From the IMG/VR virus record IMGVR_UViG_3300047300_000614, positions 1-54,054 of that record: 54,054 bases of DNA. One strand, 5' to 3'. The notes beneath the pieces are model-generated. The model was not told where the DNA came from. It saw only the letters and a list, made by a program, of their open reading frames with translations, and made no database searches. Position 1 is the first letter of the stretch, and each line of letters starts with the position of its first letter. Position numbers and translations under genes: made by a program. The DNA comes from a virus. Below are positions 1-54,054 of this stretch, one piece after another.

Positions 1-50
1 ACATAATAATATATTAAATAATGTACAAATAACCTAAACAAAAAAAGCCT

Positions 51-635
51 ATGATTATAAACCTTTGGACACCACTGATTCTTAACCGTCTAACACTGAA
101 TCAGTTTGTCTACTTAGATTTTAGACACAAGGGAATAATACCCCCACCTGACTTAATCGATAGTCCTAACGTTGATAAAGCGTTAATACTAAAAGGATTA
201 ATGACGGATAAAGGTGCTATTACCCCAGCTGGTATTAAGATAATAGATGAGTTCTATGCTCAAATAGAGCCAAAGAAGAAAGTCCATATCACAAACCAGA
301 TGAAACACCCACAGATAGAAGATCTGTTGCTTGATTATCGAGACTGCTTTCCAAAAGGTGCAGTGTCAGGAAGAATACTAAGAACTAGTACTACAGATTT
401 AAAGAAACGTTTTAATGAGTTCTTTAAGAAGTATCCTGATTATACCTGGACTGAAGTACTTGATGCTACTGAGATGTATGCAAATACGTTTAAGAATGGT
501 CCTCACGGATACACTTATATGAAGAACTCAACATACTTTATTATGAAAGACGGAGTTTCTGAACTAGCTTCTACTATCGAAAGTCTTCGTGACACAGATG
601 GTGTTCCAGTATCTTCTGGATATGTTCATGACTAG
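51..635 (+). CDS. Conserved phage protein of unknown function, first gene of the replication module (194 aa)
   Basis: I do not recognise a named family. The first ~75 residues are mixed helical, and the second half is helix-rich and ends in a patch containing TYMKNSTYFIMKD, a pattern I associate with small phage proteins next to replication genes. There is no signal peptide or membrane segment. The ATG at 51 follows an A-rich leader (aaacaaaaaaagcct) with no Shine-Dalgarno site. It ends with TAG at 633-635, followed at once by more stops, so TAG is a real stop here. It lies 38 bases upstream of the DnaB-like helicase, so a helicase-loader or initiator role is possible, but this is inference from position only. 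Confidence 0.75.
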   Translation: MIINLWTPLILNRLTLNQFVYLDFRHKGIIPPPDLIDSPNVDKALILKGLMTDKGAITPAGIKIIDEFYAQIEPKKKVHITNQMKHPQIEDLLLDYRDCFPKGAVSGRILRTSTTDLKKRFNEFFKKYPDYTWTEVLDATEMYANTFKNGPHGYTYMKNSTYFIMKDGVSELASTIESLRDTDGVPVSSGYVHD

Positions 636-673
636 TTGTTTTTCTAGTAACTTTTTTGTATTTTTATCTTCCT

Positions 674-1678
674 ATGAGCACACAAATAACAGACATTTTA
701 GATGATGTAGTACCTTTATCGGTGATAAACCAGAAGGGTATAGACTACATTGAAAAGCGCAGAACAGGACAGATTAAATCCGTTATGTCACCATGGCCTA
801 GTATCAACGAAGTAACTATGGGTGGCTTTGAATGGGGAACAATCTCAGTTATTGCTGCAAGATCAGGAGGTGGTAAGACTACCTTTATGCTTGAGTTAAC
901 CCGCAATGTTCATGATCTAAACTCATCGCAAGATTTTCTTGTACTGGACTTCCAGTTTGAGATGACTGATGAAAAGATCGCATTAAGAGAGTATAGTCAA
1001 AAGACGGGACTATCAGTAAAAGATTTAGCTAGTGCATCAAAGCAGTTAGCTAGTACAGTAGTTGATTATCTTAAAGGGTATCTTGACTACAAGAAAGAAA
1101 AGTCACCAAACGACAAGATCTTTGTAATCACAAAGCGATGTACTGTATCTAATATTAGAGCATACATACTTGCAATGTGGGCAAAGTATCGTAAACCAAT
1201 GGTGATTACTATTGACCATAGTTACTTAGTAATGATGGGTACAGAGAAAAGTGAGTTGGCAATGTTGCATAACCTTGGTGTTATGATGACTGAGCTTAAA
1301 AAAGCAATCCCTTGTTTGTTTATTGTATTAAATCAGATGAACAGGGATATCGAGAGTAATGAGAGACGTACTCCAGGTAAAGCCGGTAATTATCCAAATA
1401 CTTCAGACATCTATGGTGGTGATGCTTTGTATAACCACGCTGACTTAATGATTGCTCTTGATAGACCATTTGAGAAGAACTTACTTATCTATGGCCCTCA
1501 GAAGTACAAAGTAGAGAAAGACCACGTCGCAGCTCACATACTAAAAGCTAGAGATGGTAAATCAGATTCAGTGCTGTTCTTTAGAGCAGACTTTGGTGCA
1601 AATAAGTTTGTTGAATGTCCAGAACCTGACAGAGAAGATCAGACAATAACAACAAGAAAGAGAGTAGTAAATCCTTAA
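674..1678 (+). CDS. DnaB-like replicative DNA helicase (RecA-type ATPase domain)
   Basis: Predicted 5'-3' replicative helicase that unwinds the phage fork. The Walker A motif ARSGGGKTT lies near residues 62-70 (from the ATG at 674), a strand reading FLVLDFQFEM follows, then Walker B VITIDHS, and then LFIVLNQMNRD with downstream YGGDALYNHADLMIALDRP, as in the DnaB C-terminal domain. At ~334 residues it lacks the long N-terminal primase-interaction domain of cellular DnaB (usually ~450-470 aa); only ~45 residues precede the ATPase. A longer reading from a TTG at 656 is possible, but the ATG at 674 is preferred. The primase lies ~2.3 kb downstream. Confidence 0.85.
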   Translation: MSTQITDILDDVVPLSVINQKGIDYIEKRRTGQIKSVMSPWPSINEVTMGGFEWGTISVIAARSGGGKTTFMLELTRNVHDLNSSQDFLVLDFQFEMTDEKIALREYSQKTGLSVKDLASASKQLASTVVDYLKGYLDYKKEKSPNDKIFVITKRCTVSNIRAYILAMWAKYRKPMVITIDHSYLVMMGTEKSELAMLHNLGVMMTELKKAIPCLFIVLNQMNRDIESNERRTPGKAGNYPNTSDIYGGDALYNHADLMIALDRPFEKNLLIYGPQKYKVEKDHVAAHILKARDGKSDSVLFFRADFGANKFVECPEPDREDQTITTRKRVVNP

Positions 1679-1680
1679 TA

Positions 1681-2439
1681 ATGTTTAATATGTTCAATAA
1701 ATTAGCTGGTGACTTTACGATCTTACGATCAGTCCCAAAAGCAGTGCCTGAACCAGTAGCTGAGCTAGGGCCGAATGTAATTAGTAAGACTAACATGACT
1801 GCAGAAGAAAAGAAACAACTGTATGTTAAGTTAACTCAGTATCATAAAGATGCTTTAGCAGATCATGGTTTTCCAATGGCAAAGGTAGAGTTTAAAACTA
1901 TCTGGCATGATGCTACAACAAACCAAGACTCTGTTAACCTATATGGTAATCAGTTTAGACGTAACTTCTTCTTTGAGATCTTGAAGTCTTCAGATGATAA
2001 GAAAGGTTATGTAACACAAGATGAACGTGTTTTATATACAGTTAATCCTAACTGTGTATACTATGAAGAGTATGCTTTGGCAAACGTTAATGCAAACGTT
2101 CTTGCAGATCAACCTGAGAATCGATTATATAGCGTTCCTTTAACAGATCTTATTGCTGTTGGTGTTAATGGTCAATATCTTGCAAAGGTGCAATTAGAAG
2201 CAGAGAAAGAAAGAAGAAGACAAGTAGCAGCACAAGCTCCTATACAAGAAGAGCCGGTTGTTAAAGACTCTTTTGAGTTAGAGTTTGAACAGTTATCTGC
2301 AAATGATTTCAAGGCAGAAGATCAACACTATAATAATCTTAGTGTTCTTGACTTACTTGCTATTATTCAGTGTGAGCCTATTAGTTCAAAAGAGTATCTT
2401 AATCAAGCAATAAACAAAATAAATAAACAACGTAAATAA
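1681..2439 (+). CDS. Unknown protein between helicase and Sak4-like ATPase (252 aa)
   Basis: No family recognised. The protein has a globular N-terminal two thirds containing several aromatic residues, then a charged, helical, probably coiled stretch around residues 175-190 (EAEKERRRQ) and an acidic linker leading to a C-terminal helical segment of ~45 residues. It begins two bases after the helicase stop, and its stop shares a base with the next ATG (TAATG at 2436-2440), so the three genes are almost certainly co-transcribed and translationally coupled. The context suggests an accessory replication or recombination factor. This is inferred from neighbours only. Confidence 0.75.
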   Translation: MFNMFNKLAGDFTILRSVPKAVPEPVAELGPNVISKTNMTAEEKKQLYVKLTQYHKDALADHGFPMAKVEFKTIWHDATTNQDSVNLYGNQFRRNFFFEILKSSDDKKGYVTQDERVLYTVNPNCVYYEEYALANVNANVLADQPENRLYSVPLTDLIAVGVNGQYLAKVQLEAEKERRRQVAAQAPIQEEPVVKDSFELEFEQLSANDFKAEDQHYNNLSVLDLLAIIQCEPISSKEYLNQAINKINKQRK

Positions 2440-3179
2440 TGGAAGAGATTAAGTTACCTACAGATAAAGTAAAAGCGGAAGTAAAGAATCCAAAGAATCT
2501 TATTATATTCGCAAAGCCAAAAGTTGGCAAGACTGAGTTACTAGCTGGACTACCAGAGTGTCTAATCTTAGACCTTGAAAGTGGTACTGACTATGTTGAT
2601 GCATTAAAGATCAAGGCAACATCCGTTAGAGACATAAAAGCCATCGGTGAGCAGATTTTAAAAGCAAATAAACCGTATAAGTATATTGCAGTAGATACAA
2701 TCACTGCCCTTGAAGACATCTGTTTACCTTTTGCAGAAGAGTTATACAGTAAGACATCAATGGGTAAGAACTGGTTAACAGAAGGTAAGCCTAAGTATAC
2801 AAGCTTATTGAACTTACCTAATGGTGCTGGTTATCCGTGGTTGAGAGAGGCGTTTACAAAAGTTATTGATTACATCAAGACTCTTGCACCTCACATTATT
2901 TTAGTTGGGCACGTTAAAGATACGATGCTAGAGAAGAACGGGGCAGAAGTAAACGTTCTTGATCTTGATTTAACAGGTAAGTTGAAACGAATCAGTACAT
3001 CTAACTCAGATGCTATTGGTTATCTGTATCGCAAAGGAAAGCAAAACTTCCTAAGCTTTAAAACTACAGATGAAATCTCATGTGGGGCAAGACCTACTCA
3101 CTTAAGAGATAAAGAGTTTATGGTATCAGAGATGACTGATAAAGGTCTGGTTACATATTGGGACCAAGTATTTATTTAA
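2439..3179 (+). CDS. Sak4-like RecA-fold single-strand annealing ATPase
   Basis: Predicted P-loop recombinase/annealing protein of the Sak4 type (phage nucleotide-binding AAA_24-like proteins), which pairs homologous single strands with the help of an SSB. Visible motifs are Walker A AKPKVGKTE (residues 25-33), the following strand LILDLESG (~42-49) and Walker B KYIAVDTITAL (~81-91). A later LVGHVKD fits the sensor strand of the family. The length of 246 aa is usual. The gene overlaps its upstream neighbour by one base and is followed 32 bases later by a probable SSB, the classical Sak4 arrangement. A PD-(D/E)XK exonuclease lies further down the same operon. Confidence 0.8.
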   Translation: MEEIKLPTDKVKAEVKNPKNLIIFAKPKVGKTELLAGLPECLILDLESGTDYVDALKIKATSVRDIKAIGEQILKANKPYKYIAVDTITALEDICLPFAEELYSKTSMGKNWLTEGKPKYTSLLNLPNGAGYPWLREAFTKVIDYIKTLAPHIILVGHVKDTMLEKNGAEVNVLDLDLTGKLKRISTSNSDAIGYLYRKGKQNFLSFKTTDEISCGARPTHLRDKEFMVSEMTDKGLVTYWDQVFI

Positions 3180-3211
3180 TGTAAACAATAATATAAAAAA
3201 CAAAAACAATC

Positions 3212-3907
3212 ATGATTAGTACAAAAGATTTCGCATCAGTAGAAGAAAGAGCAACAGCAAAAACTAGCCCAATCATTGGACCAGGAACCACAGAAGCACG
3301 CATTCAGAATGTTCAGTTACTTAAGAACCGTAGTTATGATACAGATGGCTCGGTTAGTTTAGTGTTAAACTTAGAAACTGCGCCAATAACAGATCCAAAC
3401 TTCCAAGGTTTCTTTATCAATCCAAGTGATCCGACAAGTCCTCGTCACTTAGGTCAGATTGGTCGTGTTAAGTATAAGGCTTATCCAATGAAGGATAGTA
3501 CTGTTACTCGTAACATGCCGGATGGTACAACAAAGACCATCAACAACAAGCGTGATAATGAGTATTTACAAGCAGTGATTAACTTAGCAAATACGTTAGG
3601 TGCTCCTATTAGAGAAGCAGTTGACAACATTGCAGCTTCAACTATCTTTGATCACGTTGATGCAGTTTCTCGTATCTTTGCTAATCGTTCAATGGTATTT
3701 ACTATTGCAGCAAGCGGTTACAAGAATGCAAAAGGTTATACAGCTTATGATTTGTATTTACCTTATGATAAGACAGGAAAGAAAGCTTATGTGTTAAAGG
3801 GTAACGAAGCTGATCTTATTACTTTTGACAAAGCACTACATGTTAGTGAGCCAAAAGAAGATAAGCCAGTTGCAGGTTTCGAACCAAACAACGACTTCAG
3901 CTTATAG
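3212..3907 (+). CDS. Probable single-stranded DNA-binding protein
   Basis: I infer an SSB role from three things: direct adjacency to the Sak4-like gene, a beta-rich N-terminal region (residues ~20-90), and a C-terminus ending in an asparagine/aspartate- and phenylalanine-rich tail (EPNNDFSL), similar in style to the acidic tip through which SSBs recruit partners. The sequence is not a plain match to bacterial OB-fold SSB, so this remains a prediction. Start ATG at 3212 follows an A-rich leader (aaaaaacaaaaacaatc). A strong terminator at 3932-3966 follows, which would let this abundant protein be made in excess over the downstream replication enzymes. Confidence 0.55.
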   Translation: MISTKDFASVEERATAKTSPIIGPGTTEARIQNVQLLKNRSYDTDGSVSLVLNLETAPITDPNFQGFFINPSDPTSPRHLGQIGRVKYKAYPMKDSTVTRNMPDGTTKTINNKRDNEYLQAVINLANTLGAPIREAVDNIAASTIFDHVDAVSRIFANRSMVFTIAASGYKNAKGYTAYDLYLPYDKTGKKAYVLKGNEADLITFDKALHVSEPKEDKPVAGFEPNNDFSL

Positions 3908-3931
3908 TATTAGTGGTTAGGTGATGTAAGA

Positions 3932-3966
3932 AAGGGTAGGGATAATGTCTCTGCCCTTCTTTTTTC
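3932..3966 (+). terminator. Rho-independent terminator after the SSB-like gene
   Basis: Arms 3932-3942 (AAGGGTAGGGA) and 3948-3958 (TCTCTGCCCTT) form an 11-bp stem with two G-U pairs and the 5-base loop TAATG, followed by a T-rich run at 3960-3965. It lies between two same-strand genes, so it likely reduces rather than abolishes transcription into the primase gene. Confidence 0.85.
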
Positions 3967-3986
3967 TCCTTTAATAACACACGGTT

Positions 3987-4994
3987 ATGCTTAGTACAAA
4001 AAACTTAATCTCAGATGTCAGATTAGTTCCATCAACATGGATCTTTGAGCATTATTGCAAGCTCTCAGATAAACTTGTTGGGCAAGATCTTAAAGTAAAG
4101 AGTCTCTTTAATCCAAAAGAACGTACACCAAGTATGTGTATCTACTTTGATCAGAAGAAAACTGTTTATAAGTTTAAGGACTTCTCAACAGACAAAGGCG
4201 GGGGAGCTATTGATTTAGTAAAACATTTGTATCAGTGTAGCTTTGGACAAGCAGCAGCAACTATTATTGAAGACTATAACGAGTTTATACTACACAATAA
4301 CGGAGGCTTTGATGTTCAAGAGTTTAAAAGCTATAGTAAGTATCGGGTCAAGGATACGTTTGTGAGACCATGGACAACAGCAGACCAGTATTACTGGACT
4401 AAGTTCAACATCGGATCCAGATTACTTGACGGACATAATGTTAAGCCATTACAATCTTACACTATGTTTAAAGATGAAGACGGTAAACCAAAGGAGCTTG
4501 AGATATCAGGCAAACATATCTATGGTTACTTTACAGCAACAGGTGATGTCTATAAGATATATCAACCCACTGTAAAAGATAAGAAGTTTATTAAAGTAGC
4601 GAACTATATCCAAGGTTCGGAACAATTAAAAGGTCATGACTACTTAGTTATTGCATCTAGTCTTAAAGATCTAATGGCACTTAAATCACTCAAACTTAGT
4701 ATTGATGTAGTTGCCCCAGATTCAGAGAATACAATGATCAAACAAGAAGTCATTGAAGAGTACAGCAGAAGATATAAAAAGATTATTACTATCTTTGACA
4801 ATGATGATGCTGGAATCCGGGCAATGAAAAAGTATCAAGAGCATTATGGTATACCTTATGTACATCTAAAGATGAGCAAAGATTTAGCTGATGCTGTAAA
4901 AGACTTTGGGCCTAGAGAGGTAATGATCAATCTTGTTCCTTTAATAACTAAACATATTACTAATGAGTCAGCCAACTTGGATGTACAAGCGTAA
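3987..4994 (+). CDS. DnaG-like DNA primase with atypical TOPRIM motif
   Basis: Predicted primase that makes RNA primers for lagging-strand synthesis with the DnaB-like helicase. The N-terminal ~90 residues resemble the CHC2-type domain in the pattern FNPKERTPSM...YKFKDFSTDKGGGAIDLV, but a full CHC2 cysteine/histidine set is not evident. A TOPRIM-like region follows: VIASSLKDLMAL (221-232), VVAPDSEN (241-248) and the metal-binding IFDNDDAG (269-276). In canonical TOPRIM the first motif holds an invariant glutamate (EGxxD); here serines 224-225 stand there, and only the Asp is kept. Similar 'xxSLKD' forms occur, to my memory, in other Bacteroidota phages. The gene overlaps the next start by 32 bases. 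Confidence 0.8.
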   Translation: MLSTKNLISDVRLVPSTWIFEHYCKLSDKLVGQDLKVKSLFNPKERTPSMCIYFDQKKTVYKFKDFSTDKGGGAIDLVKHLYQCSFGQAAATIIEDYNEFILHNNGGFDVQEFKSYSKYRVKDTFVRPWTTADQYYWTKFNIGSRLLDGHNVKPLQSYTMFKDEDGKPKELEISGKHIYGYFTATGDVYKIYQPTVKDKKFIKVANYIQGSEQLKGHDYLVIASSLKDLMALKSLKLSIDVVAPDSENTMIKQEVIEEYSRRYKKIITIFDNDDAGIRAMKKYQEHYGIPYVHLKMSKDLADAVKDFGPREVMINLVPLITKHITNESANLDVQA

Positions 4995-5406
4995 AGCTAT
5001 CACTTCTCTTGATAAGCTTCCAAAATACCACGAACTTGAAGGATTTGTCTATAAGATAACTAATCTGTCAACAGGTCAGATCTATATAGGTAAGAAGTCT
5101 TTGTATCATACAAAGAAGAAAAAGATCTCAGCTCGTACTAAAGCGGAAACAAAGACAAGAAAGACATTCGAGTATATAAAGAAAGAATCAGACTGGCTAA
5201 AGTATTATGGTTCAAGCAAAGAACTATCAGCAGATGTTAAGTTACTTGGAGTTGAGCAGTTCTCAAGAGAGATCTTAGAGTTATGCAAGACAAAGAAATA
5301 CTTAACATATGCTGAGTTTGCTTGGCAAGTTAAACTTGACGTATTAAGAACCAATTCATATAACGGTAATATACTAGGTAAATGGTATTCCCGGGATATG
5401 GAGTAA
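4963..5406 (+). CDS. GIY-YIG endonuclease, SegE-like
   Basis: A small stand-alone nuclease domain. The motif GFVYKITNLSTGQIYIGKKS (residues 28-47) is a GIY-YIG variant (VYK...YIG), followed by a lysine-rich stretch and WLKYYGSSKEL, which fits the phage SegE-type family, then the helical glutamate region. At 147 aa it has only the catalytic domain, with no DNA-targeting extension of a full homing endonuclease visible. The ATG at 4963 overlaps the primase end by 32 bases; an ATG at 4981 (MYKRKAI) is an alternative. It may be a homing endonuclease or a repair/recombination nuclease; no intron or intein is visible nearby. Confidence 0.75.
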   Translation: MSQPTWMYKRKAITSLDKLPKYHELEGFVYKITNLSTGQIYIGKKSLYHTKKKKISARTKAETKTRKTFEYIKKESDWLKYYGSSKELSADVKLLGVEQFSREILELCKTKKYLTYAEFAWQVKLDVLRTNSYNGNILGKWYSRDME

Positions 5407-5417
5407 ACAAAAAGACT

Positions 5418-5762
5418 ATGCCACAACTACATGAAACGATGATGGGACAAAAGTTGATATCAACAAACATCCCAGGTATTCACCACGAGTTAAAGCGTAT
5501 TGCAGATTTACTTGAGACTCTTGTCATAATGCAAGGTCACTCACAAAAAGCAAAAGATAATAGAGGTATTACATTATTAAAACCAGGTTCATACGTTGTC
5601 ACTATATACGGTGATGTATGGAATCTTGATAGAGATAGATGGAACTCAAATATCTGGCGTGGAGTATTAGAGACAGCAGTAACAACAAAGAAAGTTGGTA
5701 CTAATGTTAAAGCAGCCACAAAGCGTGATGCATTATTAATGATAGAAGAAAAATATAAGTAA
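5418..5762 (+). CDS. Unknown small phage protein (114 aa)
   Basis: No family recognised. The N-terminus includes a helical stretch (HHELKRIADLLETLVIMQG), followed by a beta-rich region and a basic helical C-terminus. I chose the ATG at 5418 over the one at 5382, because 5382 lies inside the GIY-YIG gene and the leader before 5418 (gagtaaacaaaaagact) matches the A-rich leaders of neighbouring genes. It is part of the tightly packed + strand operon. Confidence 0.6.
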   Translation: MPQLHETMMGQKLISTNIPGIHHELKRIADLLETLVIMQGHSQKAKDNRGITLLKPGSYVVTIYGDVWNLDRDRWNSNIWRGVLETAVTTKKVGTNVKAATKRDALLMIEEKYK

Positions 5763-5763
5763 G

Positions 5764-5931
5764 ATGGAAGACCCAATTATTGAAGCTGTTATAGAACAGA
5801 TGAAGGAAGATTTTGCAATGCAGGATGTAACAGCAATCTATGAGTTACTAGAGTTTTTACCAAAGAAAAACTTATTAGGTTATCTTCCAGAAGAAGTAGC
5901 AGACGCGCTTATAAAACAAGAAAAACAATGA
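5764..5931 (+). CDS. Small acidic phage protein (55 aa)
   Basis: A 55-residue reading frame beginning MEDPIIEAVIEQMKEDFA and containing YELLEFLPKKNLLGYLPEE. It starts one base after the previous stop, and its stop overlaps the next ATG (ATGA at 5928-5931), a layout that strongly supports translation. It is predicted to be all helical and is acidic. I recall similar short proteins from other phage replication modules, but no function is known to me. Confidence 0.65.
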   Translation: MEDPIIEAVIEQMKEDFAMQDVTAIYELLEFLPKKNLLGYLPEEVADALIKQEKQ

Positions 5932-6131
5932 AAGATCAATATGCAGTAATACTAAACTTTGAAACACAAACTATTGATGTCTTAAGTTTAGATAATCTTC
6001 CACAAGGTGAAGATGTAGAGTTATTCATTGAAGATACTCTTGATTACAGTCTTAGTAACTGTGAATGGATGGTTACAAATGATATTACACCAAAGCACTT
6101 AAACTTTAATAAAGCTCATGGTACAGAATAA
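5928..6131 (+). CDS. Unknown small acidic protein (67 aa)
   Basis: Starts by ATGA overlap with the 55-aa gene and overlaps the next gene by 14 bases. The composition is acidic (many Asp/Glu), with a beta-strand start (QYAVILNFETQTIDVLSL) followed by a helix. No family is recognised. Overlap on both sides supports it as a real gene. Confidence 0.6.
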   Translation: MKDQYAVILNFETQTIDVLSLDNLPQGEDVELFIEDTLDYSLSNCEWMVTNDITPKHLNFNKAHGTE

Positions 6132-6297
6132 AAGAACAGAAGAAGCTTGTTTAGATTTACTAGGCTTCTTAGAGAGAATAGAATCAACAACACAGGATAA
6201 AACTACTGCTGCTGAGATTCGCAATTACTTATACCAACAAGGTTATTGGTCAAAAAATAACGAAGTAGACCACAGCAATGAAACATCTGGTATATAA
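6118..6297 (+). CDS. Unknown small protein (59 aa)
   Basis: Begins MVQNKRTEEACLDLLGFLER and contains AAEIRNYLYQQGYWSKNN. It is helical, with no recognised domain. It overlaps the upstream gene by 14 bases and the downstream DUF7695-like gene by 20 bases. It fills what would otherwise be a ~146-base gap in an operon that has almost none, which is the main argument that it is translated. Confidence 0.5.
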   Translation: MVQNKRTEEACLDLLGFLERIESTTQDKTTAAEIRNYLYQQGYWSKNNEVDHSNETSGI

Positions 6298-6673
6298 CGC
6301 AGTGCGCTGTAAAGCCTGCAAGAAGAAACTAGTATCAGCGCATACACATGATTACAAAGTATGCGGATGTCCTCAAGAGACTATGGTTGATGGAGGTCTT
6401 AGTTATGAAAGATATGGGGGACTTGATCTTAATATGGTTGAGTCCCTTCATGTTTACGATGATGCTCCAATAACAACTATAAGAAAGTTATTTAAATGGG
6501 GTACACGTGGTAAAGATGGTAGTAAGAAACTAAAGTTTGTCAAACTAAAAGATATAACGGATGATCATCTACTAGCTTTACTTGAGTATAACTGCTCAGA
6601 TTGGATTAAAACAATATTTCAAAGTGAATATAACTACAGAACAGATTATGGAAAACGAACACTTAATGGATAG
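6278..6673 (+). CDS. Small zinc-finger-like phage protein (DUF7695-like)
   Basis: The N-terminal CKAC (residues 12-15), followed by histidines in HTHD and by CGC near residues 29-31, looks like a treble-clef or zinc-ribbon site. After it come DGG and YERYGG, then TTIRKLFKWGTRGKDG. This resembles a widespread family of small phage and bacterial proteins (DUF7695, from memory) of unknown role. The 3' end overlaps the start of the exonuclease gene by ~26 bases. A DNA- or protein-binding role through zinc is inference. Confidence 0.65.
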   Translation: MKHLVYNAVRCKACKKKLVSAHTHDYKVCGCPQETMVDGGLSYERYGGLDLNMVESLHVYDDAPITTIRKLFKWGTRGKDGSKKLKFVKLKDITDDHLLALLEYNCSDWIKTIFQSEYNYRTDYGKRTLNG

Positions 6674-7652
6674 CTTTTACGGACAACCGTTTAATTTTAG
6701 TTACAGCAGCCTTAGCCGGTTACTGTGGAATCCTAAGTCTTTTAAAGACGTATACATTGATGGTAATAGAGAAGAGATTATTGCGGACCACTTAATAAAA
6801 GGTAAGCTTATTCATAATCTTATCTTAGAGCCTGATACATTACAGAAGAACTATATCGTAATGCCAACAGATTTGCCAACAGCAAAGACAAAGACAGTAA
6901 TCGATAGAGTATATGCTCACAAAGAGCAATTAGTTGATGACTCAAGAGAAGAGTTAGAAGATTTTAGTGGTGCTATCCTTGATGTTATGAAAGACATGGG
7001 ATACTTTCAGAACTTAAAGACTGATAATCAACGCATTGAAAAGATTGTAACACTTGATAACTTAGTTTACTGGTCCTTCTTAAAGATGAAGAAAGGTAAA
7101 GACTTAATCGATCAAGAGACTCTTACTTTCTGTACTCAAGCAGTTGAGACTATTAAGTCACACCCAGAAGTATGTGAGCTACTTGGTTTACACTTAGACA
7201 GTATGTCTGGCAATATTGAGACTATAAACGAGAAGATGTTCTTTATCCATAACTATAAAGACTATCCGTTTGGTTTAAAAGGTATTATTGACAACCTTAA
7301 GATTGATCATGACCAAAAGAAGATCTTTATAAACGACTTAAAGACCACTTCAAAAGATCTAATAAACTTTGATGGTTCTATTGAACACTACTCTTACTGG
7401 ATGCAAGCAGCGATATACTATGAGTTAGTATCAGTAAACTTTAAAGATCTATTAGATAATGGTTATACTATTGAGTTTAACTTTATTGCTATTGATAGAA
7501 ACTATTGTACGTATGCATTTGGTGTGTCAGACTCTAGTCTTAATGCATGGCGTGAACGTTTAGGTGAGACTCTTGATAAAGCTGAATGGCACTATAAAGA
7601 AAGAAATTATTATCTTCCTTATGAACTTGCCAGTAAAAAAGTATATTTGTAG
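6648..7652 (+). CDS. PD-(D/E)XK superfamily exonuclease
   Basis: Predicted DNA exonuclease of the phage PD-(D/E)XK type (DUF3799/RecB-like), which produces single strands for the Sak4-like annealing protein. The N-terminal FSYSSLSRLLWNPKSF and ADHLIKGKLIHNLILEP match the helical entry region with its conserved G-x-x-x-H. The catalytic core reads GLKGIIDNLKID followed by IFINDLKTT, giving the D...(D)xK signature, and then YSYWMQAAIYYEL, the Q-x-x-x-Y-like helix. Length is ~334 aa. I prefer the ATG at 6648 to 6582, since 6582 would overlap the upstream gene by 92 bases. Confidence 0.75.
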   Translation: MENEHLMDSFYGQPFNFSYSSLSRLLWNPKSFKDVYIDGNREEIIADHLIKGKLIHNLILEPDTLQKNYIVMPTDLPTAKTKTVIDRVYAHKEQLVDDSREELEDFSGAILDVMKDMGYFQNLKTDNQRIEKIVTLDNLVYWSFLKMKKGKDLIDQETLTFCTQAVETIKSHPEVCELLGLHLDSMSGNIETINEKMFFIHNYKDYPFGLKGIIDNLKIDHDQKKIFINDLKTTSKDLINFDGSIEHYSYWMQAAIYYELVSVNFKDLLDNGYTIEFNFIAIDRNYCTYAFGVSDSSLNAWRERLGETLDKAEWHYKERNYYLPYELASKKVYL

Positions 7653-7670
7653 TACAAAACCAAAACACAG

Positions 7671-8249
7671 ATGACAAAGTATATCCTACGCTCACTTTAT
7701 GATAAGTACTTTCAGAAGTCAAAGACTTTCCTGTTACCTTATGTTCTACCAGATCGCAAGAAAATTGCTCAACCAGAGAACGTTTATGTTGCATGGAAAG
7801 GAAGATACACTGTAAAGAAAAAAAGACTTATTGTTGTATACAAGGCGGGGGATAAATCAGCTGCATTCAAAAAGGCGGAGGCTGCTATGGTAGCTTCCCC
7901 TTTATTTGAATTAAGAGAAGTATCTCCAGATAAGAAGCAGATCATCTTTGTCTTTAACTTTTCAAAAAGAGCAAAAGACTGGAACAACTTTATTGAAGGT
8001 AAGTATTCTAAACTTAGTGACCACCTCAAACTTGCAATATTGCACTTTTATAGCGAAGGTACTTCTGAGTTCTTGTATATACACTCTTATTTGTATCCAG
8101 ATGCATACTTTGAAGACTATGCTCATCACCTTGATGTTAGTGTTAAACTACTAGCTGAAGTAGGTGAGCTATGTGATAAGTATAATCCTGATAAAGAAAC
8201 TTTTAGTTTAGTTGCTGAAGATTTGGAGATCTTAGAAAAAGCAGTTTAA
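7671..8249 (+). CDS. Unknown phage protein (192 aa)
   Basis: No family recognised. The protein is basic at its N-terminus (YFQKSKTFLLPY, then KKKRLIVVYKAG), has a beta-hairpin-like middle and an acidic helical C-terminus. It sits directly after the exonuclease with the leader tacaaaaccaaaacacag. A TATATTTG at 7642-7649 resembles the -7 element of Bacteroidota promoters, but no TTG stands at the right distance upstream. A role in DNA metabolism is inferred only from position. Confidence 0.7.
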   Translation: MTKYILRSLYDKYFQKSKTFLLPYVLPDRKKIAQPENVYVAWKGRYTVKKKRLIVVYKAGDKSAAFKKAEAAMVASPLFELREVSPDKKQIIFVFNFSKRAKDWNNFIEGKYSKLSDHLKLAILHFYSEGTSEFLYIHSYLYPDAYFEDYAHHLDVSVKLLAEVGELCDKYNPDKETFSLVAEDLEILEKAV

Positions 8250-8272
8250 TTTGTAAAAAACCAACCAACCTT

Positions 8273-8656
8273 ATGCCAAACAATATGTTTATCATCTCTT
8301 CTAAATGGGGAGAACTTGATAGTTTTCGTTTAATACCTATCAACACAGACTGTCCTTTTGCTGAATGTATCTATGATCCATCTCAAGGTATCTTAGCAGT
8401 TATCTCAAAAGAGAAGAGACAAAAGTATCACTTCTTACCTCGTCTTGATGACCGTGGAAAGATTATTCCAGTAAAAAGAAAAGCAGGTGATCCTGAAGAG
8501 TTTACTCCTTTTGCTGAAGAGAGACGTTTAATGGAAACATCTTACGAGTATTATATTGATAATGCTGATGAGATATTAGACTTTGTTGACTTAATGCGTA
8601 GTAAAGATCAACCGGTAACTATTGATTACAAAGGTATGATTAAGAAAGACAAATAG
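8273..8656 (+). CDS. Unknown phage protein (127 aa)
   Basis: No family recognised. It begins MPNNMFIISSKWGELDSF, followed by DCPFAECIYDPSQGILAVIS and RQKYHFLPRLDDRGK, suggesting a compact alpha/beta fold, and ends in a basic tail (MIKKDK). The leader ttgtaaaaaaccaaccaacctt is A-rich. It is the last gene before the terminator at 8678, and stops at TAG. Confidence 0.7.
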   Translation: MPNNMFIISSKWGELDSFRLIPINTDCPFAECIYDPSQGILAVISKEKRQKYHFLPRLDDRGKIIPVKRKAGDPEEFTPFAEERRLMETSYEYYIDNADEILDFVDLMRSKDQPVTIDYKGMIKKDK

Positions 8657-8677
8657 TTTGATTTGATTAATTACACT

Positions 8678-8708
8678 AATGGGAGAGGTAGTACTTCTCC
8701 CATTTTTT
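8678..8708 (+). terminator. Rho-independent terminator upstream of the DNA polymerase gene
   Basis: AATGGGAGA (8678-8686) pairs with TCTCCCATT (8696-8704), a 9-bp stem that may extend inward by a few pairs, followed by a T run at 8703-8708. It separates the first part of the operon from the DNA polymerase gene, so expression there is either partial read-through or starts from an unseen promoter within the next 40 bases. Confidence 0.85.
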
Positions 8709-8751
8709 ATGCAAACAAAGACGGGGGAACAGCTTAACTGAACGTTGCATA
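8708..8751 (+). promoter_or_regulatory. Polymerase leader with inverted repeat and 10-codon ORF
   Basis: TATGCAA (8708-8714) and TTGCATA (8745-8751) form a 7-bp inverted repeat whose right arm ends on the A of the polymerase ATG. Between them ATG at 8709 opens a 10-codon frame (MQTKTGEQLN) that stops at 8741, nine bases before the polymerase start. Either could control translation of the polymerase; chance is also possible with arms this short. Confidence 0.3.
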
Positions 8752-10697
8752 TGAAAACTAAAGCCCACTGGGTGATGGACTACGAAACAATCTGTAATTG
8801 TTTTATGGCAGTCTTTATTCACTACAAAAATGATAAGGTACGTAAGTACTTTGTTGTATCAGAGTTTAGAGATGACTTTGATGCCTTTGTTGAGTTTTTA
8901 AAACAAAACGTTAAACAAAAAGAATATCATATCTCATATAATGGTCTTGGCTTTGATAGTCAGATCACTCAGTACATCCTTGACAATCACCAGAACTGGA
9001 AAGGTCACTCACCTTTAGTTATCGCTCGTATCATTTATAGTTATGCTCAGTCTGTAATCAATAAGCAAATCTCAAAAGAGATGCTTGATTACGCTCCGTA
9101 TAAGCTTGACATCAAACAGATTGACGTGTTCAAACTTAATCACTGGGATAATCCGGCAAAGATGAGCAGTCTTAAGTGGATTCAGTATAGTATGGATTGG
9201 CAAAGTGTACTTGAGATGCCTCATGAACACAATGTACCTATTGATTCTGAAGAGACTCAGAGAATGGTTCTTGAGTATTGCGTTAATGACGTTGAGAGTA
9301 CGCGTAACATCATGCAGTTAAGTAAAGAACAGATCAACTTACGACTTACTTTAAGTCAAGAGTATGGTATTGATTTGCTATCTGCATCTGAGCCACGTAT
9401 ATCAAAAGAGTTGTTTGCTTATTTCTTGACAAAGAAGTTAGGTATAGACAAGCGTGATCTTAAGAAACTAAGAACTCCAAGACAATCTATTATACTAGAA
9501 GACTGTATCTTACCCTATATACATTTTAAGACACCTGAGTTTAATAACTTGCTTAACTTCTTTAAGAGTAAAGTAGTTGTTGAAACAAAAGGTGCTTTAG
9601 ACTATAAGGTAACATATAAAGGTGTTGATAGTTATTATGGTCTTGGTGGTATTCATGGTGCAGCAAAAGCTGGTATCTATGAAGCAAAACCAGGATGGAC
9701 TATTATGTCAAGTGACGTAACATCATTCTATCCTAACCTAGCTATTAGAAATGGGTTTGCTCCTGCACATTTACCAAAGAAAGAGTTCTTAGAATTGTAT
9801 GAGTGGTTCTTTGAAGAAAGAAAGAAGATACCGAAATCAGATCCAAAGAACTATGTATACAAGATTATCTTAAACTCTACCTATGGTTTGTCTAATGACG
9901 AGAATAGTTTCTTGTATGATCCTCAGATGACAATGCAGATTACTGTTAATGGCCAGTTACAGTTGTCAATGTTGTATGAGATGTTAGCTGAAGCTATCCC
10001 GGATTGTCAACCATTAATGCAAAACACAGACGGTCTTGAGATGATGATACCTGAAAAGTATGTTGATATCTACATGATGGTCTGTGAAGAGTGGGAGAAA
10101 AGAACTAATCTTCAGCTTGAGCATGATGAGTACAAGAAGATGATTATTGGCGATGTAAATAACTACATTGCTGTGTACAAGAAAGAAGGCAAAACACCAA
10201 AGTGTAAAGGTCGTTTTGAGTGGGAAGATCTTAGCAAAAAGAAAGCAGCACTACTACATAAGAACAAAAGCTTCTTAGTTATACCAAAAGGTATCTATGA
10301 GTACTTTGTTAATGGAGTTAATCCTGAAATTTTTGTTAAGAATCACACAAACTTCTTTGACTTCTGTGGAGGCAGTAAATCAAAAGGGTCTTGGTTCTTT
10401 GAAAAGTATAGTTATGTTGATGGTCAAGAGAAAGTTGAAAGGCTTCAGAAGATTATCAGATACTATGTTAGTCAAAAAGGATCAAAGATCATAAAGAAAG
10501 AACCTGCATCCGGAAGAGCAATACAAGTGCTTGCTGATAGATGGTTGTTAACTGAGATGAACTATGTTGAGACAGATCAACAAGTTCCTCAAGATGTAAA
10601 CTATCAGTTCTATATTGATGCAATAAACAAAGAGATAGAAAACATCTCGAACATAAAAGCGTCTAATACAGGACAGCTTGAATTATTCAGTTTTTAA
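8751..10697 (+). CDS. Family B DNA polymerase with 3'-5' exonuclease
   Basis: Phage replicative polymerase of 648 aa. Exonuclease motifs: ExoI MDYET (D10, E12), ExoII NGLGFD (~64-69) and ExoIII EYCVND (Y176, D180). A GLGGIHGA segment near 297-304 corresponds to the YxGG-type linker. Polymerase motif A is SSDVTSFYPNL (D322), motif B is KIILNSTYG (~371-379), and motif C is MQNTDGLEMM (424-432), where the usual DTD is NTD, leaving D427. The length is short for family B (cellular enzymes ~800-1000). The ATG at 8751 is preferred over a TTG at 8745. It follows a terminator and leads the nucleotide-metabolism genes. Confidence 0.88.
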   Translation: MKTKAHWVMDYETICNCFMAVFIHYKNDKVRKYFVVSEFRDDFDAFVEFLKQNVKQKEYHISYNGLGFDSQITQYILDNHQNWKGHSPLVIARIIYSYAQSVINKQISKEMLDYAPYKLDIKQIDVFKLNHWDNPAKMSSLKWIQYSMDWQSVLEMPHEHNVPIDSEETQRMVLEYCVNDVESTRNIMQLSKEQINLRLTLSQEYGIDLLSASEPRISKELFAYFLTKKLGIDKRDLKKLRTPRQSIILEDCILPYIHFKTPEFNNLLNFFKSKVVVETKGALDYKVTYKGVDSYYGLGGIHGAAKAGIYEAKPGWTIMSSDVTSFYPNLAIRNGFAPAHLPKKEFLELYEWFFEERKKIPKSDPKNYVYKIILNSTYGLSNDENSFLYDPQMTMQITVNGQLQLSMLYEMLAEAIPDCQPLMQNTDGLEMMIPEKYVDIYMMVCEEWEKRTNLQLEHDEYKKMIIGDVNNYIAVYKKEGKTPKCKGRFEWEDLSKKKAALLHKNKSFLVIPKGIYEYFVNGVNPEIFVKNHTNFFDFCGGSKSKGSWFFEKYSYVDGQEKVERLQKIIRYYVSQKGSKIIKKEPASGRAIQVLADRWLLTEMNYVETDQQVPQDVNYQFYIDAINKEIENISNIKASNTGQLELFSF

Positions 10698-10706
10698 TAA
10701 CAGATT

Positions 10707-11126
10707 ATGGCAAAAGTAAGTTTTGACTTTGATCATACGTTGTCTAATCCACATGTCCAGGAGTTTGCAAAAGAGCTTCTGGACAATGGACATGACGTAT
10801 GGGTAGTAACAACCCGGTACGATGTAAATCATTTACATAAGTATGCAATGGATTATCCACCAACAATGGATGATCTCTGGGAAGTAGTTGACACACTAGG
10901 TATACCAAGATGGAAGGTTAGGTTTACTAACATGGAATGGAAGTATACGTATCTATGTGATACTGAGTTTGCTTTTCACTTAGACGATAACGAGCATGAA
11001 ATAAGACGTGCTATGTATAACAAGTGTAAAGTACCTATGATACAAGTTCATAGTAGTGCATTTAAAAATAAGTGTTTACGTTTAATCAATAAATATGAAA
11101 GTAAAGTTAAAAAAGCTGCATGCTGA
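10707..11126 (+). CDS. HAD-family phosphatase, possible deoxynucleotidase
   Basis: A small HAD-fold hydrolase. Motif I is FDFDHTL (D7 nucleophile, D9 general acid, T11), motif II WVVTTRY lies near residues 33-39, and the acidic motif HLDDNEHE is near 92-99. Only 139 aa long, it has almost no cap domain. Position between the DNA polymerase and dUTPase suggests a nucleotide or 5'-end phosphatase, but the substrate cannot be read from sequence. It overlaps the dUTPase start by 32 bases. Confidence 0.75.
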   Translation: MAKVSFDFDHTLSNPHVQEFAKELLDNGHDVWVVTTRYDVNHLHKYAMDYPPTMDDLWEVVDTLGIPRWKVRFTNMEWKYTYLCDTEFAFHLDDNEHEIRRAMYNKCKVPMIQVHSSAFKNKCLRLINKYESKVKKAAC

Positions 11127-11526
11127 TGCTGTAGCACCGAAGTTTGGAAAGCCAGGTGATGCTGGTGCAGATCTTGTAGCTACGTCTATTCAATGGAGAA
11201 CTCCATCACAAATAGTATATGGTACAGGAATTGCTGTTGAGATACCAGAAGGGATGGTGGGACTTGTGTTTCCACGTTCTTCTATACGCAACTATGACTT
11301 AGAAATGAGTAACTCTGTTGGAGTAATTGATTCAGGTTATAGAGGAGAAGTTATGGTAACGTTTAATGTTAATCATCTTGATCCTAGTTTTGCTTCAAAG
11401 TATGAAGTAGGTGAACGTATTGCTCAGTTAATTATTATGCCTGTACCATTAATTGAGTACATGATAGTAGATGAGTTATCTGAAACTGAACGTGGAGCCG
11501 GCGGTCATGGTTCAACAGGACAATAA
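11095..11526 (+). CDS. dut: dUTP diphosphatase (trimeric dUTPase)
   Basis: Hydrolyses dUTP to dUMP and pyrophosphate, keeping uracil out of phage DNA and supplying the dTMP precursor. All five family motifs are present: GDAGADL (~21-27), PRSSIRNYDL (~60-69), GVIDSGYRGEV (~77-87), GERIAQLIIMP (~104-114) and the glycine-rich C-terminal ERGAGGHGSTG. At 143 aa it has the normal length for a homotrimeric dUTPase. It overlaps the HAD gene by 32 bases, and the dNMP kinase lies ~450 bases downstream in the same operon. Confidence 0.95.
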   Translation: MKVKLKKLHADAVAPKFGKPGDAGADLVATSIQWRTPSQIVYGTGIAVEIPEGMVGLVFPRSSIRNYDLEMSNSVGVIDSGYRGEVMVTFNVNHLDPSFASKYEVGERIAQLIIMPVPLIEYMIVDELSETERGAGGHGSTGQ

Positions 11527-11537
11527 TAAATACAGAT

Positions 11538-11987
11538 ATGTCAGAAAGTAAATTAAAAACTTGCTTATATTTAGACGATGTACGTACTCCAATAGAGAAT
11601 AAACCAGGATATGAGCCTTGGGTAATTGTACGTAACTATGATCAGTTTGTTGATCATGTTAAAGAAAATGGTATACCAGACTTTATATCTTTCGATCATG
11701 ATTTGGGTAAAGAGCATATGAATGATTACTATGCTCAAGTATTACAACAAGGATACCAAGACCCTAAGTACGATGAATATAAAGAGAAGACTGGTTTACA
11801 TTGTGCTATGTGGTTAGTTGACTATTGTATTGATAACAATGTTGTACCAAAGACTTGTGCAGTGCATAGTCACAACCCTGTTGGCTCAGTTAATATTCAG
11901 AGTTGCATTAATAGTTACAAGAAACACTTAGGACTTACACAAGATTGTTATCTTGGACGAGTTCCTTTTAAAGTAACAGAAGAATGA
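11538..11987 (+). CDS. Cyclic-phosphate-type receiver domain protein
   Basis: The motifs LYLDDVRTP (~11-19), DFISFDHDLG (~49-58) and VHSHNPVGSVNI (~113-124) match the stand-alone receiver-like family proposed, on comparative grounds, to process cyclic phosphates on nucleotides or RNA ends (cREC/cPPR). It has the acidic pocket of a receiver domain but no output domain. Length is 149 aa. It lies between dUTPase and dNMP kinase, with a 4-base overlap (ATGA) with the latter. It could act in RNA repair or in destroying a cyclic nucleotide defence signal; both are inference. Confidence 0.75.
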   Translation: MSESKLKTCLYLDDVRTPIENKPGYEPWVIVRNYDQFVDHVKENGIPDFISFDHDLGKEHMNDYYAQVLQQGYQDPKYDEYKEKTGLHCAMWLVDYCIDNNVVPKTCAVHSHNPVGSVNIQSCINSYKKHLGLTQDCYLGRVPFKVTEE

Positions 11988-12658
11988 AAAGAAACTTAAT
12001 AGGTATATCTGGCAAGATTGGCTCCGGGAAAGACACTGTTGGCTCAATCATACAGTACTTAACATCAGAGGCTTATACTGTTAGAGATCGTTCGTATCAA
12101 AGCTTTCTACGAGGTCATCAGAATCCAGATACTTTTGGTCATTACTATTACTCACCATGGAAGATTAAGAAGTTTGCTTATAAACTCAAAGAGATTGCTA
12201 GTATACTAACTGGTATAAACATTATGAACTTTGAGGATCAAGAGTTTAAGAAGACTGATTTGCCTCATGAGTGGGATACTTGGTATCCAAACTTAGATAG
12301 ACCTGAGCCAATGACTGTAAGAACTCTGTTACAAAGAATTGGTACAGACTGTATGAGAGATTGTCTACATAAGAATGTATGGGTTAATGCTTTATTTGCA
12401 AAGTTTAGACCTAACGTTGCTGGTGAAGACTTCCCATCTCATTGGCTTGTAACAGATTGTCGCTTTCCAAATGAAGCAGTAGCAATAAAAGAACGTAATG
12501 GTATTCTTATAAGAGTCACTCGTCCTGGAGAAGATCCTGGAACACATGAGAGTGAGACTGCTTTAGATAACTGGGACTTTGATATTGTTATTGAGAATGA
12601 TGGATCTATTGAAGATCTTATAGAAAAAGTAAAGACACAGCTTGCAGATATAATATAA
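11984..12658 (+). CDS. Deoxynucleoside monophosphate kinase (T4 gp1-like)
   Basis: Phosphorylates dNMPs to dNDPs for phage DNA synthesis. The P-loop GKIGSGKDT is at residues 10-18; LLQRIGTDCMRD (~118-129), VTDCRFPNEA (~154-163) and IRVTRPGED (~174-182) fit the phage dNMP kinase family, including the DxR-type base-binding segment. At 224 aa it has normal length for the group. It overlaps the receiver-domain gene by 4 bases and is followed by a host-like promoter and a terminator. Confidence 0.85.
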   Translation: MKRNLIGISGKIGSGKDTVGSIIQYLTSEAYTVRDRSYQSFLRGHQNPDTFGHYYYSPWKIKKFAYKLKEIASILTGINIMNFEDQEFKKTDLPHEWDTWYPNLDRPEPMTVRTLLQRIGTDCMRDCLHKNVWVNALFAKFRPNVAGEDFPSHWLVTDCRFPNEAVAIKERNGILIRVTRPGEDPGTHESETALDNWDFDIVIENDGSIEDLIEKVKTQLADII

Positions 12659-12671
12659 ACTATTATATTTG
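12641..12671 (+). promoter_or_regulatory. Bacteroidota-type promoter (TTG-N19-TATATTTG)
   Basis: TTG at 12642-12644, exactly 19 bases, then TATATTTG at 12664-12671, matching the Bacteroidota housekeeping form TTG-N19-21-TAnnTTTG. The -33 part lies inside the end of the dNMP kinase gene. Transcription would start near 12678, only ~27 bases before the hairpin at 12705. Confidence 0.5.
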
Positions 12672-12677
12672 TATATC

Positions 12678-12745
12678 ATTTTGTGTGTTACTGTGTAGTT
12701 CGGTTGCTGCCTACCTTCCAAACGGAGAAAGGCAGCATTTTTTTT
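12678..12745 (+). ncRNA. Candidate ~68-nt small RNA ending in a strong terminator
   Basis: A promoter-like site (12641-12671) is followed at once by ~27 bases and then a complete terminator, with no start codon leading to a real ORF. This is the usual architecture of a short independent RNA, although it could equally be the leader and attenuator of the 67-aa gene or a plain operon terminator with a chance promoter. Confidence 0.3.
12705..12745 (+). terminator. Strong Rho-independent terminator
   Basis: TGCTGCCT (12705-12712) pairs with AGGCAGCA (12730-12737); inside, TTCC and GGAG/GGAA-like bases may extend pairing. It is followed by eight T residues (12738-12745). It ends the nucleotide-metabolism part of the + operon. 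Confidence 0.9.
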
Positions 12746-12764
12746 CACCTTTAAGCATAACACC

Positions 12765-12968
12765 ATGTTCGAAATAACAATAGACTTCTTTCCCCAGTAT
12801 CGTGCTTTGATTGGATTAGACCTTCATCGATATAAAGGTTTAGTTCACGACTCTAATACAGATCAAGCTCATCCAAGAGTTATTACTGACGTACGATTAG
12901 GTATAGGAATACTAACTCTTGAACTAATGCATTACGGAAAACCGTTAGACGAAAAATGGGGAGATTAA
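12765..12968 (+). CDS. Unknown small protein, last + strand gene (67 aa)
   Basis: The protein begins MFEITIDFFPQYRALIGLDL and later has HPRVITDVRLGIGILTLELM; it appears alpha/beta with no membrane segment or known motif. It lies after the strong terminator, so it needs read-through or the promoter at 12641. Its TAA stop (12966-12968) is the loop of the shared convergent terminator. Confidence 0.6.
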   Translation: MFEITIDFFPQYRALIGLDLHRYKGLVHDSNTDQAHPRVITDVRLGIGILTLELMHYGKPLDEKWGD

Positions 12969-12981
12969 TCCCCATTTTTTA
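12952..12981. terminator. Bidirectional terminator overlapping two convergent stop codons
   Basis: AAAAATGGGGA (12952-12962) and TCCCCATTTTT (12969-12979) form a perfect 11-bp stem with loop GATTAA. T runs stand on the + side, and the A run provides a U run for the - transcript. The + gene's TAA (12966-12968) is in the loop and the - gene's stop (12979-12981) is at the base. Confidence 0.9.
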
Positions 12982-15900
12982 TTGTATCCTGATATCCCAC
13001 TCTTTTCTGAAGTCATCATCAGCAATCGCTGTCATCATCATAAGCTCTTTTGTTACCGGCATAATCTTACCAAAGTATTTCAAAGGCTTAGCACTCTTCA
13101 TGTGTTCATCACTTCCTGTACCAAAACCATATATCTGCTCTGTAGTATGAGTAAATAAGTTGATTACATCAATACCTAGATTAACAATAGGGAATGGAGC
13201 ATTGATTAAGTTTGTAAACTCAAGTGGGTTGTAGTAGAATGCAAACTCGTTATAGTATTTAGACATTGCTCTTGACATGTACTTACGAATACCAGTATAC
13301 TTTTCATCATCGTCATCTCCTGGTTTTAGTGCATGTACTAAGCCGTATGCTGCAAGAAGAATCATAATCTCTCTAATAGCACTTCTAACGTTACCAATAT
13401 ACATGTCAACATATTCACCTTCAGTAATATCAAACTCTTGACCTAACTCATAAGCTTTTGCTTTTTCTTCTTGGTATCTGATTCGTGCTGCATCAACCAT
13501 ACTTTGATTACCAGCAAAAGGCATGAACCCTTTTACTAGTTGACCAATACGTTTTGAGAAAAGCTCAGTAACTAATAAAGATACTTTACCTTGTTGGTAT
13601 AGATCTAAATCATCGTCTTTGTATAGTTCACCAAAACGTTCTTTAAACATCTGAGGAATCCATGAACGGAACTGCATTAAAGCCATACCTAATGAAGTAG
13701 TTCTAATAAGGTTAATATCATCATTAGTACTGTTACCAAGTATAATCTTTGTTGCTTTCTTTACTGCAGCTTTAAATTCTTCTGCTGCTTTTGTTCCTGG
13801 TTCTAATCCCGGAGTTAATAGCTCGTCTCCTTTAACTTCAGAGATAGCATAGATACTTCTAGTTTCTTTTAGCTTACCAACTTTTTCATCTATCTCCCTT
13901 TCAACAGCTTTACGTTCTGCTTCAGTTGGATAAGTAGTATAGAAGTTAGCATAGTCATATTGACTCTTAACATGCTGCATAATGTTTACTAACTTACCTG
14001 TATCATCAAGCATGTAGTTCATCATCATCACAAGACCGATAGGATGCTGAACACCTTTATCAGCTATTCTTTGCATGAAATACATCTTATCGACAGTAAT
14101 GTTAGCCATTACCTTTGAAACAGATAACTTATCTAGTTTATTACGCTTTGTATCTTCAAGTAACAACTCAAAGTGACTTAGTAAGGCCCATGCCTTTTTA
14201 TCATTCTTTGATAATGTATACATTGAAGATGTCCAATCTTTTGTATTAAATAATACTTTCTTTGAACCAAGTAAGAATGCGTTACCAGAACCACCAACAA
14301 ACTGTGCTGATGCTGATAATGGGTTTAATGCTAAAGTCTTTAAACTAAAGAAGCCAAGTAAAAACTCAAGAGTCTTTGCTAATGATATTGTTTTACCAAA
14401 GATTGTAAACTTAACATCGTACTGTTCTCCTGAACGTTTGTTATACAAATAGTAGTTTAAGAAGTCATCAAGCAAGTCAGCATTACGCTCATTGCCCTTT
14501 ATTTTTTCAATCTCACCATTTGCTTTACGTTTAACTTCATTAAACATGTTTGTTAGTAAACTATCTTTTGAACGCTCAACTGCAGATAATACTAAGGCAT
14601 CATCTTCAATAGATTGCATCGCTTCATAAGAATACATATGAGCTCCCCAAATACCAAATACTTTAAATAAGTCAACTGATTTCTTTGAGTAATCACTTGT
14701 ACCATCTTCTAATACAGTAGCTATATCTCTTGTATAAAATACTGGTATACGATTAAGTACCTCTCCTGATACCGGATCTGTATCTGGGAAATATTCTGAT
14801 CCACTATCAACTGCTAGATTCTCAAAGAATCCTGCATTTGAGAACATATCTTTAAAGTTACCAAAGCTAAGTTGATCTAACTTACCCTTATAGATATTAG
14901 GAATAAAGTTAGGGCTAAACTTATCAAGCATACCAACTTCTTCAGCTTTTGATACCAAGCTTCTAAAATATTTGTATGCTTCATATGCTGGTTCGTTACC
15001 TGCTTTTGTTAGTTCTTTCCAACCAGCAGTCTCCCACTTATCTTTTGGTTTAACAAACTTGTTATCTTCATTAAAGTATCCGTCTAACTTTGAGCTATTG
15101 TTATTAACCCATCGTTCAAACATTGCTTTTGTTTTCTCATGATTAGCGTTTGCATCAGAATCAACAACTAGATCTTCATAGTATGCTTTCTTACGAGCTT
15201 TCTCAGCTTCATAAGCTTGTTGATCAAAAGTTGTATTTTCTTCAAACCACTTCTTGTTTCTGTTTCTAATAGCTTGTTCTTTCTCACTATAATACTTTGC
15301 TTCATAACGAGCTAAGAACTTACCGTTCCACTTACCTTTCTCATTAAAGCCTAACATAATGTTAAAAAGATTCTCACCTTTCAAACCTTTGCTATCTCCC
15401 CACTTTATTAAGTTCTCTCTTAGAGTAATCATCTTAGCATTCATAAGATCAAACTTAACATCTCTCTTGCTCTGGGCTTCTCTAATAAGTTTGTAGAATG
15501 TTTTAACAGCTTTTGTTGGTTGAGTACTCATTGAGTTAAACATACCAGCAAAGAAACCGACTTTCTTCTCTTCAGCTAAAAGATTAGTAATACCATTACG
15601 TTCAGCAAGATCAGTTGCAATCTTTGCCATCTCAGCTTCAATATCTTTAAGCGTACTGTTTGCTGCAACGGTCATGTTATTATATGACTGCTCAAGTTCT
15701 AATATAAGTTGTAATCCTTCTTCATCTCCTTCATCTTCTCTATCTAATAACATCTCAGTAAAGGTACTTTTTAGTATACCTGATGTTGACGCAAATACTT
15801 CAAGAACATCTTTTGCTTTTCTGATATCTGCAGATGTTAGACGACCTTCTCTTACAAGATAGTTATATCGATCAATCTCAAGGAAACCAAGATCAATAAA

Positions 15901-17829
15901 ACGACCAAGTGACTGACGTAGTTGTAAATCACGAATAGCAAGCTTGTATGCTTTTAACTCTTCGTTCTTTATATACATCTCAGATCCTTTAACACGCTTA
16001 CGATCTAAACGGTCATGAATACCTTGTAGTTTTGCAATTAACTCATCGATATTTTTGAATCCAGTTTGCTCATCTAATGATACTGGTAATAAGTAAGACT
16101 TATCATCTGGGATAAGAGTAGAGTTGTAATCACCAATCTCAACATCTTTTAAATCGCTGATTTGATACTCACCTTCTTTGTTCTTACTCCAGTAAAACTC
16201 AGTCTTAATAGGAATAGCTCTTACCTTATCAAACTTTCTAATGCCATATACTTCTTTTAGAATACGTTTGTATTCACCTAGCTGTATGCGATATGCTTCT
16301 GCCTTCCATGGTTTAAGATCGTTTTGATTCTTTGATATCTCCTGGCTTTTCCAGTCATAGATATCTGCGGTTCCATCAGGACGAATAGCTAAGAAGTCAA
16401 TACTACCAGCCATGTCCTGCTTTGGATCATAGATACGAACTTCAGTTAATATCTTTGTACCATTTGGATAGCTACCTAACAAAGGTTTAACAAAAGCTTC
16501 TAGTTTTTTAACAACATCCTTATACTCTTCTATATCAACAATAGGATGATTAACAGGAGTACGTTGTTCCCGGATCTCATGTGATTCTGGATCAACATAA
16601 CTCTTTATGATCTCGTCTAATACTTCGTGAATAATATCACCATACTCAGCTTTTAATAAGTCAATCTCTTTCTGAGCTTCAGATCTATTATCAAACTTAA
16701 ATAGCTTCTTGTAATAAGCATCTACTTTTGTTGTAGTTACAGTTTTTGCAATAGGTTTCATCTTAATGCGGTACTCATGTCGTTTCTGACCAGTAGCTTC
16801 ATTAATACTTGAATCTAGTGTAATCTCGCTTTGATGTTGTAATAAAAGATCGTATCCTTCACCTTGTTGATAGTATACACCTTCCAGTTGTTTATCTAAA
16901 TCTAACTCACTAGTATCACCTTCTTTGATTGAAGCAGCAATAGTAGCAAATGGATTTCTACCTTCTGCTTTATTAAATACTGACTTTATAAATGCAAGTA
17001 CTTTATCCCACCACTTATATAGTATGCCTAAGTTCTTGTCTTGCTCTTCAGTAATACTTGGAGCTAATACAGAATTAGATACAATATGTTTAGCAATAAG
17101 CTTACCGATTGCTTCTTTCTTTAGTTTGTCAAAGTTGATCTTACCATCAGCAGTTCTGTAGTCAGGATTGTTCTTGTATTGCTCAACAACCTCAGAGTAT
17201 AATCTATAAGAAGTAATCTGCTTGAACATCTCTTTATATAAAGGATGATTCTCACCTAACATCTCAACAAAAAAGTGAGCTGCTTCTTCTGGTAATGTAG
17301 TTATATCAGCACGACCTTCAACGACTTCAATAATCTTATTAAGCATATCTGCTTTTGCAATTGCAGATATTGTTGCCCCGGAAGAGTCGGTAATACGATT
17401 AACTGTATTGTATGATACACCAATCTTTGATAAGAACTTTAATACTTGTTCATTGATATACTTATCAGGAGGCAAAGGTGATTCTGTTTCTGTTTGATAG
17501 TAATCATCTTCAGGTGTAGTCTCTCTTGGTTCTACATCAAAGTCTTCATCATATCCTGCTGGCTCATTAAACCAAAAATCAATAACATCATCTACTAATG
17601 GTTCACCATTCTCATCAAGAGCTTTTGATGATTGACCAACTTCCCAGTCACCAAACGATTGTTTAAACGTATCAGTGTATGCTGAAGCCCATATATTAAG
17701 GTTATATTCTTCTCCTTGCATGTCAGTATCTCTACTAACAATATCTTTATAAAGTATTGACTCCTTACCATTTGGAGCCAATACTTTTGATACATCACCT
17801 GAATCGTTTCTGATTATACTACAAGTCAT
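12979..17829 (-). CDS. 1,616-aa virion-associated polyvalent protein with PD-(D/E)XK nuclease and zincin-like motif
   Basis: Large protein directly downstream of the RNA polymerase polyprotein (15-base gap), so probably co-packaged cargo. Seen: FKQSFGDWE near residues 55-63, a motif I recall from giant phage polyvalent proteins; LPEEAAHFFVEML (~179-191), a zincin-like helix with a degenerate EExxH; and a RecB/Cas4-type nuclease core with H401, E463, GSIDF (475-479), YDWKSQE (491-497) and Q516...Y520. The rest is long, mostly helical and lysine/glutamate-rich, with hydrophobic stretches near residues 1190-1220 (LEFLLGFFSLKTLALNP) and 1480-1500 (IMILLAAYGLVHAL) that could insert into membrane. 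The role of the nuclease (host DNA attack, genome processing) is not determinable. Confidence 0.75.
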   Translation of the reverse strand: MTCSIIRNDSGDVSKVLAPNGKESILYKDIVSRDTDMQGEEYNLNIWASAYTDTFKQSFGDWEVGQSSKALDENGEPLVDDVIDFWFNEPAGYDEDFDVEPRETTPEDDYYQTETESPLPPDKYINEQVLKFLSKIGVSYNTVNRITDSSGATISAIAKADMLNKIIEVVEGRADITTLPEEAAHFFVEMLGENHPLYKEMFKQITSYRLYSEVVEQYKNNPDYRTADGKINFDKLKKEAIGKLIAKHIVSNSVLAPSITEEQDKNLGILYKWWDKVLAFIKSVFNKAEGRNPFATIAASIKEGDTSELDLDKQLEGVYYQQGEGYDLLLQHQSEITLDSSINEATGQKRHEYRIKMKPIAKTVTTTKVDAYYKKLFKFDNRSEAQKEIDLLKAEYGDIIHEVLDEIIKSYVDPESHEIREQRTPVNHPIVDIEEYKDVVKKLEAFVKPLLGSYPNGTKILTEVRIYDPKQDMAGSIDFLAIRPDGTADIYDWKSQEISKNQNDLKPWKAEAYRIQLGEYKRILKEVYGIRKFDKVRAIPIKTEFYWSKNKEGEYQISDLKDVEIGDYNSTLIPDDKSYLLPVSLDEQTGFKNIDELIAKLQGIHDRLDRKRVKGSEMYIKNEELKAYKLAIRDLQLRQSLGRFIDLGFLEIDRYNYLVREGRLTSADIRKAKDVLEVFASTSGILKSTFTEMLLDREDEGDEEGLQLILELEQSYNNMTVAANSTLKDIEAEMAKIATDLAERNGITNLLAEEKKVGFFAGMFNSMSTQPTKAVKTFYKLIREAQSKRDVKFDLMNAKMITLRENLIKWGDSKGLKGENLFNIMLGFNEKGKWNGKFLARYEAKYYSEKEQAIRNRNKKWFEENTTFDQQAYEAEKARKKAYYEDLVVDSDANANHEKTKAMFERWVNNNSSKLDGYFNEDNKFVKPKDKWETAGWKELTKAGNEPAYEAYKYFRSLVSKAEEVGMLDKFSPNFIPNIYKGKLDQLSFGNFKDMFSNAGFFENLAVDSGSEYFPDTDPVSGEVLNRIPVFYTRDIATVLEDGTSDYSKKSVDLFKVFGIWGAHMYSYEAMQSIEDDALVLSAVERSKDSLLTNMFNEVKRKANGEIEKIKGNERNADLLDDFLNYYLYNKRSGEQYDVKFTIFGKTISLAKTLEFLLGFFSLKTLALNPLSASAQFVGGSGNAFLLGSKKVLFNTKDWTSSMYTLSKNDKKAWALLSHFELLLEDTKRNKLDKLSVSKVMANITVDKMYFMQRIADKGVQHPIGLVMMMNYMLDDTGKLVNIMQHVKSQYDYANFYTTYPTEAERKAVEREIDEKVGKLKETRSIYAISEVKGDELLTPGLEPGTKAAEEFKAAVKKATKIILGNSTNDDINLIRTTSLGMALMQFRSWIPQMFKERFGELYKDDDLDLYQQGKVSLLVTELFSKRIGQLVKGFMPFAGNQSMVDAARIRYQEEKAKAYELGQEFDITEGEYVDMYIGNVRSAIREIMILLAAYGLVHALKPGDDDDEKYTGIRKYMSRAMSKYYNEFAFYYNPLEFTNLINAPFPIVNLGIDVINLFTHTTEQIYGFGTGSDEHMKSAKPLKYFGKIMPVTKELMMMTAIADDDFRKEWDIRIQ

Positions 17830-17844
17830 AGTTACTTCTTTTGA

Positions 17845-20800
17845 TTATTTTTTACAACCTTTATCTTTGTTCTTTAATACTTCTCTTGCTTCCCGAGCTG
17901 CAGCTAATCTAGCATTCATTCGATTTGTGTCAGCAGATACAGTAGTGGTTCTTTCAGCAGTAACTGTTGGTACACCACTACTTAAAATTACTAACTTTTT
18001 ACGAGGTCTGCTAACTGCAGTGTACATCATTCTGTTTTGTTCTTCAGCACTACCTGGGAATGACATGATATCTGTTTCATGAACATACGTAACATCATAT
18101 GTACTACCTTGTACTCTATGTGAAGTAATTGCATATCCAAACTTAACATCAACCGCTGCTTCTTCAAATATAAAAGCTTCTCTATAAGCATTTTTTCTTT
18201 GAATACTACCAGCTGGTAATCTTTCAGCAATAGAATACTTCTGCTTAAGAATATTTCTGTACTCATCGTTTTGCTTTGGATCAACAGTATTAAAGGTAAC
18301 AACTTTCATAACTTCTTTAAAATCACGATCAATAGTTTTTATCTCCATACTTACTTGATATGCCTGTATACCATGTTCTTCTAGTAACTCAACTGATACT
18401 GGTTTAACAGCTGTAACTTTACCTCTAAGACCGTTTTCATATTCAACTTTTCTGTTTCTAGTATAGTTTCTATCAACGCGTAATACATCTCCAACAACAA
18501 AAGCTTCTGATGTATTAAATATCGCACGACGTATTAAGTTATTAAAGTTATCAACTACTTCTCTGCGAGCCGCTACTAAAACTACACCTTTAGTAAATGC
18601 TGGATCATTGTAATCTTTTGCAAAATCTTCAACCGCTTTTTTAAAGTTTGTTTCAAAAGCAACGCCTTCATTATCTGTTATCTTGTTAGTTCTATCCGTT
18701 AATGGGCTAAGGACACTTCCTGGTAATCCTTTTTGCATCTTCTCAACATTTTCAGCATATACATCTGTTACTGGAAGAATAGGACTCTCTGCTCCTTGAC
18801 GCATACGTTCTGTTAACTCAGAGAACCATTCAGTATCTTGTAATTGCCAAATAGGGGAATCTCCAGTTTTTTCTGCATTTATAGGAGGTATCTGAACATT
18901 GTCTCCCATGAAGATAACTTTAGCTTCAGGTAACATTCTTGATAATAGTTTCTCATATATGAAATCATCAATCATTGAAGCCTCATCAATAACGATAAGC
19001 TTTGCAGTTTCAACAGCATCTTGAAGACCTTTTGATTCAAACTCTGCTTGTTCTTGAGCTGTACGTTCTCTAAAGTATTCCTCTCCTTCTTTTGTATATG
19101 CTTGAACTAAACCTAATAAACTAGCAATACTAACTGTATTGTAATTAGTCATTGATAATTGTAGTACCTGTCTAGCTTCATGAGCAACTGTTGCACCAAT
19201 AACTTCCTTTGGTGAAATACCTGATTCAGATATCGCTTTATTGATAATAGTAGTTTTACCTGTACCACCACGACCTTTTAATAAGAACTGATTAGCTGCT
19301 TTGTTTTTCAAGAATCTATCAATATTATCAATAGCTTTCTTTTGTCCTTCATTAGCAAATACTCCTGGGAATAGTTCGTACTTATCTAAAGTTTGCTGAC
19401 CAGGGTTCTCTACAGCTCCACGATACTCAATAACTTTTAGTAAAGCCTCAATAGTAGCACGTGCTTCTATCTCAATCTTATCTTGACTCATTAGATCTCT
19501 ACCGTTAGCCCAATAGATAGATGCATCATCATTATCAATATGACTTTGCTCATGTAATACTAAAAATAAGTTAGCAAGCTTTGTTGTATTGATAATTTGC
19601 TTAAGTGCATCAAGACTGTATACAGGACTGATTGCTTCCATCTGTCTTAATACTTCTGCTTTTTGTACAGAAGACTTACCACCAACTTTACCGGTAAAGT
19701 AATCAAAGAACTCATCAACTGTTTTAACTGGATTGATAGTTATTGATTTACCATCAGTATGAGCTAAACGTTTACTACCATCACTGTTTGTAATAGATCT
19801 GTCAATAGTATAAGCTGGAATCTGAATACCGTTTTCTACTTTTGCAGCAACTACATTAGCAGTAACCTTTGTTGGTTGAACTAATTCAAACTCAATAGCA
19901 TATGGATATTGACCAACTAACTTATCAGTTACAGCTTTTTCCCATCCTTCTTTTTCCCAAGTTTCATCTTGATACTCTTGCGTAAATGGTGTAACCTTTG
20001 TGATTACAGTTTGTGCTGTTCTACCAGATTTATCAGTCATTGGGATTACTTTACCTACTAAATCTTCAATCTTAGTAAGACCGTAATCTTTCATCATTCT
20101 ATCGATATCTGTCTTAGCACGAGTAGTACGTGTACGATCACCAGATAAAACTAAATCCATTGTTGATTTACCTTCAAATTGAGGCTGCATCTTACGACCA
20201 TCCTGACCATCTTTAAAGTTTTGCTCAATAGGAGCTACTGTAGTTGTTGTAGTCTCAAATGGATCAGTACCTTCTTCTTCTGGTTTAAGTAAAGTATCTT
20301 CAACAAATGGTGCTAACTCATAAACATGGTATCTTATATTTAAAGGATTCTCTCTCATCCAAACAACAAGACGACCTTTTACTTGATCTTCAGTAACACC
20401 TTCTGTTCTTAATACTTCTTGCTTACCACCTGCTTCTTCAAGAGTTTTAAAACCTTTGTAAGTAACATATACCTTAACGCCGTTTATTGTAGCAACGCCA
20501 CGTTCGTTAAGACGCATTGCATCTGGATTACCGTAAGAGTGTATTCTTGTTTTTACTCCGGTAGCAATAAGCTCAGAAGCGTTATCAGTTGTACTAATAT
20601 CAAGACTAACTGGACGATTACCTGTTTTTTCTGCTTTGATATCTTCATCTTCTTCAAGTAATGCATTAACAACATTAGAGTTAACTCCTCTAAGGTTACC
20701 CATCTTATTACTTGCGTTAGACTGAATAACTGATTGCATGAATGGATCTTCAGATAACTCAGTTAAACGATACTTAAGACCTAGTGGATTAATTGGTACA

Positions 20801-23800
20801 TATCTAGAATAGATAACTCCTTTTACTACAACATCTTGTCCTGATTTCTTGTACAAGATTGTAGAGAAAATCTCATCACGTCTTCCGTTACGAATAAGTT
20901 CTGCTTGATCACGCTTATCTTTAACTGCAAGAACTGTACGCTTAATGTAGTCTAAGTTAACATCAGTAGAGTCAACAGATATTAATACGTTATCTGTTCC
21001 TTGCTCAAACTTGTAGAAACGAGGTGTTGGTACAACATTACTATCATGGGCCATGTTCTGGTGGAACTGTTCCCAGATAACTTCTGGATTGAAGTCAACG
21101 TTTTCGTTTGTATTGAATCGACCAAGGATGTTCTTTAATAGTACAGAGTATATCTCAACTGGTAAAAGAGGTGTAAAGTTATTGTAGTTCTTTTGGAAAC
21201 CAGTTTGTAAGATACTATAGATTGCTATCTGCTTTAAGAAGTCTGATAAGTCTTGGTTACCTGTGTTCTCAGCATATTGTAATAACTCTTTTGCTGAATC
21301 AACAATATCGTTTATATCTTCTGTACTTCTTAAGCTCTTGATGTTATCCGGTAAGGCTTCGTTTGGAGAAATAATTGGTACCAAGTTTTTGATAAACATA
21401 TTATTTCTGATCATTGAATCATCACTCTCTCTGTATGCACGTAGTTTCTTAGCCCAAGAATTATCTCCAAAGAACATCTTCTTGAAACGATTGATACGTA
21501 CATCTTTTCCGTTTGCATTTTTATATACCGTGTTTTGAATGATATAGTTAAACACAAAGTTTTGATACTTCTCAACTAAAGAATCGATATCATCAGTTGT
21601 CATAAATAAGTCTGACTCTAACTGACGCATTAATGGATCAAATACTTTATCTAGTCTACGATCAAGTAATGTAAAGAATGGTTCAAACATCTTGATGATA
21701 GACTCTTTCTGAGCTTTCATCTCACCAATGAATGTATTGTCTAACAAGTCTTGTGGATTAGCAATAAAGCCATCCTTAACAACTTTATTCCAACGTGATT
21801 GTTGAATCTTGTTAGTACGGATATTCTTTGACTTCTTATTATCGTATCCTTGAGCTCTGATGTAATCATTTAACTGATTACCTTGAACAGAATACTCTAA
21901 GTAGTCAGACATAATACCAATCTGAGACCAACCAAAATCAGCAAGATCTTTTTCTAAAGCAACTTCAGCTTCTTCATTATCAAGTCCTGAGCCATAAACC
22001 GCATACATTGTATACTGAAGTTCGGCTCCGGTTTTGATATTATCTTCTAACTCTTGTGTAGTAATTGTTGGCTGAAGAGTTTGTGCTTTTCTATAGATAG
22101 CTCCAAGGATTTTATCTAAAGATGCTATTAACATAAAGTTACCGGCTTCTTCAGCATCCTTGTAGATGTTCATTATATCTCCTTTGATTGGCTTTATCTC
22201 TAATTCTTTAAATACATCTTCATACTCTTTTGTTGATTGAATGTAGTTCAAGAACGGATTAGCCGCTTCAAGAGCAAGCATCTTATTGTATGCTTTGTAT
22301 CCTTTGATCTTTTTGAAGTAAGACTTGTTTGATGCTACTCCTTTAAAGTAAGTATCTAAGATAGGTTGATTAAAGAAGTAAGCAATATCATCAACGTCAA
22401 TACCTAAACGTTGCATATAGAACCACGTTGCTGCAGTATCCATAGTCAAGTTAAGGTCAAAAGTAAATGGATCTTTTGCAGCATCAACGAATCCAGATAA
22501 AGCTTCGTTAAACAAGTCTGAGATTAATGATCCGTTTTGAGTAACTGTTAATGATAATGATAACTCTTTGTTTGAATCATGATTTAATCTGATATTGATA
22601 GTCTTATCTTTTATACCTTTACCTACTAGATAATAAATACGCTCAGGGTTATATAGACCAGATAACTTTGTTCCAGCAATCTGTGACATGATATGAGATG
22701 TAATCTGTAATGCAGCAATACCAACAAGTTTCTTACCACTAACGAATCTGTGACGAATACGTGAGCTGGCAACAATACTTCTTAAGTTTGCATAACCTGC
22801 ATTTTCATCATCCTTCTTACCTTTTAATGTGTTGATCTTGTTTGCAAGACCTTTTAAAGTTGCTGTTGTGTTTGGTGTAATTAACTGAGCAAAGTTCTCA
22901 GGTAATAAAACCAAGTCATTCATAACCTCAATATAACGGTTCTGCAATGCTTTCTTAACTGCAGCTTGAACAATCTTCTCTCTACGTTCTTCAGCATTCT
23001 TAAGACCTTCTAACCAGCTAACAGCAATACTGTCTTCACCAAGCATTGAGCTAACCATAGCTAAGATCATACGTCCTTCTGGAGTCGATGCTTCTTTTGC
23101 TTTGAACTTCTCAATCTTTTCTAAGTCAGATGGAGATAGCAACTGTCCTTTATCATATAAGTCTTCGTAGTATGCTTTTGTTTTCTCAGCATTACCTTGC
23201 CACTTATATGCAACAATCTTATTACCTTGTTTGTAATGGTTAGCAAGATATACTTGCAACTTATCAATATCAAAGTCAGATCCTGATTTACCAGTAATCT
23301 CAGATGGTAATACAATCATATCACCCATCTCTTTTGGTAAGAATCCTTTTACCTTAATACTATCAATTGAGTTCATACCCTGAGTAGGAATACGGAAACC
23401 AATTGCTTTTAATAAAGTTGGATCAATCTCATAATCACCAGTCTGCAAGATGCCATTAACAAGCTTCATGTTACCAGAAGGAATCAAGTCTTCCATAAAC
23501 CAAGGTAAGTATACCTCCATTGATGTAGTCTTTGCATTCTTTCCAGTACCTTTCTTGTAGAAAGCTAAGTCACTAGATACCATTCTAACAGTTTTTTTCT
23601 CATCATCTGTTAGTTCATTTACTTTTGATGCAGCAATGTCTGTGTATACTCCATCTTTTAAGTAAACATATGATCTACCTTTTGTTTCAAACAATGTGTT
23701 TGCTACTTGAACTAAAGGTTTACCCGGCATCTTCTCAGAGATAACTCGTGAGTCAACAATAGCGTTTAAGATATTATCTATCTTCTCACGAGCAGTTGAT

Positions 23801-26800
23801 GAATCAAGTGTATACTCTAGTTCTTTAAATCCTTCTTCGTTTGTAATAGTATTAATAGCATCAACAACGTTATCTGGTAACTCACGTTGCTTTAACTCAT
23901 TACGTAATACACTAACAATCTTTGATAAGTCGGTTGCTTTGTAATTACCATTTGCTTGTTCAGTAAGACCTAACTCTTCAAGTAAAGACTTCTTACCAAT
24001 CTTTACCATCTCTGTCATGATTTGGTTGTACTCCTTAACAAGTTTCTCAGACTCTTTAGAAGTGTAAACACCTTTAACTCTAAAGTTAGACATGATCAAC
24101 TTAGATACCTGAGTACCACGAACTACTGCGTACTTAAACGTTGATGGTACTTCTTGTTGAATACCAAAGTAACGCATGATTAAAGTTTGAGCAGGGACAT
24201 CAGTAAATGATAACTTGCCATCTTTATCTCTTGTTACGTTAGCGTTTCCATCAGTATCGTAAATCTGAGTAAATCCACCTTTACTGTTTAATGTAGCACC
24301 AACTTTTTGACCAGATGTTAAATTGATTATATCATCTTGTGCTTCTTGAGATGCAATATAGATATCTTCAAAAGCAGTACCTTCAACAAAACGATAAAAC
24401 TTAGGTTGTGCAGAGTTCTTTAAAAACACTGTATGCATTAACTTGTTATCAATTGCATAACCAAAGTACTGTGGCTTGATTACGTTAAGGATACCACCTG
24501 GATTACCTTTTGCTAAAGTCTTTTTTGCTTGTTCTAAAACAGGCTTATCATATGTTTTATGAGCATTACTTGATGTTGGCTTTTTACTTCTTGCAACAAT
24601 CTCATAAGCCATCTCATATTCAATCTGAGCTTTTTGCTTACGTGTTAACTTCTTACTTAAGAATAACAAGTCACGATACATATCCGGCATGATCCATGCT
24701 TGACCATCGGCTTCGTTAATCTCTAAGTATTTAGCAATCTCACCAGTATAGCCACCTTTTTCATCAAAGATGAACCCAACAAACTTATTGTCTTTATCAA
24801 ATGTAACTCCTAACTTCTGAGATGCTTTTTCTGCATTCATACCATTAGCAATCATACCTGCATAAATAACCTCAGCATATTCTTTTGAACGTAATGCTGA
24901 TACAGTTATATCATCAAAGGTACGGTTCTTCATTGTAGCAACACGTTCTGAAGATCTAACTTTACGGTCAAGACGTGGCATGTTTTTATCCATCCATGTT
25001 CTTACAGTAATGTTATCTGTGATACCTTCTTTTGTTGAGTTGATACCATTTGAACGTTTTGGTAAGTCTTTGTATAATGCTGGGTGACCATACAAGATCT
25101 TATGTTGCTCAGTAATAGCAATCTCTTTGTTTACAAATAAGAATGTTGCTAAAGATGTCATCTGTGACTTAGTAATCTGATATGGATCAGATACACCAAG
25201 GTAAGTCTTTAAGAAGTCAGCATCTAAGCTTAAAGAAGCAAAAGTACCTGAGCTTTTTGAGTAAACAACAATGTCATGTTTGATTAACTCATCAATAGTA
25301 TCTCTAGCTCCTTGTTCAATATGTGCATTAAGTGCACGTGTAACGTTATTGCTATTAACAAAAACGTTCTTGTCTAGTGTGCCTGCAGCAATATCTGCAA
25401 CTCTCTTAACTAAATCCTTTCCAAGAATATCTCTGTAGTGACCAAGCTTTTTAACATCGTAAATACCATTCTTCTCATTTTGTGAATAATACTGAATATT
25501 AGCACTTTGCTTGTGCTCTTCAACAGCAGCATCAATCTCATCTAGTAATTGGTCTAAGTAGATTTGTTTTACTCCTTGTAAACCTGCACTACTTGTAATG
25601 TCTTCAATAGAGTAGAATGCTTTTGGTAATGAGATAGCAAACTCCGAAGACTTATCTGAGTTGATAACTGTATAGTAAACGTTTTGTGTCAAGTGATAAA
25701 TCTCTTGCATTAAACGATCTGGTTCAGTTAAATCTGCAGTAGTCTTACCTTCAATACCAGCAGTCATAACACCACTGATCAAGTTATACTGAAGCATGAA
25801 TGGTTTCATAACACCTTGTTCAATAGATGTTTCTGATTCTACCATTCGCTTATTACCTTTCTCATCAAATACTAATCCACCTGGCTTAAGTAATAAGCTT
25901 CGTTGTTGATATGGATGTAAGGTTACTTCACCAGTCTTTTCATTAACTGTACCAAACTGTGGATTACCAAGTACTAAATCTTTTAATGTTGCAGCACTGT
26001 TTATTGCATTAATAACATAACCTGCTGTTGATGGATTACTGATTGTATATTGTTGCTCACCATCAGCTGTTACATGTGACAATACATTCTCTTCAGATGT
26101 TGTTGCAATCTGTAGATTAAGTAATGCATTGATACTAGCATTAGCTCCTGTTCTGCTAAATAAAGTTTGGATACTAAAGATATCACCTTTTGAGATACCT
26201 GCTTTGATACCAGAGAATGCGTTAACAATAACTCTATACTGTTCAGTATTGAAATAAGTGTTTGTAAACTTAATACCAAGCATTGCTAAACGCTCAACTG
26301 CTTCCTCACCTTTCTCTTCAATTGTAGCACCAGCAGTAAGTCTTGCCATGAACTGCTTGTATGGTGTACTCATTGTATCAAATACAACATTACCAGAATC
26401 ATCAATACCTAATAACTCATCAGCAGTTTTTAATGATAACGGCTTAGCAGTTGTTGAAGCGTTTGCTGCCCACTGATCACGTAAACCGTAAGTAGTTGAC
26501 GTTAAGATTGAATCATCAGATATAATAACACCATCCTCACCATATACAGTACGGATAGGATTGTTCTGAATCTTAAGTAAGCTTTGTTCAAAACCAACTA
26601 ATAATTCGATATCATCAGCTGATAAGTTTTCAGTTGGATATGGTTTACCAAAAGCATCTTCATACTTAAGACGAACCTTTAAACGTTGAATCCACTCGTA
26701 TCCTTCTTTGTATGTTTTAATCTTAGACTTTGGAGATACTGGCTTAATCTTGAACTTAGCATCAAGACGTGTAAACATCTCATCAATTGCATTTACTACC

Positions 26801-29800
26801 TTACCATCTTTATATTGTTGAATAGAACCATTAAGTTCATTTAACAAGATAGCGTAAACTCTATCGTAGCTTAAAGATTTTGGTAGCTGTAATGGGTTAC
26901 GCTTAAAGTAGATCTCACCTTTCTTTACATTAAAGTAATCATCAGTTAAACCTGCAAGTAATAACTTGAAGTTAGTTGCTCCAAACTTACGTGGATCAAT
27001 ACTGATACTATCTTTAATACCAAGGTTATCTGTTTTCTTTAACTCATCTGCCCCTTCTTCAACACTTGAGTAATCGTTATCTGATTGCTTAAAGATTAAG
27101 CCATACTTGCTAACACGAGTCTTAAATAAATCATAGATCTCTTCTGTGTTTGCAAATGCAGCGTCAAGCTGATTATACAATCCTTTGTATTTATTAAGTA
27201 CCGATCTATTATCGTTTAATAACTTATTAAACACACCACTCTTTTCTAAATCAGTTAACTTGCGGTTAAGCTTCTGCTCAATTCTACTAACTGCTTCTGC
27301 TAAGAACTCATTCTTGTTTCCTCTTGTGTATGCCTCAGCATCTGCTAAAGATTGTTTAAACAAAGAAACAAGTAACTCATTTGTATCTGCTGTATCATCA
27401 AGTAAAGCATCAATGTTCTTCTTGTTCAAATACAAGTTTCTAAAGAAGAAAGATGTTATACCATCAAGGAAGTACTTTGTAAACTCTTGACTAGTTCCAG
27501 GGATTGCACGATATACTGTCTCTAAGTTATTAAGATCTCTTACAGGGACAGCATTAGCAAACTCACCTTCATTAATACTAACAAATACTTTATTAATCTT
27601 GCTTTCTAAATCATTGAACTCAAGTTCTTTTAAACCAAAGATTCCTCTAATAAAGTTAATCAACTCTTGGAAGAATGTCTTTTGTTGTTTAGGCATATTA
27701 ACCGGTAACTTACCAGTTAACATATAATCTCTAAACGCTTCTGCCAACATCTCACGTACATCGTACATGCTTGCTTCAGCATACGGTTTCGTTTCGTTTG
27801 TGAATGGATTATAGAAAGTACCGTCTTGCTTTATAAACTCTTGAGCTAATTCATCCTGCTGAGCTTTTGTTAAGTAACTATTCCATACTGATTCAAAAGC
27901 TTCGTGGAAACCTGTACCGATCTCTGCATTCTCATAGATATAGATTGCACCGTTCTTAAATGCTCCCCATGCTTTGTTCTCAATAAGATCAGCCATTTTA
28001 TGAATAGGTACTTGTGGTAAAGCACGCTTCATAAATACAGCTAACTTAAAAAAGTCTTCTGTCTGACGAACAGGTCCTAACTGAAGACGGAAAACCATCT
28101 CTTCTCCGGTAGCATCAATACCAGCTTCATTACTTGCATTAAGAATATCTCCTGCTGCTAAAAGAGCTTCAATATCTGAACTAACAACCGGAGTTGCTGG
28201 AGTATCTGCAACTGGAGTACTTGAAGCAGTTGAATCAATACTTTCAGCTGCAGTATTCTTTATTGTTAAACGCTTCTTTGTTGTAGTTGTGCCTTTTGCA
28301 TCACCATTATCTTTTACAGACTTCGCAGCTTCTTGAGCTTTATCTTCTTTGATTTTTTGTGGTGACTTATTTTTCTCAACTGTTGCTTTTGAATCCGTTA
28401 GATCTTGTTCTGTTGGAGCAAATGCTAAGAAACGACCAGCTCTTTGTACACCAGCAGCTTCAGAAGGATTTGAATCGTACGGACGTTCATTTGTAAATAA
28501 TACAGGAACTCTACCGTCAGCATTACTTAATAGATACTCATTATAGTTAGAGTAGTCTTTTATCTGAGGTACACCATTGACCATAGTAACCTCAGTAAAC
28601 TTATCTGTCTTTCTTACTAATGAGCTATTAACAGAATGATACTTACCAGTTAGCATACCAGGAAGTTCTTTCTTAATAGTTTTTGCATCAAACTTAATGC
28701 TATCAGCACCTCGGTATAATTTACCTTTGCTGATATACATCATTGTTGAAGGAACAGCAACACCTTCAACTGGACTTGCCCAGTGTAAAATACCTGATAA
28801 GTATTTCTTTATTGCAAGAAACTCAGTGTCTTCTTGAGCAGAACGTTTCTTATTACCTATTAATCCAGTAAAGTATGCTAATACATCAGTGATGTTTGCA
28901 ATCTCTGCTTCTGATAACTGACGATTGTATACACGGTGAATACGGTTTGTATTCTTACCAATAAGTACAATCGATCCTGGTCTTACGTTTTCTGCTTCAG
29001 GATCATCTTCAATAGTTACTACCTTTAAGAACATAGCCTCACCACTTGGATGATGCAAGTCTCTAAAATCAGTAGTATCCATATCAATAACAATACCTTG
29101 AAGATCTTGTTCTAAAGGTCTGTTGTTGCTATCTTTTTCTGCAAACTTCTTAACACCTTGACTGACACCTGTGATATCTAAAACCTGAGCTTTTCCCTTC
29201 TTTGTTTCGCTTTTTATCATTTCACGAAACTGTTGAAGCATCTCAACTTCTTTTACGATATCCTCATCGGTATATTCTTCTTCAACTGTATAGATCTCTC
29301 TAATATACTTAACAGCTGCTTCTGCATTTTTCTTTACAGACATATCAGCTGTAAGTGTCTTATTGCCCATTAAAGAAGTATAGACAATAGTATCTTTTGT
29401 TGGGTTCTCTAAAGGATTACCAGCAACATCAACATATACATAATTACCATCTGCAAGTTTCTTAACAACAACTAACTTGATGTCATCAGAAAACTTATCT
29501 TCACGTCTAATACCTAACTCATCATTGTCTGCAGTAATAGGCAATAGATAAAAATCATTGCCAAGTATCTGAACTCCTTCAGTAAACTTAAAGAAGATAT
29601 GGTTATTGTTTTCCGTATTTATAGTTTTGTCATCATCCAAGAAATGACTACCTGCTGTTTTAAGTAATCCATACTTTCTGTAAGAAGGCTTTTGTCCTTC
29701 TGTACCTGTTCTTGCATAGAATGACTCAGCATCATTATCAATAATACCGTCACCTTCTCCTTCAAGACCTTCCATCTCTGGATCAACCTCAACCTTTTTA

Positions 29801-32553
29801 CCAGTAGCTTTTAACTCAGCTTCTTCTTCTTTAACCTTTGCTTCCATTACTTTTGATAGCAATGAAACCATCTCTTGGTTATGGCTATTTAAATAGTTAG
29901 AGAAGTTAATTGGATCAATGATATGGTTGATGTTTTCCAACAACGCTTCATGATCATTCTGTAAGCTAAAGTAGTCAGTTAAGTTTTCAAATGCCGCACG
30001 TGCATTGTTATCTTGAACAGGTAACTTACCAGCTTTTGCCAACTGATCATTAATATAAGATGTAAAAGTTGGTAGTGCTTTCTCAGTAAACTCTTCTAAT
30101 GCCTTATTTAAAGCAGCAGCTTTCTTTTCTGGGTTTTTGTTATCAACACTGTTTGCAGCATCAAGTTTCTTTAAATACTTCTCAAGCTCTTTATTGTATT
30201 TATTTAAGCTATCAATCTTTGCTTCCTTTTGTTTCTTTAACTCAGGATCTTGAGTTGCTTCTGCTTCTTGTTGAAGTAACTTGATTTCACTTGCTAACTT
30301 ATCAGTTGAAGTAAGACTATAGATATCTGTAAAGCCAACGTTTTCAAAACCTGGTTTACGTTTGATGCTATCTAATACTTGTTGTTGACGAGTTATAGCA
30401 CGGTTATAAGTATCTTGCATAAAAGTAAGCTGATTAATAGCTTCCTTGTATGACATATAACTCATACCTTCTTTTATATACTCTTCAGTACCGTACTTAA
30501 AGTTACCTGGATTAAATGGATTAGCATAATCAGAAGATAGTTTGTTATGAATATCTCTGATCTCTTCAGCTCTTTGTGTAAAGATCTGAGTTTGCTTAAC
30601 CATATCAGCATGGTTCTCTTTTGTATACTCAACACCAAACGCCTGAGTAAACTCATCTTCATTAAGATTCTTTGTATAGTCAACTAATCGATCAGTTAAC
30701 AAATCAAGCATACCAGTATTGATACCAGTTAAGATAAACTGACGAGTAGCATCATCTTGAATATCATTAAATGCTTTCTTGTCTTTATTAACAGCTGATT
30801 CTCTTAATAACGCAGCAAAGTTTGATTGGTTAGCCGCACTCTCTTTGTTATAATTATAAGACAAAGGATTAGCGTAGATCTCGTTTATTGCATTCTTAAC
30901 GCTTGTTCTTGCACTAGCTTCTTTACCTATACGTTCATCGTATGCAGCTCTATCTGAAAGACGTTGTTGTAATGAACCTGCTCTATCAAATGCTACACCA
31001 GCAGCTCCCATGATAGTCCCTGTAAAGAAACCAGAGATAAATGTTTTAGCACCTTCAACACTAAATTGTTTTGAAGCAGCATCACGGATAGCATCAAACT
31101 TAGAGTCTAACTCTTGTCCGTTATACTTAGCCATATACCATGCTTTTACAGCATCTCCAGAAATACTTTGAGCATTCTCTTGTAAAGCTTCGGATAAGTT
31201 TGCACCAAAGTACTTTAATGGATTACTAACAATAGCATTCTTGTAATACATCCAGCGGTTATCAGCAGCTTCAATGACTTTCTTACCAATCTTTAAAGCA
31301 TCTTTATCACTAACAACAGCTAAACCTTTCATGATGTCTTCATCCATCATATAACGCAAAGGTTTGAATCCTTTTAACACGTTACTAAAGCCAAGCTTAT
31401 TGGACATTAAGATCATAGCTGTATTTGCAGTACCATTAACTTGTGCTGCTTCTAAAGCTTGATTCTTAATCTCTTGTTGTTCTTGGTCCGTTGGCTTTCT
31501 TCCATAACGTGTTTCAAAGTTATACGTCATTGAAGACTCAAGATCTGAGTATGTTCCAGACGCTTCTACTTTAGCTTCAGATAAAGCTAAGTTAAACTCT
31601 CTAAAGTCACGATACAAAGCACCAAATCCTCTTGCGGCAGTTCTTGCTTTTGCAAGAGATGTTGCACCGTATGCCATCTCATCAGCTCTACGCAAAGCTT
31701 TAAAGCCTGACGCAAAGTCCATGACATTGTCAATAGGATTGACTAAAGCTGTTGTCTTTTGTAAAACACTAAATGCCTTACGCATTGCATTTGCAGAGTG
31801 AATACTTTCTGATAACTCAGTAGTTCTCTTTGCTGCTTTTGCAATATTGCTTGCAAGTTTTACCGAACGAGCTGCTTGTAACTCAGCTGCTCCTCCAAAT
31901 GTTTGGGCAGTTAAATAACTTAATGCAGCTTCTTCTGCAGCAATCTCAACTGCTGCTCCAACCATAAATCCACTTTGCTGTAACGTATTAGCAATAGTGT
32001 TAAAGTTAAAGATACCTTGACGATCTGCTTCAGTTTCAAAAATAGGATTATCGTTTAATAAAGCTTTTTGACGACGAGCAAGTTCTTCCATCTCGTTCTT
32101 TTCAAAAGCTGCTTTCATCTCTTGACTAGAGAACACATCAAAAGTATCTCCCCAACTTTTAAACTGATCCACTGCTTGATTCCAAGCTAAAGCACCCATG
32201 CCGGTAAATGCATTCTTTAACTTGTCAAAGTTAGTTTGAGCATTACCGTATAGTTCTTCATTATTACGAAAAGGATTAAAACCTAATTCACCAAAGTATT
32301 CTGAGTTTGTATAACGATCTCTGTTTGTTGCTTCAGCATCATACGCAATAGGACGAAGTGATTCGTCTGTTGAAACTTGTGATAAGTTTTTTCTGGCAGA
32401 AGCCATGACATCTTGAAACTCACGATCAGCTTGTGCATAAGTTGCATTAGCTCTCATTGAGTCTAAAGGATTCGGCTGATCTGGAACGTATGCTGATAAG
32501 TCAGCTTGAGGAGTTGATACCTGGGTAATTAATGGTTGATATTCTTCTGCCAT
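17845..32553 (-). CDS. Giant 4,902-aa virion RNA polymerase polyprotein (zincin-RNAP-ASCH-zincin-SF1 helicase)
   Basis: The N-terminal ~550 residues resemble phage ejection proteins, with the hydrophobic segment FFTGTIMGAAGVAF near 508-521. A coiled region spans ~690-850. A Thr/Ser/Ala/Pro/Lys linker (~1400-1470) precedes a zincin-like site FHEAF (1549-1553, HExxE). The RNA polymerase core shows GFRIPTQGMNSI (R3054) and GSDFDIDKLQVYL; the triple-Asp loop DFDID is at 3093-3097, as in crAss-like virion RNA polymerases. A Thr-rich linker (4099-4105) is followed by an ASCH-like domain (~4122-4225: FEGKSTMDLVLSGDRTRTTR), a canonical zincin HEQSH (4334-4338), and a Pif1/RecD2-like SF1 helicase with Walker A GRGGTGKT (4427-4434), VIDEAS, MGDNVQIPP, SHRVQGSTYD and YTAVSRPRKK. 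It is likely packaged and injected to transcribe early genes. Confidence 0.9.
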   Translation of the reverse strand: MAEEYQPLITQVSTPQADLSAYVPDQPNPLDSMRANATYAQADREFQDVMASARKNLSQVSTDESLRPIAYDAEATNRDRYTNSEYFGELGFNPFRNNEELYGNAQTNFDKLKNAFTGMGALAWNQAVDQFKSWGDTFDVFSSQEMKAAFEKNEMEELARRQKALLNDNPIFETEADRQGIFNFNTIANTLQQSGFMVGAAVEIAAEEAALSYLTAQTFGGAAELQAARSVKLASNIAKAAKRTTELSESIHSANAMRKAFSVLQKTTALVNPIDNVMDFASGFKALRRADEMAYGATSLAKARTAARGFGALYRDFREFNLALSEAKVEASGTYSDLESSMTYNFETRYGRKPTDQEQQEIKNQALEAAQVNGTANTAMILMSNKLGFSNVLKGFKPLRYMMDEDIMKGLAVVSDKDALKIGKKVIEAADNRWMYYKNAIVSNPLKYFGANLSEALQENAQSISGDAVKAWYMAKYNGQELDSKFDAIRDAASKQFSVEGAKTFISGFFTGTIMGAAGVAFDRAGSLQQRLSDRAAYDERIGKEASARTSVKNAINEIYANPLSYNYNKESAANQSNFAALLRESAVNKDKKAFNDIQDDATRQFILTGINTGMLDLLTDRLVDYTKNLNEDEFTQAFGVEYTKENHADMVKQTQIFTQRAEEIRDIHNKLSSDYANPFNPGNFKYGTEEYIKEGMSYMSYKEAINQLTFMQDTYNRAITRQQQVLDSIKRKPGFENVGFTDIYSLTSTDKLASEIKLLQQEAEATQDPELKKQKEAKIDSLNKYNKELEKYLKKLDAANSVDNKNPEKKAAALNKALEEFTEKALPTFTSYINDQLAKAGKLPVQDNNARAAFENLTDYFSLQNDHEALLENINHIIDPINFSNYLNSHNQEMVSLLSKVMEAKVKEEEAELKATGKKVEVDPEMEGLEGEGDGIIDNDAESFYARTGTEGQKPSYRKYGLLKTAGSHFLDDDKTINTENNNHIFFKFTEGVQILGNDFYLLPITADNDELGIRREDKFSDDIKLVVVKKLADGNYVYVDVAGNPLENPTKDTIVYTSLMGNKTLTADMSVKKNAEAAVKYIREIYTVEEEYTDEDIVKEVEMLQQFREMIKSETKKGKAQVLDITGVSQGVKKFAEKDSNNRPLEQDLQGIVIDMDTTDFRDLHHPSGEAMFLKVVTIEDDPEAENVRPGSIVLIGKNTNRIHRVYNRQLSEAEIANITDVLAYFTGLIGNKKRSAQEDTEFLAIKKYLSGILHWASPVEGVAVPSTMMYISKGKLYRGADSIKFDAKTIKKELPGMLTGKYHSVNSSLVRKTDKFTEVTMVNGVPQIKDYSNYNEYLLSNADGRVPVLFTNERPYDSNPSEAAGVQRAGRFLAFAPTEQDLTDSKATVEKNKSPQKIKEDKAQEAAKSVKDNGDAKGTTTTKKRLTIKNTAAESIDSTASSTPVADTPATPVVSSDIEALLAAGDILNASNEAGIDATGEEMVFRLQLGPVRQTEDFFKLAVFMKRALPQVPIHKMADLIENKAWGAFKNGAIYIYENAEIGTGFHEAFESVWNSYLTKAQQDELAQEFIKQDGTFYNPFTNETKPYAEASMYDVREMLAEAFRDYMLTGKLPVNMPKQQKTFFQELINFIRGIFGLKELEFNDLESKINKVFVSINEGEFANAVPVRDLNNLETVYRAIPGTSQEFTKYFLDGITSFFFRNLYLNKKNIDALLDDTADTNELLVSLFKQSLADAEAYTRGNKNEFLAEAVSRIEQKLNRKLTDLEKSGVFNKLLNDNRSVLNKYKGLYNQLDAAFANTEEIYDLFKTRVSKYGLIFKQSDNDYSSVEEGADELKKTDNLGIKDSISIDPRKFGATNFKLLLAGLTDDYFNVKKGEIYFKRNPLQLPKSLSYDRVYAILLNELNGSIQQYKDGKVVNAIDEMFTRLDAKFKIKPVSPKSKIKTYKEGYEWIQRLKVRLKYEDAFGKPYPTENLSADDIELLVGFEQSLLKIQNNPIRTVYGEDGVIISDDSILTSTTYGLRDQWAANASTTAKPLSLKTADELLGIDDSGNVVFDTMSTPYKQFMARLTAGATIEEKGEEAVERLAMLGIKFTNTYFNTEQYRVIVNAFSGIKAGISKGDIFSIQTLFSRTGANASINALLNLQIATTSEENVLSHVTADGEQQYTISNPSTAGYVINAINSAATLKDLVLGNPQFGTVNEKTGEVTLHPYQQRSLLLKPGGLVFDEKGNKRMVESETSIEQGVMKPFMLQYNLISGVMTAGIEGKTTADLTEPDRLMQEIYHLTQNVYYTVINSDKSSEFAISLPKAFYSIEDITSSAGLQGVKQIYLDQLLDEIDAAVEEHKQSANIQYYSQNEKNGIYDVKKLGHYRDILGKDLVKRVADIAAGTLDKNVFVNSNNVTRALNAHIEQGARDTIDELIKHDIVVYSKSSGTFASLSLDADFLKTYLGVSDPYQITKSQMTSLATFLFVNKEIAITEQHKILYGHPALYKDLPKRSNGINSTKEGITDNITVRTWMDKNMPRLDRKVRSSERVATMKNRTFDDITVSALRSKEYAEVIYAGMIANGMNAEKASQKLGVTFDKDNKFVGFIFDEKGGYTGEIAKYLEINEADGQAWIMPDMYRDLLFLSKKLTRKQKAQIEYEMAYEIVARSKKPTSSNAHKTYDKPVLEQAKKTLAKGNPGGILNVIKPQYFGYAIDNKLMHTVFLKNSAQPKFYRFVEGTAFEDIYIASQEAQDDIINLTSGQKVGATLNSKGGFTQIYDTDGNANVTRDKDGKLSFTDVPAQTLIMRYFGIQQEVPSTFKYAVVRGTQVSKLIMSNFRVKGVYTSKESEKLVKEYNQIMTEMVKIGKKSLLEELGLTEQANGNYKATDLSKIVSVLRNELKQRELPDNVVDAINTITNEEGFKELEYTLDSSTAREKIDNILNAIVDSRVISEKMPGKPLVQVANTLFETKGRSYVYLKDGVYTDIAASKVNELTDDEKKTVRMVSSDLAFYKKGTGKNAKTTSMEVYLPWFMEDLIPSGNMKLVNGILQTGDYEIDPTLLKAIGFRIPTQGMNSIDSIKVKGFLPKEMGDMIVLPSEITGKSGSDFDIDKLQVYLANHYKQGNKIVAYKWQGNAEKTKAYYEDLYDKGQLLSPSDLEKIEKFKAKEASTPEGRMILAMVSSMLGEDSIAVSWLEGLKNAEERREKIVQAAVKKALQNRYIEVMNDLVLLPENFAQLITPNTTATLKGLANKINTLKGKKDDENAGYANLRSIVASSRIRHRFVSGKKLVGIAALQITSHIMSQIAGTKLSGLYNPERIYYLVGKGIKDKTINIRLNHDSNKELSLSLTVTQNGSLISDLFNEALSGFVDAAKDPFTFDLNLTMDTAATWFYMQRLGIDVDDIAYFFNQPILDTYFKGVASNKSYFKKIKGYKAYNKMLALEAANPFLNYIQSTKEYEDVFKELEIKPIKGDIMNIYKDAEEAGNFMLIASLDKILGAIYRKAQTLQPTITTQELEDNIKTGAELQYTMYAVYGSGLDNEEAEVALEKDLADFGWSQIGIMSDYLEYSVQGNQLNDYIRAQGYDNKKSKNIRTNKIQQSRWNKVVKDGFIANPQDLLDNTFIGEMKAQKESIIKMFEPFFTLLDRRLDKVFDPLMRQLESDLFMTTDDIDSLVEKYQNFVFNYIIQNTVYKNANGKDVRINRFKKMFFGDNSWAKKLRAYRESDDSMIRNNMFIKNLVPIISPNEALPDNIKSLRSTEDINDIVDSAKELLQYAENTGNQDLSDFLKQIAIYSILQTGFQKNYNNFTPLLPVEIYSVLLKNILGRFNTNENVDFNPEVIWEQFHQNMAHDSNVVPTPRFYKFEQGTDNVLISVDSTDVNLDYIKRTVLAVKDKRDQAELIRNGRRDEIFSTILYKKSGQDVVVKGVIYSRYVPINPLGLKYRLTELSEDPFMQSVIQSNASNKMGNLRGVNSNVVNALLEEDEDIKAEKTGNRPVSLDISTTDNASELIATGVKTRIHSYGNPDAMRLNERGVATINGVKVYVTYKGFKTLEEAGGKQEVLRTEGVTEDQVKGRLVVWMRENPLNIRYHVYELAPFVEDTLLKPEEEGTDPFETTTTTVAPIEQNFKDGQDGRKMQPQFEGKSTMDLVLSGDRTRTTRAKTDIDRMMKDYGLTKIEDLVGKVIPMTDKSGRTAQTVITKVTPFTQEYQDETWEKEGWEKAVTDKLVGQYPYAIEFELVQPTKVTANVVAAKVENGIQIPAYTIDRSITNSDGSKRLAHTDGKSITINPVKTVDEFFDYFTGKVGGKSSVQKAEVLRQMEAISPVYSLDALKQIINTTKLANLFLVLHEQSHIDNDDASIYWANGRDLMSQDKIEIEARATIEALLKVIEYRGAVENPGQQTLDKYELFPGVFANEGQKKAIDNIDRFLKNKAANQFLLKGRGGTGKTTIINKAISESGISPKEVIGATVAHEARQVLQLSMTNYNTVSIASLLGLVQAYTKEGEEYFRERTAQEQAEFESKGLQDAVETAKLIVIDEASMIDDFIYEKLLSRMLPEAKVIFMGDNVQIPPINAEKTGDSPIWQLQDTEWFSELTERMRQGAESPILPVTDVYAENVEKMQKGLPGSVLSPLTDRTNKITDNEGVAFETNFKKAVEDFAKDYNDPAFTKGVVLVAARREVVDNFNNLIRRAIFNTSEAFVVGDVLRVDRNYTRNRKVEYENGLRGKVTAVKPVSVELLEEHGIQAYQVSMEIKTIDRDFKEVMKVVTFNTVDPKQNDEYRNILKQKYSIAERLPAGSIQRKNAYREAFIFEEAAVDVKFGYAITSHRVQGSTYDVTYVHETDIMSFPGSAEEQNRMMYTAVSRPRKKLVILSSGVPTVTAERTTTVSADTNRMNARLAAAREAREVLKNKDKGCKK

Positions 32554-32583
32554 TACTGTTATATTACTTTATTAAAAAAACTG

Positions 32584-35463
32584 TTAGTATGTAATCCCTA
32601 AAGATTGTTTTCTTTGTTCCCATGTTTGTGTGGGATCAACACCTAAGTTACTAAGAACTTTTTGATTTTTCCTAATAGAACCTAGGGCAATTGAGTTAAG
32701 TTCTTGTCTAATACTTCCAATATTTTTTGATATAGGCATCATCAAGCTTTCATGCTTAGTATGCATATTACCTGTTTTATCAGCTTCTTGATATGATACA
32801 CTTGCAATTAATTGATTACCTGCTGTATCTTTTGTTAGAGTCCATTCAACACCTAGTTCTTTAAGCCAGTTAGAAGACTTTAACTCACCACTCTTGTCAA
32901 AGTTTAAGAAGTCAACTGCTGCTGGTTCCCAGTCTGTATTAAAACCAGATACACTACCTTTCTTTACAGCAATCTCAACACCATCGTTAATTGCTTTAAG
33001 TGTTGCTTTTTGTTCATCGTTAAGACTATTTTCTCCACCAAGTAGTTTTACTACTTCAGCCCTATCAAAAAAGACTTTAACTGCTGCACCACCTGCTGCT
33101 CCGATTTTTGTTAAACCAACAGCATTGATAACGTTTCTTGCAGTAGGACCTTTTGTTAACTGAATAATATTCTTCAACTCATCTTCATCTGCACCTTGCT
33201 CTACTAATTGTTTTAAGTTAGTTGGTATACCACCTGTTTCTCCAAGGTTGTCTTCACTCATTGCTTGATCAACAATATTTTGAGCTACATCAGTTTCTTT
33301 TATTCTATCTGTGCGGAATATCTGCATTGATCCAATATAACTATCTCCACCAAGAACATTCTTTAACTGACCAGATGCACGCTCATCAAATGATTCAAGT
33401 AGTTTATCATATTGTTTTCCAGCTTCTTTAAATGTTGCCACAGCACGATCTTTTGCAGATGTGTATACAGGTACAACAGTTCCCATCACTAAAGATTGTG
33501 GAACTCCTGATGCTGTATTAGTTATTGTCTTTGCGTACTCATCAGCATTACTGTATCCAAAACGAGCTTTTAAGAACTCATTCTTACTCATTAGTTTACC
33601 ACCTTTACTAAGTGGTGCAAACATAGGATCTTTTAAAACTGAAGAATGGATATCGGTTTCTGCTTTAACAAGATTGCCATACGTTGTCATATTGCTTTCG
33701 TATCTTTCAATCTTATTCATATCAGATTCACTCAAGCCACCTGTATCTTTTCTTGCTATTATGAATCGCTTAGCGTTTTCAAATAACTTATTAAAAGTTG
33801 CAGTAGGACTTTGACCATATGCAATATTCTTATCAATAAGTCCTTTTTCTTGTAAACGTTTGTACTCAGCTAATACTTCTGGATCTGGATTCTTAGTGTT
33901 AAATACACCATTCTTTAAACCAGATCTATATGCTTCAATTAAAGCAGGTGCAATCTTTACTGCATCTTTATTTGTATTATAAGCATTTGCAGTAACAATA
34001 ATACTTGCTGCTTGATCGATACCTTCATGTAAACGACTTAACTTAATATCAGTAAAACGTTTCTTTGTTGCTATGATATCAAGACCTTTTGTATTAAGAC
34101 CAACATAAGTAGGAGTATTAATATCTAACGCTCCAAATCCTTCTCCATCAGACCCATCTTCAGAAGAACCGGATGATCCGGACTTTGATCCACTTCCACC
34201 TTTTAGTCGTTCTTTATAGTCAATCTTTTGTAACTCTTGATCGAACTTAATTTGATTAGCTTCAGCTTCAAGTTGTATCTTAGCAACATCATCAAGTGAG
34301 TAACTTGATTGCACTGCTGCAGCTCTTGATCTTGCAAATCGAGTTATGAAGTTATTCTCAGCAATATTAGAAAAGTATGCTTCGCCGCCTTTTGTGATGT
34401 TTGTGTAAAGATCTTGATATAACTTAGAGTTTTTATCACCTAAACTATTTACCTTTTGCTCATAATCACTTGCTGATTGACTTAGTCTTTTGTATTGATC
34501 AGATAAAGTCTTGAACTCTTTTGTTTGTTCAGCAGTAACAACTCCAGGGTTTGCAGTATATGCAGCATTCTTTGCATCAAGTTCAGACTTAAGCTTTTGT
34601 GCTTGTTCTGATACATCTGTAAAGCGTGCTTTTGTAGCTTCTAAATCTCTTGAAATAAAGTTGGTTGCTGCAAGATCTTTTGCTTGAGCTTCGGGCATAC
34701 CTTGTGATAAGTATGACTGTGTCAGATTATCATATTGAACAGCACCTTCAACACGAAAGATCTCTTTTGCTTGAGGCATTGTTGCTAATTGATGAGATAC
34801 CCATTCAGTATAGTTAGGTATTGACTTATCACCATTAACTGTTTTGATTTTATATCTACCTGTTGGATCCAATGTTTCTGACTCAACTTTAAAACCTTGT
34901 TCTTTTGCTCTAGCGTCCAGTTCTTTCATTACGTCAAAGAATGGAACATATTTATTTACTTGAACCTTACCAATAGAGCCATCACCACGACTTGCGTTTT
35001 GCATTTTACGTGCTGAGATATTTACAAAGTCAGCCCCCATTTGCCAGTATTGTTCACGCATCTTAGGATCAGAAGATTCAGCAAGCATAGCTGCTTTCTT
35101 TTGATTAGCTATAATCTGACTACTCTTACTATAATCTTGTAGTAAGTCTTGGTCTTGCCAGAAAGGAGAAAAGATTTGTTGAGCTGATTGAACGTTCTGT
35201 TGCTGAGATAAATCAAAAGAAGCTATATCTTTTAGTTTTGTTTGAGCTTGTTTTAAATACTCATCACGTACTTCAGCATTACCTTTAGCTAGTAAAGGAG
35301 CAGATAATATACTATTATAAGAACTCTTGATTTGGTTTAATCCTTGATCAAACAAATAGTTTCTTTTCTGAAGATCAGCAGCTATTGTTGAGAAATCAGG
35401 TGTGTATAGCGGAAGAGCCGCTATCGCATTGTGACCTGAAGGATATGGTGTTATTGAAGCCAT
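32584..35463 (-). CDS. 959-aa virion cargo protein
   Basis: Located just upstream of the giant polymerase with a 30-base gap. The N-terminal ~130 residues are helical (FSTIAADLQKRNYLFDQGLN, then YNSILSAPLL), a pattern I associate with large internal proteins of crAss-like and related phages. A long coiled-coil candidate spans ~290-400, a Gly/Ser-rich linker (GGSGSKSGSSGSSEDGSDG) lies near 424-442, and the C-terminal half is globular. There are no catalytic motifs, and a glycine-rich hydrophobic stretch (GLTKIGAAGGAAVKVFF) sits near 785-800. Likely a capsid or tail cargo protein ejected with DNA. The composite promoter-like element at 35466-35509 lies directly upstream. Confidence 0.7.
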   Translation of the reverse strand: MASITPYPSGHNAIAALPLYTPDFSTIAADLQKRNYLFDQGLNQIKSSYNSILSAPLLAKGNAEVRDEYLKQAQTKLKDIASFDLSQQQNVQSAQQIFSPFWQDQDLLQDYSKSSQIIANQKKAAMLAESSDPKMREQYWQMGADFVNISARKMQNASRGDGSIGKVQVNKYVPFFDVMKELDARAKEQGFKVESETLDPTGRYKIKTVNGDKSIPNYTEWVSHQLATMPQAKEIFRVEGAVQYDNLTQSYLSQGMPEAQAKDLAATNFISRDLEATKARFTDVSEQAQKLKSELDAKNAAYTANPGVVTAEQTKEFKTLSDQYKRLSQSASDYEQKVNSLGDKNSKLYQDLYTNITKGGEAYFSNIAENNFITRFARSRAAAVQSSYSLDDVAKIQLEAEANQIKFDQELQKIDYKERLKGGSGSKSGSSGSSEDGSDGEGFGALDINTPTYVGLNTKGLDIIATKKRFTDIKLSRLHEGIDQAASIIVTANAYNTNKDAVKIAPALIEAYRSGLKNGVFNTKNPDPEVLAEYKRLQEKGLIDKNIAYGQSPTATFNKLFENAKRFIIARKDTGGLSESDMNKIERYESNMTTYGNLVKAETDIHSSVLKDPMFAPLSKGGKLMSKNEFLKARFGYSNADEYAKTITNTASGVPQSLVMGTVVPVYTSAKDRAVATFKEAGKQYDKLLESFDERASGQLKNVLGGDSYIGSMQIFRTDRIKETDVAQNIVDQAMSEDNLGETGGIPTNLKQLVEQGADEDELKNIIQLTKGPTARNVINAVGLTKIGAAGGAAVKVFFDRAEVVKLLGGENSLNDEQKATLKAINDGVEIAVKKGSVSGFNTDWEPAAVDFLNFDKSGELKSSNWLKELGVEWTLTKDTAGNQLIASVSYQEADKTGNMHTKHESLMMPISKNIGSIRQELNSIALGSIRKNQKVLSNLGVDPTQTWEQRKQSLGITY

Positions 35464-35465
35464 AA

Positions 35466-35509
35466 GACAATAATAATATACAAAAAATATGTGAGGTTTA
35501 AAACTAAAC
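35466..35509 (-). promoter_or_regulatory. Composite promoter-like element B before the 959-aa cargo gene
   Basis: Read on the - strand: palindrome GTTTAGTTTTAAAC (35509-35496), then CTCAC, then ATATTTTTTGTATATTATT. The gap between genes is 55 bases, and this element fills most of it. The same layout recurs at 39021-39065 and 51421-51465. Confidence 0.5.
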
Positions 35510-35518
35510 TTTTATTGT

Positions 35519-38500
35519 TTAGTCTTCACCATAGTAATTAAATGGATAAGCAGATGCTCCATAAGCTCCTCCCATAGGACCTAATAAACTACTAAGTCCG
35601 CTAAGCATTTGTCTTTGGGTTTTAGATAATGAACCATTTGCACCATATGTTGAAGTAGTTCTATTACCTTTTAGCATCTCCATTGCAAACTTACTAGCAT
35701 CTTCTTTACTTAATCCCGCATCCATACCTTTTTTGATTTGCTCAGCTATTGCAGCATATGGATCAGTATTAGAAGATCCTTTACCACTCATGATAAGCTG
35801 AGATATATCAACACCAGGTTTTAATACTTGGAAACCTGTTCTTGGATCAATATCAAAATACTCACTAGTTTTATTTAAAGCATCAAGCTTAGCACGATTA
35901 CCAAAGGCATTCTGATATGCAGCAAGAGTTTGTTTCTCAGCAGCATCTCTCATTGAGAAGTTTTCTAAGTTATACTTATTACTCATCTCAGCTAACATGT
36001 TTGCAGCCTGAGCTTTTTGTGCAAGGTTTTGATTAATAGTTGCTGCATTAACTGCATTAGCTTGATTTGCAATACCAACGTTCTGTGCATTTGTTGCAGC
36101 GTCAATATTTGCAATACCTTCTAATTGCTTACCAGCTATTTGACTAGATCCTGCTAAGTAAGACTGTGGTCTACCAAATGTACGTAATCCTTGGTTCTGC
36201 ATGTTTGCTTGCTCAGCAAGAGCAGCATATTGTCTTGTAGGATCAGCAAATACTGTTTCTGGTAATACATAATCAGGAGCTTGTACAAACGGTGACATTG
36301 TTGGAATACCAGCTCTAGTAATTAAACTCTGAAGAATAGCTGCTTTGTCAGGACGCATCATCCTAGCATTCTTTGGATTATATCCTGCACCTGCACTACC
36401 AGCAGTAGGACCTGTTGGTTGTGTATCTTCTGCAACATCTTTTGCAGCTGGTACATAATCTTCATCTCTAACATATCCAGCTGGTACATTATTTTGAGCT
36501 ACCTCTGGCGGTAACTGAAACTCTTCATTAGGATTAATATCAGAAGGGAAGTATGGATTAGTATACTGTTGTTTTTTTAACTCTTCGTTTTTAAACTGAT
36601 CCCATCTGTAACCTAACTTAGAATCATACATACCACCAATAGGCTTGCCATATTGCTTATGTAACTCATTAATACGAGCTGCTCTTTTTGGATCCTGCAT
36701 GATATACTTCTGTAATGCAAGATTATCTCCAGGAGTTCCGGTGTATCCTATTGATTTAGCATACTCATCCCAAGAAGAACTAGGGAACTTAGAAGCATTC
36801 TTTACACCTGAGTATCTGTCACCAGGCCAAGATTGAAAACCTCTTACTTCTCCACGTTTTTGATACTCAATAAGACCGCCTTCTTCTTTTGCAAAGTTGT
36901 GAGCAAAGACTGCTTTCTTAACCATCTCTGGAGAATACTGATCTTTGTTTGCTAAGATATGCGCAGCAGCTTCTTGAGTGCCCATACCCATACGAGTAGC
37001 TTGAGCTTTAAAGGTACCTTTCTTTGCAGGATCAATATGAATACCACCTTGTTGATACCAAGCATTACCTGAGAATGTTGAACCACCTTTCTTTGCGTAT
37101 TCTGCAGCTTCTGGTTCTTGTTCCATTCCTGGTTGTTCTTGCATACCACGAAGTTGCTCTACCAATTCTGGAGGTAACGCCATCATAGCGGCTTGAGGAA
37201 TACCTTGTGGAAATCCTTTCTTTGATTCTTGAGCTAATGCTAACTGGGCAAGCTTAAACTTGTTGTTATTCATCATCATCTCAGCTGTACGTTTTTGGTA
37301 CTGATCTGCATTTGGATCCTCTAAGATAGCTTTATATTTGTTAAGTTCATACTGTTTAGCTAATTCAGCTGGAGTATATCCTTTCTTTGTAGTTACAGAT
37401 TTACCAAACTGTGCTAATGCTTGACCTTTTAACTTCATACTTTTTGTATCTGAATAGATAAAAGTACCTGGCTTTAAGTTTAATGGTGTACCACCTTGAG
37501 AGTGACGCTTACCGCCAATCTTTGAGTGCTCCATTTCTCCATCACCATCTAAGTCACCATAAGCAGTTTCTCCTCGCTCAGCTTCTAGATTAGCCATATC
37601 TCTTGGTACAGCTTGTAATGTATCTTTTACAGCATAAGGATCTGGTTTACCCATCTCATTATCAATAACACGAGAACCAAGATCTAAACTATGTCCGTAC
37701 TGTCCACCATAAGCCATCTCTCCTAAATCTCCGCCAAACTGGCGAGTTATCATATCATAAGCAGTATTAAATCTACGTATCTGATTATTCGAATTAAGTA
37801 AACCTGGAATAAAGTTTTGTAATAGTTCTGGAGCATGTTTCATACCAGTACCTGTAACATGTTGTACAAACTGACTTGCTGGATTTAAATATTTGTCTGA
37901 TTGAGCAATAGGTGTTATAATATTATGGATTTTACCTGCAATATTTTTAGCTTTTGCAAACTTACCAATGTTAACAACTGCTTTAGCTCCTTTACCTGCT
38001 TTACCAATAAGTGGTAATGCAGAAGCCATTACTAAACCTTTTTCCCAACCTGGCATATTTGGATCATTGTATGCACGATACGCATCATCCCAAGCTGTAA
38101 TACCAGTTGGATCAAATACTTCAGCAATATCTTCTAAAACAGAATCTTCGTTTTGTCCCCCTTCTTGTAAGTGTCTTAAAAACTTAAATAGTGGAGTTGC
38201 TTTTGCTGCTGCAAATCCATCTTTAATAACAGGCCATAAACCTTTAGCTTCTTGATAAGCTTGCTCATATGCTTGATTAGCTGCACTTCTTCCGGCAACT
38301 GATGCAGGAGTAACACGTTTAAAACCAGCTTTAACGTTTTCAATCATCTTACCAAGATCTACTTCGTTATGGATCTTTTTAAGCTCAGCCATTTCACCTG
38401 CTGTATAGTTACCTCTAGTACGAATACTTTCAGCAATCTGCTCAGCTCTTTTAAAAGGATCAATAACTACTCTTGCACCAGCTTGTTTTGCTGCTTTACC

Positions 38501-39007
38501 AACTTGAGTTGCTGCAGTTTTATTAGCATTGTTATATAAATAACTTGCAGTACCCAGTCCTGCTAACGCTGATCCAGCAATACCCATAGGTATATATTGT
38601 GAAACAATAGGTAAATACTGAGACCATGAAGATTCTTCTTGCTCTTGAGGGGTTTCTGGTGCTGTGGCTTTAGGTAAAGTGTTTGGTGTAGATCTTACAT
38701 TACGAATAGGAGTTACCACAGGTCCTTCTTGAGCAACAGGTTGTTGTGCTGCCATTAAGGTATTTAAATCTTGAGTCTTTTTAAGCATCTCAAGCATCTG
38801 TAAGTTCTGTTCAGCAGTTCCTCGATAGTTTTCAATACCAAGGTTTTGAGCTATAGCTTTACGAGCATTGTAGCCAGCATTCTTTGCTTGACCATGTTCA
38901 GCTAAATAGTCATATACCGAAGGATTGTCTACGGGTGGAGTTTGTTGCCCACCAGTTTGATAATAACCATTAGGCTTTGCTGTAACTCTTACTTTATACT
39001 TCTTCAT
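35519..39007 (-). CDS. 1,162-aa virion cargo protein
   Basis: Probable internal virion protein. It opens MKKYKVRVTAKPNGYYQTGG, a short basic start also found in the 761-aa neighbour. Residues ~30-85 hold YDYLAEHG...RGTAEQNLQMLEML, and ~295-350 hold FDPTGITAWDDAYRAY...LPLIGKAGKG; both are repeated in the 1,093-aa neighbour. Near 500-525 lies GGKRHSQGGTPLNL followed by FIYSDTKSM, a motif I recall in other Bacteroidota phage virion proteins. A hydrophobic segment PMGIAGSALAGLGTASYLY (~136-154) could be a membrane span. The Ala/Gln-rich part near 1000-1060 is helical. No enzyme motif is seen. Preceded by promoter-like element A. Confidence 0.7.
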   Translation of the reverse strand: MKKYKVRVTAKPNGYYQTGGQQTPPVDNPSVYDYLAEHGQAKNAGYNARKAIAQNLGIENYRGTAEQNLQMLEMLKKTQDLNTLMAAQQPVAQEGPVVTPIRNVRSTPNTLPKATAPETPQEQEESSWSQYLPIVSQYIPMGIAGSALAGLGTASYLYNNANKTAATQVGKAAKQAGARVVIDPFKRAEQIAESIRTRGNYTAGEMAELKKIHNEVDLGKMIENVKAGFKRVTPASVAGRSAANQAYEQAYQEAKGLWPVIKDGFAAAKATPLFKFLRHLQEGGQNEDSVLEDIAEVFDPTGITAWDDAYRAYNDPNMPGWEKGLVMASALPLIGKAGKGAKAVVNIGKFAKAKNIAGKIHNIITPIAQSDKYLNPASQFVQHVTGTGMKHAPELLQNFIPGLLNSNNQIRRFNTAYDMITRQFGGDLGEMAYGGQYGHSLDLGSRVIDNEMGKPDPYAVKDTLQAVPRDMANLEAERGETAYGDLDGDGEMEHSKIGGKRHSQGGTPLNLKPGTFIYSDTKSMKLKGQALAQFGKSVTTKKGYTPAELAKQYELNKYKAILEDPNADQYQKRTAEMMMNNNKFKLAQLALAQESKKGFPQGIPQAAMMALPPELVEQLRGMQEQPGMEQEPEAAEYAKKGGSTFSGNAWYQQGGIHIDPAKKGTFKAQATRMGMGTQEAAAHILANKDQYSPEMVKKAVFAHNFAKEEGGLIEYQKRGEVRGFQSWPGDRYSGVKNASKFPSSSWDEYAKSIGYTGTPGDNLALQKYIMQDPKRAARINELHKQYGKPIGGMYDSKLGYRWDQFKNEELKKQQYTNPYFPSDINPNEEFQLPPEVAQNNVPAGYVRDEDYVPAAKDVAEDTQPTGPTAGSAGAGYNPKNARMMRPDKAAILQSLITRAGIPTMSPFVQAPDYVLPETVFADPTRQYAALAEQANMQNQGLRTFGRPQSYLAGSSQIAGKQLEGIANIDAATNAQNVGIANQANAVNAATINQNLAQKAQAANMLAEMSNKYNLENFSMRDAAEKQTLAAYQNAFGNRAKLDALNKTSEYFDIDPRTGFQVLKPGVDISQLIMSGKGSSNTDPYAAIAEQIKKGMDAGLSKEDASKFAMEMLKGNRTTSTYGANGSLSKTQRQMLSGLSSLLGPMGGAYGASAYPFNYYGED

Positions 39008-39020
39008 ATTAATATAGTAT

Positions 39021-39065
39021 CTACTCTATAATTTACTAAAATATTGCTAGTTTAACAAGCTAAAC
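39021..39065 (-). promoter_or_regulatory. Composite promoter-like element A before the 1,162-aa cargo gene
   Basis: Read on the - strand: palindrome GTTTAGCTTGTTAAAC (39065-39050), then TAGCA, then ATATTTTAGTAAATTAT and AGAGTAG. The last ~27 bases are almost the same as in element D at 51421-51445 (ATATTTTGTAAATTAT...AGTAG). Just upstream AAACCCTTGAGGTTT could form a small 5-bp hairpin sharing bases with the palindrome. Confidence 0.55.
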
Positions 39066-39074
39066 CTCAAGGGT

Positions 39075-41360
39075 TTAAAGGAACTCAACATCTCCACCCA
39101 TTGCTTTGATCTGCATGATTTGATCTGCTGTAAGTTCATACTCCCCACCTTGTTGCATTAATTCAATATGTAAGTGATCACCTTCATTAATGATATCCTC
39201 TATACCATATTGTCTTTTTATGCTAGGATTTTGGGCTAAGAACTTTGTCAATCGATTGTAAGCTGCTGGGTCAGAAGAGTTTGCACCAATATCAATAGCT
39301 TTGTTTGCATAATGTTTAGATCCTCTCATATGCTTACTATCGTTTCCAGATGAGATTTTTAATCCTGGGAAATAATCAGACATTGCAGAAGCAAATGATT
39401 TCAAGTTAGGATCTAAGTTGTTTGTGTTTACTCCTTTCTTTGTACTTATGTTTTTAGTTAAGTAACTCATTGGAGTTGTACCAAACGCATCTTTTGTATA
39501 CTTACCAGTTCTGATATACTTCTCTGCTCCTTCTGGACCTTGGAAGTGAATCAACATCTTAATCTGATTTGTATCAAGATTAGGATTATATTGTTGTTTA
39601 ATCTTTTGAGCTTTTGGTGTAAGTACATTCTGATCCCAATAATCAAAGTATGCTTCTTGTGCTTTTGGACTATTCAAGAACTGGCTCTTACTATTAACAC
39701 CAGTCACTGTACGGATAGTATCTTTGTGAGTATCCCATAAGAACTGATATTTACCAGCAGCTGAACTTGCAAGTGTACCATCTTTTCTACGAGGTAATGC
39801 TTGGTAGTTACCTAGGCTTTCTCGTTGCGCAATAATCTCTCTTAAGTTTCCTTCCGGTGCTTCATATGAAGACTCTGCTTGTTCAGGAGCTTCTTGAGAT
39901 ACTGACATATCATTTGGTTGTGCCCGCATTGATGAGAAATCAAACTCAGGTGTACCGATACCTATTGTATTAATACCAGCTGCGTCATCAAAAGAGTCAA
40001 CTGTATATTTAGATACTGTATCCATTGATACAGGAACCTCAATACCTTGTTGTGCAAATGTTTGATTTGGTCTAAACATACCATATGAACTTGGTCCTTG
40101 TGAAAAGTTACCTCTGTTCATTGTATCATTATACTGTTGATTCCAAGATGCATTCTGAGCACGTAGCATTTGACGGTTAGCTTCTTCACGCTGATTCTGA
40201 TTCTCTAAAGCTTGCATTTGTGAATATGTATTAAATGCATTGAATACACTATCACCAAAATCAGAAACATAATCATCAGCCTTTTCTACTTTTCTTAAGA
40301 AGTTATTTGCTTTTATTTGCCATGGTGAACTTATCTTTTTACCATCTGCTTTAACTGGATTTGTTTCTTGTTGTTTATTAACAACATATCCGCTTTGTTG
40401 TACTTTAGGCGTAGCAGTATTTGTAGTACCAGTCCAACCTGTTTTCCAATCATAAGTAGGGGCACCTGTTAATTGTGGATTAGTTGTACCAGCAGTTGCT
40501 TGTGTTGTTGATGTAGTACCTGTTGGATTTTGACCTACTATTGTAGGTAGATTAAACTGACCAACTGGTTTTTGTTGAATCTGCAAACTTGGCGCAGTCT
40601 GAATATTATATTGCGGTTTAGTTTGTTCAACTGGCTGAGCAACAGTTTGTTGTTGTACAGGTTGTTGTACTGCTTGTTGCTGTGCAACTGCTTGTGCAAC
40701 TGGTTGTGCAGCAGCTTGCGTAGTAGACTGAGTTATAGACTTTGGTGTTTGATATTGTCCAAAGATACCTAAACGTGGTTTCCATGTAGCATTATACGCG
40801 GTACTAGGCTGACCGTTTACCGTATTGATGTTACGATAGTAGTAATCTCTACCTGCATCCATTAACTTAACACGTTCTTCTAGTGGAAGTGCATCAATCT
40901 TTGCTTGATATGATTTATACAAATTTTCAAACTCACCAGCTTTAGCTCCTTTAGCACGGTATGCTCCACGATCTTGAAGACCATTAGGCATATTTTCATA
41001 TTGACGTACATACTGATCTAGCATGTATAAACGAGCATCTTCACCAGTGTTGTATAAAAAGTCACCTGCACGCTCACGCATACCCATTGGTAGACCCTGA
41101 ACCTTTGGTAAATAATCTTGTTGAAAATAACCTACAGCTTCATCTAAAGTTTTTGGATTACGAGTATGATATCCCCAATCAGAAAGACCTGTTCCAGTAG
41201 GAGATCCGTGTTGATATTCATAATCAAAGATTCTTTTTATCCAACTAGTATTATCTTCTTGTGGAGTCTGGCCATTAAACTCACCTAGCGTTTGTGCTTT
41301 TATTAATCCGCCTTGACGTTTAATATCAGGTTTTGCTAATCCTGTGATACGAATCTTCAT
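39075..41360 (-). CDS. 761-aa virion-associated lysin with lysozyme-like and M15-peptidase-like domains
   Basis: Probable wall-cutting cargo. N-terminal domain (~40-185): FDYEYQHGS...GLSDWGYHT...YFQQDYLPKV...RERAGDFLYNTGEDARLY, resembling a phage muramidase/GH108-like fold, uncertain. A Gln/Ala/Val/Pro-rich linker covers ~215-285. A lysozyme/transglycosylase-like domain begins near IIAQRESLGNYQ (E514 likely catalytic) with SAAGKYQFLWDTH. The C-terminal M15/VanY-like peptidase has SKHYANKAIDIG (H683, D690) and GDHLHIEL (H729, H731). The last ~25 residues (GGEYELTADQIMQIKAMGG...) resemble the end of the 1,093-aa neighbour. The ATG at 41360 is chosen: it follows the neighbour's TAA by one base and opens MKIRITGLAKP; a TTG at 41375 is an alternative. 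Confidence 0.8.
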   Translation of the reverse strand: MKIRITGLAKPDIKRQGGLIKAQTLGEFNGQTPQEDNTSWIKRIFDYEYQHGSPTGTGLSDWGYHTRNPKTLDEAVGYFQQDYLPKVQGLPMGMRERAGDFLYNTGEDARLYMLDQYVRQYENMPNGLQDRGAYRAKGAKAGEFENLYKSYQAKIDALPLEERVKLMDAGRDYYYRNINTVNGQPSTAYNATWKPRLGIFGQYQTPKSITQSTTQAAAQPVAQAVAQQQAVQQPVQQQTVAQPVEQTKPQYNIQTAPSLQIQQKPVGQFNLPTIVGQNPTGTTSTTQATAGTTNPQLTGAPTYDWKTGWTGTTNTATPKVQQSGYVVNKQQETNPVKADGKKISSPWQIKANNFLRKVEKADDYVSDFGDSVFNAFNTYSQMQALENQNQREEANRQMLRAQNASWNQQYNDTMNRGNFSQGPSSYGMFRPNQTFAQQGIEVPVSMDTVSKYTVDSFDDAAGINTIGIGTPEFDFSSMRAQPNDMSVSQEAPEQAESSYEAPEGNLREIIAQRESLGNYQALPRRKDGTLASSAAGKYQFLWDTHKDTIRTVTGVNSKSQFLNSPKAQEAYFDYWDQNVLTPKAQKIKQQYNPNLDTNQIKMLIHFQGPEGAEKYIRTGKYTKDAFGTTPMSYLTKNISTKKGVNTNNLDPNLKSFASAMSDYFPGLKISSGNDSKHMRGSKHYANKAIDIGANSSDPAAYNRLTKFLAQNPSIKRQYGIEDIINEGDHLHIELMQQGGEYELTADQIMQIKAMGGDVEFL

Positions 41361-41361
41361 A

Positions 41362-44300
41362 TTAAATAATATCAAATGTATAACCTTGTCTTTTTAACTC
41401 AAACATCTCTTCAGGAGTTACATCAATCTCTTGCCCTAAACTTAATTGCCCACCATGCTTTTTATCAGGAGTTACGTATAACGACATACCTTGATTATAT
41501 GGAATGTTAGTAAAGTATGGTTTGTTCAAAGTACTTTTACGACAGTTAATACAACCTGCACTCATTCGATTATTCTTAACATTATTGTCTCCAAAAAGTG
41601 GAAGACGTTGTTTTTCTAATGCAACTGGTACACCATGTAATGCTGCAGTAACTGCTCGATTAGGATCTTTAGGATCTGGTATTAATCGTTTATTAGGATC
41701 AATATGCTGCATTGTAAAAAAGTTATTCGATCCATACTGACTAGCAATATCAGCAACCTTTCCTATTTTATTTGTCTTTGTTACTTTATACTCTCCAGAT
41801 GGTGTAGTTCTAACCTTATAAAATATAGGCTGCGCATCTCCTGCATCTGAACCTAATCCAACTTCATCTTGAAGAACTAGATTACCGTCTTCGTCAAAGA
41901 AATACCCGCGGGAGTTTTGCTTTGATACAATACCAAACTTCTTGCCTTTATTAGTATCATGATACTGATTATAATATCCAGCAACGTCTTGCGGAAGAAT
42001 AAAGTCAGTGTTCTTAACCTCATCTTCATTCACATTCAATAGTTTATAAAGCCAGTTACGATTGTCGATTTTATTTGTTACTCTTTGCATACCTTTAGGT
42101 ACTGGTGGCATTTGACGAGATGCTGAAGCAACATTTCTAAAAGGTACAGCTGCTTGAACTCCAGGTGTTGGGAATGCAACATTAGGTCTAACTTGTTGAA
42201 ACCTTTGCTGCTGCCCTTGCAACATCTGCATCATCTTTAAGTTTTGTTCCGCAGAGCCAGTATAGTTACCATTAAAGTATTGGTCAAACATTTTTTTACG
42301 ATTAGCAAAAGAAGCATTTAATCCTCTTTGTGTCATGTAATCATAAATACTACCGCCTTGCTGTAGGTTCTTTAACCAGTTAATACCTTTGTTAAACCAA
42401 CTAGCTTCTTCCATGGCTTCTACAGGTTCATATTTACCAATACCGTTAAGCTGAATACCATTTTTCATATTATCAAATACTAAATAAGAAGGATGACCAG
42501 ATCCAGCACCTGTGCCATGAACTAATTGACCAGGTTCATTAATATATCCTGTATGCTCATATTTTCTAGAACCAGGATAAAGTCTTGGGCCATAATCACC
42601 GGAGTCATTACTCTTTTCTTGAGAAGTTGCTCTTGCTGCTTTACCTTTTGCTTTTCTACCTGAAGCATCAAGACTATTGTTAATACGATTTAGTCCTACT
42701 AAATAACCCGCATCAAGGCTCTGTAAATATTCAGGAACAGCATATGAAGTAGGATCAGGTAATAGTTCTTGATTACTCTCAATCATTCCTTCATAATTAG
42801 GATTTGTCCAAACAACTGGATTTTGATTACCTAGTAACCAAGCATGATTACGACCAAAATCATAACCTTTTGCACGAGCAAAACTAGTAGCAATATCAGC
42901 ACAACCTTTAGCTGTACAAACAAAACGACTGTTAGGATACATTTTATTAAGCATCTCTGCTTTTTCTACCCAGTCTTTATCAATAGTATTATCACCTACT
43001 TCAGGATATATCTTAGCAATATCTATATAACCATCTTTCGATCTTACTTGACCAGCTTTTTGATATTTTTTCATAACTCCGCCATATTGTTTGTATTGAT
43101 CATATGCTTGATAAGCATCAGATCCTCTTCCTATTACTGGTCCATACTTACCAGTAGCTTTTAAAAGTTCAGCTGCAGCTTTTGCATTCCTCTTTTGTCT
43201 TTTAGTAATTGCTAATCCTGTAGAAAGCATATCTACTAATTGACCAAACTTCTTAGCTTTACCTAACATAGGTATTGCACCAAAAGCTTCAAGAGCAGTT
43301 GCACCAGACATTCCTGAATCAATAGCTGATCGATACACATCATCCCAAGAAGATATACCACTAGGATCAATTATCTCAAAGATATTTTCACCAAGTGTAT
43401 CAGGCATTTGTCCTCTATAATTACCAGGACGAACATGTTTTGCTACATTACCTAATCTTGTGTTATCTGGATATGCTATAGTCTGTCCACCCGGTTGCAT
43501 TTTATTTTTACCAGTAACTACGTTAGTACCTTGTTTATATCCATTAGCACCATACCATGTAGCTTGTTCGTCATTAGGGAACTGAATATACTGACCAGTG
43601 TCCATTGCGTAGTTATAAGCAGCACGAGGATCTCTTTGATTTAACCACTCTACAAACTTATTACCTGGACGTTGAACAACAGTAGGATAAGCACGAGCAT
43701 CACCGGATTCCATAAAATGCGTACTTGGTTTTTTAGAACCAGGTAAGAACATCTGTGGAGCATTAGGATTGTACATACGCTGAACAAAGTTCTTGTCCAT
43801 GTTTGCATTATTTACACTATCAACCCACGCTGTTCTATTAGAATCCCATAGACCGCCAAACTGCATCTTAGATTTGATCTTACGTTCTTGCTCTAGCATC
43901 TCCTTAGTAGGTTTTTTACCAGAACCTTTATTAGCACGAATGTTATCCCAAAGACCACGTCTTGAATATGAACCATCCGCTCTACGAATCATCTCACCAC
44001 CATTCTTAAGCTCTGCCATATCTAAAAAAGATTGTGCATTATAAGTAACATTATCACGATTAAAATCAGACATCATTTGTCGCGCAATCTCTGCACGATT
44101 TTGTCGATCTTCTATTTGAGATAATATATCAGCAATACCGTTAACCATCTCACGCTCATCAGATGTCTGACCACCTTCTGCCCAAGTTTTTCTAGCAAAA
44201 GCTCTAAAGAAAGGATTGTTCTCTAGATTCTTTTTATGACGTGCATAGAAAGCTTTCTTACGTTTAGGATCTTTTGGATGTTGACCCATGCTAGAATCGC

Positions 44301-44643
44301 CAAAGTATTTAACAGTACCATCTGGACCAGTAACTTTATGAGTCTTTCCTTTGCGATCATTACTTCGTGTAACAACATATCCACCACTACCCATCATTGG
44401 ATACTCAGTAACATTATCAGCATCAGGATAATAATACTGTTGATCAGGATACATCATTTGTGGTTGCCCTACATTAGGTACACCTAACACAGGATAACTA
44501 ACTGCATCCATAGTAATACTATTAGATGGGATGTTTGTTATCTCACCAGGATGTTGCCATTGGTTTTTCGGAACCTTTAGTTTACTAGGTTTCTTGTTTA
44601 AGTCCTTTGTAATCTGTGATAGTAATGATCTGTTATAACTCAT
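41362..44643 (-). CDS. 1,093-aa virion protein with L,D-transpeptidase-like C-terminus
   Basis: Multi-domain cargo protein. Near residues 95-160: KKAFYARHKKNLENNPFFRA...TWAEGG, a short conserved phage block. Near 215-250: MIRRADGSYSRRGLWDNIRA, which I recall from other phage virion proteins. Near 420-475: IDPSGISSWDDVYRS..., and near 760-810: YDYMTQRG...YTGSAEQNLKMMQML, both shared with the 1,162-aa protein. At ~574-605: VCTAKGCADIA (C581) and GRNHAWLL (H600), a possible papain-like/NlpC-type site. C-terminal domain: H1003 in ALHGVP and NNRMSAGCINC (S1028, G1030, C1031), the HG...SxGC signature of YkuD L,D-transpeptidases. It starts by a 4-base overlap (ATGA) with the muzzle-type gene. Confidence 0.75.
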   Translation of the reverse strand: MSYNRSLLSQITKDLNKKPSKLKVPKNQWQHPGEITNIPSNSITMDAVSYPVLGVPNVGQPQMMYPDQQYYYPDADNVTEYPMMGSGGYVVTRSNDRKGKTHKVTGPDGTVKYFGDSSMGQHPKDPKRKKAFYARHKKNLENNPFFRAFARKTWAEGGQTSDEREMVNGIADILSQIEDRQNRAEIARQMMSDFNRDNVTYNAQSFLDMAELKNGGEMIRRADGSYSRRGLWDNIRANKGSGKKPTKEMLEQERKIKSKMQFGGLWDSNRTAWVDSVNNANMDKNFVQRMYNPNAPQMFLPGSKKPSTHFMESGDARAYPTVVQRPGNKFVEWLNQRDPRAAYNYAMDTGQYIQFPNDEQATWYGANGYKQGTNVVTGKNKMQPGGQTIAYPDNTRLGNVAKHVRPGNYRGQMPDTLGENIFEIIDPSGISSWDDVYRSAIDSGMSGATALEAFGAIPMLGKAKKFGQLVDMLSTGLAITKRQKRNAKAAAELLKATGKYGPVIGRGSDAYQAYDQYKQYGGVMKKYQKAGQVRSKDGYIDIAKIYPEVGDNTIDKDWVEKAEMLNKMYPNSRFVCTAKGCADIATSFARAKGYDFGRNHAWLLGNQNPVVWTNPNYEGMIESNQELLPDPTSYAVPEYLQSLDAGYLVGLNRINNSLDASGRKAKGKAARATSQEKSNDSGDYGPRLYPGSRKYEHTGYINEPGQLVHGTGAGSGHPSYLVFDNMKNGIQLNGIGKYEPVEAMEEASWFNKGINWLKNLQQGGSIYDYMTQRGLNASFANRKKMFDQYFNGNYTGSAEQNLKMMQMLQGQQQRFQQVRPNVAFPTPGVQAAVPFRNVASASRQMPPVPKGMQRVTNKIDNRNWLYKLLNVNEDEVKNTDFILPQDVAGYYNQYHDTNKGKKFGIVSKQNSRGYFFDEDGNLVLQDEVGLGSDAGDAQPIFYKVRTTPSGEYKVTKTNKIGKVADIASQYGSNNFFTMQHIDPNKRLIPDPKDPNRAVTAALHGVPVALEKQRLPLFGDNNVKNNRMSAGCINCRKSTLNKPYFTNIPYNQGMSLYVTPDKKHGGQLSLGQEIDVTPEEMFELKRQGYTFDII

Positions 44644-47600
44644 CGGTTACTGATTTGTAGCTTTGTGCTAATTAGCTTGAATAACATTTTTGTTGAACCA
44701 CTCTTTATCTTTCTTAAGAATACACGATTAGAGTAGTGTCTAAACTTCTTGCGTTCTATTGCTGACTTTTTATAGTCAATATACTTCGGATTAAGTGTTC
44801 TAGTGTATCCATTTGAAGACACATTAAACATCGGTACTTCGTTACCGACAAACTCTCCTCTGTTTTTAGTAATATCCCAGAACTGATTAAAACGATACTT
44901 ATTCTCTTCTTTTGAATAATTAATTCTAATGCTTTCTGATTGTACTGATGGATAAACTAATAAGCTAACAGGATCATTCTTCTTCTTTATGTTAAGCTCT
45001 AAGTAACCAGATACTTGTTCTGAGTTATATACTAAAGCTCTATCAAAGTTATCGTCAAGCAAGTGGAATCTATCATTACCATCGTTTAAGTATTTAAAGC
45101 ACTCAAGAATATACTCAACGTTTCTTACAGTTGATACCGTTGCGCCGGTTGATGCAACATACTCTATTTCAAATGGATAATCAACACCGTAGAAGTTACA
45201 GTATAGATCTGTTCTACTATTATGTCTCCAAATACTTTTATCTTGTACAGATAAGAATGAGCTTCTTGCCGGGATAATAAAGCTAGGATGCCAATCATGA
45301 AGAGATATAAACTGTTCATTCTTAACATCGTAACTCATTGTCCAAGAAGCGTTCTCAAAGTGCAATGGATCACCAAGAACAACTTTGTTCTTTGTTTGCT
45401 TAACTACTCCATTATCAATAAACTCTTCACCTAAAGTATAGAAACCGTTTATAGTATCATACTTAAGGTTTGCATTTATTGGTTTGTAATCTTTTTTAGT
45501 AATGTATAAGATCTCATTAGTATTATCATAGGACATGTTACAGCCAATACCAATAAGAGGGTTATCGTAGTCAGCAAAGTTTGGATAAGCTTTAAGTAAC
45601 TGTGAAGGAAGATATTTGGCAAACCACCACTTGTTACCGTTTCTTGAGATCTCTTTGTATTGTCCTGCATACTGAAAGATTTTACCTTGTTCTTGTGATA
45701 CCCAGAATACACCTGCTGGTATACCAACAATGGCGTATTTACTTTGACATGATCCATACTGATACTCATCATCAGTATTCATTATGTTTCTCATTGGTTG
45801 TGTGAATAAACCACCATCACCAATAGTTATTTTAATACCTGCATCTGTTTGTAATGTATCAACACCTTGGATTAATATCGGTGACTCATTCTCTAACATG
45901 ATAAGAGCTCCGCTATGACCAACTGATTTTAATGACGTTACCCTACCACTCATATCAATGTAGTTGTTAGGTAAGAAACGTACCCAGTTATCTTGCATCT
46001 GCTCTTTATCTTGAGGTAAAGAATACATGATTCTAGATGGTGAGTAACTATAACATTGTTCAGCTATTTTTGGATCGTAGCTACGTGGCTGTAAAGATCC
46101 CCAGCTAATATAGTTATTATATAACTTAGATACACTAAGAGAGTAATCATATTTATAGAAGTTACCTCTCTTCATAATATCTGATCTAAACATAGAACTT
46201 AAATCAGTATATCGATCAGGATCATAGTGACGTTTTTCTGGAGTCTCATCCCAGTCACGGTATGCTAAGTTTACTTCTGATTCTACAAAGAAGTCTCTAA
46301 CTCCATTACAGAACAAATAGAAGTACCCTCTATCAACAAAGGAATCTTTTTCATAACGATCATCAAGATGTGAAAAAGCAGTAGTTCCTTGAGCAACTAA
46401 TCGTCTTGCATCTGTATTCTCTAACCAATAACGAGGATATGCAACCGACATTCTTGCACGATAGTCATATAACAACTCATCTTGTTGATCATATAACCAA
46501 TCATGGAAAAATAAGAATGGGTTCTTTTCCGTATATCTTCCAATGTAAACATCACCTCCAAATAATATATCAGTTGAATAAACCTTTGTTTTATCTGGTT
46601 GTGTTTGGTATACACATGTATAAACAGGAATCTGTTTAATAGATTCTAGTTGACCATACTGAGATGGAAAAGCAGATTTAATCGCACCATAGTATGCAGA
46701 GATATTAGTCTCAACTATTTGATTAAGACCAACTTGTAATTGTGTCTTTGTATTTCTACTACTGTCAATAGTCTTTGGTGTTTCAAACTCACGTTCTGTA
46801 TTAACTAATACATACTTACCCCTATGTAAGTTATTTATACGGTAGTTATTATAAGACTGTAAGTTATCTCCAATATAGAAAGCATCAGTTACTTTTCTAC
46901 GCGCATTATCTGAAGCAGAATTAATTAGATAGTTGCTATAAAAACCATGAGAGTCATACTGAGCAGCATACTGACGTTTTGGAACCATGCTTGCAATAAC
47001 ATTGATTACCTTTTCAGAATACTGGTCTTTCATTAATTTTGCTGCAGTATATAAAGCATACACGTTCGCAGCAAATGTAGCAACGTTAACTAAGTAAGCA
47101 GCAAGAGAAATAGCAGATGCTACCTCACCACCAAAAGTACCAGCAGCAGCTGGAGGGGCAGGAGTAGGAACAGCCCCACCCATTGAGAATGAGAAAGGTT
47201 GTCCTTCTGTGCCACCAAATGTAATTGTTTTTGCTGCGTTTGTTAATACGTTTGTTGCAATAAGAGTAGCTAACAAACTATCAATAACAGTTTTTGCTTG
47301 CTCACTTAACTGCTTGAACTGAGGATGTTTGTATACATGCTTAAAACTACCTTGAGATTTACCATAAACCTCACTATATATCTTTAATTCACTAGCTGAA
47401 AGATAAGGTTTAGAGAAAGAAGTATCAGGACTATGGAAAGAAAACATGTCCTTTCTATACTCAGTCAATGGATCTTCTAAACGATTATTTCTTGAACCAA
47501 CATCAATAAAGCTTTTATTTGATGTTAAAAATAAATCGGATCTTAAGTCGTTATAAGGATAGTTTTGATATAATCCTTTAACTCCTGGTTGATCAGGCAT

Positions 47601-49229
47601 ATCATGCTGACGCATATTGTTTAATAAACCTTTTGCAACAACAGTCTTATTACCTTCTCTTGAACCACGCAAGATCTCATAACCAACAATATCTTTTATT
47701 GGATTACCAGCGTTATCTAAAGGAACAGATATATTCTCAAACTTAACTCCAAGAATACGTATTTTATCACCGCCTTGTGACTGATGATATACTTGTTCAG
47801 CTAATGAGTTATCTGGAAACTTATGATGTCTAATCTTTTCTCCACATAAGTTACCCCAAATATCTGGTCTATTATCTGGATAAATCTCAGTTGATTCCCA
47901 GAAACCCATCTCACCTTCAGCAATAACTACACCACCATCAGTACGTTGTGTATTTGGAAGTGATAATACTTCAGCCGTATTTTTTACTTTCCATACTTCT
48001 GGCGACTCATCTCCTTCAATAGCACTAGCATCTGCAGAAAATAAATAGTTGCGTTCTTGAGTACGAGGAGCTCTTCCAGGAATGTGGTAAGATGCAGACT
48101 TATCACCTGTATTATATATCCATCTAATAAAGAAGGCATACTGTTCATCACGCATGTATCCGGTGTTGTTACCACCTTTTACGTAATAGTTTGCAGGATA
48201 CTCAACAGTTGCCCACTTAGTAACTATTTTATTAGCTATTGGTTGATAGTTAAAGTCAAACTTGCTTTGTATACCTACTCTAACTAAATAGTTATTCAAG
48301 CGATACATTGCATCAGCAGATTCAATTGCTGGTGTTACTAATGGGATTAGTTCTAATGGTATTGTAATAAGATCTGGTTCTACAGAATCAATATGTACAC
48401 GGTTCTGATTAACTGAGTATATACCTAATCTTTTAGCTGTAGTTTGATTATTTACTACTGAGATGAGTACTAACTCAAACTCATCAAAATCTTGGTCTGT
48501 ATTCGAGATATCAACGGTTAAACTACCACCTTCACCATCGTGATCAAATAGACCTTGTACTTCAGATACTACTAGATAGTCAGTAACACGAATACTATTA
48601 ATTGAGTATGCAATAGCAACTTGATAAGAACCGTTTCTTAAAGTACCAGCAGCTTTACCTTTTTCAATGTTGATGCATGGAATAGTTAAGACTTGTGCAA
48701 TACGCATCTTCTCTACATCAAGTACTCCTGTTGATTGTTCTATGTAACACTCGCCTTGTTTTACTTTCTTTGTAACATAAGGTACGTTATCAAGATCTAA
48801 TACGCGACCAGGGTTACGTCTACCATCTTCAAAGTATACTTTATAACCACAGTCAAATCCTTTACGAGACGCTCCTGTGATTAAGTTCTTCTTATTAAAA
48901 TTTAAGCCACGACTGTTTACAACAGTCTTGTACGTACCAAGATTAGCGTCAAAGATACCAATCTCAGAATCAATGTCATCTGTTGTAAATACAGCCCATG
49001 TACCATCAATGATAGGTATAGTACCTATAAGAGAGTAAGGTAAATCAACTGTATGCAAGTTAGCTGGTTCATTACCAAGAACACCAACTTGACCATCGTG
49101 TGAGTTATTGACAGCGTTTCGTGCATGCAACCATACACCTTCACCAACGAAGGTTTCGTTAAGGTCTTTCATCATACCTTTTGAGAAGGTATTGATTACA
49201 CTAGCATTATCTTGTGGTGAGGTTGCCAT
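44640..49229 (-). CDS. Muzzle / stabilization-type tail protein (1,529 aa)
   Basis: Matches the large protein that follows the ring proteins in crAss-like phages and closes the tail barrel (called muzzle or stabilization protein). The opening NTFSKGMMKDLNETFVGEG...ARNAVNNSHDG is characteristic, with GTWAVF and an early GYKVYFEDGRRN. Much of the chain is beta-rich, and repeated segments such as GVFWVSQEQGKIFQYAGQYKE suggest beta-propeller blades (~1150-1330). A hydrophobic helical insertion near 690-730 (ISLAAYLVNVATFAANVYAL) could enter the membrane. The start shares one base with the preceding gene's stop (TAATG), which indicates coupled translation with the ring protein. Confidence 0.8.
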   Translation of the reverse strand: MATSPQDNASVINTFSKGMMKDLNETFVGEGVWLHARNAVNNSHDGQVGVLGNEPANLHTVDLPYSLIGTIPIIDGTWAVFTTDDIDSEIGIFDANLGTYKTVVNSRGLNFNKKNLITGASRKGFDCGYKVYFEDGRRNPGRVLDLDNVPYVTKKVKQGECYIEQSTGVLDVEKMRIAQVLTIPCINIEKGKAAGTLRNGSYQVAIAYSINSIRVTDYLVVSEVQGLFDHDGEGGSLTVDISNTDQDFDEFELVLISVVNNQTTAKRLGIYSVNQNRVHIDSVEPDLITIPLELIPLVTPAIESADAMYRLNNYLVRVGIQSKFDFNYQPIANKIVTKWATVEYPANYYVKGGNNTGYMRDEQYAFFIRWIYNTGDKSASYHIPGRAPRTQERNYLFSADASAIEGDESPEVWKVKNTAEVLSLPNTQRTDGGVVIAEGEMGFWESTEIYPDNRPDIWGNLCGEKIRHHKFPDNSLAEQVYHQSQGGDKIRILGVKFENISVPLDNAGNPIKDIVGYEILRGSREGNKTVVAKGLLNNMRQHDMPDQPGVKGLYQNYPYNDLRSDLFLTSNKSFIDVGSRNNRLEDPLTEYRKDMFSFHSPDTSFSKPYLSASELKIYSEVYGKSQGSFKHVYKHPQFKQLSEQAKTVIDSLLATLIATNVLTNAAKTITFGGTEGQPFSFSMGGAVPTPAPPAAAGTFGGEVASAISLAAYLVNVATFAANVYALYTAAKLMKDQYSEKVINVIASMVPKRQYAAQYDSHGFYSNYLINSASDNARRKVTDAFYIGDNLQSYNNYRINNLHRGKYVLVNTEREFETPKTIDSSRNTKTQLQVGLNQIVETNISAYYGAIKSAFPSQYGQLESIKQIPVYTCVYQTQPDKTKVYSTDILFGGDVYIGRYTEKNPFLFFHDWLYDQQDELLYDYRARMSVAYPRYWLENTDARRLVAQGTTAFSHLDDRYEKDSFVDRGYFYLFCNGVRDFFVESEVNLAYRDWDETPEKRHYDPDRYTDLSSMFRSDIMKRGNFYKYDYSLSVSKLYNNYISWGSLQPRSYDPKIAEQCYSYSPSRIMYSLPQDKEQMQDNWVRFLPNNYIDMSGRVTSLKSVGHSGALIMLENESPILIQGVDTLQTDAGIKITIGDGGLFTQPMRNIMNTDDEYQYGSCQSKYAIVGIPAGVFWVSQEQGKIFQYAGQYKEISRNGNKWWFAKYLPSQLLKAYPNFADYDNPLIGIGCNMSYDNTNEILYITKKDYKPINANLKYDTINGFYTLGEEFIDNGVVKQTKNKVVLGDPLHFENASWTMSYDVKNEQFISLHDWHPSFIIPARSSFLSVQDKSIWRHNSRTDLYCNFYGVDYPFEIEYVASTGATVSTVRNVEYILECFKYLNDGNDRFHLLDDNFDRALVYNSEQVSGYLELNIKKKNDPVSLLVYPSVQSESIRINYSKEENKYRFNQFWDITKNRGEFVGNEVPMFNVSSNGYTRTLNPKYIDYKKSAIERKKFRHYSNRVFLRKIKSGSTKMLFKLISTKLQISNR

Positions 49230-50140
49230 TACTTAAAGGTAGTATTTGAAGCTGAACTAAACATTGCATAATATCTATTGTACTGAGCTTTTCTGTTCTT
49301 AGCCCATAGATCATGCATCTCTTGGAAGTTCGGAGTATTAACTATTGATAAAGCATTATTTCTTGCTGCTCTATACAAAGGTTCAATAAGTTGAATCTGG
49401 TTTGTGACAGTGTTCTCACCGTTCATAAACAAGTTCTCAAGAATACGTTTCTTTAAAGCGTACTCATAGTATTCGTTAATCATTGGGTGATCAAGAACCA
49501 ATAAGTTGCCTTCTTCATCTTCAAGAGCACCCTCATAGTTTAAGTAAATCTTTCCTTCTGTTAGATTAGTATAGATGAAACCGTTTTTGATTTCAGCTCG
49601 CCAAGCAGTGCTGTCACCAGCAAGCCCCATACTTTGAGCGTAACGAGATAAAAACTTACTTGGATTCATATGTACTCTTTCAAAGTGATCGTACACTCTG
49701 ACCTCGTTTCTGATCTTCTCAACAAGTATTACATCCCCTGCACAGTCACCATTTACTTGAGTTGATGTACTATATGTATCATTGCATGCACAAACAGTTG
49801 CTTCAGACCCACAAAGTCTACAAACGTTTGGATCAACAACAAGTGTTAACTCCTCAGTTTGACGACCTGCCATTACAGGAGTTTTTACTTTGTACTGACC
49901 TAACAACATTGCATTGTTTAGTACATAGAAATCTAAAGGCAAGCGAGCTTTACCTTTTGATATTTCAAGAACAGTTTCTTTTGTTTTGTTTATACGTAAA
50001 CCAAGATCATAAGAAACACGTTGAGCAACTTTGATAAGATCAGCCGGCTCAATCATACCCTCAAGGTTATACATACGAAAGTCAGATGCCACTGCTGCCA
50101 TCAACTCGTCAAAGGTGCGATATTGTAAGTCCGTATTCAT
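49229..50140 (-). CDS. Ring/collar-type tail protein (303 aa) with a cysteine cluster
   Basis: Structural protein of the collar or tail barrel, judged by its place between the smaller ring protein and the muzzle-type gene and by its style (FDELMAAVASDFRMYNLEG, then KGKARLPLDFYVLNNAMLLG), which I recall from crAss-like ring proteins. It has C107xxC110 and C117xC119, plus C133, a cluster that could bind zinc or form disulfides. The C-terminal ~80 residues are helical. One-base overlaps at both ends (50140 and 49229) show tight coupling with its neighbours. It may be related to the T7 gp11 / P22 gp4 role, but not by visible sequence. Confidence 0.7.
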   Translation of the reverse strand: MNTDLQYRTFDELMAAVASDFRMYNLEGMIEPADLIKVAQRVSYDLGLRINKTKETVLEISKGKARLPLDFYVLNNAMLLGQYKVKTPVMAGRQTEELTLVVDPNVCRLCGSEATVCACNDTYSTSTQVNGDCAGDVILVEKIRNEVRVYDHFERVHMNPSKFLSRYAQSMGLAGDSTAWRAEIKNGFIYTNLTEGKIYLNYEGALEDEEGNLLVLDHPMINEYYEYALKKRILENLFMNGENTVTNQIQLIEPLYRAARNNALSIVNTPNFQEMHDLWAKNRKAQYNRYYAMFSSASNTTFK

Positions 50141-50817
50141 TATCTAAAGTTACTTTGTTTATCTGCGGATACGTCTGATGGTATCTGTAAGGTTACACCA
50201 AAATCTTTCATTACGTTTGATTCAATCTCACCATGAAGATAATCTGGTACATTAAATGATTCTAGTTGTCTGAAGTTACAGTCATCAGTAGGATCACAGT
50301 TCCAACATCCAACACTATCATCAAAAGCTGCTTCAATCTTTACCGCATCCCAATCTAAATCAGGAAAGTATAAGTAATCATTTAAGAACCAGAAGTACTT
50401 TGCATTATTATACTTATAGTTCTTTTGCTTTGAGATATTTAAGAATGATGCTGGAGTAGTTGGCTGTAATGCTTCACTACCATCAATAGATGTAATTGAT
50501 CTAATAAGTGGTCCCCAATAACCTTGCATAAATGCAGGTATCTTTGCTTTTGTGCGTCTAAATGTAATCCCTGATTTAATACCAGTACATTGTGCTTCTA
50601 CTCGATCTATCTCAATAAGCTCAACAAAATCTAGTGTTTGAAAGATAGAGGAAAAAGACATGATCTTATTCTTGCTATCTTCACGCTTCATTAACCACTT
50701 AGCGTGTTTTTGTATTAGACTATAAATAAAACGATCAGTTAAAAAGGCGTCAGATTTGACAGCCTTCAACTGATTTCGTACTCGTGAGATAACTTCTCCA
50801 ATAGTGGTTCTTGCCAT
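50140..50817 (-). CDS. Ring/collar-type tail protein (225 aa)
   Basis: It begins MARTTIGEVISRVRNQLKAV followed by a helical segment, then a beta-rich middle (YFWFLNDYLYFPDLDWDAVKIEAAF) as seen in small ring or head-completion proteins of crAss-like phages. CWNCDPTDDC (C170-C179 region) is a second cysteine cluster like that of the next gene. The C-terminus (VMKDFGVTLQIPSDVSADKQ) is a pattern often found in this protein class. It lies 7 bases after the 194-aa gene and overlaps the 303-aa gene by one base. A head-tail connector or tail ring position is inferred. Confidence 0.7.
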   Translation of the reverse strand: MARTTIGEVISRVRNQLKAVKSDAFLTDRFIYSLIQKHAKWLMKREDSKNKIMSFSSIFQTLDFVELIEIDRVEAQCTGIKSGITFRRTKAKIPAFMQGYWGPLIRSITSIDGSEALQPTTPASFLNISKQKNYKYNNAKYFWFLNDYLYFPDLDWDAVKIEAAFDDSVGCWNCDPTDDCNFRQLESFNVPDYLHGEIESNVMKDFGVTLQIPSDVSADKQSNFR

Positions 50818-50824
50818 GATTATA

Positions 50825-51409
50825 TTAATCTAAGTCGAACTCATCATAGTTAATGAGATCTTCAGCTGTTTTCTTATCTTGTATATCTCGTTGATTGGAT
50901 ATACGAAACATCCGGGAGATCTTCTGAAAGTTATCTACAACCGGATACTTTTTCCACTCAATGGGATATGTTTTAGCAACAGTACGTTTGAAGTCTCTAA
51001 CTCCAGTAAAGCCCCACATATGATGAAACTTAAACCTGTACTTAACTTCAAAGTTTGTATAAAAGATCTTGGCAACATATTGATCTGATTCCCAGTTCTG
51101 TCGTTGTACTTTAACACCATAGATCGAAGACTTCTGATAATCAGTGTTGTCTGTGACCTTGCGTTTGCATGTACCAATGAACAAATAACCAAGATGTTCA
51201 GGTAGTTCTACCCCATCTCTATTATCAATAACTGTTTCCCAGAGCTTTTGATTAATTGCGCAAACAATCTTTTTATACTCTTGGTAGGTCAAAGAACGAT
51301 ACTTAGGATTCTTCTGTAAGAAGTTACGGAATGTTTCCTGACTAAGTACGTTTAGTTTCTTTGGACGATACCGAGGAGCATTTAAATCTGGTTGTTTATA
51401 TACCTTCAT
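50825..51409 (-). CDS. Probable ring/connector protein (194 aa)
   Basis: First gene of the collar cluster, 194 aa. It contains a basic N-terminus (QPDLNAPRYRPKK), then LNVLSQETFRNFLQKNP..LTYQEYKKIV, a beta-rich centre (ELPEHLGYLFIGTCKRK) and a C-terminal acidic tail (DLINYDEFDLD). Aromatic and basic residues around FKFHHMWGFTGVRDFKR look structural. No enzyme motif is present. Position before two ring-type genes suggests a connector or collar part. It starts 11 bases after promoter-like element D. Confidence 0.6.
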   Translation of the reverse strand: MKVYKQPDLNAPRYRPKKLNVLSQETFRNFLQKNPKYRSLTYQEYKKIVCAINQKLWETVIDNRDGVELPEHLGYLFIGTCKRKVTDNTDYQKSSIYGVKVQRQNWESDQYVAKIFYTNFEVKYRFKFHHMWGFTGVRDFKRTVAKTYPIEWKKYPVVDNFQKISRMFRISNQRDIQDKKTAEDLINYDEFDLD

Positions 51410-51420
51410 ATAGAGGCTCT

Positions 51421-51465
51421 TCTACTAATAATTTACAAAATATCCGCCAAGTTTCCTATGAAAAC
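51421..51465 (-). promoter_or_regulatory. Composite promoter-like element D before the ring-protein cluster
   Basis: Read on the - strand: GTTTTCATAGGAAAC (51465-51451), an imperfect palindrome overlapping the end of the phosphoesterase gene, then TTGGCGG, then ATATTTTGTAAATTATTAGTAG. It is the same order and nearly the same downstream box as element A. Confidence 0.55.
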
Positions 51466-52730
51466 ATGATCTTACCTTCAAAGATACGCTCAGTATACTT
51501 CTCAACAACCTCGTAACTACAACCAGGTCTATTAGGTCCAAAGTTTGTTCCTATCCATTTACTACCTCCAAACAATGATAATACATTACGGTATCTAAAA
51601 GCATATGCTTCTTCTGATGCAGATAAGTGAAGATCTCCCTTTATTAATGATACTCTTAGATCTTGTGCATCAATACGATTATACATCAAATACTTACGTA
51701 GATAGTTCTCTACCTTATCATTTAAATGTAATGGTAGACCATGCTTCATATCAGCATCATCCTTACCATGAGTAAACATAAACAAGTGATTACCATACTG
51801 TAAGTGCTCGATGAACTTCTCAAAGATACGTGTCTCTACTTGTGGATACTTTGTGTTTGTATAGATCTCAATAGCTCTGTTAACCATATAGTCGAAGTCA
51901 CCACCATGGTTTGAGTTAGCATTCTGATATACGTGATAGTTATTTGCTGTATCAGATTCCATTAAAGCATCAATGAAGTTCTTCTCTGCTTTCACAGCAA
52001 CCTCAAATGCTTCACGGTTACTCATATTCTGAGGAAGTTTGTGACCACCTCTGGTAGTATAACCATCATAACCATCCATCTTATCTCCCAGATCGATAAT
52101 GAATACATCCTCAAACTTGCCGAAAATCTCTTTTTGATAGTGAACTTCATGTAGTACTTCTGCTAAACGTTTTTCATATACTGTTTGATCATACTTATTC
52201 TCGTAGATAGCAATACCACATACATGAGCAGCAATGTGTCTATCAGATAAATAAATAAATAATGCTTTTTGATTTGATATCGTTGGGTAGAAAGTGACAG
52301 GTTTGAATGTCTTGTCTTGAAATACTTTCTGGATTATGTGCTCGGCGTCTTCGATTGATAACTCGCCGTCTTTTTTCTTTACTACTAATGCTGATACTAA
52401 CCAGCCGTTCTTCTTTTGTTTGTTCCAGAATCGATTAAGTTCCCACTTTGATAAATCGATCTGCAGTACTTTGATAATCTCTTCTGCTGACTGAGGTTGC
52501 TCTGTTGTAGTACCTGTTATTTTTGCTGTACCGTCTTTTACGTTTTCTTCTATCTCAATACCGTAAGCTAAGTCAGGAGCATCAGCATTAAACATCTGAT
52601 TGGTAAGAACTTGTCGTTTTAACTTCTTGTATTGCACAAGCGATAGTCCTAATTTGTCAGCACAATATGCATTACTCTTCTTCCAGTTAATGCTTTGTGC
52701 TACTAATTCATTGATTGATTTAGTACCCAT
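51456..52730 (-). CDS. Calcineurin-like metallophosphoesterase with N-terminal HTH-like segment
   Basis: Dinuclear metal phosphoesterase. Motifs: D163xH165 (YLSDRHI), IIDLGDKMDG (D213, G215, D216), NSNHGGDFD (N274, H275, D278) and FTHGKDD (H321). The overall order fits nucleases of the SbcD/Mre11 type or phosphatases, so the substrate is open. The first ~45 residues (ADKLGLSLVQYKKLKRQVL) look like a helix-turn-helix. Length is 424 aa. It sits between the adhesin and the ring-protein cluster rather than with replication genes, so it could act on DNA during packaging, act on a cell-surface phosphate, or be packaged itself. The gene is preceded by the 164-base gap containing a terminator. Confidence 0.8.
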   Translation of the reverse strand: MGTKSINELVAQSINWKKSNAYCADKLGLSLVQYKKLKRQVLTNQMFNADAPDLAYGIEIEENVKDGTAKITGTTTEQPQSAEEIIKVLQIDLSKWELNRFWNKQKKNGWLVSALVVKKKDGELSIEDAEHIIQKVFQDKTFKPVTFYPTISNQKALFIYLSDRHIAAHVCGIAIYENKYDQTVYEKRLAEVLHEVHYQKEIFGKFEDVFIIDLGDKMDGYDGYTTRGGHKLPQNMSNREAFEVAVKAEKNFIDALMESDTANNYHVYQNANSNHGGDFDYMVNRAIEIYTNTKYPQVETRIFEKFIEHLQYGNHLFMFTHGKDDADMKHGLPLHLNDKVENYLRKYLMYNRIDAQDLRVSLIKGDLHLSASEEAYAFRYRNVLSLFGGSKWIGTNFGPNRPGCSYEVVEKYTERIFEGKIMFS

Positions 52731-52894
52731 AAGTTACTTTTTGGTTGTTAGTTACACTTATGGAAGATAAAACTGCTAAAAATATTTTATACTTCCAAGC
52801 TTTTACTGGTTTAATGCAAAATAAAGACCCCCGCCATTTCTAGCAAGGGGTCCCGTTTGTCAGAAGAAAACCAACAAAACTTCAGACAATATCT
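52731..52894 (-). promoter_or_regulatory. Intergenic gap with terminator and possible promoter for the phosphoesterase gene
   Basis: The gap holds a terminator at 52818-52852 and, downstream on the - strand, ATATTTTTAGCAG then TTTTATCTTCC (52761-52790). The last 11 bases are identical to part of the leader before the DnaB-like gene (+ strand, 661-673 region). No GTTT...AAAC palindrome stands in the expected place. Confidence 0.35.
52818..52852 (-). terminator. Rho-independent terminator after the adhesin gene
   Basis: On the - strand GACCCC (52852-52847) pairs with GGGGTC (52831-52826), loop 15 bases, followed by TTTATTTT (52825-52818). It ends the transcript carrying the tail adhesin genes. 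Confidence 0.7.
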
Positions 52895-53857
52895 TTAAGC
52901 ACCTGGTGACGTGTCTGATATCGGAAGAGTAATACTCTTTGTAATACCAGGGCTTGTTAGCGTAAGCAAGAAGTTTTCAACACCTTCTGTAGTTACGTCA
53001 TTTGCAAATGTAAATACTTTTGAAGCTGTACCATTGTTTACAGTAAAGCTTCCTGTTAATGCTGCGGATCCAACAGATAAGTCAGCTGACTGGATACCAG
53101 TAACTTCATAGTTTATTGTTGTTCCGTTTGATACGTTTGTTGTTGTTAATACAACTGTTATTGTTTGACCTTCAGCCCCTACGGATGTTTGTGTACCATA
53201 GATATATGCTTTAAGATCATATGTTGGAGTCAATGTTCCCCCACCAACTGCACAACCTAATGTTATTTGCCAGCTATCTGTTACTGTTGCATGACCAGCA
53301 TGCTCAACAACAAGATAAAAGAAACGACCATCACCTGACGCTTTTGGAAAACTAATAGTCCCGGAAACGCTTGTATTAATACTACTTCCCCATGGCCCTG
53401 CATAATCAGCAACACCAACCCATCCTGAGTTAGCTACTTCAACACTCTCAGAGTTATAGACAATAAACTTATTTGGAGTATCGTTTGCGATATAGTTCAA
53501 AGAAACTGTTGATGAAGATGTATTATCAACATCAAGTAACTCTTTTGGATAAATATAAAAGCTAGGAGATAGTTTACTTCTAACAAGAATGTTTGTACAC
53601 TTTGTTGAAGCTAATGCTGGTACACTCCAGATAGTTGATGAACTATAATCATTATTACCACAACTGTTTTCAATAGTACCTTCAACAGCGTTACACATTG
53701 GTATGTTTGTAAGTACTACTGGAGAGCTAGTATATGTCCCTGCAATAATATAGTTCGCATCACCAACATTTCTCCAACGTACTCTGTACCCGTTTGCAGG
53801 AGCCGGAGTAGATGGATTAAAGTTGATCGTTATAGTTCTAGTAACTGGGCAAGCCAT
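52895..53857 (-). CDS. Tail adhesin/fibre-like protein with FN3-like and Calx-beta-like domains
   Basis: Probable surface-exposed tail or capsid protein of 320 aa. Residues ~1-80 look like a fibronectin type III fold (TITINFNPSTPAPANGYRVR and WRNVGD). The C-terminal ~110 residues have the Calx-beta style: GAEGQTITVVLTTTNVSNGT, then FTVNNGTASKVFTFANDVTT and EGVENFLLTLTSPG. The middle is beta-rich. Thr, Ser, Asn and Gly are abundant, as usual in adhesins. The ATG at 53857 is chosen, four bases after the previous stop; a TTG at 53866 would overlap it. Host-glycan or protein binding is inference. Confidence 0.7.
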   Translation of the reverse strand: MACPVTRTITINFNPSTPAPANGYRVRWRNVGDANYIIAGTYTSSPVVLTNIPMCNAVEGTIENSCGNNDYSSSTIWSVPALASTKCTNILVRSKLSPSFYIYPKELLDVDNTSSSTVSLNYIANDTPNKFIVYNSESVEVANSGWVGVADYAGPWGSSINTSVSGTISFPKASGDGRFFYLVVEHAGHATVTDSWQITLGCAVGGGTLTPTYDLKAYIYGTQTSVGAEGQTITVVLTTTNVSNGTTINYEVTGIQSADLSVGSAALTGSFTVNNGTASKVFTFANDVTTEGVENFLLTLTSPGITKSITLPISDTSPGA

Positions 53858-53859
53858 AA

Positions 53860-54054
53860 TTAACAAGTAGGAGTTGAAGGGCAGAATACTAAACTAGCAG
53901 TATTACTAACTGCACAGTTAAATGTAATATCTTCTGGTACGCAGTTGCTTTGACCACAATCTACTACATCGTATTTTGTATAGTCAAGATAAGCTGATGC
54001 TTGTCCAGCAGGGATTGTAATAGTTTGTGTATAAACAGGATCTACACCACCCCA
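53860..54054 (-). CDS. Partial tail/adhesin protein, C-terminal 64 residues
   Basis: An open frame runs in from the right edge and ends TAA at 53860-53862. The visible end includes PVYTQTITIPAGQASAYLDY and FNCAVSNTASLVFCPSTPTC, with several cysteines and beta-strand pattern, like the adhesin that follows. The rest lies outside the window. Stop and next ATG are two bases apart, which supports co-transcription. Confidence 0.6.
   Translation of the reverse strand, partial: WGGVDPVYTQTITIPAGQASAYLDYTKYDVVDCGQSNCVPEDITFNCAVSNTASLVFCPSTPTC

Follow-up and report, generated by a model that had tools for sequence, protein, structure and literature searches.

The stretch of DNA analysed in this study (54,054 bases; referred to below as the window) is a linear virus record and possibly a fragment. 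It contains a single reading frame of 4,902 residues, in which the motifs of a virion RNA polymerase (vRNAP) are combined with those of a helicase and of several smaller domains. The questions raised by this locus are why a polymerase of this kind should carry such domains within the same polypeptide, and whether they are permanent parts of it. We propose, with a probability of about 0.6, that the crAss-type virion RNAP is an injected chassis, comprised of gp47-like cargo, the polymerase and exchangeable accessory domains fused in frame, with the helicase acting in cis.

Open reading frame and gene neighbourhood

The first-pass annotation described a single 4,902-residue frame with the motifs FHEAF (position 1549), DFDID (3093), preceded by GFRIPTQG, and HEQSH (4334), and a complete set of SF1 helicase motifs. 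The frame was found to contain no internal stop and all of these positions were confirmed, with GFRIPTQG at 3052 and the helicase motif GTGKT at 4430; the strand (minus) had not been given. The predicted features are summarized in Table 1.

Table 1. Features of the giant ORF and of the ORF that follows it (nucleotide positions refer to the window)
Feature	Residues	Position (nt)	Strand	Basis or remarks
Whole ORF	4,902 aa	17845..32553	minus	uninterrupted frame; orthologue L002, 4,866 aa
gp47-like N-terminal part, fused	1-1430	28264..32553	minus	the zincin 1 block that follows aligns with gp47
T/S/P/A-rich linker preceding zincin 1	1433-1470	28144..28257	minus	composition
Zincin-like domain 1	1490-1680	27514..28086	minus	HEAFE replacing HExxH, then LAEAF; alignments, motif census
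RNA polymerase body	1680-4090	20284..27516	minus	phmmer to 6vr4; 22 aligned relatives; 80 IMG/VR loci
Expected beta-type double-psi barrel	2693-2712	24418..24477	minus	invariant Lys2693, Lys2712
Beta-prime-type barrel and catalytic motif	3052-3097	23263..23400	minus	GFRIPTQG...GSDFDID
ASCH module	4109-4224 (116 residues)	19882..20229	minus	AlphaFold, Foldseek; 23 other loci
Zincin-like domain 2	4240-4375	19429..19836	minus	HEQSH 4334-4338, invariant downstream Glu
SF1 helicase, Dda-like	4401-4857	17983..19353	minus	Pfam, PHROG, phmmer, motifs
Next ORF, gp49-like by position	1,616 aa	12979..17829	minus	PD-(D/E)XK nuclease domain

Virion structural genes, recognized by their PHROG matches, are located upstream of the giant ORF on the same strand. 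Past the 1,616-aa ORF that follows it downstream, the ORF layout and PHROG matches revealed a divergent replication block, encoding a DnaB-like helicase, a primase and a DNA polymerase. This order, i.e. tail genes, RNAP block and replication genes on the opposite strand, is that of the neighbourhood of crAss-type virion RNA polymerases, and the layout around the giant frame is that of a crAss-like transcription block. In the RNAP tree, the window groups with environmental relatives, outside the named families. No terminase, portal or capsid gene was recognized within the 54 kb.

The 1,616-aa ORF contains a PD-(D/E)XK nuclease domain (aa 372-529, nt 16243-16716), which matches PF12705 (8.4e-6) above the cut-off. 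Near the N-terminus of the same ORF (12979-17829), the sequence PEEAAHFFVEML resembles a damaged zincin motif. A small ORF of the replication block (4963-5406) is similar to GIY-YIG endonucleases (FVYKITNLSTGQIYIGKK).

Distribution of the fusion

Scans of viral data with single sequences of the RNAP and helicase parts gave almost no matches, and a diverse alignment used as the query proved effective. The alignment-based scan of IMG/VR was evaluated for the best 80 of 513 polymerase relatives; in most of these, zincin 1 and the polymerase share a single frame of approximately 3.7-5.1 thousand residues. The same two parts also form one frame in the published Suoliviridae genomes, and they are separate ORFs in Steigviridae. 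An additional frame, of 4,401 aa, was observed in Flavobacterium phage Fpv1 (4857-18062), in which it is annotated as a virion structural protein; it contains DYDID in place of DFDID, and HEVIH near the C-terminus.

A helicase is present on the C-terminal side in the window, in the environmental loci L002/L030, L031/L038, L099, L101/L110, L123, L126, L127 and L130, and in two published phages, cr50_1 and cr118_1. In the uncultured phage cr50_1 (Suoliviridae, Cohcovirus; QOR58058.1, product name "DNA helicase"), a 4,774-aa frame comprises, like that of the window, a gp47-like part, zincin 1 (with HEAFH), the RNAP and a C-terminal SF1 helicase. The latter, however, is placed on another branch of the helicase tree. 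The 4,946-aa frame of cr118_1 (Suoliviridae, Besingivirus; YP_010110531.1, annotated as "exonuclease V") likewise contains zincin 1 (HEAFH), the RNAP and a C-terminal SF1 helicase (AAA_30, 1.7e-25). In contrast to the window, neither of these proteins has a match to its ASCH module or zincin 2. Since both are deposited, the helicase fusion was already present in public databases. The first-pass view that a fusion with helicase and ASCH is unusual is thus correct insofar as only a minority of relatives have the helicase tail, but this tail is not unprecedented, and fusion of the gp47-like part with the RNAP is the norm. The literature searched yielded no textual description of an RNAP-helicase or RNAP-ASCH fusion; Fig. 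3 of PMC7886860, on the domains of the transcription block, lies outside that text search. We regard the polymerase-helicase fusion as a variant of a known architecture, while the exchange of domains, above all of ASCH, is less expected and looks new.

The possibility that the fusion is an artefact of assembly or annotation, which is raised by its occurrence in one metagenomic contig, can be practically dismissed. The contig L002 encodes a 4,866-aa orthologue with an identical domain order except for ASCH and comes from a separate dataset, so the fusion is not an accident of assembly. The architecture is shared also by L031, and independent contigs with C-terminal helicases include L099, L123, L126, L127 and L130, besides cr50_1 and cr118_1.

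RNA polymerase body and the fused gp47-like part

A phmmer search of PDB chains matched residues 3038-3400, which span GFRIPTQG and DFDID, to the virion RNA polymerase of phage phi14:2 (gp66; PDB 6vr4) with an E value of 1e-21. The context of these motifs (YRIPTQG...GD..P.E.T..GSDFDID) is common to 22 aligned relatives. This match and the shared barrel-type context bear out the earlier assignment of DFDID to a crAss-type virion RNA polymerase. Upstream of DFDID, Lys2693 and Lys2712 (alignment columns K291 and K310) are invariant in the 22 relatives, and judging from this conservation they may form the second, beta-type barrel. The phi14:2 enzyme has the same active site and flanking barrel sequence as the window, but it is a protein of 2,180 aa encoded by a separate ORF, in which our searches detected neither a helicase nor ASCH.

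The products gp47, gp49 and gp50 of crAss001 have been detected in virions by mass spectrometry, and these homologues of the giant polymerase and the adjacent proteins are believed to leave the particle in threaded form and to refold afterwards (PMC10172136). Genes g065-g067 of phi14:2 carry an annotation derived from virion MS/MS. By analogy with these homologues, the giant polymerase protein is probably also packed in the virion and injected.

The zincin 1 block aligns with the C-termini of crAss001 gp47 and of the equivalent ORF product of Dulem virus 41, and residues 1-1680 are therefore most readily interpreted as a gp47-like protein that has become fused; for residues 1-1430 themselves, homology was seen only with environmental relatives. 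The top hydrophobic stretches outside the polymerase body, according to hydropathy, lie in this part (aa ~196-214 and ~504-522), and contact with the membrane during ejection is a possible role for them.

The first-pass annotation predicted two zincins, of which only the second has the HExxH..E motif. In zincin 1 the second metal-ligand His is replaced by Glu (HEAFE), and a Pfam search with this domain gave no match. The motif could be read in 75 environmental relatives, of which 54 have HExxE and 21 HExxH, which makes HExxE common in this family; HEA[FW]H was found in 16 sequences, i.e. the published relatives and some others. In view of this census, we do not favour a recent loss peculiar to the clade of the window as the origin of HEAFE. 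At this motif (27892-27906 in the window; relatives L030-L109), HExxH and HExxE alternate, the metal ligand changing repeatedly while the rest of the domain is conserved.

C-terminal helicase

The helicase matches the Pfam families AAA_30 (2e-18), UvrD_C_2 (1.4e-8) and AAA_19, all above the cut-offs, as well as the Dda-like helicases of phrog_325 (E 3.7e-70) and, in phmmer, T4 Dda (PDB 3upu; E 1.3e-12). Its motifs I to VI are intact (Walker A, DEAS, GDxxQxPP, ERMRQ, HRVQGST and YTAVSRP) and cover a full two-domain core. The prediction of an SF1 helicase extending from approximately residue 4400 to the C-terminus is well founded on these PHROG and Pfam matches and the complete motif set. The diverged helicase copy of L002 also retains the SF1 motifs. 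T4 Dda is a 5'-3' helicase. It shares the SF1 motifs with the helicase of the window, but it is a free-standing early protein, whereas the latter is the C-terminal domain of a predicted virion RNAP.

A search with PHROG 325 covered the records behind 25 loci. In each of the six fused contigs the sole full-length Dda-like helicase resides inside the vRNAP frame (E 1e-73 or better), while none of the 19 non-fused contigs (78-124 kb, maybe incomplete) encodes one, short P-loop matches being all that was detected in them. The proposal that a replicative Dda kept by all relatives has simply changed place in the fused contigs is unsupported, a full-length copy being present in 0/19 of the non-fused ones. 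Monophyly of the fused helicases relative to four free-standing ones was neither supported nor rejected.

Roles in genome entry, in repair or in counter-defence are also conceivable for the helicase. As an entry motor it would track along the incoming DNA and draw the genome into the cell, either by itself or together with the polymerase. Such a role agrees with its attachment to a protein that should accompany the genome into the cell (PMC10172136) and with its restriction, among the surveyed contigs, to this protein; on the other hand, the cargo is thought to exit before the DNA (PMC10172136) and most relatives enter without a helicase, and we consider this role unlikely.

ASCH module

Comparison of the ASCH module with Pfam, PHROGs and the PDB by sequence revealed nothing significant, even when four members were used. 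The AlphaFold model based on 20 aligned members (mean pLDDT 95.8) was compared with the PDB using Foldseek, and the top three matches were all ASCH proteins: E. coli YqfB (9kyf; probability 1.00, E 9e-4), a Lactobacillus protein (3s9x; 0.99) and a Zymomonas protein (5y6c; 0.93), with modest TM scores of 0.46-0.50. The predicted fold, which is the PUA-like fold of ASCH domains, thus supports the domain named by the first-pass annotation.

Relatives of ASCH domains include readers of modified bases (PMC7641849), and some ASCH domains are ac4C amidohydrolases, of which YqfB has the catalytic residues Lys21, Thr24 and Glu74 (PMC9599836). The module of the window shares with the three structures the fold and the octapeptide G-x-[KR]-T-x-T-x-R. 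However, in its version of the latter (GDRTRTTR) the position of the catalytic Lys is occupied by Arg, which is invariant in all 20 aligned rows; the Thr is present and the Glu is only plausible. The known chemistry of YqfB is therefore not to be assumed for this module, which most likely contacts nucleic acid or nucleotides.

Besides the window, 23 IMG/VR loci carry the module, with 57-84% identity to the copy of the window, and in all 23 of them it lies inside an RNAP-bearing frame. The association is thus exclusive among the loci found, which distinguishes this family from ASCH proteins of the YqfB type. The scan relied on two short peptide patterns, which could miss other contexts; with these patterns, no module of this type was found in 84,980 prokaryote genomes. 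Pairwise dN/dS values of 0.09-0.23 indicate that the protein is under purifying selection.

Zincin-like domain 2

Homologues of zincin 2 are present in L002, L029, L053 and L068, with a weaker one in L005, and HExxH together with the downstream Glu is invariant in the five aligned rows. The structural model of the domain (pLDDT 84) had no match in the PDB and its fold is unconfirmed, so that its name derives from the motif. In L053 and L068 the domain is found at the C-terminus of the RNAP frame, and in L029 it belongs to the next ORF, which indicates that the assignment of domains to ORFs shifts among relatives. In the latter locus (8717-16978) the ORF carrying the homologue directly follows the polymerase ORF. 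In L005 (15610-30321; the published phage cr116_1), the polymerase is broken up into several ORFs, with a small additional ORF inserted among them, and the zincin 2-like domain is located upstream of the polymerase, near the usual site of zincin 1.

Such shifts invite the view that the giant chain is a polyprotein, cut into subunits before packaging or after entry, in which fusion only ensures equal amounts of the cargo proteins. The separate ORFs of Steigviridae, the zincin 2 of L029 and the flexible linkers at the module borders would agree with this, but the chain has no known cleavage site, and the insertion of ASCH inside the polymerase body of three loci (see below) does not mark a subunit border. 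We therefore judge a polyprotein improbable.

Exchange of modules between positions and lineages

Within RNAP-bearing frames the ASCH module occupies at least four sites: (i) just before zincin 1, approximately 1,560-1,590 residues upstream of DFDxD (L112 and L114), (ii) inside the polymerase body, approximately 470 residues upstream of DFDxD (L116, L118 and L098), (iii) after the polymerase, 915-1,264 residues downstream of DFDxD (most loci, including the window) and (iv) further downstream, after the helicase (L126). From this variety, the module would seem to fold on its own and not to form part of the catalytic machinery.

The nucleotide sequences of the modules show 78-87% identity, which covers the module and little else, the similarity ending at its edges. 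In 91 pairs, the ASCH modules are 52-92% identical (mean 74), compared with 20-55% (mean 28) for the polymerase cores, and the two identities are uncorrelated (Spearman 0.10, p 0.36). The close relative L002 lacks ASCH and has an unrelated stretch at that site.

The helicase tree is in conflict with the RNAP tree: the helicase of the window groups with that of L031 (99/96) and its RNAP with that of L002 (100). The window and L002 are about 80% identical over most of the rest of the protein; in the helicase, identity is mostly 33-43% and falls to 19% in one stretch. A swap of the helicase between lineages would be the simplest reading of these data, although fast evolution of the L002 copy is a possible cause of the low identity. 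The RNAP tree requires at least six changes of state for ASCH and at least seven for the helicase, frequencies that are biased for ASCH, since its loci were picked by the presence of this module.

These data raise the possibility, which we put forward tentatively, that ASCH, zincin 2 and the Dda-like helicase are small mobile modules, which have been repeatedly inserted in frame into the virion RNA polymerases of crAss-like phages, moved and exchanged, and which supply each phage with pre-made effectors acting before its genes are expressed. A rival view makes the polymerase a delivery vehicle for effectors acting against host defence or metabolism, independently of transcription. It is consistent with the sporadic occurrence, horizontal exchange and position-independence of the modules, with the PD-(D/E)XK nuclease in the adjoining ORF and with the kinship of ASCH to modified-base readers and amidohydrolases, but the Arg in place of the catalytic Lys means that the known amidohydrolase chemistry may be absent. 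Moreover, ASCH and the helicase co-occur beyond expectation (6/20 versus 3/73; p 0.003, a statistic that ignores kinship), which would fit a shared nucleic-acid task. We view the delivery role, in which the targets would be modified bases or nucleotides for ASCH, host or phage DNA for the helicase and host proteins for zincin 2, as rather unlikely.

Proposed function of the giant polymerase

The reading that we prefer is the injected chassis. The presence of the helicase or ASCH elsewhere in the same protein of related phages is what makes the polymerase appear to be a chassis with exchangeable parts. One chain would unite the gp47-like cargo protein, the polymerase and the accessory domains; packed in the capsid, it would probably be threaded into the host, refold and transcribe the early genes. 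The C-terminal Dda-like helicase would most likely open or clear duplex DNA in cis, providing the polymerase with a single-stranded template. The first-pass suggestion of a helicase that opens the duplex for the polymerase, or that helps to draw in the genome during transcription, is thus plausible. If it is a 5'-3' helicase like Dda, it would track on the non-template strand, and thus move in the same direction as the polymerase. Through in-frame recombination, phages would acquire or lose accessory domains, shift them to other sites and exchange them with one another.

A parallel for such an arrangement comes from Neurospora. The structural work on 6vr4 is said to have placed the fold of the crAss polymerase closest to enzymes of the QDE-1 type. 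QDE-1 transcribes single-stranded DNA and acts with the helicase QDE-3 (PMC2950127), i.e. a polymerase with a helicase partner on ssDNA, as proposed for the window. QDE-3, however, is a separate RecQ protein of a eukaryotic silencing pathway, whereas the helicase of the window is fused. Most relatives of the window transcribe without a helicase, which implies that it is not generally required.

The locus bears on two questions, namely in what way the virion polymerases of crAss-like phages gain a template when the DNA is duplex, and what enters the cell together with them. Since polymerase and helicase are covalently linked, a single protein and its Walker A mutant would suffice for a direct test of the former. 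The confinement of ASCH to such polymerases among the loci found, at several positions, would point to recognition of nucleic acids or nucleotides being put to strong use during the initial minutes of infection. The ASCH module may also help to trace how injected domains are exchanged among the abundant phages of Bacteroidota.

Follow-up and report, generated by a model that had tools for sequence, protein, structure and literature searches.

Probable late promoters with a changed -7 box and, at some sites, a half-site array in a clade of uncultured crAss-like phages

In bacteriophage T4, the middle promoters carry a MotA box, a phage regulator site in place of a weak -35 element, and the late promoters have the box TATAAATA, read by gp55, and no -35 element. 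The sigma-A promoter of Bacteroidota, seen also in crAss001 and phi14:2, has TTG at -33 and TAnnTTTG at -7. According to the available sections of PMC9723704, the Flavobacterium box lies at -12 to -5, and the Flavobacterium SM5 box is TAnnTTGY. The available sections of PMC8375218 and PMC10136315 report or propose that the virion RNA polymerase of phi14:2 and crAss001 transcribes the early genes and that the host polymerase transcribes the middle and late genes. Our literature search found no promoter motif for a crAss-like phage; PMC12127119, on the phi14:2 polymerase, may describe phi14:2 promoters. For crAss-like phages, the virion polymerase accounts for the early genes and the host polymerase is presumed for the rest, with the late switch at issue.

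The elements described here share with the sigma-A promoter a TTG and a 20-base spacing, both common, and a similar order of operon genes, but they differ in a TAWATTATnnTG -7 box, in strand exclusivity and in an AAAC/GTTT array at some sites. They may work like the T4 MotA middle promoters, with a putative regulator site at a weak -35 region, but the site is a dyad or tripartite and the -10 box is another one. Like the T4 late promoter they have a late-specific, AT-rich -10-type box, but they keep TTG-N20 at many sites. The SM5 box likewise varies the -7 sequence while keeping the sigma-A position, but it is unlike TAWATTAT. Taken as a whole, it is likely that these are late promoters of the clade with a sigma-A-like -33 element and spacing, a changed -7 box and, at a subset of sites, an array that a regulator would bind.

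The window, that is, the whole stretch of DNA analysed, is one IMG/VR virus record of 54,054 bases and probably a fragment; a nucleotide search of phage records gave no match. Its plus-strand genes match DNA polymerase, DnaB-like helicase, primase and exonuclease families, and its minus-strand genes match virion families (PHROG). Across the genomes compared, one strand likewise holds DNA polymerase, helicase, primase and exonuclease, and the other terminase, portal, major head and other virion proteins. We call the replication-gene strand early and the virion-gene strand late, timing labels that derive from strand and gene content. A close relative (G001) has PHROG matches to portal, terminase and major head protein, a region outside the window. 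As regards membership of Crassvirales, the window encodes a homologue of the phi14:2 virion RNA polymerase: residues 3038-3400 of a 4902-aa protein match 6vr4_A, the phi14:2 enzyme, at E 1e-21, with DFDID at residue 3093. The C-terminal helicase of this protein matches Pfam AAA_30 and UvrD_C_2, and a phi14:2-type virion RNA polymerase and an SF1 (Dda/RecD-like) helicase are joined here in a single chain. The next gene after it (12979-17829) has a PD-(D/E)XK nuclease match.

The preliminary description had reported three composites of a GTTT..AAAC palindrome, ATATTTT and a further box on the minus strand, and all three are present. These sites, A, B and C, and the genes behind them are as follows.

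51451..51465, minus strand: box 1 of site A, GTTT..AAAC half-sites GTTTTCATAGGAAAC (pattern search; kept in relatives)
51456..51458, minus strand: putative -33 slot of site A, TAG, which at the same time ends ORF 51456-52730 as its stop codon; 20 bases ahead of the -7 box
51428..51435, minus strand: -7 box of site A, TAAATTAT; start predicted near 51423, leader about 14 nt
50825..51409, minus strand: first gene after site A, 194 aa (PHROG matches for the operon)
50140-50817, 49229-50140 and 44640-49229, minus strand: virion structural genes next after the 194-aa gene (PHROG matches)
39073..39076, minus strand: upstream half-site AAAC of site B (tripartite pattern)
39050..39065, minus strand: box 1 of site B, GTTTAGCTTGTTAAAC, containing the -33 TTG at 39058-39056
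39028..39035, minus strand: -7 box of site B, TAAATTAT, exactly 20 bases after the TTG; start predicted near 39023, leader about 15 bases
35519..39007, minus strand: gene after site B, 1162 aa, with a peptidase-like segment
35517..35520, minus strand: upstream half-site AAAC of site C (tripartite pattern)
35496..35509, minus strand: box 1 of site C, GTTTAGTTTTAAAC, with the -33 slot TTT at 35503-35501
35473..35480, minus strand: -7 box of site C, TATATTAT; start predicted near 35468, leader about 5 nt
32584..35463, minus strand: gene after site C, 959 aa, adjoining the virion RNA polymerase gene
17845..32553, minus strand: 4902-aa protein, virion RNA polymerase homologue with C-terminal SF1 helicase (PDB, Pfam, motif)
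12642..12671, plus strand: canonical TTG-N19-TATATTTG on the replication-gene strand, for contrast

Start positions were placed by analogy with the position of the Flavobacterium box, as given in the available sections of PMC9723704. In each element ATATTTT comes 5-7 bases behind the palindrome, with GTAAATTAT next at A and B and GTATATTAT at C. A third half-site, AAAC, lies 11 bases upstream of GTTT in B and C and is absent from A in the window; it had been missed previously. The minus-strand gaps holding A, B and C measure 46, 67 and 55 bases. Most other minus-strand junctions overlap or nearly touch, as had been noted, with the exception of a 164-base gap before the gene starting at 52730.

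The comparison with shuffled sequence suggested beforehand gave a clear outcome: the full pattern occurs three times in 54 kb, always on the minus strand, against a mean of 0.04 and a maximum of 1 in 100 dinucleotide shuffles. Furthermore, C scores 24.2 and B 22.1 with a matrix built from site A and its orthologues alone, and five shuffles of the window reached 1.5 at most. Dyad symmetry followed by ATATTTT could also suggest RNA hairpins or terminators between virion genes with a T run after them, and C does fold at -12 kcal/mol (z -2.0). However, A and B show no folding beyond that of shuffled sequence (z 0.49 and -0.05), two early-strand terminator-like hairpins reach z -3.1 and -4.1, none of the three elements appears in the output of the terminator scan, and a fixed spacing to a -7 box would be unexpected of a terminator. 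We therefore reject this explanation for A and B on folding and scan, and regard it as extremely improbable in general. The two early-strand structures just mentioned (window 12690-12740 and 3920-3960, plus strand) are strong G+C-rich hairpins with T runs between genes and look like intrinsic terminators.

For the core promoter we took the window and 12 relatives read fully or nearly (G005 to base 120,000 of 121,096), leaving out G002 and G004; ORFs were called mechanically, and counting only gaps of 40 bases or more there were 233 late and 300 early upstream regions. TTG-N20-TAWATTA occurs in 31 of the 233 late regions (0.15 expected) and in 0 of the 300 early ones (0.35 expected), counts that are not independent since the genomes share ancestry. 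GTAWATTA occurs in 70 of 233 late regions (4.45 expected) versus 4 of 300 early (4.6 expected). When the spacing between TTG and TAWATTAW was scanned from N16 to N24, N20 gave 31 late regions and every other spacing 0-3. Inside late-strand coding sequence the core has 18 matches, and on the early strand 11, which is close to the whole-genome shuffle means (17 and 12, respectively). The genome comparison thus yields a clade core of TTG-N20-TAWATTATnnTG, almost solely on the virion-gene strand. Together with the rarity of the elements in shuffles, this strand-exclusive core bears out the earlier suggestion of promoter sites, and on sequence grounds A, B and C are very probably promoters. GTAWATTA is absent from 163 of the 233 late regions, which suggests that many late genes use another start signal or are reached by read-through.

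With the core set as TTG-N20-TAWATTAT, the parts of the composite fall into place differently from what had been assumed. GTA(A/T)ATTAT stands as the -7 element, in the form TA(A/T)ATTAT; ATATTTT is an AT-rich spacer and not the -7 box; and the -33 slot falls within the palindrome, where it reads TAG in A, TTG in B and TTT in C. The sigma-A-type TTG, expected some 19-21 bases ahead of the -7 box, is accordingly found at B and not at A or C. None of the three carries the Bacteroidota box TAnnTTTG (A and B have TAAATTAT, C has TATATTAT), in agreement with the earlier remark that the box is related to, and not equal to, that sequence.

The contrast phages phi14:2 and crAss001 (first 100,000 bases each), phi17:2 and the Leptolyngbya phage Lbo-JY46 have TTG-N20-TAWATTA in none of 171 upstream regions (0/69 late, 0/102 early); phi17:2 was specifically without this core among its upstream regions. 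In contrast, TTG-N20-TAnnTTTG occurs in 18 of the 171 (9/69 late, 9/102 early). At the place syntenic with site A, the crAss001 gene has TTG-N20-TATATTTG, phi14:2 has no such match, and in phi17:2 and Lbo-JY46 a TAnnTTTG is paired with TTT in the -33 slot. Since these phages use TTG-N20-TAnnTTTG and never TAWATTA, the -33 element and spacing of the clade match those of Bacteroidota sigma-A, with the -7 box changed.

A strict core, TTTG-N19-GTATATTATnnTGTAGA, searched over IMG/VR retrieved 53 stretches, and all 53 share clade proteins (tblastn best at least 147 bits). The earlier expectation of a phage-specific signal is supported. From these comparisons, the promoters are likely to be late and specific to this clade of uncultured crAss-like phages. 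A different view is that TAWATTAT is simply the ordinary -7 box of a host whose sigma-A is unlike those known from Bacteroidota, with nothing phage-specific about it. The -33 element and N20 spacing are indeed host-like, and our scan of bacterial genomes for relatives of the virion protein found none and gave no host link. However, the same 13 genomes also contain TTG-N19/20-TAnnTTTG, which turns up in eight late regions and three early ones (against roughly 0.1-0.3 expected per cell; three of the eight late matches overlap the TTTG of a late promoter), and TATATTTG alone occurs in 12 of 300 early regions versus 2.1 expected. Moreover, the early strand shows no enrichment of the TAWATTAT core, though a host transcribes, or could transcribe, both strands. 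We consider an ordinary host box unlikely.

The palindrome itself is part of a larger array, AAAC-N7-GTTT-N5-8-AAAC, with the third half-site present in B, C and most relatives. In the 13 genomes this array occurs 24 times, against a shuffle mean of 2.0 in all. Twenty are in late intergenic regions, two in early and one in late coding sequence, and the remaining one, early intergenic, is a listed late site seen from the opposite strand. All 20 late intergenic arrays run into the AT-rich spacer and box, and the genes behind them, where looked at, are those of A, B and C; behind 11 of the 15 listed palindromic sites comes a homologue of the 194-aa gene. The bare GTTT-N6-8-AAAC was rejected as a signal, being uninformative alone (233 per strand in the 13 genomes versus about 160 in shuffles). 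The half-sites are 10-12 bases apart, about one helical turn, and would thus face one side of the DNA.

Conservation of site A was followed with the 225-aa virion protein, which gave 42 loci. In 41 of them the sequence extends through the preceding gene and into the region upstream of it, the other, L039, being truncated at the contig edge. GTAAATTA lies upstream of the preceding gene in all 41. When 29 distinct sequences, the window's included, were aligned on GTAAATTA, the half-sites upstream stood in register with no gaps, giving the consensus AaGTTTaanTaGgAAAcnTcntagATTTTtcGTAAATTATTAaTgtAg (lower case weaker); part of this conservation could be coding, since the TAG slot of A in the window doubles as the stop codon of the preceding ORF. 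In six relatives the top match of the A-trained matrix was always the A site, A sites being in its training set, and in several of them the next-best matches were sites before the virion-polymerase operon.

Near-copy removal reduced the 73 late GTAWATTA sites to 59, of which 21 have TTG at N20; allowing a looser first base and adding the A-site loci gave 67 distinct core sites, 18 palindromic and 49 other. One of the 18 (G010_33334) probably satisfies the palindrome rule by chance. Most of the other late-strand promoters found have the core but no palindrome, so the palindrome is a feature of a subset. The built-in operator proposed earlier is supported as an operator-like dyad. TTG occupies the -33 slot in 24 of the 67 sites, in 4 of 18 palindromic versus 20 of 49 non-palindromic ones, and TAG in 9 of 18 and 7 of 49, respectively.

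The array overlaps or straddles the -33 slot, in which TAG or TTT often stands instead of TTG. This overlap suggests a phage regulator that would help or replace the -33 contact at the neck/tail and virion-RNA-polymerase operons, and the frequent degradation of TTG suits an activator bound there, as with T4 MotA. The main competing explanation treats the array as a repressor operator that silences the virion operons until late, with the core read by unmodified host polymerase. The -33 region is a usual place for repression, and other late promoters in eight genomes carry (A)GTTTAAAC between -33 and -7, where a bound protein would block polymerase. But a strong promoter under repression should retain its TTG, and the ratio given above fits an activator replacing the contact. 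On balance we lean slightly towards an activator rather than a repressor as the half-site protein, and judge the scheme of a silencing operator with unmodified polymerase rather doubtful. The promoters with (A)GTTTAAAC have TTTG and GTATATTA with this compact palindrome between the boxes and precede small genes of unassigned function:

G003:116498, G005:770, G006:104660, G007:23201, G008:1108, G009:71120, G010:17185, G014:16822: (A)GTTTAAAC promoters

Which polymerase reads the core is a separate matter. A newly made virion RNA polymerase could be considered, as the genome encodes one in the operon behind C. However, in the available sections of PMC8375218 and PMC10136315 the phi14:2 and crAss001 enzyme is reported or proposed for early genes, with host polymerase acting late, and the two-box layout matches sigma-dependent promoters; this alternative is very unlikely. 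The sigma-type two-box promoter, together with the host polymerase assigned to middle and late genes in those same sections, makes a host polymerase with changed specificity the simplest reading. Such a polymerase, carrying an altered or alternative specificity factor, would read the -7 box late in infection, and a phage DNA-binding protein on the half-sites would recruit it where the -33 contact is weak, much as an activator takes over the -35 region. The neck/tail operon would then be driven from A, a single large gene from B, and from C the operon making virion RNA polymerase for the next infection. That a new specificity factor reads the -7 box is only a tentative suggestion. Equally tentative is the complete scheme, in which an unrecognised factor re-aims host polymerase from TAnnTTTG to TAWATTAT with -33 kept, and an AAAC/GTTT-array protein drives the neck/tail and virion-polymerase operons. 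If true, transcription would run as a three-stage programme of virion polymerase, host polymerase and reprogrammed host polymerase. The late signal of this clade is sharp and testable, and the alteration of a single element in it points to a dedicated factor; its pattern can be used to find late genes and clade members in metagenomes.

A phage sigma-70 factor was rejected as a candidate: the region 2 model (PF04542) matched in none of 14 records at E up to 1, a search that a very divergent factor could escape, and the region 4 Pfam models gave weak matches only, below cut-off. Two conserved early proteins beside the DNA polymerase gene (window 7671-8249 and 8273-8656) have predicted folds with mean pLDDT 82.8 and 87.2; Foldseek found no match for them in PDB at E 0.001 or better, for which reason we do not call them regulators, and a PDB profile search with the 7671-8249 protein gave nothing convincing (best E 0.25). 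An early-strand winged-helix protein of 91-95 aa occurs in 9 of 12 relatives. Its family is one of ten found in at least eight of the ten array-bearing genomes and in neither of the two array-free ones (G011 and G012), and in our reading the sole one of those ten with a recognisable DNA-binding fold. G008 has the array without this protein, and G011 and G012, which have no tripartite site yet keep an A element with GTTT..GGAAAA, may be just a sister branch. The small winged-helix protein is thus a weak candidate for the regulator.

Some further elements accompany these genes. Just before the DNA polymerase gene lies the leader block GGGGGAACAGCTTAACTGAAC (window about 8724-8744, plus strand), of which CAGCTTAACTGAA is a part that precedes this gene in 9 of 13 genomes, the window included. 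The block TTATAGCTCTATTATCC (G013:5898, G007:13630, G009:59927 and others) stands about 100-111 bases before a late gene of about 420 aa in seven genomes; in six it likewise precedes a small early gene, by 63-84 bases, and it may be another control element. In G013, at 88403-88897 and 89009-89281, back-to-back promoters set TATATTTG on the early strand facing GTATATTAT on the late strand, and the protein behind the former appears to resemble the DnaA DNA-binding domain.
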